64,000 nt of DNA from Ricinus communis (Eukaryota; Streptophyta; Magnoliopsida; Malpighiales; Euphorbiaceae). The notes beneath the pieces are model-generated. The model was not told where the DNA came from and ran no database searches. It saw nothing but the letters and a program-made list of their open reading frames with translations. The translations under genes were made by a program, and so were the position numbers. This document shows, in pieces, positions 1 to 64,000 of this stretch (positions are counted from its first letter, which is position 1; every line of letters starts with the position of its first letter). The DNA lies in NCBI RefSeq assembly GCF_019578655.1, contig NC_063258.1, positions 3,782,001-3,846,000 of the forward strand, given 5' to 3'.

Positions 1-459
1 GGAAGCTTAATTGAAGTGATAGAACTAGAAAAAGTTGGTAGACTTTGAAAAACAAAAGGAAACTGAGTTGTTCCCTTATCCACTATAATGTGTAGTTAAA
101 TGACCTATTGGGAGACCAAAACCTTGTTAAAAAATGGGCACGCAGCGCGTATTGCCTGTCATTTAAAACCATGCTAGTTCCCTGTTATGATGCTACATCT
201 AATATCAGGCCTTCTTTCTGTTTTTCAGTTGCACATTGTATAAAACATGGTTCATTATGCTAAATCTCAAATTCCTTGGTTCCATATTTCTAAATATTGG
301 ATTTGTATTTTCCTGTTACCCCTGTTCAACGATAACTTTATTTGAAGAGCTTTATTTACTTATGGTGGTTTTGATTTTCTCATGTTTTACTGTGGTATCT
401 TCTCCCCATTATTTTTTGTCCATCCCTAGGATTTGATTTTTTTTTTCTTTCAATGTCAG
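1..459 (+). other. intron sequence upstream of the first visible TFIIIC exon
   Basis: T-rich sequence that ends in a pyrimidine tract and an AG acceptor at 458-459. Short open frames here have no coding character. It is most simply the intron preceding the first exon of the TFIIIC subunit gene that falls in the window; the 5' exons lie outside. Confidence 0.75.
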
Positions 460-3400
460 CTATACTCTGAATGTGGTCAATCAGAACGAAGTGTCAGCAT
501 TTTGGAGAAATATTTCGATGGTCATCCATCTGGAGCTGATTTTAGCGTGATTGATTTGCTTGCTGCTGTACTCATGGATACCAATGCATATAATAAGGCA
601 CTTCAGCATATTGAGCATGCTCACCTGGTTTACTATTCAGGAAAGGAAATGCCTTTGCAATTGAAAATAAAAGCAGGAATCTGCCACATTCACCTTAAAA
701 ATGTTGAGAAAGCGGAGGTTTGTATGATTTTCTAAGTTTGCTGAATATTTGAATTGTTTAATTTCATTCTAGCTGCCCTGACTTGGCAATGGAAAAGAAA
801 GAAATTAAAATTGAGGAACAAGTCTTATGTTTTTCTTTTCTTATTTTGTTTTTTTATTACTTTTCCCTCTTAAAGCATAAAAGCATTTGTGGGCAGATTG
901 TTTGATATTAGTTTTGGTTAGTTACAGTTAATAGTTGAAGTAGCAGTGAGTAGTTAAACTATTAAAATAATTTTAAAATGAAATGAATGCTTTAAATTAA
1001 AAAATTAGGTGATGATACTACAAAATGGTCAAGCTGTGCCCTTTGACCTGTGATGTAGAAGACAGCATAATGAAACTCCAAATAACGGATAGTCTTTAAA
1101 ATTCTCTAATGAAATGCCTGATATTATTGACCATTTTCTAGAACCTTTCAAGGTATACTATGAGTTGTTTCTATCGTTCTGTATGAATTTTTCGTGTTGC
1201 TGAACTATCTTGAATGATTTTCAGATGCTCTTCAGTAATCTGGAGCTGGAGAGTGTTAGTCATGCTGAATTGATTATGGATGTAGCTAATGCGTATATGA
1301 ATCTGGAGCATCTTCAGCTTGCACTGAAGTACTATCTTATCTTGGAGTCAAATGCTGGAGGTGAAAATGTAAGGAAAACATTTTAGTCATTCTATATTTT
1401 TATTGGTACCACATCGTGGTGATGGTGCATTATGTAGAAGTACAAAAAGTCATTGCATTCTTTGTATGTGGATAGTTTTCATGGACTGAAATAGTGGAGT
1501 TCAAATTGTGCTTTTCCTCCGGTGAATATGGTGGTGAATATGGTGATGCTGGAGCTCAGAAATGAGTAAACTTGTTTGAATTTTGCCCTGTAGCTTAGGA
1601 TACACCGTGCACATAGAGTTTTAGTTGACAAGTCAGAAAAAGAAAAGAATTTGTTATTTTGTACCTACTATATTGATCTAGAAAATCTGATGGAAAGAAA
1701 ATTCCAATTTGCAAATTCAGTGTTTCAAAATTGGTTGATAATGATCAGTGTTTTAAGCACAATGCACTGTTTTTGTGATGCATTGTGTTGATAGCACGCT
1801 CTTGTTTATATATAAGTTGTGTGCTAAACTTCTGTTCAGTCTACTAATTAGAAACGTTTTTCTCCTTTTTTTTTTTTGTCAATCTCATTTTCAAATCACC
1901 CTGAATGTAAGGGCAAACTGTTATGGTGAAACATCGACTAGACTGGCCAGTTTTAACCTGAATGATAGAGCTTAGTGGTGCAAGTGCTGATTGCTACTAG
2001 TTTTTGAAGGATTTTGAGGTGGGTGAAGCTATTAATGTGATTAGGGTGGATTATTTTGTATTTTTTTGCTCTAAAATAAACACACATGGTCAACATCATG
2101 TAAATATTTGGCTGCATCCAACTGTGCATAATGCTGATGATACAATGTAGTACATTTTAAATACAATTTCACGTGTGATGCTAATTTATATGATTTTCTT
2201 TTTCTCTAGGGCTATATACATTTGAAAATTGCTCAATGTTACTTATCTTTGAAAGATCGAGAAAAAGCAACTATGTTCTTTTACAAAGGTAATTGAGATC
2301 TGGACACAAGCTGCCAATGAAATCAGATATCATATCTACATTTTGCGAAGAAGAGAATTGTCCATCAAGTTTCACAAGAGGAATTCGACTGACATACCAC
2401 AACCAGCTCACATACCAATAATTTGTACCTCTTCGTACCATATGCTAACCTAAATGGCATACTCTCTGCTCATACAGATACCATTAGCTGAGAAGCTTAG
2501 AATCTTGTTACCTCTCTTGAAGTCTGCAAATGGATTTCTAGGTAAACATCACTAGTGGTCACTGAACTTGTCACTAAAATATGGTAAGGTCACAAAGCTT
2601 CAATTTTAGCATTATATCAATAATCTATAACTTCACTTTGCTTCAGTCAGTCTGACTAATTTCGGTCATAAATCTAACTAGAATTTTGACGAGGCACTTC
2701 TTGAGATATTATTTCTTAATTGAAAATAGTTAATAATGTGATTCACATAAAATTTTTCTGCTCTCTACCTTTAACCCTTCACCGTTTTGGGTCTCAGTAA
2801 ATCTTAAAAAGTAAAAGGTTTCTCAGTCTGCGCTACCAAAGCAGCTTATTGGATTTATTAAAAGGTTTCTCAGTCTGCACCACTAGAGCAGGTTATTGAA
2901 TCTATAAATAAAATTAGATAAAGTGAATGGACTAAATTAATATTAGGGATTATTGACAAAATTTTAACAAATTGAAGTTTCCTGACCTGCATTGAAATAA
3001 TTTAGTGCCAAGTTCAGTGACAATTAGTGCTATTTATCCTAGACTTCAATATAATTGTGGACTGGAATTCTTCCATAGATTGACAACATAAACTGCATCA
3101 AAATTCCTCAAATTACTGTTTATGAGAACTATTCACTGTGCTAGACCTTCACTACAGACAGCCCCTAAAAACATTCTTTTGCTGTGATATTTTTCTTCCT
3201 ATTCATGCTTGATTATGCACACTGGTTGCATTTATGAGTTCCTACACTTCCTATCTTTATATCAACCCAAAACAAATCCAAGACAGTCCACACTTAAACC
3301 TGTCACTTCCATGTGGTATGCTAAGATTATGGACTGATAAGCCCTATCGGCTCATTTTCGGATACATCAAATATTTGGGATTAACAATAATCTAACCTTC

Positions 3401-6400
3401 TGTTTGGAAACAGAAATGAAGAGTTCCTTAACCCAGTCATCTTAATTTGCATGGAAAGAGTAGAAATTGCATTTGTTATTGGGCATCCATCATGAAAAAT
3501 ACACAGTTATCTTCATGAACAATAATCTTTTTATTTTTTTCAACTTTGGCTTTTAAATTGATGAATGTAGTTGTAATTTTAGCTTTCAGAAGTTCCTTTT
3601 TGTCAAAACTGTTTTTTGAAAAAACTGCATTTTATCTATTTTCCTTCCCTCATCTTTCACCCTTTCTTGGAAAGAATATATAAAAGTTAACTCTCTCCTA
3701 TCTTTTGTTCTCTCCTATTTTCTCTCTCCTCTCCCACTTCACTTTTTTCCAAAGCAAAGGGCGAGTGTTTTTTTGGTTGAGTGTGTTCTGAGATCTTAGA
3801 GTACTGGTTAGTGCATGGCAGATTCTGATTTCTGGCTTGTTGAAAATTGTCTATGATGGCTTTCTTTTCTTCTAACTTTCATTCTAGGCTGTTTTATTAG
3901 GCTGCCCTTAGACATTTAAAATTGCTAAGTGTAGTTTCCTTTCAGCTTTGCATGCACTTGAAGATAGTGTTGATTGTCGATTAGCTTTGGCATCCCTGAT
4001 CCTTGAGGATGGTAAAGAAGACGAAGCTATTTCTTTGCTAGCACCTCCAGAAGGTTTAGGTAATACTAGTTTGGTACATTCTTTTTCTTATGCTCATTTC
4101 AAAAAGAAAAATCTATTCCTTGTGTTGATTTTAACATATTCTGGCAGAGGGCTTTCTCTATAATCCATTTCTTGTGGCTTCCTTGCAGATTCCATCAATT
4201 TAAGTTCTGATAAGCATAAACCATGGTGGCTTGATGGCAAAATAAAACTGAGGCTTTGCCACATATATAGGTCCAGAGGAATGCTTGAAGATTTTATCAA
4301 CACTATACTCCCTTTGGTCCGTGAATCACTTTATGTCAAATCCCTTCGCCAGAAGGTAATTACACCATAATACTAGGAACTTACATCTAGCTCTTTTTCT
4401 GTTCCCGATTCCCTCCAATATTATCATAAATTCAGAAGGACAATTGATATGTGTAATCCATCTTAAATTCTTGCTAAACTTTGACTAGCGGACAAGTAAT
4501 CTAAATCTTACCTACATCGGGGCTGTTTCACGTTTTGTTCTATTTTAATTTTTTTTGTTTGTTTGCTTTGTGGTTTTTTTTTCCTTGTCTTTTGTATGTC
4601 TGTGGTGTGCAGTTTGATATTTTGGATCATTAGTACATGATTTTATTTGTGCATCTGTATGTTTCTCTTTGCTCCCGTCTTTGTTTTTTCACCTTCAGCT
4701 TTGCCTTATATTTTACTTTTTTTCCATGTCATTTAAGTTGTATAGGATGTATTGGTTCTTAAGTTATTGTTATCTGCTATTCTAGATTGGTTGCGTGATT
4801 TGCACTGAAAAAAATGTCTTGCCACATATGCAATCTTTGGAATCTATTGGTTTTCATGCATTAAGCAGAGACATCATTATCATTTCCTTGCTCTGCTGAT
4901 TGGTTCTTGATCTTTTTAGGTAAAGAGGAGGCTGACAACAAGTGTTCTCCGTAAAAGAACCAAAATTCTAGATGTTGGGGAAATTAATGATGTATTTGGG
5001 GGAGTTAGACCGTTGGCTTCCCGCTCGGATCTGTGAGTAGTTGATTATGCTGTGTTCACTATTGAACTTTTTCACAAACTTCTGGTTAAGGTTGCCCTTG
5101 ATAACAAGGATAACCTAGTAACTGTTTGATAGTTAATTAGGCGATCATGATGGCCTTCAGTCAATATATTCCTGAAATGACCACATGAATCCTTTTCAGT
5201 TGTGGAGCCAATTGACTTTTAAGTCTTTCCTTCATAAGTGCCTCCTATTTAGTATTTTCTTATTGATATATAGTTGTGTAGGTTAAAAAGAATAACAGCT
5301 GCTTTTTAAATTTCAATTGACTGTTTATCACAAACACTAAATTTCTTGATTCCAGGCAGATGAGCATACTTGATAGGAAGCTAGGCATCTTTATCTTGTA
5401 TTTATAAGGTGACTAATTGATCGTGCATTTCTATGAACCAAGAATGTGAATTCAAGGGGGCAAAATGCAGCAATGCCTATGCTGAAGTTTTCTGTGGAAG
5501 CTTCTTTTTCTTATTATTATTTTATTCTTTAACCCACTACATGGTCTATAATAAAATTCAATTTTCATGTCTTCTTTTTCATCTGGTTGCTTCAAGATTT
5601 TATTTTCATATTTTATTCTGTTATACTTGGCAAGATTGTACATTTGGATGCATGGTAGTTTGCATACAAGCGACAGTAAGTGAAAATTATTTCTACGTCT
5701 ACTGAATTTCAAAGTTATATATATTAACAATGATGATATTACTTCTGTGAAAAAAACAATCTTATTTTCCTGAATAACCATAATGTGCAAAAGCAAACTT
5801 ACTTTATGTCTTAGCAATTTATTTATTTTTTAACATTAAATAGTGTTTGTTGTGTACAATTAATGGTGGAATTATAGATTGTAAACTTGCGCATTGCAGA
5901 TTAACTGGTTATTGATGTTGTCAATTAGATTGAAAGCTACTAGAGCAAGGAAGATGCTTCAGAAGAAGGAAGAAGAGAAAGTAGAGGCGAGGGCTGCTGG
6001 CATTGATTGTCATAGTGATGATTCAGATGATGAGTCATTGGTAAATTGCTTTTGATTGTATTGCAACCTGTAAGAGCATTAATGTGGTTAATCTATAAAC
6101 TATAAAATCTGGTAATTTGGGCCTGATATCCTGGTATTTATTTCTTTTTGGTTGTGCAGGAAGAAGAAGTCAGAATCCCTCCCCTTCCTAACTTCTTAAA
6201 GGACGAAGAGCATCATAATCTGATTATAGATGTTTGTACTTTCCTTTGCTTTCTGCTAATTTTTCCCAGGCTGTTCTGTTTTGAATGTTCAAATGATATT
6301 TTCTTTAGTTATTGAGGATCTCAATTAATGTTGAATAAAATCGCTGTTACATTTTCTTTTATCTGAGATGAACTTTCTTTGTGCAATTTATAGTTGTGCA

Positions 6401-8661
6401 AGGCACTTCAATCACTACAGAGGTACTGGGAGGCACTAGAGATTATTAATCTTACTCGAAGATTGGCATATAAGAATCTGCCTAATGAGAAGAAGGAGGA
6501 ACTTCAGTCTCTTGCAGCTCGTAACTCCTAAAACTTATAATTCAAAAATCATCTTTTACATCAGTTCCAAAGTATTGAGCCTGTGCTCCAAGAATACTAG
6601 ATAGAAAAAGAAATATACTTACAATATAAATAAATCTTTTTCTTTAATCGTTTTGGCTCATATGATTATTTCTTCATTAGGGAATAACTATACAAATAAT
6701 CTTGAATCCTTATTGAGACAGTGTTTTGTTTATATTTCTGCAGAAATATCATATAAGACCACTGACCCTAAGCATGGGTTTGACTGTGTAAGGTCCATTG
6801 TTGTGCAGCATCCATACAGCCTTGCTGCCTGGAACTGCTATTACAAAATAACTCTAAGGTATGTTATCCATGCGAAGGTTTTTGACTTGATTAATTACAT
6901 GTCTATACATCATCTAGTCCTTTTAAGTATGTCATTCATGGTGATATGCTCATATTTAGAGCTGCAAGTATGTCTTGATTTAAATGCATTGACATGACAA
7001 GGGGGCAAAAGAAAAATCTATAAAAAAAAAAAAACTAAATAGGTAGCACACTCTTATAAAAGTTTAACCGTAAGCATATTTGAAGGATGGTGAAGGATAA
7101 ATGTAACAATCCCCATTCCCTAACTGGCTGGAGATTGACTTGTGGCTTAGTTGATTTTGAGTGGAATGCTGTATATGGCCTAAACATACTTTGTCCATAT
7201 CTAAATTCAAATTTTTAATGTTTAATGGAGAAAAAGGAAAAGGCATATATGTATTTGTATGTGTCTTTATGTCTTTACTCTTTAGAACATTATGGGCATA
7301 TGATATAATTCTATGGCAATTATGGGTCATTTACTGACATATCCACCTCTCTGTGCTTTATAGTTTAGGCGTGTCCATGTCCTTCGCAGGTTTGACAATA
7401 CTGAAATAGAATAATAGAACTGTCTAAAGACAAGATAATACGAAGTGGTCATAAGCTAATAGATAAAAGAGTTTTTTAATTTTTCTTTTGCATTGAAATT
7501 GTATTTGTTTTTATCAAAATGTAATTTCAAAAGCCATCATAAACCTACTTAGATTAACATTCTCACATAGACCTTTTAAAATTTTGCTCTTGCTGAATGG
7601 TATGTCTCTGTATTCTAAGTGGGAATCTAGAACTAGTTTTCCCCTCCCTGAAATGTCTTTATCTTATTCAACATAGTTAAAATTGGACCTATGATTTTCA
7701 ACATTATTTATCTAGTTTTGGTTTCTCTTCTTTCACAACTATAGGAGCATAATCTGCATAAACTCAAGAGTTACATCTCTGTTTATTAATATGTTGTCTT
7801 TGCTTGTGATATAATAGGTTAGGAAAGAACTACTCACGGCATGCGAAGTTTCTACGCTATATGCGAAGCAAACACAATGATTGTGTACCACCCATAATCA
7901 TTTATGGACATCAGTTTACTGTGGCCAGCCATCACCAAGATGCTGCAAGAGAATACCTTGCAGCTTATAAACTATTGCCTGAGAGTCCTCTGATTAATCT
8001 TTGTGTTGGTAAGAAAGTCTATTGTCTTGTAATTTTTTGATATCTGTAATTACATCATTGTTTACATTTTAATGCTGTTTTCTTATCCAGGAACTTCCTT
8101 GATCAATTTGGCCCTCGGATTTAGACTTCAAAATAAGCATCATTGTCTTGCACAAGGCTTATCATTCCTCTATAAAAATCTAAAGCTTGCTGAAAATAAC
8201 CAGGTATGCTTTTATTTATAGACCTATGGAATCCTTATTACTGTATGGAATGCATGCTTCCTGTGTATCAACCATATACCTACTGTAACTAGATTGAAAC
8301 CCTAGACCCTGAACAATTGAAACCATTTAGATTACATCATCCATTGGCATTTAATTGTAACTTGCAAATCTGTGTCATGTAGGTAAGTTTGCAGGAGGCA
8401 TTATATAACATTGCTCGTGCATATCATCATGTTGGACTAGTATCTCTAGCAGCTTCATATTATGAAAAGGTGCTTGGAATACGTGAGAAGGATTACACCA
8501 TTCCAAAACTTCTGAATGAGAACTCAGATATGGGAAATCTGAAGCCTGGTTACTGCGACCTGCGTAGGGAGGCAGCTCATAATTTGCACTTAATTTACAG
8601 GAAAAGTGGAGCATTTGATCTTGCTAGGCAGGTCTTGAAAGATCATGCAGATTTTGATTAA
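460..8661 (+). CDS. GTF3C3: general transcription factor 3C subunit 3 (TFIIIC, TPR protein), 3' part
   Basis: Subunit of TFIIIC, the nuclear factor that binds the internal promoter of tRNA genes and recruits TFIIIB and RNA polymerase III. I place 13 exons: 460-717, 1225-1368, 2210-2288, 3946-4059, 4189-4355, 4920-5032, 5929-6040, 6160-6231, 6394-6520, 6744-6858, 7818-8008, 8091-8203 and 8383-8661. All junctions are GT..AG, and the phases join into one frame of 627 codons plus TAA. TPR-type helix pairs are visible (for example AYNKALQHIEHAH, NLEHLQLALKYY, LKDREKATMFFYK, VGLVSLAASYYEKVLGI). There is a basic stretch VKRRLTTSVLRKRTK, then the acidic segment DSDDES. The C-terminus REAAHNLHLIYRKSGAFDLA is the end I recall for plant GTF3C3-like proteins. 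Family members are around 900 residues, so roughly the first third lies upstream. No break was seen. The family call rests on recognition, not on a search. Confidence 0.88.
2538..3042. mobile_element. MITE-like element in an intron of the TFIIIC gene
   Basis: The two ends form an imperfect terminal inverted repeat of about 40 bp. The left end starts CTAGGTAAACATCACTAG and runs on as GGTCACTGAACTTGTCACTAAA. The right end, read on the minus strand, starts CTAGGATAAATAGCACTAAT and runs on as TGTCACTGAACTTGGCACTAAA. The element is about 505 bp, has no coding capacity and lies wholly inside the 1.66-kb intron. I could not settle a target duplication; the CTAG at each end may be part of the repeat or of the target. 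A non-autonomous DNA transposon is the best reading; the superfamily is not clear. Confidence 0.65.
2813..2906 (+). repeat. two-copy 46-47 bp tandem repeat inside the intronic MITE
   Basis: The unit begins AAAAGGTTTCTCAGTCTGC, at 2813 and again near 2860. The copies share the following CTACCA/CCACTA, GCAG and TTATTG blocks with a few substitutions. Confidence 0.7.
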
Positions 8662-8849
8662 ATATGCTTTAATTACTCAAGTAGCCTGTATAACACGCGA
8701 GTTTATCTTTTGTGTATATATCATCTTTGTAAATTGACATGGATAACAATTAGTATACTTTATTGCTTTAAGAAAGATCATTATATTTATGTATTAGAAA
8801 CTTTCTTTATCAAGTTTCTTATTAGATGTGTGTATTGAGGAAGCAAAGC

Positions 8850-8882
8850 ATATATATATACACATATATATATATATATATT
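8850..8882. repeat. TA microsatellite in the TFIIIC 3' flank
   Basis: Runs of TA, interrupted once by CACA, about 190 bp past the stop codon of the TFIIIC gene and about 20 bp from the end of the convergent LEA-like frame. Confidence 0.9.
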
Positions 8883-8902
8883 TCTTGTAGTATTATGTCC
8901 TC

Positions 8903-9184
8903 TTAGAAACAAGCATCCTGATCATGTGAGAACCAATTAATAGCTCCTAAATCTTTTGCAGCTTTTGGGGGAATGCTTTCCATAACTTTTTCTTGACCCT
9001 TTGGATAGTAAATCCCAGTCCTCTCATCTGGAATCCAGCAATTCCCTTCACCTGTATTCCTCTTCTTCTTCACTTCCTCAGCATCCATCTTCATTGTTTC
9101 TCTCATTGATGTATCATGAGATGAGCAACTGCTTTTCTTGTGGTAGGCTTTTCGGATCATCGGCCTGTACCAATCATGAGGCAC
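8903..9184 (-). CDS. small LEA-like protein, terminal exon (possibly incomplete)
   Basis: The frame reads through a charged Lys/Glu-rich stretch to NCWIPDERTGIYYPKG, then KVMESIPPKAAKDLGAINWF and a short tail to the stop. A PD-x-RTG-x-Y/F-x-P core followed by a VM..P..AA segment is what I recall from small late-embryogenesis-abundant-like plant proteins, which are induced by desiccation and often two-exon. The frame has no convincing ATG: it stays open upstream to about 9260. A usable AG acceptor lies inside the frame near 9167 (GTACAG before GCCGATGATC), so this is probably the second exon of a gene whose first exon I cannot find, or a truncated copy. It converges on the TFIIIC gene, stop codons about 240 bp apart. 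The family assignment is tentative. Confidence 0.4.
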   Translation of the reverse strand: MPHDWYRPMIRKAYHKKSSCSSHDTSMRETMKMDAEEVKKKRNTGEGNCWIPDERTGIYYPKGQEKVMESIPPKAAKDLGAINWFSHDQDACF

Positions 9185-9900
9185 TCCATATTTTTTATCA
9201 AATAAAATGGCGTCTATTTTATATTCACTTTGTAAAGATATACAATTGCAGACCTATTACTTTAATGCTTTGTTTGGTGCACAAGTAACGCTTTGTTTGG
9301 TGCACTAATTGTGCAAGGAAGGAAAAGGAGAAAATTAAACAAGGGAAATCAATTTGAATGACATTGTATTTCTCTACCTATGTTTGGTTTGCTACCTAAA
9401 ATTTCTCTTATCTGTACACCTAATGCTTGGCTATAATTTTTTCTTGTCTAAAAGGGCGAATTAGTAAAATTAGGTCAGGTTCTCTTACTCTCTAAATTGG
9501 AAAGAAATTGTAATTCACATGTTTCACTCCATTTTTATCCTTTTTTTCCTTTTTTCTCTTTTCTCATCCTTGTTTTAACAACAATCAAATAATTTTCTTT
9601 TCTTTTCTTTTCCTTTCCCTTCACCTCCTTCCAACAACATAGGGTAAATTATATAAACTTTATTCATGTTAGAGACATTTTCTTTTAGATGGCTTTCAGT
9701 AAAATCGAAAATGAACTGATGAATATAAAGCAAAGAACTTGGTAATATTACGATTTTTTAAACACCAAAATTCATTAAAAATCTTGATTATAGTAGAGAA
9801 ATTCTTGTTAGTCTAAAAAACTTGAGCATTAAGCAGTGAGATTTATACATCATTCAAGTGTTAATTTCCTCATCTCTATTATAAACAAATATCAATTTCT
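9185..9900. other. intergenic DNA, nothing recognised
   Basis: AT-rich with pyrimidine-rich runs around 9540-9630. The 15-mer CTTTGTTTGGTGCAC occurs twice, near 9268 and 9291, with a third related GTTTGGTTTG near 9383. No coding signal was seen beyond the possible upstream extension of the LEA-like frame to about 9260. Confidence 0.5.
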
Positions 9901-9902
9901 TG

Positions 9903-9962
9903 ACATTTAGCTCGATTGGTAAGAGTATCTAAAGTATTGGGTTCGAGTCTTCTTTTATGTTC
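9903..9962 (+). repeat. tRNA-like (SINE-head-like) fragment
   Basis: TAGCTCGATTGGTAAGAG resembles a polymerase III A box with its flank. GGGTTCGAGTCTT, about 30 bp further on, matches a B box. There is no tRNA cloverleaf, so a decayed tRNA-derived SINE head is the likeliest reading. Weak evidence. Confidence 0.35.
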
Positions 9963-9997
9963 TAAATGAATTATGATTATTATAGTAAGTGGATCAA

Positions 9998-10435
9998 GGT
10001 CTAAATAAATCCTTGTACTTTTGGCCGAAGTATAATTAAATTCTTAAACTTTAGAATGGCTTAGTTACATCCTTACAATTCCAAAAATAGAACAATTATA
10101 TCCTTGGAGCTAACTCCTATTTTAAATAATAATGATGTTGATTTTCTTTTTATCAAATGTAGGAGAAATTATCATTTTTTATTTTATTTTTATCTATTAA
10201 AAGCAAGGTTAATAATCTCTCGCATGCACAAAGTGTGAGTTGGAAAGAGTTAAAAAGTTTCTTTTAGCACCTAAAACTAAATGAGTCTCATACCATTATA
10301 CTGTAAAATAGATAGAGTTAAATTTAAGGATGTAATGTTTTATTTTCAAACTTTAAAAATATAATTGATCTACTTTGAAATTTAGGGACTTAATTGTACT
10401 TTAGCTAGAATTTTGAGGGGCTTTTTATATATACC
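9998..10435. mobile_element. MITE-like element, copy A
   Basis: The ends are a long degenerate inverted repeat. The left end runs GGTCTAAATAAATCCTTG, then GAAGTATAATTAAATTCTTA. The right end, read on the minus strand, runs GGTATATATAAAAAGCCCCT, then AAAGTACAATTAAGTCCCTA. It is about 440 bp with no coding capacity. A second, shorter copy of the same sequence lies at about 56930-57275, which shows that it is dispersed in the genome. Confidence 0.6.
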
Positions 10436-10530
10436 TCTTGCCTAGTAAATGTAAAGGGTGACAACCCTATGTTCGTACCCTAGCCTCAATGCATCAATGT
10501 AGCCTTTGATTAAACAAAAAAAAAGTTAAA
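10436..10530 (+). repeat. possible SINE fragment with A-rich tail
   Basis: A B-box-like TGTTCGTACCCTAG sits about 30 bp after CTTGCCTAGTAAATG, and the segment ends in AAACAAAAAAAAAG. The order (tRNA-like head, short body, A-rich tail) fits a SINE, but similarity to a tRNA is weak. Confidence 0.3.
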
Positions 10531-12635
10531 GAAACAAAATTTAGGCTTACTTGGAAAACATGGTGTGTGCTCCTCTAGCAAATGCACCTGAAGACATGAT
10601 CTCTCCCTCTTATCTTGCTAGTTCATGCAAAGTGGGTGAGGATGAGTCCCAAGGGTGATGGCTCTATTTTATAATATAATAAGAGAAGGCAAACTTTGAA
10701 ATAAACCAAAAAAGAAAAAAGGCAATTTTATTTAATGTGTTATCCATATCTCTCTTTTCGATGGAGATCTGGTTTGGGACCGTTCCAGCATACGTCAAAT
10801 TATTGTCTGTTTAAACGGCCAACTTCTTCTTTCATGCTTCTTCCCTTAGTTGCCTGTCAATCATTGGCATGGAAGAATGGACCATTTGTTCAATCTTCCA
10901 CTCACATAAATTTACTAATCTATTGCAACTAAGAGTAAAATTTATTTATATATAATAATCTATATTTAAAATTAAATAAAACTTATAATTATAAAAAAAT
11001 TTATAATTTAATAAAATTTATAATTTAATAAAATTTAAGTATTAATTATTATTTTTATTTCAAACTTAACTTTATTAATAAAATGATAACAATTAAAAAT
11101 AAAATACTTTAACATATTATCATATTATATAAATAATATTAAAAAATAAAATAATAATACTAAATATAAATACAATTATTATAATGCTTTCTATCTCTAA
11201 ATCTACTAAAAGTGTCTTTGTGTAGCAAGTATAATTATAAAGTTAGTGCATCACGCCCAAATATTATTATATAGAAATATATATTCTTAAGATGAAATTT
11301 AAAAATTTAAAACTATTTATTTTAATTACTATTAGTCTGAATTGCAATTAAAATTTTTATAACTTTATAAAAGTTATTTTTATATAAAATATTACTGTAA
11401 AAGAATTTTAGTATATTTTATTATTTTTATTATATTTTTATAAAGCAATATCTATTATAATATCTCATAATATTTGAGAAATAAAGTTGCATATTAATTT
11501 ATATTTATCACTACAAACTACAATAGTATTTATTATGGTATTCAATAAAAAAAGTATTGACTGATATAACATAAAATTATTTAAAATCAGTAGATTATAA
11601 TATTTTGGACTGAAATTGCACTTTTTCTGGTTCTCCTTTTGTTATAATTTTTTCTTTTACTTTTTTTCTTTATTATCTTTCTTTCACCTGCTTGAGTTGG
11701 ATAATTATTTTCTAAATTATCCATCACATAATTTTAAATTAATATTTTTAAATTGTAATTCACCAATAACACTACCATGCATTTATTTTAAATATAAAAT
11801 AAGGAGAGAATATGTAAAAACTAGAATATGTAAAAACTAGAATAAGTAAAAAATATTAGAGAGTTAAAAAATAAAAAATGAGTAAAATATGATAATATTT
11901 TTTTAATGACCGATAAAAAATTATATATAATTTATATTAATATTTAATAAATTTTTAATAAACTAACTTTATTCCTCTTCATATAATTAATAATTCTACT
12001 ATTGAATAACTAATAAAATTTAAAAAAGTTAATTATTAATTATTAGATAGGATATTTAAAATAAAATGCTATATCAATGAAGTATATATTTCATGAGATT
12101 AATTTCATTATATCTCTATGAATATTTTTCTTATTGTAAATTATTCAAAAATAATATTCATTTTGAAGTGAGTTCTATACTTATTATTTAATGCAAAAAA
12201 GAAAAAAAATTATTTGTAAATAAAATGAGTTTTTCAATGAATTTTAACCAAAGATAATTGTGGTGTTTGTTATTTTAATGCTTGTTATTAGTAATAAATT
12301 TGAGATTTTAAAAGTTACCAAATATAGATTTTTTTAAAATTATTAAATACAAATAAAGTTTCTTTTACACATGCCATAAAAAGCAAGTGAATTGAAAATT
12401 ATTTTTTCATAAAAAAAGTGCGTTATTATGAAACTAAATTAGAGTATGATTTTATTATGCAAATCACTTGTTGCATTGAAAATTAAGTATTTAGCTAGGA
12501 TTTTATTATAAATTTTTCTTTTATAATAATTTTTATGTATGTAATTTACTTTGAATATATTAATCTTATAATTTTATATTTTCTTATCCTTTGTGAACTT
12601 AATACATTAATAATTTTAATAGTACATTAATCTTA
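10531..12635. other. AT-rich intergenic DNA
   Basis: Very AT-rich with no credible gene. Small internal repeats are present: a 16-bp unit TTATAATTTAATAAAA iterated near 11001-11035, and AGAATATGTAAAAACT twice near 11807-11840. The short open frames at 10735 and 11616 look like chance. Confidence 0.6.
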
Positions 12636-13360
12636 TGTATCCAAGAGCTTCTTAAGAAGTTTGGCATAGAGAGACGTAAGATTGTTGATGCTCCAATGAG
12701 CACATCAACTAAGTTGGACAAAGATGGAAAAAGGGTAAGCTTACAGATGAGAAGAAATATAGAGGTATGATAAGATCTCTACTCTATCTTATGACTTCTA
12801 AACCTGATATCATGTATAATATTTGCTTGGGTGCTCGCTTTTAATCTAGTCCTAAAGAGTCAGATTTGCTTGCTATTAAAAGAATTTTAAAATATTTACA
12901 TGACACTTTGCATGCAGGACTTTAGTATCTTAAGGATATATATTTTGATATAATTGGTCTTTCCGATGCCGATTATGCAAGCAATCTCTTAGATAGAAAG
13001 AGCACTTTAGTATCATGATTTAGTAAAAAGTAAGTCTTGGTTGTCTTATCCACCACTAAAGTGGAATATGTGACGGCGGATTCTTGTTGTACTCAAATAC
13101 TATGGATAAAAAAATAATTCAAGGATTATGGTTAAGTATTGAATCATATTTCTATTAAATATGATAATACAAGTGCAATAAATATTTTTAAGAACCCTAT
13201 TCAACATTCTATAAGTAAGCACATAATTTTTTGAGAGATCATGTTAAATGGTAATGTTGTGTTAGAATTTATTGATATAACTAACCAATTAACTGATATC
13301 TTTACAAAACCTCTCAATGAGGAAATATTAAATTATATCAAAAGATAGCTTGGTATGTTT
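12636..13360 (+). pseudogene. Ty1/copia pol remnant (end of RT and RNase H)
   Basis: Fragments read in order as the C-terminal end of a copia polyprotein: IQELLKKFGI and APMSTSTKLD, then EKKYRGMIRSLLYLM, the TSKPDIMYNICLGARF block, SDADYASN followed by DRKST, LSTTKVEYVTADSC, and finally TDIFTKPLNEE and LGMF. In-frame stops and at least one frameshift (near 12735) separate them. The upstream gag, protease, integrase and most of the RT are absent and no LTR pair was found, so this is an old truncated copy. The FTKPL..LGM ending is common among copia lineages; I do not assign one. Confidence 0.8.
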
Positions 13361-14672
13361 GAAGGAAGTTCTCTTGAATAATCTTTGTTTGATTGTTTAT
13401 ATGCATTCGAATTTGAGTGGTATTGTGTTATGAATCTTATTGGTTCATTCAATAACCTCTAGTCACTCATCAACAAAAAAGGATCATATTACAAAGCCCT
13501 GTAAATGTGTTTTTTAATAAATTTTTAAAGTATAAGCTAGATAATTTAAATTAACCCTAAAACCTATTGGACATAAGCTATTCAAACACAAAAAGCATTA
13601 TTTATGCCAAATAAACACATTTAGAAACCTAAAACACCCAAAAATGCCATAAAATAGAACCTTGAGAGCTTTTGTGTAATGTAAAACCTTTCAAAACCTT
13701 AAGAAAACTTAAAATACAATAAAAGAATAAAAATGTATACCAAAGCACATTTAGCTTTAGAGTTTGTGCCTTCAGGGTGATACCTTTGAAGAATATAGGT
13801 AAAAGAGGAGACTTTGAGATTAAAAGGCCTTTCCAAGCTTCTAAGACACCAAAAGGGGTTTCAAGGGCTTTTGAAATGGATAAAAGCTTTTAAAATAAGA
13901 AATCATTAATAGGTAAAAGAGTGAAGGTATAGGAAAATAAGGTTTTAGAGTATTTGAATGAGTGAAGGTTAAGACTTATGGATAGTGAGGTATTTTAGTT
14001 ATCAGAAGAGGCTTCAAGATGAGATTGTAAAGGAGGTAAGGTGTATTTAAAGGTGTAATGTGTATAGGTGATAGATGTTTAAAGGTAGGAGTATGTGTAA
14101 AGGGATAAAATAGGGAACTTTTTAGGTGTGTGTGTATTAAGAGGGGAAGAAGTTGTTGGAGGTGTTGCTGCTTAAGGGTTTTAAGTTGTTGAGAGAGTGT
14201 GGTTAGTTGTAGCTAAGGTTTTAGTTTAGGAAAAGTATGGATATATATGGAGAATTTTAGGGTTTTGGAGGGTTTTTTTGTGTGTTTTTATTGCTTGAGG
14301 ATTCTTAATGTTAAAGGATTATTTTTGGGTTTTAGGAAGGTGAAGAGGATCAAGGCACGTGTCCTTAGAAAGGGAATATGCCTCAAAGAGTTTAAATTTC
14401 TATGTAGACTGCCTCTTAGAGACTTAATCCATGTGGGGTGATCGCCTAGTCCACATAGGCTTAGCTTAGAGCGTAGTCCACATGGATTAGCTAGGCCACA
14501 TGGATTGAGGGTGAACTTCTTGCGACTTCAGGTTCTAGATGGCCTTAATTTAGGGCTTTTATGGTTTTAGACTCCTATTTCAAGTTTTTAGGGTTTCAGG
14601 CTCCTCATGTCCTAGTTGAACATCCTAGTGGACCTCCGTGCTTGAGGATTGCTACCTAATGAGTCGATCATG
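13361..14672. other. unassigned DNA, possibly LTR-derived
   Basis: Less AT-rich than its flanks, purine-rich from 13780 to 14400. It contains three related TAGTCCACATGG-like segments at 14441-14510 of the kind often seen in Ty3 LTRs. It sits directly upstream of a Tat-like gag scrap, so it may be the LTR and leader of that element. No LTR ends were identified. Confidence 0.35.
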
Positions 14673-14813
14673 ATTAGAAGGATTCCCACCTCTTGGAACG
14701 AAGAAATTAAAAAGTATTGCATGTACCACTACATCCTAGGTCATAATACCGGCAATTGTATATGCTTTAAAAAAGATATCCAATACCTACTTGACAAGAA
14801 GATTATCACTTAG
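14673..14813 (+). pseudogene. Ty3 (Tat-like) gag remnant with C-H-H-C motif
   Basis: One open stretch reads IRRIPTSWNEEIKKYC, then HYILGHNTGNC and KKDIQYLLDK before a TAG. The spacing C-x2-H-x4-H-x4-C, followed by a helix of the type LK.EI..L...G, is the short conserved motif seen downstream of the gag core in Tat/Ogre-type Ty3 elements. Nothing of pol follows. Family assignment by motif only. Confidence 0.6.
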
Positions 14814-15900
14814 GACCAGCTCTTTGAGAGGGAGTCTCCAAAGTATTATGGGAGATTAGAGCTATAATTTTAGATCTTGTAACTAAGCACCAACATAGGC
14901 CAGTACTTGGTAGTTTATTAAAGTACTCTTGTAGTCTTGTTTGTACCTAATGAATGGGGATGCTTCTTTTGGAATGAACTAATGGTTTATGTTTTATGCA
15001 TAAAAAAGTTTATTGGCAATCTTCATGTATTCTTTTTCTCATAAGACCTCAACAGTCTGTTCGCTCAAGAAGAGAGCATACATGCATACACGCATTCTAA
15101 TGTATATTACAAAATAGAAAAATAAGAAAATATATTTTGTAATATAAAATTACAAAATAGAAAAATAAGAAAATATATTTTTTAAATGTTATGAAGTAAC
15201 TAGTATAATATAAAAAAATATAGAAGGTAAATAGTAATTATCCTCTAAATTATTTATGAGCTATTAATTCTTAAATTTTATCTAACAAATTTCATCCAGT
15301 TGTTGAGTGAAAAAGAATTACTAGCTCCACAAAACTCTAAACCTAATAAATTAAATGATATTTAAAAAAATAACTCAACGATATTTAAATGTTAGTAAGA
15401 AATCTTAGATTATTATAATTATAGACAATCCTTATTAACCTTTCCGTTTTCATGCTACTAATATTCCCCTTAATCAGTTATCTTTAAAGAAAGAGACTTA
15501 TATATATACGAGAAAGCCACAGCAAAAAATTTTCTTCATGGCCAAATTCTTTTATGCTTTTTTTGTTCAAAATATCTTTTTACAATTCTTTTCCAAAGAA
15601 TTATATTTAGACCATTTTTTTCTTAACCTGCATTATAGTATTCTTTTGATATTTTATTGATATTTATTTATTATATTTTTATTATTATTAAATGAGTTTT
15701 TTATTTTATTTTTATTTTTATTATATTTTCATATATTCTAGACTATATTTGATATGTTTTTAATATATCATAATATATTTTTAAAACACACATCTTATAT
15801 CATGAAAATATATTAATTGCTATAAAAATATATAAAATCATCATAAATATCAAACATAAAAGATATAGAATAAAAATGATAATTTACCTCATTTCACTGA
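14814..15900. other. AT-rich intergenic DNA with a short direct repeat
   Basis: No gene seen. A segment of about 33 bp beginning ATTACAAAATAGAAAAATAA occurs at 15107-15138 and again at 15149-15181. Confidence 0.6.
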
Positions 15901-16345
15901 TTTTATAATAATACAAGTTAAAATAATACTCTTTAAGTATTTTATAGAAATACTTTTACTATCTTTTTCCAGACAAAGTTCTAAAAAAGATTTCATAATA
16001 ATACAAGTTAAAATAATAAATTTTCAGTATCTTTTAATATCATTTTTCCGACGAAATTTTCAAAAAAAATAAAAAAATAAAATAAAAATTGAATTTACAA
16101 TAATATAAATTAGAATATTTTTTCAGTATCTTTTATTAATATTTTTAGTATAATCTTTTAGACGAAATTCAAAATAAAAAATTCATAATAATATAAATTA
16201 AAATAAATAAACATACTTTTAATATTTTTTTTATTGTAAATTTTAAAAAATAAAAATTACTTTCACAATAATATATATTAAAATAATATATTTTTAGTCT
16301 CTTTTAAATATTGTTATATCCTTTTTCTAAGAAAATACTAAAAGG
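15901..16345. repeat. degenerate five-copy tandem repeat, period about 80-105 bp
   Basis: The block TTCATAATAATACAAGTTAA, or a close variant, recurs at about 15903, 15992, 16093, 16182 and 16262. Each copy is followed by a TCTTTTAATAT-type block and a GACGAAATT/GACAAAGTT block. Copies differ by substitutions and small indels, so the array is old. Confidence 0.7.
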
Positions 16346-17276
16346 ATACTGTATAAATAAAAAAATTTGAGAAAAACTATAAAAAGTTTTACCATAAAAA
16401 TAAACTTTTTCGGAAGAAGAGTGCCCGTGAAATTTTAAAAGGGCAATGCATCTCTTAATATTACAAAGTCGACTTAGTAGTCACGTCTTGTCCCGAGCCC
16501 AGTTGACCTAACTTTTCTAAATTCTATTTCTTAATTTTTTAAAAAGGCTTTTTCTCAAATTTGATTCGGTTTCTTAACAAAATTTTAAAAAATGATAACA
16601 AAGATTTTAAAAGAATTATAATTTCTATTGCCAAAGCTCTGCCAAGAAGGCTGTAATCTTTTTCTTTTCTCTTTTCTGAATTGAGAAGCCGCAAAATATA
16701 TATATAATTGAGATTAAAGGTGAAATTTCTTTCTTTTTTTTTTTCTATTAAAGTGGTTTATCATTATTAGCATTCAAAATTTCTGTGATTTCAATTCCTG
16801 TTCTACTAACAAGATAAATCTTGATGCTAAGTTACCAAGGCCGCTTTCACAACATTCCATAAATCTTGATAAATCTTGTTAACTTGTTTAGCAATGCGAT
16901 TATCAAACATTAAGGCCTAAATTAGACAGCAAATTCTTATCCATAAAAAAGTTCCTGCTTGGTGTTTGTTGATAAGACCAACCACACTCTTTATACGGAT
17001 TTGTTGCAATCTTTTATTCAGACATGATGTGCAAACTACAGATATAAATAATGGATCCAGAAAAGGAAAGTTGAAGAGTAAGTTTGGCACAAAAAGCATA
17101 TACACATCATAAAGAAAGGTTATAATCCTGAAAAGTGAAAATTCATTATCATGCATTAAAAGTTACTACTACTAGTTTGATGGGATTTCAGCAATGGCAG
17201 AATCTAAGAATCAGCACTCCTTAACTGCACTTAAATCATTTAAGTATAAATAACAAGAATAAAACCCACTCACCTT
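16346..17276. other. 3' flank of the glycosylase gene
   Basis: AT-rich, no coding signal. It includes a short GC-richer segment at 16465-16515. The glycosylase 3' UTR presumably lies in the upper part, near 17000-17276. Confidence 0.5.
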
Positions 17277-18954
17277 CTAGTCAGCTCGAGATATTTTAGC
17301 CCTCTTGGCTTTATGATGTCCTTTGTTCCTCAGATTACTAGCAGTAATAAGTTTATAATTAGAGCAAGGCATTTCACTAAGCTTCCCAAACCTTTGCTCA
17401 TAGAAGTGCCATAATTCTGCCCTGAAAACAAAGTAAAGAAGCCAATTTACATGGATAATCCGTACAATCATGTGGAGCAATTTAAAGAGCATCACTCTGC
17501 TACAGGACTTAATACCAGTAGACTAGGAATTGGAAGGGAGCAAATTTTCTATATATCTCTTCAGCCTCGCTTTGAACTGTTTTGATGGTGGAATTTTTGG
17601 CATGAACCTGCACAGACAGCTATCAGACACTGCAAACATGACTTAAATAGTCATTATAGTACAAGAAACACACAAAAGAAAAAGATATACCTGTTTAAAA
17701 TGCCTCACAGTTTCAGAATCAGTAGGAATAACATGGTAGAATCCCATGCACATAAGCACATTGGCTCGTGTGAAAGGACCAAAACCCTCAATTTCTCTGA
17801 GCTGATCGGTCAATTTACTATAAGTGGACAAACTACCTCCATTGGAAACTTGTTCAAATTCTCTTAGTGGGATTCTTCCTTCAACAATACCCTGAGCCAG
17901 TTTTATAATTCGACCTGCTCTATAGCCAAGACCACAGCGCTTCGCCAGAAATCTTTCATCAAGGTTTGCTAATTCCCTGGGGCTAGGAAAATTACCAGTT
18001 GTTTTTTTTGCGCAATGCTGTGTCACTAGGTGAGATTGAATATCAGAAGTTGCATAAGGGCCGGTACTATAAAATGTATTTGATCCCTGACAAGATTTAA
18101 GATTATCAAAAGAACCATCATCTACACAATTAAGAGAATTCGATATCTTCATTTGTGAATCGTCCGTTGTCAAGCAGGTATCAGCTGCTTCCAAATCCAT
18201 GCTTTCTGTAGGCACTTTGGATAGTCTAATTTTCCTCTTGGGCTCCTTTTTAACAGGTGTATTTGGAATGAAATGGTTAAAAGCGTGTTTTTGTTGAGGT
18301 GATTGAGAATGCAGTTCGATCTGAAATTTACAGAGTGCATCCGCCATGCTTAGAGTCCTTGACCACCTGTCACATCACAAGCAATAGAAAGACCCGAAAA
18401 GCATTCTTCTCTCAGCGACATAATATCAAACAGAATATATGCACATGGAGTAAAGACTACAAGAAAATAAGAGAGGCAAGACAGTACTGGCAATTGCAAA
18501 GGAGAATGCACTTAACCATGTCCTCAAACAAAGTGGGAGACCTCAACACTCTCCCTCCAAAATCTCCAATCAAAGGACACTCTTCTCCCTCAAAAGCTGA
18601 AACGATCTTTCTAAACTCTCTGGCATTGAACTCGTCCATATCCGATAACCTAAGCATCCTAACAATCTGAACCAAAAGCGACTCTTGATGTTTCGGGGAG
18701 AGGGAACGATTGCCATAGACGCGGACGAGAAGAGACTTAGAGAGATGTTGAGAGATGGATACCATAAGGGAATTATCAGTATCGTCATTTAGGCGCAATG
18801 GACGAGAGAAGGTGCGAGAGAGAGGGTCCCAATGATTAGGGGATAGCATAAATAAGCCATGGCTGCATACTGTTTTCTCTAAATCAAATGTATCTGCGGC
18901 CTCTCCTCCCACTGCTACTTCAAATTCCACCACTCCTTCTTCCCTTCTCCACAT
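17277..18954 (-). CDS. HhH-GPD base-excision DNA repair glycosylase family protein
   Basis: Four exons in transcript order: 18954-18488, 18366-17691, 17607-17516 and 17421-17277. All introns are GT..AG and the phases join, giving 459 codons plus TAG. The N-terminal part (residues about 1-155) contains DPLSRTFSRPLRL and RMLRLSDMDEF. Residues about 280-380 carry the glycosylase core: GLGYRAGRIIKLAQGIVEG, the helix-hairpin-helix LREIEGFGPFTRANVLMCMG and IPTDSETVRH, whose Asp (about residue 372) is at the expected catalytic place. The C-terminus is basic (KGHHKAKRAKISRAD), plausibly nuclear. Such enzymes excise damaged or modified bases; the substrate cannot be read from sequence. Residues about 170-270 are poorly conserved in look and Ser/Thr-rich. 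The ATG at 18954 opens the long frame (MWRREEGVVEFEV). A relative of alkyladenine glycosylases is as likely as an 8-oxoguanine type. Confidence 0.88.
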
Positions 18955-19301
18955 TTCAGAATTACGTGTGTTCTAATTGTCCTTTTGGCTAATAAATTTT
19001 TTTTAGGAGGATAGTAGAATTGAAGGGGAATGGTCTTTATTCATTCCTGGTGTTCAACTTGAAAAGTTTCCTCGTTAATTATAACTTTTATCACTATTAT
19101 TAAGCTAGCTAGCTAGCTGAGAAGTAGCTTGATGCTATAGGCCAATTTAAATATAGGGGAAGATCCATTTTTGCCTTTAATATTTAGTATTTGGTGCACA
19201 TTGTCCCTAAACTAATTTTTGGCCCATTCAAATACAAAATCAACAAAAATATGTAATTTGTGCCCTTCTCTCGCTTTAGAAATAGAAACTTTGTAAACTT
19301 C
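18955..19301. promoter_or_regulatory. upstream region of the glycosylase gene
   Basis: About 350 bp between the start codon and the next LTR. It contains the perfect palindromic run (AGCT)4 at 19103-19118. No clear TATA box was located. The promoter must lie here or within the adjoining retrotransposon LTR. Confidence 0.35.
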
Positions 19302-21070
19302 TGTAAGCACTCGATTTTGGAATTAGATATTGAGGAATTTTTAAAAATCTAATATTAAATTTCATTGTTAAATCTTATGAAAATTGAAAAATCAAAATTT
19401 TAGTAAAGATCTTTTGTTAACTTAGTCAAAAAAGTCAAATTTTCTAATAATTTGCCTAAACTTAAGAAAAACGATTAAAATTGGATCAAATTTGACTAAA
19501 CAGTGAAAATTAATCATTTTTCCTATATGACAACTTGTACAGCTGATCGGCTGAGTATAGTATCTATTGGTTGTAGCATAATGTCGATCGACTATAACAT
19601 AGTTCGATCAGTTGTCCACAGTGCCGATGGGCTATAAAGTGTCATTTCTCAAAAATTAGAGATAATTGGCACTTTTAACGAAAATAATTATCAAATCCGA
19701 TTTTTTTTTAAAAAAATTATTGATATTATCAAGATTTTAACCTTAATTTATCTATTTAAATCAAATTTTTAAAGATTTGAATTATCTTTAAATATCATAG
19801 ATTATTTTCTTAAATTATTTGTAATTATTTTTATGTGATTCATAAGGTTTCCTCTTTTATCTATAAATAGAAAGGAAAATCCATTAGGTAAAGAACTGAT
19901 ACTTTCTAGGAAATTAAATAGAACGTCTTGAGTTTTTAACTTTGCACTAAAATACTCTGAAAGACAGATATCCTAGTTGACCTTTGAACCTTCCTCACCT
20001 TTTGAGACTCGTGAAGTACCTGAACACAGTGAAAACCTGAGAATTCTTATATCATTGTCTCTTTTTATTTTATTTGCTTAATTTTTATGCTTTTGTTTGT
20101 CTTTTGTTATTGCCTTTTTATTAATTTGTATGTTTCATATGCCTATTATTTATTTTATTTATTATATAGCTAGACCTGAAATTATCTGCCTTCACATGCT
20201 TATAAATTATTAGGATTTATAATCTGCTAGGTTGGATCTGATTAATTTGCATATGATAATAAGGTTTTAGTTTCATTTTAATAAGATTTGTATGTTTTAG
20301 GATGTTAATAAATAATTTATTTTTTTATGTTATATCTATATATTGATAAGTAGAATATGTCTTTTAATTAATCCTTTCCTCGGGATCGGTCTACTCTCAT
20401 ATGATATAGTTAATTAGTTTCTCTTTTGAGTTTGCTATATGATTATATCTACTTTAATTAATTGTTTGTTCCTTTAGATCTACCTTAGTAATCTGCATGT
20501 TTAAAAATCTGTTTGTTTTACATGTTAATGGTTGATTAGGGTTTATTTAATTATCATATGATTTGTCTGCCTCACGTGATAATTAATTATTCTTCATGTT
20601 AATTGATTGGATTTTATTTCTTTTACTATTATTATTGTGTGTTTGATTTAGTTATTGCATGTCCTTATATGCTGATAACTAGTTCTTTCTTTTCTATCTT
20701 ACTTTTTACTTTATTTTATTTACTTTTTTGTGTCATTACACTCTTTTGTTTTGTATTTTGATATTTATTTTCAATTTTGAGTGTTTTTGAAATTTAAAAA
20801 CGTTGAGATCAGACAAACTATCAAAATTTGAAGTACAGAGTTGCCCGTAGCATTGCATAACTGATCGACTGTGTGTGTATAGCTAATCAGCACCATGAAA
20901 CTGATCTGCCCATTTTTGTTGCTTTGTGTATTTTTGTCTCGTTTCTCTATGTCTTTTTATTTTTTGTTATTAGTTGGCTTAGATCGAAGCTTGAGACAAA
21001 GGTGCCGGCGGCCTTTGTCCCATCTCCCTTTGCCAAGCAGCCGAAAGATTTTCGACTAGAGTTGGACCTT
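19302..21070 (+). mobile_element. Ty3-type LTR (solo or truncated), family with GATCGGCT motifs
   Basis: It starts TGTAAGCACTCGATTTTGG and continues GAATTAGATATTGAG, closely paralleling the start of the insertion at 60211 (TGTCAGCACCCC, then GAATCTAGATATCGAG). It carries GATCGGCTGAG and GATCGACT motifs near 19543-19640 and again near 20861, and a TATA box (CTATAAATAGAAAGG) at 19861. No matching second LTR, PBS or gag/pol follows, so it is a solo LTR or a truncated copy. The right end is only approximate. Confidence 0.6.
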
Positions 21071-21897
21071 CAAGTGTAATTTCCATCGAAAATTTGCTCC
21101 GGCATAAAATTGTTGAGAAGATTTCTCCTCAAAGACTGAAAGATCGGGATGACAGGTCTAGGTCGACACTAAGATGATTGACTGGTCTGCAGAGAAAATT
21201 GGAGTCTAGTCGAGGAATTATTGATTCCATACGTAGTTCCTGGTGGACGAACATCTTCGCTCTGTCAATTCCAATTGCTTGATTGGATAGGATTTGCACG
21301 AAAATTTTCATATACAGCGCTAATTGATAACTTGGTCGGGTAAAACAAGCTATCAACAAGGATTTTCAAAGGCTGATCTTAATCTTCGGAGTACCTGTAA
21401 AAAAAAATTAGAAAGCGCTAGACGGGATTGTCCGGCCACTCACTCTAATGATAAAGTCAGTAAGTATGTAAGATTTCATGTACTTGTAAGTGTGGTGCCC
21501 CTATTCCTTATATAGGCGTTGATAGTCTTCTAGTCTATTTAGGAGAGAATTCCATATTTGTAGGTTATTCTAATTGTATTAGAATTTGTACTCTTGTTCA
21601 TCTTCAAAGTTCTAGGTCATATGTCAGATTCTATGACTAAAGTTCTCTTAAGACACATTCTTTTATTTTCCCACTCATAGTGAATATCAATCTCTGATCA
21701 ATCCCGCCTTTCTAGAATGGGACAGACTGACTTATAATACATAATTATCACCTAATATCATAATCGGTTTCGATGAATTGCTTTTTTCAGTTTTGTTTTT
21801 CTAAATAAATCAGTTACGAGGTTTAAGGTGAATTGAGTTTGCTTCTTCTTCTTTCACCCTTCACTTAAAATTATTTTATTCTAACAAATGTAAATCA
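21071..21897. other. unassigned, probably repeat-derived
   Basis: GC-richer than its flanks up to about 21500. A segment near 21405-21475 (GATTGTCCGGCCACTCACTC) and the following CTTATATAGGCG look like LTR-type sequence, but no ends, PBS or coding motifs were found. Confidence 0.3.
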
Positions 21898-21902
21898 ATT
21901 AC

Positions 21903-22519
21903 TGTTGGTGTTGGGCCACGTTGGGTCCAGCCCAGAAATCGTAACAAAATAAATAAATAAATAAATCCTTTCCCTTTCCCCATTATTTTTTGTGCGACAA
22001 AGAGGAAGATGGAGAGAGAGAAGGAGAGAGAAATAGAAGGTGGTGAAGAAGAAGAAAAAAAAAAGAGAAAGGCGATCTCTTTGATTCCATTGCCTTGATT
22101 GAGTTTTTCCCAGCTTGTAAGAAGAGTATTTCTTAGTTTTCTCAAATCTAGGGTTTGTTTAGGTTTAGATGAAATTGGAGTTTGAAGCGGGTATTTCCCG
22201 TAATGTGTTACCTCTTATATTATCTCTCTATTAGCAAGTATATACCTCAAGTTTAGGGCTAAAACTTGAGAAGAACAATTGTACCGTTTTGTTGGTATAC
22301 CGGTGTGCCCCATGGTTTTTTACTCTCCAAGTTGAGAGGATTCGTAAATTTGGTGTCTTTTGTATGATTGTACTTGATTGTTTATTTACTTTGGCTTGTG
22401 CACTTGAATATTGAATCGTTGGCACTAATCCGTACGGTGCTCAATTTAACCCATTTTTTCTTGGTTGATTACACAATTGCATTTCTCTTATTTATTATTG
22501 AAAGGTAGAAACCCCAACA
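21903..22519 (+). repeat. 5' LTR of the copia element
   Basis: 617 bp, TGTTGG...CCAACA. It contains an (AAAT)n run near 21945-21965 and a purine-rich block at 22005-22070 that would be transcribed in the leader. Target duplication ATTAC directly before it. Confidence 0.92.
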
Positions 22520-22521
22520 AA

Positions 22522-22534
22522 TGGTATTAGAGGC
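22522..22534 (+). other. primer binding site of the copia element
   Basis: TGGTATTAGAGGC lies two bases after the LTR. It differs at the ATT from the usual plant copia PBS TGGTATCAGAGC, which pairs with initiator methionine tRNA. Confidence 0.8.
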
Positions 22535-22569
22535 TCGGGTTTCTTTTGAGAGTACTTTTGTAGGTTGTG

Positions 22570-25117
22570 ATGGAAGGTAGTAGCACCTTGATCAAGTTGA
22601 CAAACAACAACTGGCAGATATGGAAATCCAAAATGGAGGATATCCTTTACTGCAAGGATTTGTATGAACCGTAAGAAGGAGATAGTGCAAAGCTGAAAGA
22701 TATGGCCGCTACTGATTGGGCTAAATTGAATCGAAAGGCGATCGGTAAAATCAGACAATGGCTTGATGACAGCATATACCACTATGTAGCGAGTGAGACG
22801 AGCGTACATAAGTTGTGGAAGAAGCTGGAGTCGCTATATGAGCAGAAAACTATAGCTAACAAGGCATTTCTGATCCAAAAACTGGTGAATCTGAAATTTA
22901 GAGAAGGTACAAGTATTGTTGAGCATCTAAATGAGTTCCAGAGCCTGCTCAATCAATTGTTAGTGATCAAGATGACCTTAGAAGATGAGTTACAAGCTTT
23001 GTTGCTTTTGGGATCATTGCCCGATAGTTGAGAAACCTTGGTTATGACAATTAGTAATGCAGCTCCGAATGATGTGGTCACTATGAGTACAGTTACTAGT
23101 AGCTTGTTCAACGAGGAGACAAGAAGAAAGTCAACTGATACAAATGGTGCACAGGCCCTTGTCATAGAGAATAGGGGGAGAACTGAATACATACAATAAT
23201 TAAGAGGTCGTAGCAAGTCCAAAGGCAAGTCAAAGTCTAAGGGAAGACAATGCTACCATTGTGGTAAAGAAGGTCGCATGAAGAGAAATTGTAGAGCCTG
23301 GAAAAGACTACAGAATAAGGGCAAAAATCATAAGAAAGAGGATGACAATAAGAATACCACAGCCATATTAACTGCAGATGATGTAGTGATTCTCTCTTGT
23401 GAAGAGGAGCAATGTCTACATGTGGAAGGTCACCAAGGAGTCGAGTGGATAGTTGATATAGGTACTTCCTATCATGCTACACCAAATAAAGAGTTCTTCA
23501 TGACTTACAAAGCTGGAGACTTTGGTACAATGAAGATGGGTAATACTAGTCACTCGAGCATCGTGGGTATTGGTAACATTTGTCTGCAGACAGATATGGG
23601 ATGTCGGTTAACATTGAAAGATGTGCGACATATTCCTGATTTACACCTAAATCTGATATCTGGTGATGCATTGGACAAAGATGGATTCAAGCATTACCTA
23701 GGAGGTGGAGAATGGAAGCTCAGCAAAGGATCAATGCTTGTAGCAAGAGGGAAGTCATGGCACTCCCTATACAAAACCCATGCGAAGGTGCTCAAGAATG
23801 GGTTGAATGCAGTACAAGCTGAAAATTCTCTAAATCTATGGCATCAATGCCTTGGCCACATAAGTGAGAAAGGAATACAAATCTTGGCGAGGAAGTCATA
23901 CATCCCCTCGACCAAAGATGAGGTTCTGGATCCATGCGACTATTGCCTATTTGGTAAGCAACATCGAGTCTCTTTTAGTTAAACATCAGAAAGAAAACAT
24001 AAGGTGTTGGATTTGGTTTACTCTGATATGTGTGGTCCCTTTGAGGTGGAGTCTTTTAGGTGGCAATCAATATTTTCTGACCTTTATTGATGATGCATCT
24101 AAAAAGGTGTGAGTTTATTTTCTGAGAACGAAGGACCGGGTGCTCAAATATTTTCAAGAGTTTCATGTTATGGTAGAGAGGGAGACAGACAAAAAGTTAA
24201 AATGCCTCTGTTCTGACAACGGGGGAGAGTATACCTCCAAGGAGTTCAAAACATATTGTGCATAATATGAAATCCGACATGAGAATACAGTACTTGGAAC
24301 CCCACAACACAATGGTGTAGCTGAGAGAATGAATCGCACCATTGTAGAGAAGGTCAAATGCATGCTGAAGATGGTAAAGTTGCCAAAAAAGTTTTGGGGA
24401 AAAGCAACTCGCACCGCTTGCTACCTCATAAACAAATCACCATTTGTTCCTTTGAAGTTTGAGATACTAGAAAGAGTATGGTCCAAGAAGAATGTGACAT
24501 ACTCTCATCTAAGGGTGTTTGGATGCAAAGCATATGTGCACATTCCAAAGGAGCACAAATCCAAGTTGGATGACAAAGCAACTCCATGTATTTTCCTTGG
24601 GTATAGAAACGAGGAATTTGGATACAGGTTATGGGACCTAGAAAAGAAGAAAATTATCAGGTACAGAGATGTTGTATTCTATAAAGGCCAAATAGGGATA
24701 GATCAGAAAATTGATAAGAAGTCAGAGAGAGTTGGTGAGTCCTTAGAACTCACACCAGTTCCTTCACCTAGACAACCAACAATAGCAGATAAAGATGAAC
24801 ATAATGAAGATGACACTAAGAAAACCTCTGACATGATTGGTAGTGATGATGATGATGAGGCCGTTTATGATGCTCTTGAGCAGGGGGAGCAACATCATCA
24901 AGGGGAGCCAGAAGAGCTCCAAGTAAGAAGGTCTGAAATAGAGCACCAATCTTCTAAAAGATACCCTTTTTCAGAGTATATCTTATTGATGGAAGAAGGA
25001 GAACCAGATAGTTTTCATGAGGCATAAGCTCATAAAGACAAGACTAAGTGGCATGATGCAATGAAGAATGAGATGTAGTCATTGCAAGAAAATAGAACAT
25101 ATAAGCTGGTGGAGCTT
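22570..25117 (+). pseudogene. copia gag, protease and integrase (broken)
   Basis: Starts MEGSSTLIKLTNNNW, a typical Tork gag start. Gag helices include LWKKLESLYEQK and FLIQKLVNLKF. The zinc knuckle reads CYHCGKEGRMKRNC, with Arg where the family has His. Protease: WIVDIGTSYHATPN, with Ile where the D-T/S-G triad needs Thr or Ser. GAG-pre-integrase LWHQCLGHISEKG and CDYCLFGKQHR; integrase Asp at LVYSDMCGP, Asp at CSDNGGEYTS and Glu at HNGVAERMNRT. Stops at about 22669, 23029, 23197 and 23980 lie in one frame; from about 24040 the frame shifts and later reading (24329-25027) is in another. The region ends where the Athila LTR begins. Not functional. Confidence 0.9.
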
Positions 25118-26605
25118 TGATTTGCGTAGAATACACACATCTAAATGGGGTTTTTAAGGCTGATTTTATGTACAATTGGAAGTGAATTGGTCCCAACACT
25201 CACCCTATGTGTCTGTTTGTATACATTAGGTCCAAAAGAAGTCAAAGAGTGATAAAGGGAAGAATTGGAGCAGAATTGGATGTCAAAGTTGTCGAAACAA
25301 GTCAAGTTCGAGCATGAGGAAGCTGAACACGACCGTGTTGGTTTTAACACTGGCTGTGTTCCCAACACATTCTGAAGAGCAAGTCATGTTCCCAACACGG
25401 GCACCAAAACAGGCCGTGTTGGGTGCATTCGACAACAGGAAAAAGAAGCGTTAAGGAGTACGACCACAGAGAGTAACACGACCATCAGCATGGGGCCGTG
25501 TTCCCAACACGCCCACCAATACTAGGCCATGTTCCCAACACGGGCATCAACACGGCTATGTTCGCGGTAGTTGGATGAATTAATTAAAAGAAAGAAAAGA
25601 GGGAAGCACGAAAAAGAAAGGGAGAACGTCCTAAACTCTATTCTTTCTCTCTCTAAGAGTTTTCTGAGCTGGAACTAAGGAAAAATGAGACTTGGACCAT
25701 GGTTTCAATTGGATTCTCTTTGAAGATTGAAGATTGGGCGAGGTTCATTGATTGGTTTCAATTCGAGCAAGAGGAACAAGAATCGATTCAAGATTGGGCA
25801 AGAGGAATTGGAGTTGTTTACTCTCATCCAAGGGTGTATTTGGGTTTCTCTACCTTTACTCATTGTTGTAATTGAATTCTTGTGGGTTTTGATAATGAAC
25901 ATGATTAGCTAAACTTGTTAACCCATTAGGGATCTTTATCTAGGGATTTTTGCACTTAACTTTTGAATTGAATGTATTGATTTTCAATATTGGTTTGCAA
26001 AGGAAGTGCTTATTGATTTGTTCTTCATATCTTGTTGAATGATTATTGGAATTTGAATATTCTTGAGAAAGACGTTTAGGTTTGGATTGTCTTTTGCAAC
26101 CTAAAATTGAATTCGCCTAGAGATAGGGTGTTCGTTCTACGGAATTAAGAATTAACAACTCTCAATAGTGTTAAATGGTACATAATGCTAATTTAGATAA
26201 TTAGAGTTAGGAAGAGATTTCAACCTAATTAATCTAAGTTAAGATGTTAGTGTCCTTGAGAAAGGCGTTAATTGCATAGAGATTTTTCCACGGAAATTGA
26301 ATTCAATCAATCAGTTCCATCTTTAGTTTCCATTCCTTAGAGAAAAGAATTCCTAAAGGGGTATTCCTTAACTTGAATTAATCCTTCCCTAATAGCCGTA
26401 GTTAGATAACAATTAGAGTAGCTTTAGTTCATTTCATATTTAGCATTCAATGCCATTTTTAAGATTAGATAACATAGAAGAATAAGTAGGTTTAGGTTCA
26501 CACGTTCTTTGGGGAATATGACACTTGGTACTCGCCGTTAGCTATACTCCACCGATAGGTACACTGCCTTAGGTCGTAGTCTTTCTTTAGGATTTACCGC
26601 TACCA
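25118..26605 (+). repeat. left LTR of the Athila element
   Basis: 1488 bp, from TGATTTGCGTAGAATAC to CGCTACCA. Between 25330 and 25570 it carries many copies of an AACACG/CGTGTT inverted motif, such as CCGTGTTCCCAACACG. A short indel separates its start from the right LTR start TGATTTGGTGTGCGTAG. Confidence 0.88.
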
Positions 26606-26611
26606 AGTTTT

Positions 26612-26629
26612 TGGCGCCGTTGCCGGGGA
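26612..26629 (+). other. Athila primer binding site
   Basis: TGGCGCCGTTGCCGGGGA, six bases after the LTR end. It matches the PBS usual in Athila elements (aspartate tRNA). Confidence 0.9.
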
Positions 26630-26758
26630 ACGGTTTTCTGTGAACTAAATTAAAATTTTAATATTTGTTAGTATAGTCATTTCTCTTTTTGTTTATAGTT
26701 TATTTTCTGTGTATAGTTTTTGTTCTTATTTTGTTTGTTAGTATTGTTGTTCTTTGTT

Positions 26759-29173
26759 ATGCTCAGGTAGTTTAAGACCAGGAGCTCTAATCCTAATCTT
26801 ATAGAGCCTTTACCTGAACCCGAGCGCTCTCTTAGATTGCTAAGGAGGCGTTTGCAGACAGTAGAGGAGAAGATTGGAGCAGAGATTCCTGTTCTTGGAA
26901 CTAATGAGATGGAGAACCACAATGCAAATGGAGGTGATGATGATAGGACTATGTATGAGTTTGCTAGACCCTCTCTAGCAGGGACGCAAACTGGGATAGT
27001 GAGGCCTCCCGTGGCAGCCAATAATTTTGAAATAAAGCCGAATGTGATCCAAATAATCTAGAATACGATGCAATTTGGAGGATTGGCGAGCGAGGATCCG
27101 AACAGGCATATCGCCAACTTCTTGGAGATATGTGATACCTTTAAGTTTAGTGGAACAACCGATGATGCCATACGGTTAAGGTTGTTTCCTTTTTCTTTAA
27201 AGGATAGAGTGAAAAGATGGTTGCAGTCCTTGCCACCAAAAATGATCACTACCTGGACTTCTTTGGCTGAAAATTTTTTGAATAAGTATTTTCCTCCTGC
27301 TAAGACTACTCAAATGCGAAATAACATATCTTCTTTTATGCAGGGTGAAGGAGAATCGATGTATGAAGCCTGGGAGAGCTTCAAGGACTTGTTAAGGTGT
27401 TGCCTACACCATGGTCTTCCTCTCTAGATGCAAGTGCAGACATTCTATATTGGCATGAATACGGCCACTAGACAAATGGTAGATGCAGCTGCAGGGGGAG
27501 CTATCAATAGCAAAACACCTGAGCAAGCCCATGATTTGATAGAAGAGATGGCCACCAACACTTATCAGTGGCAAACTACATGGGCTAGAGGTCCAAAGCC
27601 CGTTGTATATCGGGTTAAGGCAGATCCTACAGCAGCCTTGGCGGCACAAGTAGAGCTACTTTCTAAAAAGATAGAACAACTTGGATCTTGCGGTCCAAGC
27701 ATTTCGACTGGATGTGAATTCTGTGGTGGACCGCATTACAGCGCCAATTGTGATGCGGGAGGTATGTTTACATCTTCTATGCCTACTAATGTTTCTAACG
27801 TTGAGCATGTTGATTATGTAGGTAGATAGCAGAATGATCCCTACAGCAGTACATACAACCAAGGGTGGAGGAATCATCCTAATTTTGGATGGAGAAATTC
27901 CAATAACCAAGGTCCACCAGGATATCAGAGGTTGCATCAGCAGCAACCTATGCATTATGTTCCCCATCAACCAGGAGATAGTCAAGAGAAGAAGCCTAGC
28001 TTGGAAGAGTTGATGACGAAGTTCATTGCAACTTTAGAGAACAGATTTCAATAAACGGACAATGCCATTCGGAATCAACAAGCTTCAATTCAGAACTTGG
28101 AAAATCAAATTGGGCAGTCGTCTAGGATGATAGCTGAGAGGCAACCGGGCACGCTTCCAAGTAACACAGAGTCTAATCTAAGGGAGCATGCCAAAGCAAT
28201 TACTTTGAGATCAGGTAAGGAACTTCCTAGTCTATCTATGCCTTCTACTAATGATGATTCTGATGTGTAGGTGGATGAGTCGAAAAAGGAAGACAAGCTT
28301 GAGGAGAAAGAAAAGAAAGTAGTTGAAGAGAAGGAGGATTCGAAGAAGATCCCCTTGAGGCCATAACAACCTCCCATTCCATATCCTGCAAAACTCAAAC
28401 AGGATAAAGTTGATCAGCAATTCGGTAAGTTTTTAGATCTTTTTAAACAATTACGGATTAACTTGTCTTTTGTTGAAGCTATTTCGCAGATGCTAAAGTA
28501 TGTGAAGTTTTTAAAGGAAATTCTAAGCAACAAGAGGAAGTTAGAGGATTTGGGATTGGTGACCTTGAATTTAGAATGCTCAGCAGTGTTTTAGAGCAAG
28601 ATTTCAGTCAAACAACGTGACCCAGGGAGTTTTACTATACCTTGTTTGATTGGGGATAAATTGAAATTGCCGACATTAGCTGATTTGGGAGCTAGCATCA
28701 ATTTGATGCCTAGCTCATTGTTTAAGAAGTTAGGACTAACCACTTCTAAGCTAACTCCTACTAGGATGAGTATACAACTAGCAGACAGAACTGTTAAGTA
28801 CCCGGAAGGGATTATAGAGGATGTGCTAGTTAAAGTTGACAAATTTATATTTCCTGTGGATTTTATTATCATGGATATGGATGGTGAGAGTGATGTTCCA
28901 TTGATCCTAGGTAGACCATTTTTAACTACATCTAGAGCTTTGATAGATGGTAGTAGCAGAAGGCTGGAACTTAAGGTAGATGATGAGAGCATTACGTTTA
29001 ATTTGACTAAATTCTTGAGACACCCATATGAGCACAATGGTACTGTGTGTTCGATTGATGTTATTAATGATATTGTGGAGTCTCAATTACAGGAAATGTT
29101 GATTGATGATCCTTTGCAAGTGGCAATGCAAGAAAATGAGGATAATTTATCCAATGAACAAGTGTTGGAGTAG
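26759..29173 (+). pseudogene. Athila gag and aspartic protease (broken)
   Basis: A start ATG at 26759 is followed by a TAG at codon 4. Then one frame runs through the gag core: [50 protein letters not shown], and [20 protein letters not shown] followed by FPPAKT. Stops at about 27058, 27425, 27827, 28053, 28268, 28363 and 28591 interrupt it. A CEFCGGPHYSANC knuckle-like motif lies at about 27715. The protease domain, in the same frame, has LADLGASINLMPSSLFKKL and PLILGRPFLTT at 28675-28930. The frame ends at 29171-29173, and the RT continues in a different frame after about 29240. Confidence 0.88.
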
Positions 29174-29247
29174 CTAGAGCACTTATTAGTTGCTGATTTT
29201 AATGATGAAAAGACTGATGGTTTTGTTGATCTTGACAGGTCAAGAAG

Positions 29248-32181
29248 TTGAAGCCTTCTTTGGAGGAGCCGCTCGTTCTTGAGTTAAAAGAGTTGTCAGT
29301 GCACTTAATGTATGCCTACTTAGATGAAACAAAGCGCTTACCGGTCATTATTTATGCTCATCTCACACCTAAAGAGAGGGATATGGTGCTATGTATTTTG
29401 AGAAGGTATGCAAAGGCATTTGTGTATAAGACAGCTGACATACTAAGGATAAACCCGAGTTACTACCTTCATAAGATTTTGATGGAGGATGAGTTCAAAC
29501 CAGTGGTGCAGCCCCAAAGACGGTTGAACCCTCATATTAAGGAGGTGGTTAAAAAGGAGGTAACTAAACTTCTTGATGCATGTTTAATTTATCCTATTTC
29601 TGACAGTTCTTGGATGAGTCCTGTGCAGGTGGTTCCTAAGAAAGGGGGCATGACTGTGGTGAAAAACGAAAAGGAGGAGCTGATTCCTACACGAACAGTA
29701 ACGGGCTTTCGGGTTTGCATTGACTATCGACACTTGAATGACGCAACCCGAAAGGACCACTTTCCCTTTCCTTTTATTGATCAAATTCTTGAGAGGCTTT
29801 CAGGTCATATGTATTATTGTTTCCTTGACGGTCTTTCTGGTTACTTTCAGATTCCCATAGCACTAGAAAACTAAGAGAAGACGACATTCACTTATCCTTA
29901 TGGCACTTTTGCCTATAGAAGGATACCGTTTGGCTTGTGTAATGCGCTTGCCACCTTTCAGCGGTGTATGATGGCTATTTTCCACGACATAATAGAGGAG
30001 TCGATGGAGGTCTTCATGGATGACTTTTCTATATTCGGTAACTCTTTTTCCCATTATTTGCATAATTTGAAAAGGATGTTAGCTAGGTGTGTTGAAGTTA
30101 ACCTTGTGTTGAATTGGGAAAAATGTCATTTTATGGTCCAAGAGGGTATAGTGTTAGGACATAAATTGTCACATGCAGGGATGGAAGTAGATAGAGCTAA
30201 AGTGGAAGTTATAAGTAAGCTACCTCCCCCTAATTCGGTTAGGGATGTTAGAAGTTTCTTAGGGCATGCAGGGTTTTATAGAGGGTTCATTAAGGACTTT
30301 TCTAAGATTGCTAGACCTTTAACTCAATTGCTAGTAAAAGATGTGCCTTTTGTATTTGATGATGATTGTTTAGCAGCTTTTGAGTTATTAAAGGAAAAAC
30401 TAACCACGGCTCCCATCATGGTTTCTCCTGATTGGGAGTTGCCCTTTGAGCTTATGTGCGATGCTAGTGATTTTGCAGTTGAAGCTATTTTAGGCCAGCG
30501 CAGGGAGAAGAAGTTTCAACCTATTTACTACGCTAGCAAGACGCTTACGGATGCCCAAGAACACTATACCACCACAGAGAAGGAGCTCCTGGCTGTCGTG
30601 TTCGCCTTTGATAAATTCTGTTCTTACCTTGTGCTGTCAAAGACAATGGTTTACACAGATCATTCTGCTTTAAGGTATTTATTTTCAAAGCATGATTCTA
30701 AGCCTAGATTGATTCGTTGAGTTCTTTTATTGCAGGAATTTGACTTGGAAATTAAGGACAAACGAGGAGTTGAAAATCTTACAACAGACCATCTTTCTCA
30801 ATTGGAAAACCCGCACTTGGAGGAGCTTAATGAGCAAGCGATCGATGACTTCTTTCCGGATGAGCACTTATGCTCAATGCAGGTAACTAATGCTATTCCT
30901 TGGTTTTCTGATTATGCTAATTATTTGGCTGCAAGGGTACTTCCAAAGGGTATGACGAACCAACAAAAGAAGAAATTCTTTGTTGACTTGATGTACTACA
31001 TTTGGGACGACCCCTTCTTGTTTAGGATTTGTGCAAATCAAATTATCAGAAGGTGTGTATATGGGGAGGAGGTCATTCAAATTCTCAAGCATTGTCATGA
31101 GGGATCGGTTGGTGGACACCAAGCCACAAACCATACGACCATGAAGGTTTTGGATGCTGGTTTTTATTGGCCGACTATCTTCCAGGATGCACGAGCATAT
31201 GTCCAGGTTTGTGATGCATGCCAACGGTCAGGTAACATTTCTGCCTAAGATGAAATGCCTCAACATAGTATACCAGTGTTGGAAATTTTTGATGTTTGAG
31301 GCATTGACTTTATGGGTTCTTTTCCTTCTTCGTATGGATGCAAGTATATATTGGTTACTGTTGAATATTTTTCTAAATGGCTTGAGGCACAAGCCTTGCC
31401 TACTAATGATGTTAGGGTAGTTGTGAGATTCCTTAAGAAACTATTCTTTAGGTTTGGAACACCTCGAGCATTAATTAGTGATAGGGGAACCTATTTCTGT
31501 AATTCTCAACTTAAGAAAGTGCTTAAAAGATATGGAGTATCTCAACGATTCTCCACGGGTTATCACCCACAAACGAGTGGGCAAGTAGAGGTTACTAATA
31601 GGGGGCTTAAGCGCATTTTAGAGAAGACTGTAGGAGCCAGTAGGAAAGATTGGGCTACAAAGCTAGATGATGCTTTATGGGCATTTAGAACTGCTTATAG
31701 GACTTCTACAGGGTTCACTCCCTTTAGGCTTGTGTATGGGAAAGGTTGCCATTTACCTGTTGAGCTAGAACATAAAGCGTTATGGGCACTTAAATCTTGT
31801 AACTTTGATTTAGATAGCGCAGGTAGACAGAGGCAGTGGCAACTAAATGAACTAGAGGAGTGGTGTCAACAAGCTTATAAAAATTCAATAATCTATAAGG
31901 CGAAGACCAAACAGTGGCATGACAAGCGATTGAAAGGTCTGAAGGAGTTTAGCGTAGGAGATAGTGTGTCGTTATTTAACTCTCGTCTCCATTTATTTCC
32001 AAGAAAGCTCAAGAGTTGTTGGTCGGGGCCATTTACAGTGAAGCAAGTCTTCCCTTATGGTGCGGTTGAATTGCATCATCCGGAAAAGGAAAATTTCAAG
32101 GTTAATGGGCAGAGGTTGAAGCATTATCTTGGAGGGTCACTATATATGGAGGAGTGTGTGAATTTGGCGCTCCATTTCTGA
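29248..32181 (+). pseudogene. Athila reverse transcriptase, RNase H and integrase (broken)
   Basis: One frame with in-frame stops at 29872-29874, 30718-30720, 31246-31248 and about 31297. RT: LYPISDSSWMSPVQVVPKKG, FRVCIDYRHLN, FLDGLSGYFQI, and the catalytic box EVFMDDFSIFG. RNase H: FELMCDASDFA, then TEKELLAVVFAFDKFCSYL and TDHSALRYL. Integrase: zinc finger HCHEGSVGGH with CDACQRSGN; catalytic core DFMGSF, LISDRGTYFC and GQVEVTNRGLK, so the D-D-E residues are still present; C-terminal part VGDSVSLFNSRL and SGPFTV. No chromodomain, as expected for Athila. Only a few stops in about 980 codons suggest moderate age. Confidence 0.9.
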
Positions 32182-32424
32182 TTCGAAAAGGATTGAAGTC
32201 CATCTTATGACTTTAAAGAAGCTTGTTTCTTTTAATTTTGTTTTAATTCTTTAGTTTTTTCATTTTTGGTATTGATTTTGGTTTGAATTATGTGTGAACT
32301 TAGTTTGATTAGGTTTTACAGTTTGTTTTTGTTAAGTTTTATGTATGTTGAGTGTATGAGTTGAGGACTTATTGGTTGTGCAGGTGAGAAAGATTGAGAA
32401 AGTGCTAAAAATCTCAAGTTTTGC

Positions 32425-32710
32425 AGTTTCTAGAGCTCAACACGGGCGTGTCCAAGGCCGTGTTGGTAACACGACCAGTTATGCTAACCGTGTTAATCAA
32501 TACGGACCGTGTTCTATTTGCAGAAAAACAAATTTTAAAGGGACAAGTTCACAGAAGGTGACACGGCCAGTTATGCTGGATCGTGTTGGCAACACACTCC
32601 CGTGTTGTTTCAACACGGACCATGTTCAATTTGCAGAAAATTAAATTAAAGATGGACACGTCCACAAAAGGTAACACGAGCATTTATGCCAGACCGTGTT
32701 GGCAACACGA
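32425..32710 (+). repeat. tandem repeats rich in AACACG/CGTGTT inverted motifs, after the Athila integrase
   Basis: At least two full units of about 110 bp and part of a third. The blocks ACAGAAGGTGACACG/ACAAAAGGTAACACG, TTATGCTGGATCGTGTTGGC, and ATTTGCAGAAAA plus an A-rich spacer recur. The array continues after the solo LTR (35074-35190). The same inverted motif fills part of the Athila LTR. Confidence 0.75.
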
Positions 32711-35073
32711 TGTCACAACCGAATTTATTTATTTATTTTTAATTAATAATTAATATTTATTAGCATGTCATTAAACATGTCATTTGCATCATAATTATAT
32801 ATGACCTATTTTATTATATTATGTGGTAGATAAATAAATTATTTAGTTACATATTGATTTAATTGAAAAGTAATGATTTTGGACTAAATTGGAAAGTTAG
32901 AAAGAAAGGGGATTAAATTGTAAAATTTCCTATGTTTACACCAATTTACCACCTCTTCATTTCTTCATTTCTACATATACTTTCTATTGCCTCTTCTTCT
33001 TTGTCTCTCTCATTCTTCTCCTTTTCTTCTTTAAACCTTGATTTCTTAATCAAACTCTACAAACTTTTAGTAATTGAGAATCTATTTCTTCTTGTAAATT
33101 TGAAAGATTTGTGCTTTCATAATCAAGGGAAACAAAGGTGAGTACTTTTAATTTCTTTGTTTTGCTGTAAATTAGGATTCATGATATGAAATTATTGATG
33201 ATTATGTGTTTTGGAATTATTTTAGTCAAGAGTGAACATGCTATTATTTGTGATCTTGAAGCTGAAATTTCTGGGCAGAATTTTTCACCTCTGATTTCGT
33301 GACCTTAGAGGCTTAATCTCGAAAATTTCTAAAAATAAAAGTTATAGGTATATGTTTCAGGAATATTTCTGTAAAATGGTTTTGCAGAACATTGAGTGAG
33401 TATGAACTTATAAGGTGTCGAATTGTTGCTGCTCTGTTTGTGGTTCAGCAGGTGACCTGGTTTTTGTGCTAACATTTTGAGGCATTTAGAGGCTGAACCA
33501 AACAAAGAGTTAAGCATAAAAGTTGTTCATTTATGTATCTAGTATTTGTCTGTAAAATTTCATAATTTTTGGTTGAGTATAACGTGAGATATATTGAACT
33601 TAATATGGCATGCTCGAAACTGTTTTAAGCAAAAATTGGACTTAGGATTCAGAAATTTGTTACTAATTATGTGTTTCACAACTTGAGCTAGAGAAGTCTA
33701 AATTGAGTAAAATTAGTGTCTATAGAAACTTTAGGATGTTAAGTTTATATCTGCAGAGTTTCATCAGAAAATTTATTCATTTGGCTGGTCATTTAATAGG
33801 AAAATATTTAATGTTCTGTTTAAAAGGAAATTAGAGCAGCTGTATTGAAAATACCATAACTATTTTTATACCAATGATTTTGAAGTGATTCTTTCTGCTA
33901 TGGTTTCTATAAAAATGGAAGTATAATTCTGAAGAAGATGAGATTTTTATTAATTGTACATAAGTTTTAGTGTAATTTCTAAGTCAGTACCTACAAGCTG
34001 CCTTCATCAACAAATATGTTGATTTATTGTCATTCATCTCATGCATCATATTAACATCAAGAATATATGTTATTTTATTGAAATATGATGTTTTATGGAT
34101 ATTAAATATATGTATATTTATGCCTTGTGATTGAATTATATTTGTATTGAACATGTGAATAGGTTCATCCAAAGGCAAGGAAGTGGTAAGAGAAAAAGAA
34201 TAGGATTACTTTGTTACCCTATAAATTTTGGTAAGTATTTAATAGACTAAACTTTATGTATATTGAGTAGGAACTGTTGTTTGATTACTTGATAATCTCT
34301 TGGTTGAGTGAGTTAATATTGATTATATTTTTGGCCTGTTGTAAAGTGAATCGATTGTGATGTATTGTGAAGTGAATTGATTGTGATTAAGGATTGATGA
34401 CTCTTGAATGGATATTTTATGATCGGAAAAGCTGAGTTGGGCGGATAGCTACTCGAGTATGTGAGATGGCAAGACTGAACCGGGCGGATAGTCTTGTCAA
34501 GTGGTCACTAAAATTTGAAAATGTGAGGAAGTGTGAGGATGAGTCATCTAATCCTAATTTGATAGAAATAATATGGAATTGAATAATTTGACTTGGTTGA
34601 GTTTGAGATTATTTGCATTATGTGAGATGAAATTATTTGTTTTTGAGAATAATTGAAATGGTTGATTTTGTGATTGTCAGTTAAGTGTTGGTATAATTTT
34701 CTGTATTTGATAAAGACTTGATATTTCTAGCCTAATATACTATAGTTTAGTAAATTAAATGCTTATTGAGTCACTAGCTCATTCCTTAGCAATTTTTTCC
34801 AGGTTAGTGCAGTTGTAGATAGCCTTAGTTTTGCATTACTCTCTTTGCATCAGTCAATATTATCAGGTGGGCCAGAGGAGTTATCTCAAGCATTGGGGCA
34901 TTTTAGGTACTTGTGTGAATTAAACTAATGTATAAATATTCCTTATGTATATTAAGTATGTTACGCCACTTAAATTGTATAAATGTATATTGTAACTAAG
35001 TAATAAATTATGTTTATAAAGTTAATTATATATATATTGCTATACAATTGGATGTTTAAGTTGGGGTGCTACA
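32711..35073 (+). mobile_element. solo LTR inserted in the Athila element
   Basis: It starts TGTCACAACCGAATTTA and ends GTTGGGGTGCTACA, about 2.36 kb, with no PBS, coding region or second LTR. A pair of related GGGCGGATAG segments sits at 34440-34495. The start and end pattern (TGTCACAACC...GGTG.TACA) is common among Tekay-type Ty3 LTRs. It interrupts the CGTGTT tandem array, which resumes at 35074. No clean target duplication: CACGA before it, CATGG after. Confidence 0.75.
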
Positions 35074-35196
35074 CATGGCCCCGTGTTGCCTCAACACGGG
35101 CATTTTTATCAAACTGGTAAGTTAGCACATTTAAGTCCATTCAACACGGCCCGATATCCAGACCGTGTTCAACAACACAACGTGTTCCGGTCATTG

Positions 35197-35207
35197 TCTA
35201 TATAAAC
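35197..35207 (+). promoter_or_regulatory. possible internal TATA box ahead of the Athila downstream ORF
   Basis: TCTATATAAAC lies just after the CGTGTT repeat array and about 480 bp before the ATG of the downstream ORF, followed by a pyrimidine-rich stretch (35245-35275). It could drive a separate transcript. No experimental support can be read from sequence. Confidence 0.4.
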
Positions 35208-35685
35208 GAATTGATTTCTCAAGGGCCAAATTTTGGCCAATTCTCTAAACTTTCTCTCTTCTCTTTTATACTCATTTTGAATGTTTTGGATAGTGCATAT
35301 TTCAAGTAAATACCCTCCATCTTCATCTTCCATTCTTTGTTTTTGATTTTGGTTTTAGTTCAAATTTGTATTTTTGTGTGTCTGAATGTTTTTGTGTTTG
35401 TGTGATTTTGGTTTTGAATTTTGTTTTTTATTTAGTGCATTCGTTTACATTCATGTTTGTTGGTTTGCCTTGTGATGGATTATGACGAATTCAGACTACA
35501 TATGGATGAATTGAGAATTTAATTGGTTAGCACCATGGTTGGCAGTGTTGTGGATTGAATTTTCTTTGCAGGGCATTGAATGGTTTAACTTTATCGAGTT
35601 AAATCATTCGGTTTGTCCATTTTATGCCGTTATGCTGCCAGAATTTCGTTGATCCTTAGCACTAAAAATTTCTTTTTCAGGTACC

Positions 35686-37284
35686 ATGTCCACTAGACGA
35701 AGATCAGGAGTTTACAAGAGGAGGCAGACCAATGGTTCCTCTTCCTCTCGATCCTTATGTGCTGCACCGACTAGTTCCGGCCTAGTTAGACCACCGCAGC
35801 GCCATAGATTCCTACTTTTCCATGGGCAGCCCACCTTTGAGCAGAGATACCAGTCGATGAGACACAAAGATTTAGAAAAGGGGCGTAGCATAGACTGGCC
35901 AGCACTAGAGACCGTCGGACTTGCAACTGCAATCCGCTGATACCTTGAGACGCCCTCGTTTCAACGTTTCTTTGAGATAGTTGAGCCGACATATAGGGAG
36001 TTGACTGTGGAGTTTGCTAGCACTTTCTTTCTACAGAGCCAATTGCGGGACTTTCAGCAGCCGGATGCTATTAGTTTCAGACTAGCAGAGCGGACTTTCA
36101 CGATGAGTGTACATCAGTTTGGAGTACACTTGGGTTTATGGACTGAGGAGGATGTAGTTGGGGAGGTATATAGTGGCTGTATACACACGCCTGGTATGGC
36201 TTTTCCGCAGATGTGGGCTGAGATTTCTGATGACGCTGAGGGGTACAGTGCCAGCCAGTCCAAGGCGTCTAACTTGCCTGAGGGACTGTGGTACTTGTAT
36301 GCATTGCTGACTAGGACCATCACTGGCAGGGGAGACAGAGGTGGTGTAGTGACCCAGACGGACCTATTTATACTTTACAGCATGCACCAGCGCCAATCAG
36401 TCGACATGAGATACTTGTTGGCCAGACAGATCAGTGCCTTCTGCAACAACTCAAAGAAGGTATTTTTCTGTTTTGGGACTTACATTACTCGGCTCGCTAG
36501 GAGCTTAGGGGTTTTGGAGGAGGCAGTACCACATTTGACAGAGCTGGGGGTGATGGAGACTTTAGGACTTCCCCAGTTGGTTAGTATGGGGATGGTGACT
36601 CGTAGGTAGGGTTCGCTAGGACCAGAGTATAGACTGAGGAGTGCTCTCTTGGCAGCACACGGAGAGGAGCGACCTGCCCTACGAGCCCCTGGTACACAAG
36701 ATGTTCCACCTCCTTCTTCTGATATTCTAAAGTCTTCCTCCAGACCGTCTACTTCAGCTGTTTTAAGAGTCTCTCCTATTGAGTTTAGAGAGCTGCAGCT
36801 TAGAGTGCAGAGGTTGGCAGAGGAGCAGCAACAGCACTTCATTCGAGTAGAAGCTTTTCAGCAGGACCTTTTACAGCGTGAGGCTGAGTTTCAGAGCCAA
36901 ATGATGGCTCAGTTTGAGAGGCAGATGGCTATGCTTCAGGCCCTGATTAAGCATGAAGGTAGGTTAGAGGCCTCTATGGCCACTGATATTTTTGATGATA
37001 TTTTTGCTACAGATTATGCCCCTGCCAGTCCACGGAGCCGGGTTTCAGTACAAAGCCATTTTGACATCCCTCTAGTGGATGATCCAGTTGAACTTTCTTC
37101 TCCGACTGAGCATCCTTCACCAGAGCAGCCTGATGAGCCTCCTACCGACGTTGTTCCTGCTGACCCACCAGCTCCTACAGGTGACACTACTTCCGACCCT
37201 CAGCGAGTATCCACTCCTCCACCACAGACTAGCCAGCGCCCTGATATCCTTGATGATGCACCTCTTTTCTCTCCGGAGCCATAG
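35686..37284 (+). pseudogene. Athila downstream ORF (Athila ORF-1 family / env-like position), broken
   Basis: One frame of 532 codons with two internal stops, 35938-35940 and 36607-36609. The middle part (LAERTFTMSVHQFGVHLGL) matches the Athila ORF-1 type domain, which I recall from Arabidopsis Athila elements. Codons about 365-430 (ELQLRVQRLAEEQQQHF onward) look like a coiled coil rich in Gln/Glu, and the C-terminal 90 codons are Pro/Ser/Asp-rich. No signal peptide or clear membrane span is visible, so calling it an envelope protein rests only on position. A pyrimidine tract and AG (35670-35680) end five bases before the ATG, which would suit expression from a spliced transcript. Confidence 0.8.
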
Positions 37285-38792
37285 TCAGGGCATTATTAGT
37301 TTTTTTTCCTTCCTTTTTCATTTCTTATATTATTTTTTTGTACACTGGGGATAGTGTGTTCTTCAAGTGTGGGGTGGGTGATAGTTATATACACTTATTT
37401 TCTTGTATTTTGTTTATCTTTTAGCTTTATTTATCTTGTGTGTTTTTTATTTTGTTTTTATTGTTCTTGTATATAAAATTTGGATCCTTTTCTAGTGTAT
37501 ATATCGCATTTCATTTATTCCATCTCAGTTATTTGTTTATTCTTTGTGCAATTTTTTAAAATTTTGAAATTTTTTCACTTTGTTTCGATGCTCTTACTGT
37601 TGACTTGCTTTTGAAATCTTGTTTATGTCCATGTGATTGGATAAAATCGATAGTGTTGAGTCTTGCGAAAGAATATAAGTTATTTAGTTTGAGTTTTGCA
37701 CTAAGTTGTTTTAGTTTATTTAATTCTGTTTTGATGATTTTTGTTTGGAACCTACTCAAAAAGCACACTTGTGAGAAATTGAGCCTCAATTGTAAACATA
37801 CATTTTATATGCTTTTATTTATTTCTTGTTGAGAGTGCCAATTACTGTCTTTACTTTTAGAACTTGCTTGATAATGCTTATGAGGGCCACAAAGAGAGTT
37901 TAACACTTTGGTATGATAGAGGCACTAAGGTTTTTCATTCTAGCCAAATAGCCTTCATTCGTTCATTGATTCAGTAGTTAACCCCTTCTTTCATCATTTC
38001 TATCATATTTTATTATCACTTAGTTTTATTCTGCTTTGGGTTATGATTTTGCATATGAGTTGTTTTTATTGGAAATTTTTATTTTGGAAATAGCGTTGGA
38101 AACTTGTAGTAGCTTCCATCAATCCAAAAGAAATTCACTCTATTATGTGAATGTTTCTTCCCTTATATATATAAAAAAATAATAAGAAGAATAAAAGGGA
38201 AGGGTGATGAAAAGAAAGAAAGTAAGTGAGCTAATTATTTAATTGCTTTTGGGAGTTTACATTTGGACTTGATTCCTATTTCCCACCTTGGACTACTATT
38301 TATTGTTTATCCCTTGTGATTATTGTGGCTTGTGTGCAGGTCATTTATCTCATTGCAGAATACCATAGGTTCAACTTTTACCAAATTTACCTACCCCTAC
38401 CTAATCCCCATTACAACCCTTATAAAGACCTCTTGACATGGTTGTTGACTCTCCATAAGCATTAGGAGTAGGATTTAAGAGCAAGCACATAGTAAGTAAG
38501 GCAGTATTTGATGCATTGAGCGATTAAACACTACCCTTTAAACACTTTGAGTGATTTAGAGTGAATCTTGTGATGAGTTGGTTCTGAATAATTTTGTTGA
38601 GATAATATTTTATGAATCATTAACATCTTGGTTGTGATACTTGAATTGATTGCTTCGTTTCTTTTTGCTTGACTTATGCTTGTTAAGGATATGTGCATGA
38701 GCTCTCTAGCTTGTTTATCAGTTTAAGTATTGTTCCTTAGTGGTTTATTTTCCTTATTTTACTTTTAATTGCTTGAGGACAAGCAATGAGCT
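37285..38792 (+). other. Athila 3' non-coding region
   Basis: T-rich and non-coding, as usual between the downstream ORF and the 3' LTR of Athila elements. GAGGACAAGCAATGAG near 38775 and the adjoining polypurine tract AAGTGTGGGG (38793-38802) mark its end. Confidence 0.8.
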
Positions 38793-38802
38793 AAGTGTGG
38801 GG

Positions 38803-39155
38803 TGATTTGGTGTGCGTAGAATACACATATCTAAATGAGGTTTTTAAGGCTGATTTTATGTACATTTAGATGTGAATTGGTCCCAACACTCACTCTATGC
38901 GTCTGTTTATGTGCATTAGGTCCAAAAGAAGTCAAAGAGTGATAAAGGGAAGAATTGGAGCAGAATTGGACGTCAAAGTTACCGAAACAAGTCAAGTTCG
39001 CGCATGAGGAAGTTGAACACGACCATGTTGGTTTTAACACTGGTCGTGTTCCCAACACGTTCTGAAGATCAAGCCGTGTTCCCAACACGGGCACCAAAAC
39101 GGGCCGTGTTGGGTGCATTCGACAATAGAAAAAAGAAGCGTTAAAGAGCATGACC
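38803..39155 (+). repeat. right LTR of the Athila element, truncated
   Basis: Matches about the first 350 bp of the left LTR (TGATTTGGTGTGCGTAGAAT onward, including the CCGTGTTCCCAACACGGG block). It then breaks off within GAGCATGACCA, and copia sequence follows. About 1.1 kb of LTR is missing. Confidence 0.88.
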
Positions 39156-40651
39156 ATAAAGACAAGGCTAAGTAGCATGATGCAATGAAGGACGAGATGC
39201 AGTCATTGCAAGAAAATGGAACATGAGCTGGTGGAGCTTCCTAAGGGCCGAAAGACATTGAGGAGCAAATGGGTGTTCAAGCTAAAGAGAGATGGAAATG
39301 GAGAGCTTATGAAGTACAAAGCCCGATTGGTAGTGAAGGGTTTTGGGCAAAAGCAAGGTATCGACTTTGAAGAGATTTTCTCACCAGTGGTGAAGATGAC
39401 TTCCATCCGTACAGTGTTAGGTCTAGTAGCTGGTTTGGACCTTGAGCTTGAACAACTTAACATGAAAATTGCATTCCTTCATGGTGGCTTGGAGGAAGAG
39501 ATCTATATGGTGCAACCGGAGGGATTTGAAGTAAAAGGAAAAGAGAACATGGTCTGCAAATTGAAGAAGAGTCGTACAAGAAGTTTGACTCTTTCATGAT
39601 GAGTCATGAGTACCAGAGAACCAAGGCAGATCCATGTGTTTACTTCAAAAGACTTGCAAATGAAAAATTCCTAATCCTTTTACTTTATGTTGATGATATG
39701 TTGATTGCAGTACAAGATGCTCAGATGATAGCCATGTTGAAGAAGGAGATGTCCAAGTCATTTGACATGAAGGACATGGGCCAACCGCGCTAGATATTGG
39801 GCATGCAGATTACCCGTGACAGAAAAGCTAAGAGATTTTAGTTGTCACAAGAGAAGTACATTGAAAGGGTGCTTGAGAGATTCAACATGAAATGAGCAAA
39901 GGAAGTAAACTGTCCACTTCCTAGCCATTTGAAATTGAGCAAGAAACTGTGTCCATCTATAGAGAAAGAAAAGGATGAAAGGTCAAGTATGCCATACTCC
40001 TCAGCAGTAAGGAGTTTGATGTATGCGATAGTTTGCACCATGTCAGATATAGCTCATGCAGTTGATGTGGCAAGTAGATTTCTCTCTAATCCCAGAAAAT
40101 AACATTGGGAAGCAGTGAAGTGGATCCTTAGATACCTAAGAGGCACTTCCAAGTTGTGTTTGAGTTTTGGAAAATGTGAATCTATGCTAGAAGGCTACAC
40201 AGATGCTGATATGGCTAGTGATCTGGATCACAAAAAGTCTATTTCGGGTTATGTGTTTACTTTTGCAGGGGGAGCCATGTCGTGGCAATTCAAACTGCAG
40301 AAATGTGTGGCTTTGTCGACTATAGAAGCAGAATACATTGCAGCAACTGAAGCTGGCAAGGAGCTATTGTGGTTGACTAGATTGCTCATGGAGTTTGGTA
40401 TGCAACAGGAAGAGGCAGTTGTTTTCTGTGATAGCCAGAGTATCATAGACTTGAGCAAGAATGCTAGGTATCATTCTAGAACTAAGCACATTGATGTGAG
40501 ATTTCATTGGTTGAGAGATGCTATAGAGTACCAACAGATGAAGCTGAAGAAAATTCACACTGATAAGAATCCGTCAGACATGTTGATGAAGATAGTTCCG
40601 AGAAATAAGATTGAGCTTTATTTCCGGCTTGTCGGCATGGATACCAAGTGA
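39156..40651 (+). pseudogene. copia reverse transcriptase and RNase H (broken)
   Basis: Resumes the copia polyprotein: LVELPKGRKTLRSKWVFKLK, KARLVVKGFGQKQGIDFEE, FSPVVKMTSIR and DLELEQLNMKIAFLHG. At about 39566 a small deletion joins KLKKS to the Tyr-Lys-Lys-Phe region out of frame, removing the segment that normally holds the conserved YGLKQAPR motif. The catalytic LLLYVDDMLIA is present at 39683. Stops at about 39791, 39839, 39893 and 40100 follow. The RNase H part from 40115 is open: GYTDADMASDLDHKKSISGY, LSTIEAEYIA, NARYHSRTKHIDVRFHWLR, ending in VGMDTK at 40651. Confidence 0.9.
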
Positions 40652-40684
40652 TGACTTGAAGATCGGCGTGCCTCTCTCCATGGG

Positions 40685-40697
40685 TTGGAGGGGGAGA
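40685..40697 (+). other. polypurine tract of the copia element
   Basis: TTGGAGGGGGAGA directly precedes the 3' LTR, in the place and form usual for Tnt1-like elements. Confidence 0.85.
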
Positions 40698-40698
40698 C

Positions 40699-41310
40699 TT
40701 TTGGTGTTGGGCCAAGTTGGGTCCAGCCTAGAAATCACAAAAAAAATAAATAAATAAATCCCTTCTCTTTCCTCATTTTTTTATGCGACAGAGAGGAAGA
40801 TGCAAAGAGAGAAGGAGAGAGAAATAAAAGGTGGTGAAGAAGAAGAAAACGAAGAGAAAGGCGATCTCTTTGATTCAATTGCCTTGATTGAGTTTCTCCC
40901 AATTTGTAAGAAGAGTATTTCTTGGTTTTCTCAAATCTAGGGTTTGCTTGAGTTTGGATGAGATTGGGGTTTGAAGCGGGTATTTCCTGCAATGTGTTAC
41001 CTCTTGTATTATTTCTCTATTAGCAAGTATATACCTCAAGTTTAGGACTAAAACTTGAGAAGAACAATTGTACCCGTTTTGCTGGTATAGTGAAAATTTG
41101 CCGGTGTATCCTGTGGTTTTTTACCCTCCAAGTTGAGAGGGTTTTCCATGTAAATGTGGTGTTTCTTGTGTGATTGTGCTTGATTGTTTATTTATTTTCT
41201 TAAATATTGAACCTTTGGTACCAATTAATACGATGCTCAATTTAACCCATTTCTCATTGATTGATTACACAATTGCTCTTATTTGTTATTGAAAGGTAGA
41301 AACCCCAACA
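40699..41310 (+). repeat. 3' LTR of the copia element
   Basis: 612 bp, colinear with the 5' LTR but with many substitutions and a few indels, including an extra TAGTGAAAATTTG segment near 41088. It is followed by the target duplication ATTAC at 41311-41315. Confidence 0.92.
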
Positions 41311-41315
41311 ATTAC

Positions 41316-42130
41316 AGGTTGCAGAACATTTGAATGGAAGGAAAGTTTCTGTAAATCAAATAACTAAACCGTTTGTATTAAAGTAACATACAGTGACAAA
41401 CTGCAAGAAGAAAATGATTTTACCCATTTTTATCCTTACTGTATAAAATACCTTCTTTTCTATTTAAATAACTTTGTAGCCCAACATATAATCATTGCCA
41501 TCAATACGTATCAAACCCTACCTATACAGCCTGTTTTTTTAATGGCCCGCTACATTACTGCTCAAGTAGCGGCCCGTGACACCTATCAGCCTCCCTTGAT
41601 CGTTACAAAGATAATACAGTTCAGAAATATATTTAAATATACAATAAACCAGTAGGGATATTAGGTGAAATAATTATAGAAAGCACAAGAACTTAAATAT
41701 GGGTTTTGCTTTTCTTCTCTTTTTAACTCAAACTCAAATAAATAACTAACCATGTAAAGGTTTGTTGGTCTCTTATTTTACTGCATGATCCTTAATGTCC
41801 AAGTGTAGTTTTATTTTGTTCAAGAATTTCTCCAATTTATTAAGTAGGAAAATAGATTATATTTTAGGTAAATTCGAGAATGTTGTTATTATGATAACTT
41901 TTCAATTTTATTATATATTTATTTAAGGAAATTTTTTATAGAATTCGAATCAAATTTATATAAAATATTTTAATACATATTTTTATATAAAATTATATAC
42001 TAAAATACTATTATGTGAATTTTTTTAATTTTTTTATATAAATTAATTTAAAATCTTATAATTTTTATTTAATAAATACATAAAAAATATTAAAAAATCA
42101 CTATGCTCTATAATTTATTTATATTTTAAT
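41316..42130. other. AT-rich intergenic DNA
   Basis: No gene recognised. The first 300 bp continue the sequence that lay next to 21897 before the copia element inserted; the rest is A/T runs. Confidence 0.55.
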
Positions 42131-42471
42131 ATAAATTTCAATTTATTTTTTGTGTTTTTCTTTTTTACTCAATCTTGATTTATCATATTTTAATTCTTAA
42201 TTTTAATTTTAAATTGAATAATTAATTGATTTTCTTTATGAAAACTTCAATTATATTTGAAAAATAAGAGTTATTATATTGAGTAACAAATCTCAATTAT
42301 TAATTTTATATTTAGTGGTAAAGATTTTACCCACATAATTTGTTAATAGAAGCACCAGCACATAGAATCTTATTCCAAAACATTATTCCCCGTAGGGTGT
42401 CAGTTAGAAATCAGTTTTCTTTCTTAACTAATTTGTGCTTTTGGAGTCGATTCACGCAAATAAAGGAAAAT

Positions 42472-42480
42472 ACACGTGTC
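42472..42480 (+). promoter_or_regulatory. G-box/ABRE-like site upstream of copy 1
   Basis: ACACGTGTC contains a CACGTG G-box. Copy 2 has AACGTGTC at the same place (51000-51007), keeping the ACGTG core but not the full palindrome. Both are followed by ACTAAAATA. Confidence 0.45.
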
Positions 42481-42559
42481 ACTAAAATAAAGCGAGTATG
42501 ATGACGTTATTCATACTCTCAACTGAAAAACACATATACAACTACAACCGCCTCCTCCT

Positions 42560-42657
42560 CCTGCTTCCTTCTTCACAGCATAAAAAAGTTTCCCTCTCTT
42601 TGACTGATACTCATTGCTCTTCTTCTGATCAGAGCAAGCTCTGACTGCCTTCAAAAT
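42560..42657 (+). other. 5' UTR exon of copy 1 (inferred)
   Basis: Pyrimidine-rich leader that ends at a donor (AAAAT before GTGAGC) and corresponds to 51077-51206 in copy 2 (AAAAC before GTAAGC). The next acceptor is TTTATAG at 43230-43236, five bases before the ATG. The leader intron would be about 580 bp. The start of the exon is a guess from the TATA position in copy 2. Confidence 0.5.
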
Positions 42658-43241
42658 GTGAGCAACGACAACAGCAGCAGCGGATTCATGAAATACGAGC
42701 TTCAAATCTGAAATTTCTTCTTCCAAATTCTGTAGCCCTAACTGTATTTCTCTTGTATGTTTTATTTTTTTTACTTTGTTTCAGATTCTTATGGCTCTTG
42801 GCGTTTGTTTGTGATGCTTAGTTGATCATTAATAAGCAAGCTTCAGCCTCATTTTGCGTTGTTGCATGCCGTGCGTTTTTGTTGGCTTCTCTTCTCTCTT
42901 TTTTTTTTTTTCTTGAGTTCTTTTAGATGAAACGAGTTCTTTGTTACTAATCAAGCTTGACTCTCTGTTTAATTTGGAAACTGTAGCTTGCTTTCTTTTT
43001 ATAACTTGTTTTCTGCTGCTAATTATTTGTATATATTAAGTTGCATATGCATCAACGTTGTTCTGTGATTTCCCGTCATAATAATCACTTTCTGTTTCTG
43101 ATAACGTACGTGATTCTCCATTTTTTGTTTGAAAATCATAGCTGTTTTTGCATCTTTTTTTTTTCCAAAAAAAAAAAAGTATCTGTAGCTGTTTGTTCAA
43201 TGCACTTGTTACTTGATATTTATTAATTATTTATAGTGACG

Positions 43242-44948
43242 ATGGATACTGCTAAACTTAAAGATTATCACGCTGCCAACGACTTATTGCCTGAATTCGA
43301 CGATTCTGGAGCTCTCCGTCGTCAATCGACGTCAGTGCTTCCTGGTATGTAGCTCTCTCTCTTGTGTTTTAAATTTGTTGATGAGCACGCATGCTTGTTA
43401 ATGAATCGCTATAAATGAAAAGAAATAATAATATTATTTGTTATTTTATTTATCAGATGCAAAATTGTTTAGCATTTTGAGTAATGAAGCTGTGTACTCA
43501 TCGGAGATTAAAGAGAGTTTCATGAGGAAAGTGTTCGTTTTCATCAGCTCCTGCAGTTTACCCGAGAATGAGAATTTAGACTCTCGTCTCTTCAGAATCA
43601 CTCTCATGGTACGTAAATTAATGATTACTTAAACCTTCGCTCACATATATCTAACATGTAAATTGCACATAATTTGATTTTGTTATATTTTTTTTAAATT
43701 TTTGCTTTCTGTAATCGACAGTATGCAGCAGATGAACATAAGTGTGTTTCTGTGGAGTTTGTGTTTGAACAAAGCTCAATTTCTGTCAGCAATATGCAGC
43801 AGCAGGAGAATCTCAAATGCTCTGTAACAACTACTGTATCTGATCATGATCTCTGTGACTGCTCATTTCAGACTTACAATTTTCCAGGCACGGCTTACTA
43901 ATTTTAAAACTTCACTAAAGTCAAGTTCTCTTTATGATATTTGCAAATTAACCCGTGAGTTTTTCCTAATTGGATATTGATTTAGTTATATTATATATAT
44001 GCTGTACTGAGATAGGAGCAGGCGAAAGATTGCAGGAGAAATGGGATGCTAATTTGCCTCACATTAATCGTGATGACACAAAGCTACTCGCTCTCAAATA
44101 TTTGAAGGAAATATATGTTGTGGCCGTATGTCAGACTACGAATGAACAACAAAGGGAAGACTTGAGTCTTACTGATCAGCAAATATATGAGCTGCTCACT
44201 CACTTTGCTCCCATACAAGTGTGTGAGACAATGACTTCTTTTTTTTTTTTTTTTGACATTCAAACTTCGGTCCCTTCTCAAGTAAATTAAGATTTTATTA
44301 TATTTTTTTAATTCCTTTCTTCTTCTTTTTCTTCTTTTTGTGTAGGCTGTATTGCTAAATGGGACTCCTACAGGACAGCCAACTTTACAAGGTCATCATA
44401 ATGGAGGTGGAAATGATGGCGCAGGTGGGGGTTATCATGAGAATGGGGCTGCTGCTGGTGGTGCCGATAATGGTGATGGTGGTCCTGGTGCTGGTGCCGA
44501 TGATGGTGATGGTGGTCTTGGTGCTGATGCTGGTGATGGTGACGATGATGGTGATGCAGGTGGAGGTGGAGGTGGAGATGGAGATGGAGGTGGGGATGAT
44601 GAAGCTGCCAGTTTCGTATTTCTTATTCCAATATGCTTAAAGCCCCCTGATGACCTGTTGGTGGTGTTGAACTACGCTCCAATGTTTCAACTTGATTTTA
44701 TGACTTGAGATCTGTTCCTCAACATCCTCCACGCTCATTGGTGTAGCCGTACACATGAACAGCCACGTCAGAATGTTACTCGTGAGACTGTGTGGGCAGG
44801 TTACAGGGTAATCTTCCTTCGTGATCCGCCGGATGTGCATGGGCCTCAGCCTGTTGAAGAAAACAATCTGGAATTGGATTTCGATGGTGATTGGGCTCAC
44901 TTTAAGCAATTCATTTCGGTGATTATCGTTGAAGTAGAGGCAGATTGA
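43242..44948 (+). pseudogene. unrecognised plant gene, copy 1 (premature stop)
   Basis: Exons 43242-43344, 43457-43608, 43722-43887, 44016-44218 and 44346-44948 match copy 2 exon for exon. The frame opens MDTAKLKDYHAANDLLPEF, continues through the N-terminal domain and a Gly/Asp-rich linker that is longer than in copy 2, and stops at a TGA (44706-44708) after FMT: 328 codons instead of about 408. The sequence after the TGA stays open and similar to copy 2 up to a TGA at 44946-44948. At the break copy 2 has CGA, so this is a C-to-T change at a CpG. The place of the copy-2 TATA box is altered here (ATATACAACTACAACC). I do not recognise the family. It may be a young pseudogene or encode a shortened protein lacking the C-terminal domain. 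Confidence 0.7.
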
Positions 44949-45200
44949 TATGAGAGTGACAATCAATTACAAGAGCTCTTGTCTAGCTCAGTACTGTTCT
45001 TTCCTCTCTTTTGGACATTAATTCGTTTTAGGGTATTATCTCAGAATTTCTATATACAAAAAGTAGTACTGATTGGTGATTGATTGATGCTTACAAGGAG
45101 TCAGTATTTCTTTAAATCTTGTTACAAGTACTGCAGGACTCTTGTGTTTGGCTGAAATATAGAAATAGAAATCTACACGTGCAGATTTTTGTCTGAATAC

Positions 45201-46699
45201 ATGACATTATTGGTTTCTATTTTTTTAATAAAATTTTTATTTAGTTTTATTATATATTTTTATTTATATATATTAAATAAATAAATGATTGATATATATT
45301 TATTAATTTTAAAAATTTAAATATGTGTCAATCATTCATTGCTTGCTAAAGTATAAAACACTTACATACATGTCATTTTTCTATTAATTATTTATATACA
45401 TTAAGCTGAGATAAAAAAAAATTTTAAAAATTTAAAATATATATGTCAATTATTTATCAGTTTGATATATAAGTAGGGATATACATCAAGCCTAAATAAT
45501 AATTTTTTTAATATTTTTTGATAATTTTTTTTCCTATTTTCGGTTAAGATTTATTAAATTTCTATTTTTAGAATATTCAAACTTTTAGAAAATGTTTAGA
45601 GAAAAAGTGTGTTTTTGGACTTGACGTTTCGGTCAATGAACAGATTTTTCCTTAAATAATTTTTTGGTGTAAATATATACTTAAATTCTTAAAAGCTATA
45701 ATTTAAAATTTTTTAATATAATAAAAAGTTGTAACAGTGTTGATGCGGCTAACGGTGGTTCAACATATACAATTTTCATTTATTTCTAATTAATTAAACA
45801 ACATTTTAATATTAAAAAGGAACCATTTCATTCTCTTTCTTTTTTCTTTTTTCTTTATTTTCATATCCCTTAAGAATTTGTAGAAAAATTAATAGCTTCG
45901 TGACAACCATAAATTCAAAATGTGAAGATGAGGAGCCATAATCTCAATCAATGCATTACTAATCTAATGAGACCTAAGAGTGTGTAAATATTTCTTCTAG
46001 TTTAATTAAAATTTCAAATTCGAATTTTAGGTATGTAGCTACGTCAGAACTTTTGAGGAAGTGCTTTGTCACCCATAAAATCCTGCCCGAAAATGAGAAA
46101 ATGAGACATGCCTACAGTCAGATAATTTTTAATTAATATTTCTTAATAATCAATAAATATTCAATACATAATAAGCACACGCTATTCACATAATAATATA
46201 AAATTAATTAGACATGAAAGTATAATATTCAAAAAAATAAATTAACTTGAAAATATATTATCCTTTAGGAATCAAAGAAGGTAGGAATACTGATATTTCT
46301 TTCATAAGTCTACAAAGTAAACATAAAACACTAAAAGATAAAAATAAAAGAAAGTACAAAATGAAAATAACTTGAACATATAAAAATAAAATATAATTAC
46401 TAAATTTATTGTCTATAGCTAGACATTTCTGATTATGCTCATAGTAGAAGTTCATCCATGTACTCCACCTCTTGGCTATAAGCTTTTCCTTTCAAGTATG
46501 GCTTTATACTCTTAATGAAAATATCTAAAAAGTGTCATGAAAACTCTTATCAATTAACAATGGAATATTGTCATATAATATATCATAAACAAGAGAATCC
46601 AAACAATCAACATATGAATATTTATCAATAATAGATTTAGGAGATAAAGTTAGAGTCAAACACTTTAAATTCTATAGTTTCTCCTAAATTTTTCATAAT
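45201..46699. other. AT-rich spacer between the duplicated genes
   Basis: No gene seen. Near 45312 and 45421 an imperfect direct repeat (TTTTAAAAATTTAAA, then a TGTCAAT block) is visible. Confidence 0.55.
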
Positions 46700-48980
46700 A
46701 AGTTTTTAATTATGTATATTAATAACAGTTTTAGTAGTTGCCATGAAAGGCATACCAAGGAGAACAATTTGCTCCTTATCCCTTACTGGTATATTTTTCA
46801 TATTAAGCACTACAAAATCAATAGGGATTATTAACTTACCTACTTGAACTAGTAAGTGTTTCACTATATCTCTAAGGTATTTCATTGATTTATCAATAAA
46901 TTGTAGAAACATGTTGGTTGGCTTCAACTCTCCCAAGCCAAGTTGTTCATAAATCAATTAAGGCATCAAGTTGATACTTGCTCCCAAATCCAACATGGCT
47001 TTTGTAACATTCTTATAACCCATTGTAATATCAATAGTGAAACTACTAGAATCCTTCATCTTAAAGGACAACTGATGTTGAAGCACTATACTTACTTTTT
47101 CTGACATTAGTACTTTTTCATTATTTGTATATCATCTTTTGTTAGTATTTAACTCTTTAAAGAACTTTATATACACTGGTTTATTCCTGATAACATCCAA
47201 TAAAAGTATATTAGTATTATATTTGAAGAGTATGTTAATATTTTTAGAAAATTGTTTATTCTTTTTGCTCTCTTTGAGTCATTTTGGAAAAGAAATAGGT
47301 GGTTTGTTAGGTTGAGCTGCCTCATTGAATACAAGTCTAGAAAAATGCTATTTTTTTTCCTTTTTAAGCCAAAGATTAGGCTCCACTTTTTCTTCCTTTT
47401 ACATGCTGTGATTTATATTCCTACTAATTCATCATCTTTAGATGTACCTACATCCAAAGAACTTATTTCAATTTTCATATCAACTTTATTATCAAATACC
47501 TTACTACTTTTGATAACAGTAATAGAATTGGCTTCTTCAGATCGACTTGATAATTTCTCTTTCTTGAGCTCTTGAACAATTTTAACAATTTATCCCATTT
47601 GATCTTCTAAATATTTCATTGAAACCTCAATAGATTCTGTCTTTTATTCATTCCTTTCCATCCTATCATGAGAAGTTATCATAAATGATTGAAGCTTTTT
47701 TTCCAAACTTAGCTTCCCTTGCATATTAGATTGAAAAGTTTGTCCTTAATTTTAAAAGAAAGGGTCTAAGTGCCTTTGGTATTGAGAGTCTTAGTTTTAG
47801 AAATGAGGTTGATTTGGGTTCCTTAATATTTATGGTGGGTTTTGGTCAATATTTTTCCAAAAAAAATCTGGATGGTTTCTTCAATCCATATTATATATGT
47901 TAGAATAAGGGTCATTCATAGGTTGTCTGAGTTGGTAAGAGTCTATCAAATAGCTTGTTCATACATATTTTTTGTACAATTATCAAAAGATGAACAAATT
48001 AGAAGAATAAATATTTGCACCATGATCATAAAGACTACATATGCCATATACCTCATTGCTTGGTGTATTTTTGGTTGAGGCAAGCATATTAACTTGCTTT
48101 GTTAATTTAGCAATTGCATGGCCATTTCACTACTAGCTATTATATTTACTTCTACTCTTTTTGTCTTCATATTCTTTTATTGTGAGTTAGCTCCTAACAT
48201 TTCAGAGATATCATAAACCTCATCAACTTTCCTTTCTAACATAGCACCTTACCTGCATTATCAACTATATATTAATATTATTGTGTTAACCATCATAAGA
48301 TGATTGCTTAGTTATTAGAAGTGGGTACCCATTATCTGAGTATTGTAGTAAAAGTAATTTGAAGTGATCTCATGCATGAAAGGACTCAGTATTCTTTTGA
48401 TAAAAATTAAAAATTTTAGCTCTTAATTCTTTAGTTTTTTAACGTGAGTAAAAATTACTCATAAATTTTTACTAAATTTCATCCCAAGTTCTAAAAGAAT
48501 TAAGAAGCAAAATCTTTAACTAAGCCTTTGCTCTTTCTTTCAATGAATAAGGAAAACACCTAATTCTCGATTGTTCCTCATTTAATCCAGATAATGGAAA
48601 AGTATGAACTATAGCATAAAATTCTCTAATGAATGTCAATGCATCCTCATTGGGCATACCATAAAATGAAGGAAGCATATTAAAATATGTATTTTTAAGT
48701 TCATAATTTCTATATACATCACCTAGAACTATATATAAAGTAGTCTTACCAATTATAGGCTAAGCATAATCCTTTATAACCATTTGTCTTTCAGCTGCTA
48801 CTTATCTTTGTTCATTTGCCATTATTTCAACCTCTTTTGCTGATTCTTCTTCAAATTCCTCAATTTCCTTTTTGTTTCTAGCTTTTGAGGAACAAACTCA
48901 CTCTCTACTTCTTAATTTTCTTCTGCATTTTTAATAGCTGATTTCAAGTTGTAGGGATTTTGAGTTAATTAATCACCTAA
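46700..48980 (-). pseudogene. Ty3 (Athila/Tat-like) gag and protease remnant
   Basis: Read on the minus strand. A gag stretch (about 48700-48400) includes EDALTFIREFYAIVHTFPLS and EEQSRIRCFPYSLKERAKA, the FPFSL..AK block of Ty3 gag. A protease stretch (about 47010-46706) includes DLGASINLMP, LGLGELKPTN, VGKLIIPIDFVVLNM and VLLGMPFMATTKTVI. Stops and frameshifts are frequent. No RT or integrase follows towards lower coordinates, so only the 5' part of the element survives. Its PBS and LTR lie directly upstream on the same strand. Confidence 0.75.
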
Positions 48981-49140
48981 TTTAATTTTTCTACTAGGCA
49001 TACAAATCAAAGAAGAATTTCTAAAACTTTAAAAACAAAATTTAAAAATAAAACACAGACACATAAACAAGATAAATCATAAAACAAACAAAAAAACACA
49101 AGACAATTTTGATAATCGATCAATATAATAAGATTTGAAC

Positions 49141-49169
49141 ACAGTTCTTTGACAACATCGCTAAGAACT
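49141..49169 (-). other. decayed primer binding site of the minus-strand Ty3 element
   Basis: On the minus strand, AGTTCTTAGCGATGTTGTCA and then AAGAACTG aligns with the TTTTTGGCGCCGTTGCCGGGGAACTG consensus of Athila/Tat-type elements, with G-to-A and C-to-T changes. It marks the LTR/leader junction. Confidence 0.6.
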
Positions 49170-49174
49170 TAATG

Positions 49175-50059
49175 TATAAGATTTAGTACTCGCAAGTGCA
49201 CAAACTGTTTTTATAGTAAATCGGTAAATTTACCTCGAGATTGATCCCTCAATTAACTATTAGACCACTTATTATAAGAACTAATTACCAACATAAAATA
49301 ATAAAAATAAATCTAAACACTCTTAAACTAATATTTTGAGAGAATATGAAGTTCACAAGTAAATAAAATAAACTAATAAAGTAAATATGTAGTGTTATAA
49401 TTTTAATAAGCTATATGATAAAAGGCAGTATATAGGCTAGCCAATTACTTAATAACCTCCTTATTTTAACCCTAAGAATAAATCTAATGAATGAGATGGT
49501 AAGATTTCTTTTTCTTTAATTACTTAAGAGAATGATGCAACTAAAGTTATTTATATCAACATAAATTGAAGCAAAAATGATGCCTCTAATACATTCAACC
49601 TAAATACTTTTTTATAACAATTATTAGTATTGAATTAGTATAATGGTTAAATAATAAAAATAACTGAAACTAATGAAGATATATTCATAAAGAAATCATT
49701 CATTAAATAAAAAGAACAATGTTTATATAAAGTAAATAGATTAAACCAAACACTTTAAAAAAAAAACTAGCCTAGTACATTTAATTCCATGATCATAGTA
49801 ATTAAACAGTTAAATATAAAAGTGAAACTGAAAATAAAAGCTCCCTCTAGATCTCGAATGAAAAAAAACGATTGATCTCCACTCTTCACTTCTCATAAAC
49901 CTTCTTGATCTTAAAAAAATAATAAAAATCTAAAACTAAATATTTGGAGAAGATGAATTGTAGATAGGATTGCAAGAATGGTAGACAAATGCAAAAGATA
50001 TAGCAGAGAGCAAATAGGAGAGACCTCTCCTCCTTTCTTTAGAACTTAGATTTACAAAG

Positions 50060-50097
<38 letters not shown>

Positions 50098-50290
50098 TGA
50101 GAGAGAGAGAGAGAAAATTCATCCATCCAAATAAATTTCTCCAAAAATAAATATATAAAATATAAATCTATCTGTTAGATAAAACTATAGATATCCTTAT
50201 CTTGACAAAATATTATCATATAATAACTATTAATATAAATCCTAATAATAATGTAAAATGACTAAATTCCTTCTCAGCCATATAAATTTA
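49175..50290 (-). repeat. LTR of the minus-strand Ty3 element (approximate)
   Basis: The sequence upstream of the decayed PBS, with the TTGTGCACTTGCGAGTACTA segment that often ends such LTRs. The outer end was not found, and the (TA)n(GA)n microsatellite at 50059-50114 lies within it. Confidence 0.4.
50059..50114. repeat. (TA)n(GA)n compound microsatellite
   Basis: About 11 TA repeats followed by about 16 GA repeats with one GTGA interruption. Confidence 0.92.
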
Positions 50291-51063
50291 GGCTAGGCTT
50301 TGTAAAATAGTCGGTCTATATATCTTACTCTTAGATCTTGATACAAACATGTCCAATTAAACTTCTTTTGAGTATTTTTTTCTATATTTATTTTAGCTAA
50401 TATTATCAGAAAATAGACACTAAAGTTTAAGTGAGATATAAATACTTATTTTCACCATATTTTATATATGAAATATATCATTAAGGTTCTAAAATATTTT
50501 AAATAACTATATATATTTTGAACCTTTAAATGTTTATTTTACCATTTATATCAATATGTATTTATTAATTTTCATTAATGAAATATTTATATTCTTTTAA
50601 ATTTTTTTCCCAATTAATTATATTTTATTTTTATATCAATTTCAATTTATTGTATTGTCTTTTATATTGATTAGACTTTTTAACTGAAATTCAAAATTAA
50701 AATTCTCTCAACATTGTTATTTTTAATTTTAGATTGAATAATTAATTAAATTTTATTAAAATCTCAACTAAATTTAAAAAAATAAATTATTATTATTAAT
50801 AAATAAACTTCAACCATTAATTTTAAATTAATATTAAAGACTATTATATATACATGGTTTTATCAAATATTAAGCAACAGCACAGTCTAGAATCTTAATT
50901 CAAAAAATTTATTCCCCTTGGGGTGTCAGTTACAAATCCACGTTTCTTCCGCAACTAATTTTTTGTCTTTTTGGAATCGATTCACACAAAATAAAAATAA
51001 ACGTGTCACTAAAATAGAGCGAGTGCACCATTGTTATTCATACTCTCAACTGAAAAAGACGCC

Positions 51064-51070
51064 TATAAAT
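51064..51070 (+). promoter_or_regulatory. TATA box of copy 2
   Basis: TATAAAT within GCCTATAAATACAACC, about 60 bp after an AACGTGTC site. The leader exon would then run to the GT donor at 51207, with a leader intron of about 610 bp ending at TTTATAG (51809-51815). Confidence 0.65.
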
Positions 51071-51820
51071 ACAACCGCCTCCTCCTGCTTCCTCCTTCAC
51101 AGCAGAAAAAAGTTTCCCTCTCTTTCTCTTCTTTCGTATTCCTCTGTCTGACTGATACTCATTTGCTCTTCTTCTCATCACAGCAAGCTCTGAACGCCTT
51201 GAAAACGTAAGCAACGACAGCAGTAGCAGCAGCATTACTTTTAATATATATATATTTTGAAACAGATTCATGAGATACGAGCTCCAAATCTGAGATTTCT
51301 TCTTCTAAAATCTGTAGCCTTAACTGTGTTTCTCTTCTTTTTCTTTATTTTTGTTATTTTTTCAGATCCTTTTGGCGTTCTGCGTTTGTTTGTGATACTT
51401 AGTTGATCATTAACAAGCAAGCTTCAACCTCATTTTTGCGTCCTTGCATGCCGTGCGTTTTTGTTGATTTCTCTCTTCTCTTCTCTTTCTTTTTTTTCTT
51501 TTTCTTTGAATTTTTGGAGATGAAACGGCTTTGTTCTCTGATACTAATCAACCTTTTTTTTTCTTCTTTTTTTTCTTTAACTTGTTTTCTGCTGCCAATT
51601 ATTTGTATATTCTAAGCTGCATACGCATCAGCGTTGTTTTGTGATTTCTCGTCATAATTATCACTTTCTGTTTCTGAAAATGTACTTGATTCTCGATTTT
51701 TCGTTTGAGAATCATAGCTGTTTTTGTATTTTTTTTTTTTTAAAAAAAAATGTATCTGTAGCTGTTTGTTTCATGCACTTGTTAATTGATGATTGATATC
51801 TTCTTTTATTTATAGTGACA

Positions 51821-53484
51821 ATGGATACTGCTAAGCTTGAAGATTATCACGCTGTCAACGACTTATTGCCTGAATTCGACGATTCTGGAGCTCTTCATCG
51901 TCGACCGACGTCAGATCGTCCTGGTAGGTAGCTCTTTCTCTTGTGTTTTAAAATTGTTGATGAGCATGCACGCTTGTTAAGGAATCGCTATATATGTTAA
52001 TTAATAATATTTTTGTTATTTGTTATTTGATTTATCAGATGCAAAACTGTTTAGCATTTTGAGTAATGAAGCTGTGTACTCATCGGAGATTAAGAAGAGT
52101 TTCATGAGGAAAGTAATCGTTTTCATCAGCTCCTGCAGTTTACCTGAGAATGAGAATGTTGACTCTCGTCTCTTCAGAATCACTCTCATGGTACGTAAAT
52201 TAATGATTACCTAAACCTTTGTTCACATATATCTAACATGTGAATTCCACATAATTTGATTTTGTTATTTTTTTTTTAAAAAATTTTGCTTTCTGTAATC
52301 GGCAGTACGCAGCAGATGATCATAAGTATGTTTCTGTGGAGTTTGTGTTTGAAGAAAGCTCAAGTTCTGTCAGCAATATGCAGCAGCAAGAGAATCTCAA
52401 ATGCTCTGTAACAACTACTGTATCTGATCATGATCTCTGTGACTGCTCATTTCAGACTTACAATATTCCAGGCAGGCTTAAGTTGTCTAATTTTAAAACT
52501 TCACTAAAGTCAAGTTCTCTTTATGATATTTGCAAATTAACCTGTGAGTTTTTCCTAATTGGATATTGATTTAGTTATATTATATATATGCTTTACTGAG
52601 ATAGGATCAGGCGAAAGATTGCAGGAGAAATGGGATGCTAATTTGCCTCACATTAATCGTGATGACACAAAACTACTCGCTCTGAAATATTTGAAGGAAA
52701 TATATGTTGTGGCCGTATCTCAGACTACGAATGAACAACAAAGGGAAGACTTGAGTCTTACTGATCAGCAAATATATGAGCTGCTCACTCACTTTGCTCC
52801 CAAACAAGTGTGTGAGACAATAACATTTTTCCTTTTTGAATTTAAACTTCTATCCTCTCAAGTAAATTAAGATTTTATTGTGTTTTTAATTCTTTTCTTC
52901 TTTTTTTTGTGTAGGCTGTATTGCCAAATGGGACTGCTACGGGACGGCCAACTTCACCGGGCGCACATCATAATGGAGGTGGAAATGATGGAGCAGGTGG
53001 GGGTTATCATGAGAATGGGGCCGTTGGTGGTGGTGCCGATAATGGTGATGGTGGTCCTGGTGTTGGTGATAGTTATGATGCAGGTGGAGATGGAGATGGC
53101 GGCGGGGATGGTGGAGGTGGAGGTGGAGGTGGAGGAGGAGCTGCCAATTTCGTATTTCTTATTCCGATATGCTTAAGGACCCCTGATGGCCTGTTGGTGT
53201 TGTTGAACCACGTTCCAATGTTTCAACTTCAATTTATGACTCGAGATCTGTTCCTCAACATCCTCCACGCTTATTGGTGTCTCCATACAAATGAACAGAG
53301 ACGTCAGGATATTACTCGGGAGACTGTGTGGCCAGGTTACAGGGTTAGCTTCCTTAGCGATTGGCCGGATGTGCATGGACCTGAACCTGTTGAAGAACAC
53401 GATCTGGAATTGGATTTCGATGGTGATTGGTCTTACTTTAACCACTTTCTTGCGGTGATTATCGTTGAAGCGGAGGCTGACTGA
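51821..53484 (+). CDS. unrecognised plant gene, copy 2 (intact, 397 aa)
   Basis: Exons 51821-51923, 52039-52190, 52306-52471, 52605-52807 and 52915-53484 join to 397 codons plus TGA. Introns are GT..AG except the third, which appears to start with GC (CCAG before GCAGGC); copy 1 also has GC there. Residues 1-34 are a short leader (MDTAKLEDYHAVNDLLPEF). Residues about 35-208 form a mixed alpha/beta-looking region with LFSILSNEAVYSSEIKKSF, a Cys pair in DHDLCDCSF, and the helix-rich end DDTKLLALKYLKEIYVVAV. Residues about 209-284 are Gly/Asp/Asn-rich with a run of 10 Gly. Residues about 285-397 are acidic and aromatic (NFVFLIPICLR, MFQLQFMTRDLFLNILHAYW, DLELDFDGDWSYF). No signal peptide or membrane span. 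I do not recognise the family; any function would be a guess. Confidence 0.75.
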
Positions 53485-53768
53485 TATGAGAAGCGGCAAT
53501 TACAGGAACACTTGTCTAGCTCAGTACGGTACAGTACAGTTCTTTCCTTTCCTTCCCTTTCCTTTCTTTTGGACATCAATTCTTTTAGTTGGGTATTATT
53601 TCAGAACTTCTACATACAAAAAGTAGTGCTGATTGGTGATTGATTGATGCTTATAAGGAGTCAGTATTTCTTTAATTCTCGTTATAAGTACTGCAGGAGG
53701 ACACTTATGTTTGGCAGAACTATAAGAAATAGAAATCTACACATGCAGATTATTGTCTGAATATATGA

Positions 53769-54740
53769 GTATGGGACCCTATTTTTGTATACTATGGATC
53801 TTAAATGCATCAATTTCCTAACAGTTTGTAAACTAATTGTGTCATTATTATGACTTTATGAGAAATTTGAGAGATCCTTCGCAATCAAATATTGATTTTT
53901 CTCATTTTGGGGTTTTTGACAATTATTTATAATTTCAGAGTAAATTTTTGGTTCAATTACCACTTTAGAAAAGAAAAAAATTGGTTCAACATCTTGATAT
54001 TATGTGTCTACCTGTCCATCAGGCGGACATAAAATGCCCTGGTATGCATTTTTTGTACCATGCAGGCCGTTGCATTCTACTTTTTATTCTCCTTAGTTTT
54101 TTCTTTTTTAATTTCCCTTATTTATATACACGCATATTTATTAAAAGAAAATATCCCTTTAGTTTCTTCTGAGAATAATTTATGTAGTCTCGCTAATAAT
54201 TTTATTATGGATAATTTACTATTTGGGTTCTGTATTTTTTTTATATTATATTAATTATTTTTAATTTTTTTATTTTATAATTTTATGGTAGAAAAATTTT
54301 CTGTCGGAATTCTAGTTGTAGAACCGTTAATCCTGTTTGGTTTTATGTAATTTGTGGTCTGATATTTAATATAATATACAGATTGTCTTTTATAGTTTAT
54401 TATTATACTAGAACATCTTTTGGCTAATTTTTTTACAAAAATTAAGTTTAGTGTTTGTATACTTATAGTATATTAAATCTTAGTAAAATCTAAATATCTT
54501 AAAAAGTATTTATATTTATCAAAATAGAAAATTTATATAATTTAATTTTAAATTATTAAAATAAGATAGATGTTATTCGTAGAAATAAGTAAAGAAATAT
54601 TATGTGGTTTTATCATTTAACAATTTAGAATAATGATTTCTTTTTAGACAGAAAAAGGCACGTGATTAAAAATATGACAAAATAAAGTATTTTGCTCTTA
54701 AAAAGTATCCATTGGTAAGAATTTGGCTATTTTTACTCAG
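53769..54740. other. AT-rich intergenic DNA
   Basis: No gene or clear repeat. The short open frames near 53981 and 54060 have low-complexity, chance-like translations. Confidence 0.55.
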
Positions 54741-54745
54741 ATCAG

Positions 54746-54903
54746 CAGTTGATAATATGAGTTTAGAGCTTAATAACTCAAAATGTCATTGTCTGGCCGT
54801 TAAAATTAATCTCATCCGATTAATGACTTCTCAAGCCGTAATTTAATGATCAATAATGAAATTAAAAGTTATTGAGCTTCAAACTCATGTTATCAAACAC
54901 GAG
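54746..54903. mobile_element. small foldback (MITE-like) element
   Basis: The left arm GTTGATAATATGAGTTTAG continues as AGCTTAATAACT. The right arm, read on minus, is GTTTGATAACATGAGTTTGA and continues as AGCTCAATAACT. The whole is about 160 bp. The centre also contains a smaller inverted pair (GGCCGTTAAAATTAATC and its mirror near 54830). Confidence 0.55.
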
Positions 54904-56929
54904 CAACTTGATAATGATGACTGATCGGAATGAAGGTGGTTGGATCCTTACAAATCGAGACTTTTTAACGGTGAGATTTTTTTTAACACGATCTGCAACC
55001 GTATATCTCTCTTTGTCTGAAAAGAAAATTCACATACTCTAAGTTACAAAATAGTGAAACTACAAAGTACTTTTTTATACTTATTTCTTATTTCTTATTA
55101 TTAATTATATTACACTAGAATTATATATAAATTTGATAAGAAGTAGGATCAACCATACTTTTTTCATCAACCCAGTTTTTCAATTGCATTGATTTTTAAA
55201 ATGTAAAAAAAAATTAATATAATAAATAAAATATGAGCAATTTATATATTATATTAAAAAAAATAGTATAAAATCAAGTCTAATTAATTATCGTTTAATC
55301 AAAATTTTAACAGAAAAGATTTTTAATATAAAATTACGAAGTAAAAAATAAAAAAATATAATTTTAAATTATTAAAATTCAGCAATGTAATATAGGCAAA
55401 TATAAGGATATAAGATAATTATCACTTCTAATTGTTATCTTTTTTAGTATATAATAATAGTAGTAGTAGTAAATAATAATATTAACGGTGAAAGTAGTAT
55501 CACCAAAAGTTAAAGTAATAATGGTATTAATTAAACTGAAAAATCGAATTTTTCAAAAGTAAAAAAAATCAAATTAGAAAAATCATAATCAACTAAGATT
55601 AAGAAATACAATGGATTATTATTTGTATTAAAAGTTTAAACATTTTATAGTCTTAATTATATAATTCATTTGTATTAATAATTTAAACATTAATATTCTT
55701 AATTACATGTATGAAATTTAACTGAACCCAAATTATAGAACAATTTTTACTTTTATATATTATAAAAACTACTCATTTAAGCGAATCGGAATAATTTATT
55801 TTTACTAAAAACTAATAATATCAAAAATAGTTTCAATAATAATAATACTTTGAAAATATCGTCATTCATTAGTTGGCGTAATGGATAGCTTCTGTTGGCC
55901 ATTTCAACTGATGGACGACTATGACTAGCCTCTGTCATTCTCCATCTCAGTAAAGTCTATCCTAAATTGAATATTTAATTTGAGACCACTTTAAAGTGAA
56001 AGATTTAATAAAGTTTTATCCTAAAATGAGAAATAATGTTTTCAGAAATCTCTCTCACATTGATAAATTTTACTTAATTCAATTAGATGCTATCTGATTC
56101 AATCACCTATGTTAGAAGTTAGAGAATAACAAAATGCTATAATTAAAAAATTAATTGATTTAATCATTAATCAAATTATATTAAATTATAGAAAAGCTAT
56201 AGTAAAGGAAATTTAATATCAATAATTTACAAATCTAATTTAATGTGTCACTTATAAATTTTTTAGTAATTATAATGATAATTATATAAATATAAACTCT
56301 TTTAAATAAATTTATCTTAACTTTTCAAATTTCTAACATTTGTCTGATCATGCTTCGTCAGCCGGTAGTTCACAGTTCTATGCCACATGGAACTAGCTCT
56401 AATCTCGAGCAGTTCCAAGTGGGTTGGAAATTGGTAAGTTTTGGTTCATGATTTCGGACGGTTTCTATAGTATAAATAAAAAATAAAATTAAGCGATAAC
56501 ATAGAAATTAAAATATAAAAATAATATTAATAAATAAATATTTAAATAATAAATGAACTATATATTTATATGGTAAAAACTAATAAATAAATTTTGCACG
56601 ATTTGAAATTAAAACTGTCGGTTTTGATTTCAACTGAAGATAAATTAGCTTTAGGTTAGTCCTCTCTGGTTTTAGACTGAGTTCCAAATTTGATCAGTTT
56701 CGATTCCAGGTTTAAACTTGTCTATGCAATAAAACCTATTTAACATTAAGCTTTAAAAAACTCTTAATATATTTTTTGAAAAGTTCTTATAAGAATATCA
56801 TTATTTATCCGTAAATTGATATGATAGATAGTTTATGTCTGTTAGTCCATCTAGTGGACAAATGTTGGCTGTTGTTATTCCTTCCAACTCAATAAAATTC
56901 ACTTTAAATAAAGAATAGCAAAATATATA
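54904..56929. other. AT-rich intergenic DNA
   Basis: Largely A/T with short ATA/AAT runs (for example AATAATAGTAGTAGTAGT near 55445). No gene seen. Confidence 0.55.
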
Positions 56930-57275
56930 AATAATTATATCCATGTAGCTAGCACTTATTTTACCTAATGATGACGGTGTTGATTTTTCTTTATTGAAAT
57001 GAAAGAAAATTATCATTTTTTATAGTTTTATCTATTAAAATAAAATTAATAATTCATCACATGCATAAAACATGAGCTGAAAAAGGTTAAAAAAGTCTCT
57101 TTTATCGCATAAAACTAATTGAGTCTTATGCTATTATAGTGTGAAGTAGAGAGAGTTAGTTTTAAAGATATAATTATTCTATATTTCAAACTTTAAAGAT
57201 ATATATAATTAAGCTACTTTGAAATTTAAATATTTAATTATACTTTGACTGAAAATTGAAGAGCTTATTTAAATA
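56930..57275. mobile_element. MITE-like element, copy B (left end missing)
   Basis: Colinear with about 10098-10430. Both contain AATTATATCC near the start, then GTTGATTT, AAATTATCATTTTTTA, TATCTATTAAAA, CGCATGCA/CACATGCA, AACTAA(A/T)TGAGTCT and a final TAATT(G/A)TACTTT block. The first 100 bp of copy A are not found here. Confidence 0.65.
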
Positions 57276-57299
57276 CTCAATTAATCTTAATAATTGATT

Positions 57300-58717
57300 C
57301 GTCGAGGATATATATGTCAAAGAAAACGTTTTTCTTTCTTAGATGTGTAACCATCCTTCAACCTTCACTCTTGCCGTCCCATATATACATTTTTTTTCTA
57401 TATATATGGCCTTTAATCAAAGTCCTTAAGGGTTTAAGATTTCTACAAAACTTTAGCTTACATTAAGTTAGCTTTGTTATGCTAAATAGACTTTACTTAA
57501 TATAAGAACTAATTCATGGATAATAATCCATCATAGGCCCATTATACAAGGCCCATTAGCTCTTAATTAATTAACCTTTAATTAGACCTAATATATATGA
57601 GCTTAAGCCCAATGCTTAAGAGCCTCATTTTAATCCCAACTTAAAATCTATTTTTGTGTGATCCAAAAGATTCCTAACATGTTGGTGATGAATATGGATT
57701 ATGAATTAAACTTTTTTAATTCAATATTAATTCTCTAATGTAACTTAATCCATAATCATATATCAAGATTGACATCTAGAAATGCATCATGATCATTCAA
57801 ATGTGTAGAATGATCAAAGTACTTTAGTTAAACTTTATAGTAAACAATCTCATAATGCAATTCAATCCTTTCATTGTACTTTTATCATAATTGAACTAAT
57901 CATATTTGTTCTTAATAATTGCATATATCATTTTGAATAAGATTTATGGAACACTTTTCATAATCTTCATTCATATAATCTTGGTCAAGAATTTCCATGC
58001 TAAAGTATATTAAAAGTTATCAAGATAAGGTCCCATGACATATTACCTTGGGCAATAAATTCTTTATTGATAACTTATTATCTTTATATGACTATTACTA
58101 TACCCATGGTTATCCCTTGATCGATCCATGGATAGGAGAACATAAGATAGTATCAAAGTATAGTAATCCTCAAATAAAATAAAATACGGTTATCTCAATT
58201 TTAAGGATCACGTCTTACATGATTGTCACAAGAGTATTGTCCATAGACACTTGAGGTAAATTCCCTATGGACTACTCAGTAGAGCCATGTTCAATGAACT
58301 TATTCTTGTAACAAGCACCCATATGCTTATCTCAGAATCCTTATTCCTCAACCTTATGAGACAAAATTTTTACTTCATAAGTAAGTGATAACACATTATA
58401 ATAGTTTCAACTGTTTGATCAATATTCAAATGATCAATATATAATTCTTGATCAAACATCAACTATGAATAAAATTTAGGAGTGTATATAATGAGAACCT
58501 CATCATTATAAACTCGGTTTATAATTTCTCTTACATTTGTGTTTACATTCCATAGGGTTCATCTCTAACGATATGGATTATTCCTTGATAATACCCGATT
58601 ACTTGTATTATTAGAGTCGAATAATGCCTTTAGTATAATTATATGCCATCAATTGTGATGTATAAATTAACACTGATTATCTAACAACTCTTTGTTTTTA
58701 GGGCACACTCTAATAAT
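57300..58717 (-). repeat. Ty1/copia-type LTR on the minus strand (solo or truncated)
   Basis: On the minus strand it begins TATTAGAGTGTGCCCTAAAA then ACAAAGAG, the usual start of a class of copia LTRs (TGTTAGAGTGTGCCCTAAA...), with the TG eroded to TA. It runs through GGGCTTAAGCTCATATATA and a GGCCCATTA-type region. It sits inside a minus-strand Ty3 LTR (breakpoint near 58718). The far end is not defined. Confidence 0.55.
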
Positions 58718-59436
58718 CAAACTCACTTAGTCTAGCCTAATCTAAGTTTACTAACCATTATTCTAAATAGGCTACTTTTTACATCCAAAGCCTATTTTAA
58801 TTTCCTAAGTCTGAATGGGTCAATTTATTAATTAGACATGGCAAAGCCCACCTGAGTATAGTTGGATTTTATAATTAGGTCCAATTGCCATTTTATTAAC
58901 CTAATAGACATAAGTTTCAGGCCAAAATTTGAATTTTAAAGTCCTAAGTCTATATGAGTTATTTTTAATTAACAATCAAATAAGCAACTATGTGTAGATT
59001 ATAAATATCAAAAAAAGTACAAAAGCAAGAAAAATATAAATTACATACTTGAGAATAAAAATAGGCAAAAAGTAATAAAAAAATAAATAAAATAGGCAGA
59101 AACTAGGAAAATCCGATCGTCGGACGAAGATGCGACACAAACTGTCAAAATCGGGCAACTTAGGAATGAATAGCCGCTTGACTGTGTCACAGAGCCGATC
59201 GGCTCTATGTACAACCAATCAACTCTAGAATTAGTTCTAAGCCGATTATAGTAGGTAGTAACTTCAGAACATCATCAATATACATGCATAAAAACACAAA
59301 ATAACGATTAATAGATGTGTAAAACAACAAACAAGTAAATAAACTAATTTCTAAGGCAAAACAACATCAATAGATTTTAAACAGACAAACAATAAATAAT
59401 TAACTCAAAAGCAAATTCAAATAGATACTCAATTAA
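58718..59436 (-). repeat. fragment of a Ty3-type LTR (GATCGGCT family), minus strand
   Basis: Read on minus it parallels 61550-62110. It has the motif cluster with the perfect palindrome AGAGCCGATCGGCTCT (59191-59206), then TATAGACTTA and GGCTAGACTAAGTGAGT (compare GGGCTAGATTAAGTGAGT at 62072). It abuts the RNase H of a plus-strand Ty3 element at about 59437. Confidence 0.6.
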
Positions 59437-60210
59437 ATATGGAATTTATTTTAGAGACTGATGCTTGCTCAAATAGTATAGGAGCAGTTCTCATATAGAA
59501 TGATAAACCTATTGCTTTTCTAAGCAAAGCTCATGCTCCAAGGCATCAAAGGTTGTCTATTTACGAGAAAGAGTTTCTAGCTATATTGATGGATGTGTCT
59601 AAATGGAGACATTATTTGCAACATTCCTTTTTATCATTAAGACTGATCATCAAAGTATTAAGCATCTATTACAACATCTATTAGCAGAAGGGAATGACTA
59701 AAGTTGTTGATGCACTTTCTAAGGGAGATTATGATTCTTCTTCTAGTTGTATCATGTCATTGACTAGCTGTGTAATTCCTACCTAGATTAAAGATGTTCA
59801 ACAAAGTTATGTAGGGATGCTTTTATTGCTTCATTAATTCAAGCTTTATTAGTCAATGCTTCTACTGTTGATGATTACCAATTACATCACGGAGTGTTGA
59901 GGAAGAAAGGAAGAGTTTATATTGGTCGTAATCGGAATTACAAAACTTATTTGATTTTAGTAAGTCATGAGCCTGGTTTATGAAGGCATTCTGGTATACA
60001 TGGAACTTAGCTAAGACTTAAGTCTTACTTCTTGTGACCTGCAATGAAGAGAGATGTTTATACTGCAGTTTATCAATATAATATCTGCCAATGACGTAAG
60101 AGTGAATTAATGCCATATGCTAGTCTTTTGCAGCCTTTACCCATACCATCTCAAGCCTAGACACACATTTCAATGGATTTTATTGAGCACTTGCCCAAAT
60201 CTGAAGGGTA
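59437..60210 (+). pseudogene. chromovirus-like Ty3 pol remnant, RNase H to start of integrase
   Basis: RNase H: FILETDACSNSIGAVLI, IAFLSKAHAPRHQRLSIYEK, EFLAILMDVSKWRHYL. Then VVDALSKGDYD, LHHGVLRKKGRVYIG, the zinc-finger region HSGIHGT and YNICQ with its Cys, then SMDFIEHLPKSEGY at the start of the integrase core. Several stops and frameshifts. Reading stops at an inserted LTR at 60211. Confidence 0.8.
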
Positions 60211-62495
60211 TTGTCAGCACCCCTTTTCTGAATCTAGATATCGAGTGAAAAACATAAAACCAAATAATGAAAGTTACTGCCTTTTCGGGTCTCGAGAGAT
60301 GAAGCACATGTAAATTAAAGGATAGAGTCGAGGTTAATCCAGCTGGAATTACCTTTTTAAAAATCAATTTAGACTCAATTGTTAAGAAAAATAAAGTTCG
60401 AGGGTCAAAATGATAGTTTTTATAAATTTAGGGACCTAATTATAATTTTTAAAAATTCCTCTACATAGAGCTAATCGGCTCAATATTGATCCAGTCAACT
60501 CTACATAGAGCCAGTCTACTCTGTATAGAGCCGATTGGGTTTCTGCACTTCGATGTCATTTTCTTCGACGATTTTACGTCTAGATACAGATTTTAGAAGG
60601 TTTTTTTGACGATAGCCATCACTTTTATTGATAATTATTTAAATTTTAAAAATACATTTAGATACTTATTGATATAATCTTAAAATCTATCGCCTCTCTT
60701 AAGGTTACCTTTGGAACAATACCTCTATAAATAGAAAGAGGTAGTCAAGGGTTATGGAAAATAATAAAGAGCTGAAACTTAGCAATAAGTGACATCGATA
60801 ATTGGGAGACACTAAGAAAGAAAATATACAGAGAAAAAATAGAGAGAAAAGAAAGAAAAAAACTGTCGTTCTTAGTTGATAACAAAAGATTCAAGCCACT
60901 AAGTAAGAACGGTTTTTAGGAAACAAGCCACTAAAGAAAGAATCATTTTTGGAAACCTACTTCTAAATCAATATAAGATTTCTCTATATCAGATTCAGCA
61001 CTGGATTCCTACTCGATCTTTGATTCAACTGCATCCTTATCGCTTGAGACTTGCAGATCTACCAATTATGATGATAACCTAAGGGTTCCTTCAATCATAC
61101 ATTCACCATCATCATAAAATTAATTTCTTCATTCCTTTTTTATTTCTTCTGGTTATTTATGTTTAGAATTACGATTAGAATTTTTATTTATGATCAATAT
61201 GATTAGATTAAGGTTTTTGTGAATATGCATGATTATTGGATTTTGAATCTGATAATAAGAAATCTAGGATTTTCAAATATGATATTTTACAAATTAGGGT
61301 TTTGGATCTAATTAGAAACATGTCATAGGATTAATGTTTAGATTTATATTTCTATTATGATTAGGTAACTAAACATGTTTAATATAATCATGAATAATTT
61401 GCCATCTGTTAGTTTATTGTACTTAGGATTTTTTTATCACTTTTGTTGCTTTTATTTTAATGTTTTTATTCTATTTTCTCTTATTCTAATTGATTTTACT
61501 ATTTATGCATGTGAAATTCGGTTCTAAGGATGCAAAATACACTATAGAATCGTTGAAAGTATAACTAGAACCCTAGAGCTGATCGGCTTAGTACAGAGCC
61601 AATTGGCTTTACGTTGAGCTGATTGGCTCTACACATAGAGTTGGTCGGTTTGTTCAAGCCCAACCTCCATTTTTTTTGCTTTTTTGACAATTTTAATGTA
61701 TTCCGACGTTGTGTATTGTTTTTGGATTTTTTCCTTTTGCAATTGTAGTTGCAGGGTGGGTTATAATAATTAGATTTTATTTTCTGCTTTTATTTTATTT
61801 ATCTTGTTTATTGTATGATTAATATGATTGATTAATTAAAATGGGCCATATAGACTTAAGGTTAATACTAGATCCAGCATGAAGATAGTAGTCTAATAGG
61901 CTAATCAACATAAACTAGGCCTAAAACCCAAAATCTAAATAGACTTAGCAGGCTCTGGCATTGCTTCTTTAGGAATTGGGCTTAATTAGAATTAGGATCA
62001 CAATGAATGGGTCTTCTTATAATAAATAGTTAATTAGGTCTACAGACTGGAAATCAAAAGTATAACATGTAAATGGGCTAGATTAAGTGAGTCTTATACA
62101 TAATTAATTAGTAAATTAGGTTACCAACTGCAATATGGGCTGGGTTGAGTACAAATGGGCTAGACTTAGGTGAATTATGTGTGTTATTTTGACATGCCTG
62201 TGTATAAATTGCTTGCATTTATACAGAATAATTTGTTAAATAATAAAATTAAAGACTAGTATACACAAATAAGGAAATTGGCTTTCGGATCCCTTTCTGG
62301 ACTTTGTGGATAAGCTTCCTTATGGAATTTGAAAAACACCACTTATTAATAAAAGTGTCCCAGTGATTATCCGGGTGACAACTCCCATCTCCGTGCTAGT
62401 CTCAGTGACTAGTTATCGTGTTCCCGATTAGGTTGAAAAGCCTTACAGTGCCATAGTCGCTAAAGACACTTAGGTGCGCACTCGAAACCGCCACC
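60211..62495 (+). mobile_element. Ty3-type LTR insertion (GATCGGCT family) in the integrase region
   Basis: Starts TGTCAGCACCCCTTTTC, parallel to 19302. It carries the GAGCTAATCGGCTC and GAGCCGATTGGG cluster at 60469-60540, a TATA box (CTATAAATAGAAAG) at 60725, and a second GATCGGCT cluster at 61577-61650. The last 150 bp (TCCCAGTGATTATCCGGGTG onward) look like LTR end or leader. No coding region of its own. The right border is inferred from where the integrase reading resumes; no target duplication was found. Confidence 0.6.
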
Positions 62496-63441
62496 TAAAT
62501 ATGTCCATTTTATTGCTTTAGCTCACCCATTCGATGCTCCTAAGGTAGCTAACCTTTTCTTCACTCATTTTTTAAGCTTCATGGTATGCCAATCTCTATT
62601 ATTTATGGTAGAGATAAGATTTTCACTAGTTTATTCTATAAGAAGTTCTTCAAGTTGATAGGGATTGAGTTGCACTTGAGTAAAATATACCATCCTCAGA
62701 TAAATGGCCAAACTGAACGTCTGAATAGATGCATTGAGTTTTATTTGAGGTGTATGACTGCTTCAGCCTAAACAGTGGCATTTGTGGCTTGCATTGGTGG
62801 AATGGTGGTACAACACCAATTCCATACTAGATTACAAATGTCTCCATTTCAGGCTCTTTATGCTTATGTACCTCCTTTACTTCCTAAATGCAGCAAAGAT
62901 AACATTTTACTTCCTTGCTTCATGAGCACCTTTCCTTAACTCAAAACAAGATGAAACAGTTTGTTAATTCTCACAAAATAGATAGGTCCTTTGTAGTTAG
63001 TGATTGGTTTTACTTGAAATTGTAGCCTTATAGGCAGAGCTCTATGGCTTTTTGCAAGTCCTTGAAGCTAGTTGCTAAGTTTTATGGTCCTTTTTAAATA
63101 ATTAGTAAGATTGATCATGTTGCCTATAAACTATAGCTACCACCTGATTCTTTAATCCATCCAGTTTTCATGTTTCTTTATTGAAGAAATACTTGGGTTT
63201 TGTTCAATAAGCTCAGCCTACATTGCCTACAGTAAGTCCCTATAGTCAATTTAAAGTTCAACCAATTATTGTTTTGCATAACATAACTATTATTCGAAAG
63301 AAGCTTCATGTTCAACAACTCTTAATCCAGTAGCTTTATATGTCTGCTCAAGATAGTACTTATGAAGATCCTTTTGTACTTTGAGCACAATTTCCATATT
63401 TTAATCTTGAGAATAAGACTCAATTTGAAGGGGAGGGTAAT
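62496..63441 (+). pseudogene. chromovirus-like Ty3 integrase and C-terminal remnant
   Basis: Resumes with YVHFIALAHPFDAPKVANLF, FFTHFLKLHGMP, GRDKIFTSLFYKKFFKL, and YHPQINGQTERLNRCIEFYL carrying the catalytic Glu. RDKIF replaces the usual SDR-x-x-F, so the second Asp sits within GRDK. A degraded C-terminal region follows, with PTIVLHNITII and KLHVQQLLIQ reminiscent of a chromodomain, then a purine tract GAAGGGGAGGG at 63429-63439. Multiple stops. Confidence 0.78.
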
Positions 63442-64000
63442 GTTGTGACTGTCTTAACAACCAATGATTGAGCTAGTAGGGTTACTCAGCTAATAAAAGT
63501 CGTGGATGAGGAAAGTTGTGGATTACTCTTTAAAGAACGGTCAAGATCAAGTAGTTAATAATTAGTTAAATGATGACAGCTTTGTAATGTGATTTGTGTA
63601 GTAAATGCTAAGGTTTAATTCTATAATATATTTTATAACAGAATGGTACAAGTGAATTAAGTAGGGATAATATATACACTATAAAGAGAATCTTTTCATC
63701 CATTCATGAATACAATTGACTTTCTATCTCACACAAAATTCTCTCGTTTCCTCTCTCATCTAGTTGAGCTTCTTTATTTCCCTCTTTTCTAATCTTTTGT
63801 GCTTGTTCTACCTTTTTTGAGCTAATGTTGTGATCTATGAAAGCTTGAAGGCACAACAACAGATAAGGTGATATTTTCCTATATAAGGGCAAAGCCTACA
63901 TGTTTTCGGCCAAGGCCTTCCAAGTTGTGGGCTTCAAACTCTTATAAGGAAAAATATCTCAAACATCAAGCACTTGGATACCTAGGGGAGATTTCTATTG
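63442..64000 (+). repeat. 3' LTR of the chromovirus-like element (runs off the window)
   Basis: Directly after the purine tract, TGTTGTGACTGTCTTAAC starts the LTR. A TATA-like TATATACACTATAAAG lies at 63670-63685. The right end was not reached. Confidence 0.6.

What the first reader, a model, noticed from the sequence alone, without database searches (positions are those of the whole stretch)
42130..53768. Directly duplicated gene of an unrecognised family
Two five-exon genes with matching exon lengths (103, 152, 166, 203 nt, then a long last exon) lie 5.4 kb apart in the same orientation. The protein has three parts: an N-terminal domain of about 170 residues, a Gly/Asp linker and an acidic, aromatic C-terminal domain of about 110 residues. 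I recognise neither domain. The order of conserved blocks and intact splice sites in copy 2 argue for a real gene. This is the best candidate for something undescribed in the window.
Basis: partly seen in the sequence, partly recalled or inferred. Interest (0 to 1): 0.75.

Follow-up and report, generated by a model that had tools for sequence, protein, structure and literature searches.

The report
Duplicated castor-bean gene, no recognised relatives
Two side-by-side copies of a castor-bean gene with no relatives found so far outside that plant are really there; one copy could still make its protein, the other is interrupted by a stop signal, and what the protein does remains unknown.

Summary
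Two direct copies (42111-45227 and 50615-53789, 82% identical) carry the same five coding exons: 103, 152, 166, 203 nt, then 603 or 570 nt. The DNA is Ricinus communis: the only protein hits are the predicted RCOM_1299180 (copy 2) and RCOM_1299390 (near copy 1, not identical). No significant Pfam, NCBIfam or PDB relative; AlphaFold models are unusable (mean pLDDT 31.5 and 43.4). 'Unrecognised family' stands within the searches' limited sensitivity. Corrections: (1) copy 1 is interrupted by TGA at 44706 and lacks copy 2's TATA box. (2) The five-exon model needs a GC-AG intron 3; canonical frame-keeping donors exist but score weakly, and the nearby GTGAGT donor would break both copies. (3) The N-terminal half looks conserved largely because 43434-44232, introns included, is homogenised. 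Coding selection: no indel in 966 coding nt where about 9 were expected, yet Ka/Ks is 0.84 in the C-terminal domain. Best reading: a fast-evolving orphan gene, tandemly duplicated, copy 2 probably coding, copy 1 decaying. Function is not established; a binding or adaptor role is a guess.

The parts
42111..45227 (+). duplicated unit, copy 1 (upstream region, five coding exons, 3' region)
   Evidence: blastn against copy 2, 82% identity
50615..53789 (+). duplicated unit, copy 2
   Evidence: blastn against copy 1
43242..43344 (+). copy 1 coding exon 1 (103 nt)
43457..43608 (+). copy 1 exon 2 (152 nt)
43722..43887 (+). copy 1 exon 3 (166 nt, GC donor)
44016..44218 (+). copy 1 exon 4 (203 nt)
44346..44948 (+). 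copy 1 exon 5 (603 nt): linker and C-terminal domain, interrupted
44706..44708 (+). in-frame TGA in copy 1, codon 329 of 408
   Evidence: ORF end
51064..51071 (+). TATAAATA upstream of copy 2; no TATAAA or TATATA in 42470-42619 of copy 1
51207..51815 (+). inferred intron in the 5' untranslated leader of copy 2 (GTAAGC ... TTATAG), ending 5 nt before the ATG
   Evidence: read from the sequence; inference
51821..51923 (+). copy 2 exon 1 (103 nt)
52039..52190 (+). copy 2 exon 2 (152 nt)
52306..52471 (+). copy 2 exon 3 (166 nt, GC donor)
52472..52604 (+). copy 2 intron 3, GC-AG, 133 nt; contains an alternative GTGAGT donor at 52544 that would give a stop at the junction
52605..52807 (+). copy 2 exon 4 (203 nt)
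52915..53484 (+). copy 2 exon 5 (570 nt): Gly/Asp linker and C-terminal domain, stop codon included
43434..44232 (+). stretch of copy 1 unusually like copy 2 (35 mismatches in 799 aligned nt), exons and introns alike: probable gene-conversion tract
   Evidence: 0 of 2000 shuffles reach its score

Best explanation
A tandem duplication (probably unequal crossing-over; inferred) of a fast-evolving protein-coding gene known so far only from Ricinus communis. Shown: two direct copies with the same exon structure; copy 2 open for 397 codons if intron 3 is GC-AG; copy 1 interrupted by TGA and without copy 2's TATA box; a tract across exons 2-4 and their introns that is far more alike than the rest. 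Inferred: copy 2 is still translated, copy 1 is decaying, and the tract is gene conversion. How the protein works is not shown. My guess, about 0.25, is a non-enzymatic binding or adaptor protein: a strand-rich N-terminal module joined by a flexible acidic Gly/Asp tether to a small alpha/beta C-terminal module that was free to change its surface.
For: Same exon lengths and 82% identity. No indel in 966 aligned coding nt (exons 1-4 and C-terminal domain) against 31 in the non-coding parts; scaled per substitution 8.9 were expected (P 1.4e-4), and 5.2 of frame-breaking size (P 0.006; 0.012 with low-complexity stretches left out). One of the 31 is a gap at the alignment's end; without it 8.6 and 4.9 are expected (P 1.8e-4 and 0.008). 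The three linker indels are all multiples of 3. Residues 1-208: Ka/Ks 0.43, 19 non-synonymous of 30 changes, one-sided binomial P 0.03. Intron 3 is T-rich (0.39 and 0.48 in its two parts) as the other introns are (0.44-0.52), unlike exons (0.25-0.32). GC-AG makes up 1.49% of plant introns (PMC7072748, passages). Only Ricinus hits in the protein database.
Against: No transcript data. The C-terminal domain shows no constraint on amino acids (Ka/Ks 0.84; 30 differences, copy 1's stop counted as one, against 30.2 expected in a neutral simulation), and for residues 1-208 the same simulation gives only P 0.074. The public gene models do not agree with the five-exon model: RCOM_1299180 skips exons 2 and 3, RCOM_1299390 shortens exon 3 by a canonical GT-AG route and predicts an intron over the place of copy 1's stop. 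GC-AG introns are rare. The lack of coding indels does not tell when the frame was kept: it may have been lost recently. No usable fold, so the mechanism is a guess.
Confidence: 0.55

Rival explanations
1. Both copies are pseudogenes. The working ancestor ran exon 3 on to the GTGAGT donor; with that donor copy 2 has a stop codon at the exon 3/4 junction and copy 1 has a frameshift (net 5 nt indel) as well as its TGA.
For: The frame of copy 2 stays open across the extra 72 nt up to the GTGAGT; the two donors score alike (5.5 and 5.1 bits); C-terminal Ka/Ks 0.84; the two public gene models each needed a different splicing route.
Against: It would leave an intron of 61 nt, below the usual plant minimum of about 70 nt (recalled); the extra stretch has T 0.39, between exons (0.25-0.32) and introns (0.44-0.52); no other frame lesion in copy 2, and fewer coding indels than long neutrality predicts.
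Confidence: 0.25
2. Not a true orphan: a fast-diverged member of an old plant family whose relatives fall below the reach of the searches. (Overlaps with the best explanation; the odds do not add up to 1.)
For: Five exons and a probable leader intron are more than a newborn gene usually has (established knowledge); the protein search needs shared exact 5-residue words, so relatives below roughly 40% identity can be missed (my estimate).
Against: Jatropha, Manihot and Hevea genomes are annotated (PMC8056531 passages), and an ordinary gene would be alike enough to be found (recalled); 250 and 35 candidates scored up to E 10 gave only the Ricinus proteins.
Confidence: 0.4
3. The C-terminal part is a PB1-like (beta-grasp) interaction domain, perhaps derived from a Mutator-type transposase N-terminus.
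For: An acidic DFDGDW motif and a plausible strand/helix order near it (resemblance recalled); in the weak model strands 7-15, 71-76, 109-116 with a helix 39-54.
Confidence: 0.08
4. Not a protein-coding gene: an artefact of ab initio prediction over a duplicated non-coding stretch.
For: No transcript evidence; public models disagree with one another; weak amino-acid constraint.
Against: Frame kept between copies that differ at 330 of 2126 sites outside the tract, shared splice sites, in-frame linker indels.
Confidence: 0.08

Closest known systems
RCOM_1299180 and RCOM_1299390, hypothetical proteins of Ricinus communis (public annotation)
   Same: RCOM_1299180 has exons 1, 4 and 5 of copy 2 without a difference; RCOM_1299390 is close to copy 1: 6 aligned residues differ, 2 of them at its own predicted splice junctions
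   Different: Their gene models splice differently; RCOM_1299390 is probably a third copy or an allele, not exactly copy 1 (inference); no function is given
Taxonomically restricted (orphan) plant genes
   Same: No relatives found outside one species; rapid change
   Different: Five coding exons and a probable leader intron; absence from other Euphorbiaceae was tested only through predicted proteins
PB1 / PB1-like domains
   Same: Acidic DFDGDW motif, loosely similar order of elements (recalled lead)
   Different: No profile hit, no usable fold

Membership tests
PB1 or PB1-like domain | match to the family profile (Pfam) | tested here: not met
   no PB1 hit for the C-terminal part at E up to 10; HMMER filters drop most weak matches
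PB1 or PB1-like domain | beta-grasp fold | tested here: inconclusive
   AlphaFold pLDDT 43; fold searches without a meaningful match
Taxonomically restricted gene | no detectable relative among predicted proteins of other species | tested here: met
   only Ricinus proteins, with limited sensitivity; no relative in 2 scans of viral contigs and 1 of prokaryote genomes
Taxonomically restricted gene | absent from the DNA of close relatives | not testable with these tools
   no other plant genome could be searched as DNA
Tandem gene duplicate | same orientation, shared exon structure, flanks included in the duplication | tested here: met
Pseudogene (copy 1) | disabled reading frame | tested here: met
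   TGA at 44706, codon 329 of 408
Pseudogene (copy 2) | disabled reading frame | tested here: inconclusive
   open with the GC-AG intron and with some weaker GT donors, stopped with GTGAGT
Pack-MULE or other DNA transposon capture | terminal inverted repeats bounding the unit | tested here: not met
   one search lists 25 of 33 and 25 of 51 pairs, AT-rich, 70-90% complementary. One pair (42064-42103 / 45242-45281) lies just outside copy 1; extended (42024-42103 / 45242-45321) it scores 53, reached by 0 of 1000 shuffles of one arm and 4 of 500 of both (wider stretches), but by 79 of 1500 pairs of AT-rich stretches from the window, and the same edges score 55 in direct orientation. At copy 2's edges 975 of 1000 shuffles reach the score; a wider look there gave an AT-rich match reached by 6 of 500
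Expressed gene | transcripts | not testable with these tools
   no RNA data held

The most novel reading that the evidence does not exclude
A castor-bean-restricted family of two-module proteins whose C-terminal module keeps its reading frame but changes amino acids as fast as neutral DNA, as expected of a protein under diversifying selection (for example in defence or reproduction), with gene conversion holding the N-terminal module alike across copies.
Probability: 0.2. Interest if true: 0.5.

Novelty: new member of a known kind. Interest (0 to 1): 0.3.

Why it matters
If copy 2 is translated, it is a protein without known relatives in a well-studied oil crop, with a built-in comparison: a decaying twin, a homogenised half and a free-changing half. 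That would make it a usable case for how orphan genes arise, change and die. If both copies are dead it is a pair of decaying duplicates that gene prediction turned into unlike hypothetical proteins.

Tried and rejected
Internal repeat: hhalign found a short likeness between exon 4 and the C-terminal part (TNEQQREDLS / TNEQRRQDIT; probability 0.58%). Shuffles: 51 of 2000 reach the score for copy 2, 1450 of 2000 for copy 1. Rejected as chance.

Terminal inverted repeats: an AT-rich inverted match just outside copy 1 looked significant against shuffles of one arm (0 of 1000) but not against AT-rich background from the window (79 of 1500). Rejected.

Weak profile hits (HEAT_ULK4, RM5_Med14, Imm65, AKAP28, Fuz_longin_1, EF-hand_12, DUF7116; best E 0.0069, each below its cut-off) and PDB hits at E 0.15 or more were not followed; several change with the piece or copy submitted, while HEAT_ULK4 recurs for the copy 2 pieces that hold exon 4.

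Viral or bacterial origin: no relative in viral contigs (2 scans) or prokaryote genomes (1 scan).

Literature, in the open-licence PMC library held: no paper with RCOM_1299180, RCOM_1299390 or a tag beginning RCOM_12993; searches on orphan, tandem, genome and GC-AG papers gave listings; passages were seen in PMC7072748 and PMC8056531. No paper was read whole.

Scripts that stopped with an error: after printing the NG86 values; its segment part was rerun; after the two edge alignments; its background test was redone.
Full report
What is there. Two direct copies lie at 42111-45227 and 50615-53789, 82% identical over 3277 alignment columns, 5.4 kb apart. Both give the same coding exons: 103, 152, 166 and 203 nt and a last exon of 603 nt (copy 1) or 570 nt (copy 2). 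Copy 2 then reads 397 aa without a stop; copy 1 has 408 codons with one in-frame TGA at codon 329 (44706-44708), which removes most of the C-terminal domain. Upstream, copy 2 has TATAAATA at 51064, a pyrimidine-rich leader and a probable leader intron 51207-51815 ending 5 nt before the ATG (reading); no TATAAA or TATATA was found in 42470-42619 of copy 1.

Whose DNA. The only protein hits are RCOM_1299180 and RCOM_1299390 of Ricinus communis, each listed on a contig of 994,805 bases, probably the same one. RCOM_1299180 has exons 1, 4 and 5 of copy 2 without a difference. RCOM_1299390 differs from the copy 1 model at 6 aligned residues, 2 of which (124, 321) lie at its own predicted splice junctions. 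Its tag lies 21 steps of ten from the other, although the two copies here are 8.6 kb apart; a third copy or an allele is my inference. The window's genome could not be searched (15 unanswered calls, listed in Tried and rejected).

Intron 3. The five-exon model depends on a GC donor after exon 3 (CAG|GCAGGC in copy 2, CAG|GCACGG in copy 1). Of the GT and GC donors tested with two acceptors it is the only frame-keeping one above 2 bits that adds no stop, in both copies (donor frequencies are recalled approximations). Canonical donors that keep copy 2 open exist but score at most 1.7 bits, among them the one (0.85 bits, 381 aa) that matches the splicing of RCOM_1299390. The GTGAGT 72 nt downstream scores about as well as the GC donor (5.1 against 5.5 bits), but used with the same acceptor it gives a stop codon at the junction in copy 2 and a frameshift in copy 1. 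T content of the disputed stretch is 0.39, between exons (0.25-0.32) and introns (0.44-0.52); the rest of intron 3 has 0.48. The GTGAGT intron would be only 61 nt. GC-AG is 1.49% of plant introns (PMC7072748, passages). I favour GC-AG, but RNA is needed. The public models avoid the problem by skipping exons 2-3 or by shortening exon 3.

Is it coding? Between the copies there is no indel in 966 aligned nt of exons 1-4 and the C-terminal domain, while the non-coding parts have 31 indels against 258 substitutions; scaled to the 74 coding substitutions, 8.9 were expected (P 1.4e-4) and 5.2 of frame-breaking size (P 0.006, or 0.012 with low-complexity stretches left out). One of the 31 is a gap at the alignment's end; without it the figures are 8.6 (P 1.8e-4) and 4.9 (P 0.008). 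The linker has three indels, all multiples of 3, but it is made of triplet-like repeats, so this says little. Substitutions tell less: NG86 Ka/Ks is 0.42 over the whole, 0.43 for residues 1-208 (one-sided binomial P 0.03) and 0.84 for the C-terminal domain (P 0.45). A neutral simulation expects 21.8 amino-acid differences in residues 1-208 against 18 seen (P 0.074), and 30.2 in the C-terminal domain against 30, the stop counted as one. So the frame has been kept for much of the time, but amino acids in the C-terminal domain have changed at about the neutral rate.

Why the N-terminal half looks conserved. Copy-to-copy differences are 35 in 799 aligned nt over 43434-44232 and 330 in the other 2126; none of 2000 shuffles gives such a stretch. 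Introns 2 and 3 within it differ at 14 of 241 sites; introns 1 and 4, which lie mostly outside it, at 33 of 219.

Transposon origin. An AT-rich inverted match lies just outside copy 1, but it is not beyond AT-rich background of the window (79 of 1500 pairs score as high, and the same edges score higher in direct orientation), and copy 2 has no equivalent at its edges. I do not read the units as captured by a transposon.

Function. Nothing here shows it. A strand-rich N-terminal part (seen only in a model of pLDDT 31.5), an acidic Gly/Asp tether and a small C-terminal part that changes freely suggest a binding or adaptor protein rather than an enzyme; I put this at about 0.25. The DFDGDW motif recalls PB1 domains, but the profile test failed. 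Kept frame with fast-changing residues leaves diversifying selection open, which is the novel case; relaxed constraint is the simpler reading.

Verdict. A real duplicated gene of castor bean without recognisable relatives, already in the public annotation as hypothetical proteins; one copy is broken, the other probably but not certainly coding. Worth a transcript check, not a discovery as it stands.

Noticed in passing
window 21901-41311: Copia-type element with LTR-like repeats at 21901-22520 and 40697-41311 (85% identical; Pol_BBD and gag_pre-integrs at 23.2 kb) holding Gypsy-type ORFs at 28.6-32.2 kb (aspartic protease by Pfam; the rest by reading), so probably nested insertions; the right repeat ends 800 bases before copy 1.
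   Followed up: partly
window 27312-27417: Rfam match to plant snoR71 on the minus strand (45.8 bits, cut-off 40) inside the nested retroelement region, an odd place for a snoRNA; may be captured or a chance match.
   Followed up: no
window 35941-36609: Below cut-off match to Transposase_32 (putative plant transposon protein, E 1.5e-5).
   Followed up: no
window 17643-18972: Minus-strand exons of an HhH-GPD (base-excision repair type) gene (E 0.0022, below cut-off, for 17646-18374; no hit for 18460-18972); a possible synteny marker for finding the locus in other Euphorbiaceae.
   Followed up: no
window 430-8661: Plus-strand ORFs with TPR-like peptides that resemble a TFIIIC (GTF3C3-type) subunit; recalled resemblance; the one ORF tested (6605-6994) has no Pfam hit.
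   Followed up: no
window 46700-49100: Looks like a degraded Gypsy-type fragment on the minus strand between the two copies (reading; the one ORF tested gave no retroelement hit).
   Followed up: no
P0002 (RCOM_1299390); window 43242-44948: At copy 1 residues 207 and 245 RCOM_1299390 carries the residue of copy 2 rather than of copy 1, which points to a third copy or an allele, perhaps with conversion.
   Followed up: partly
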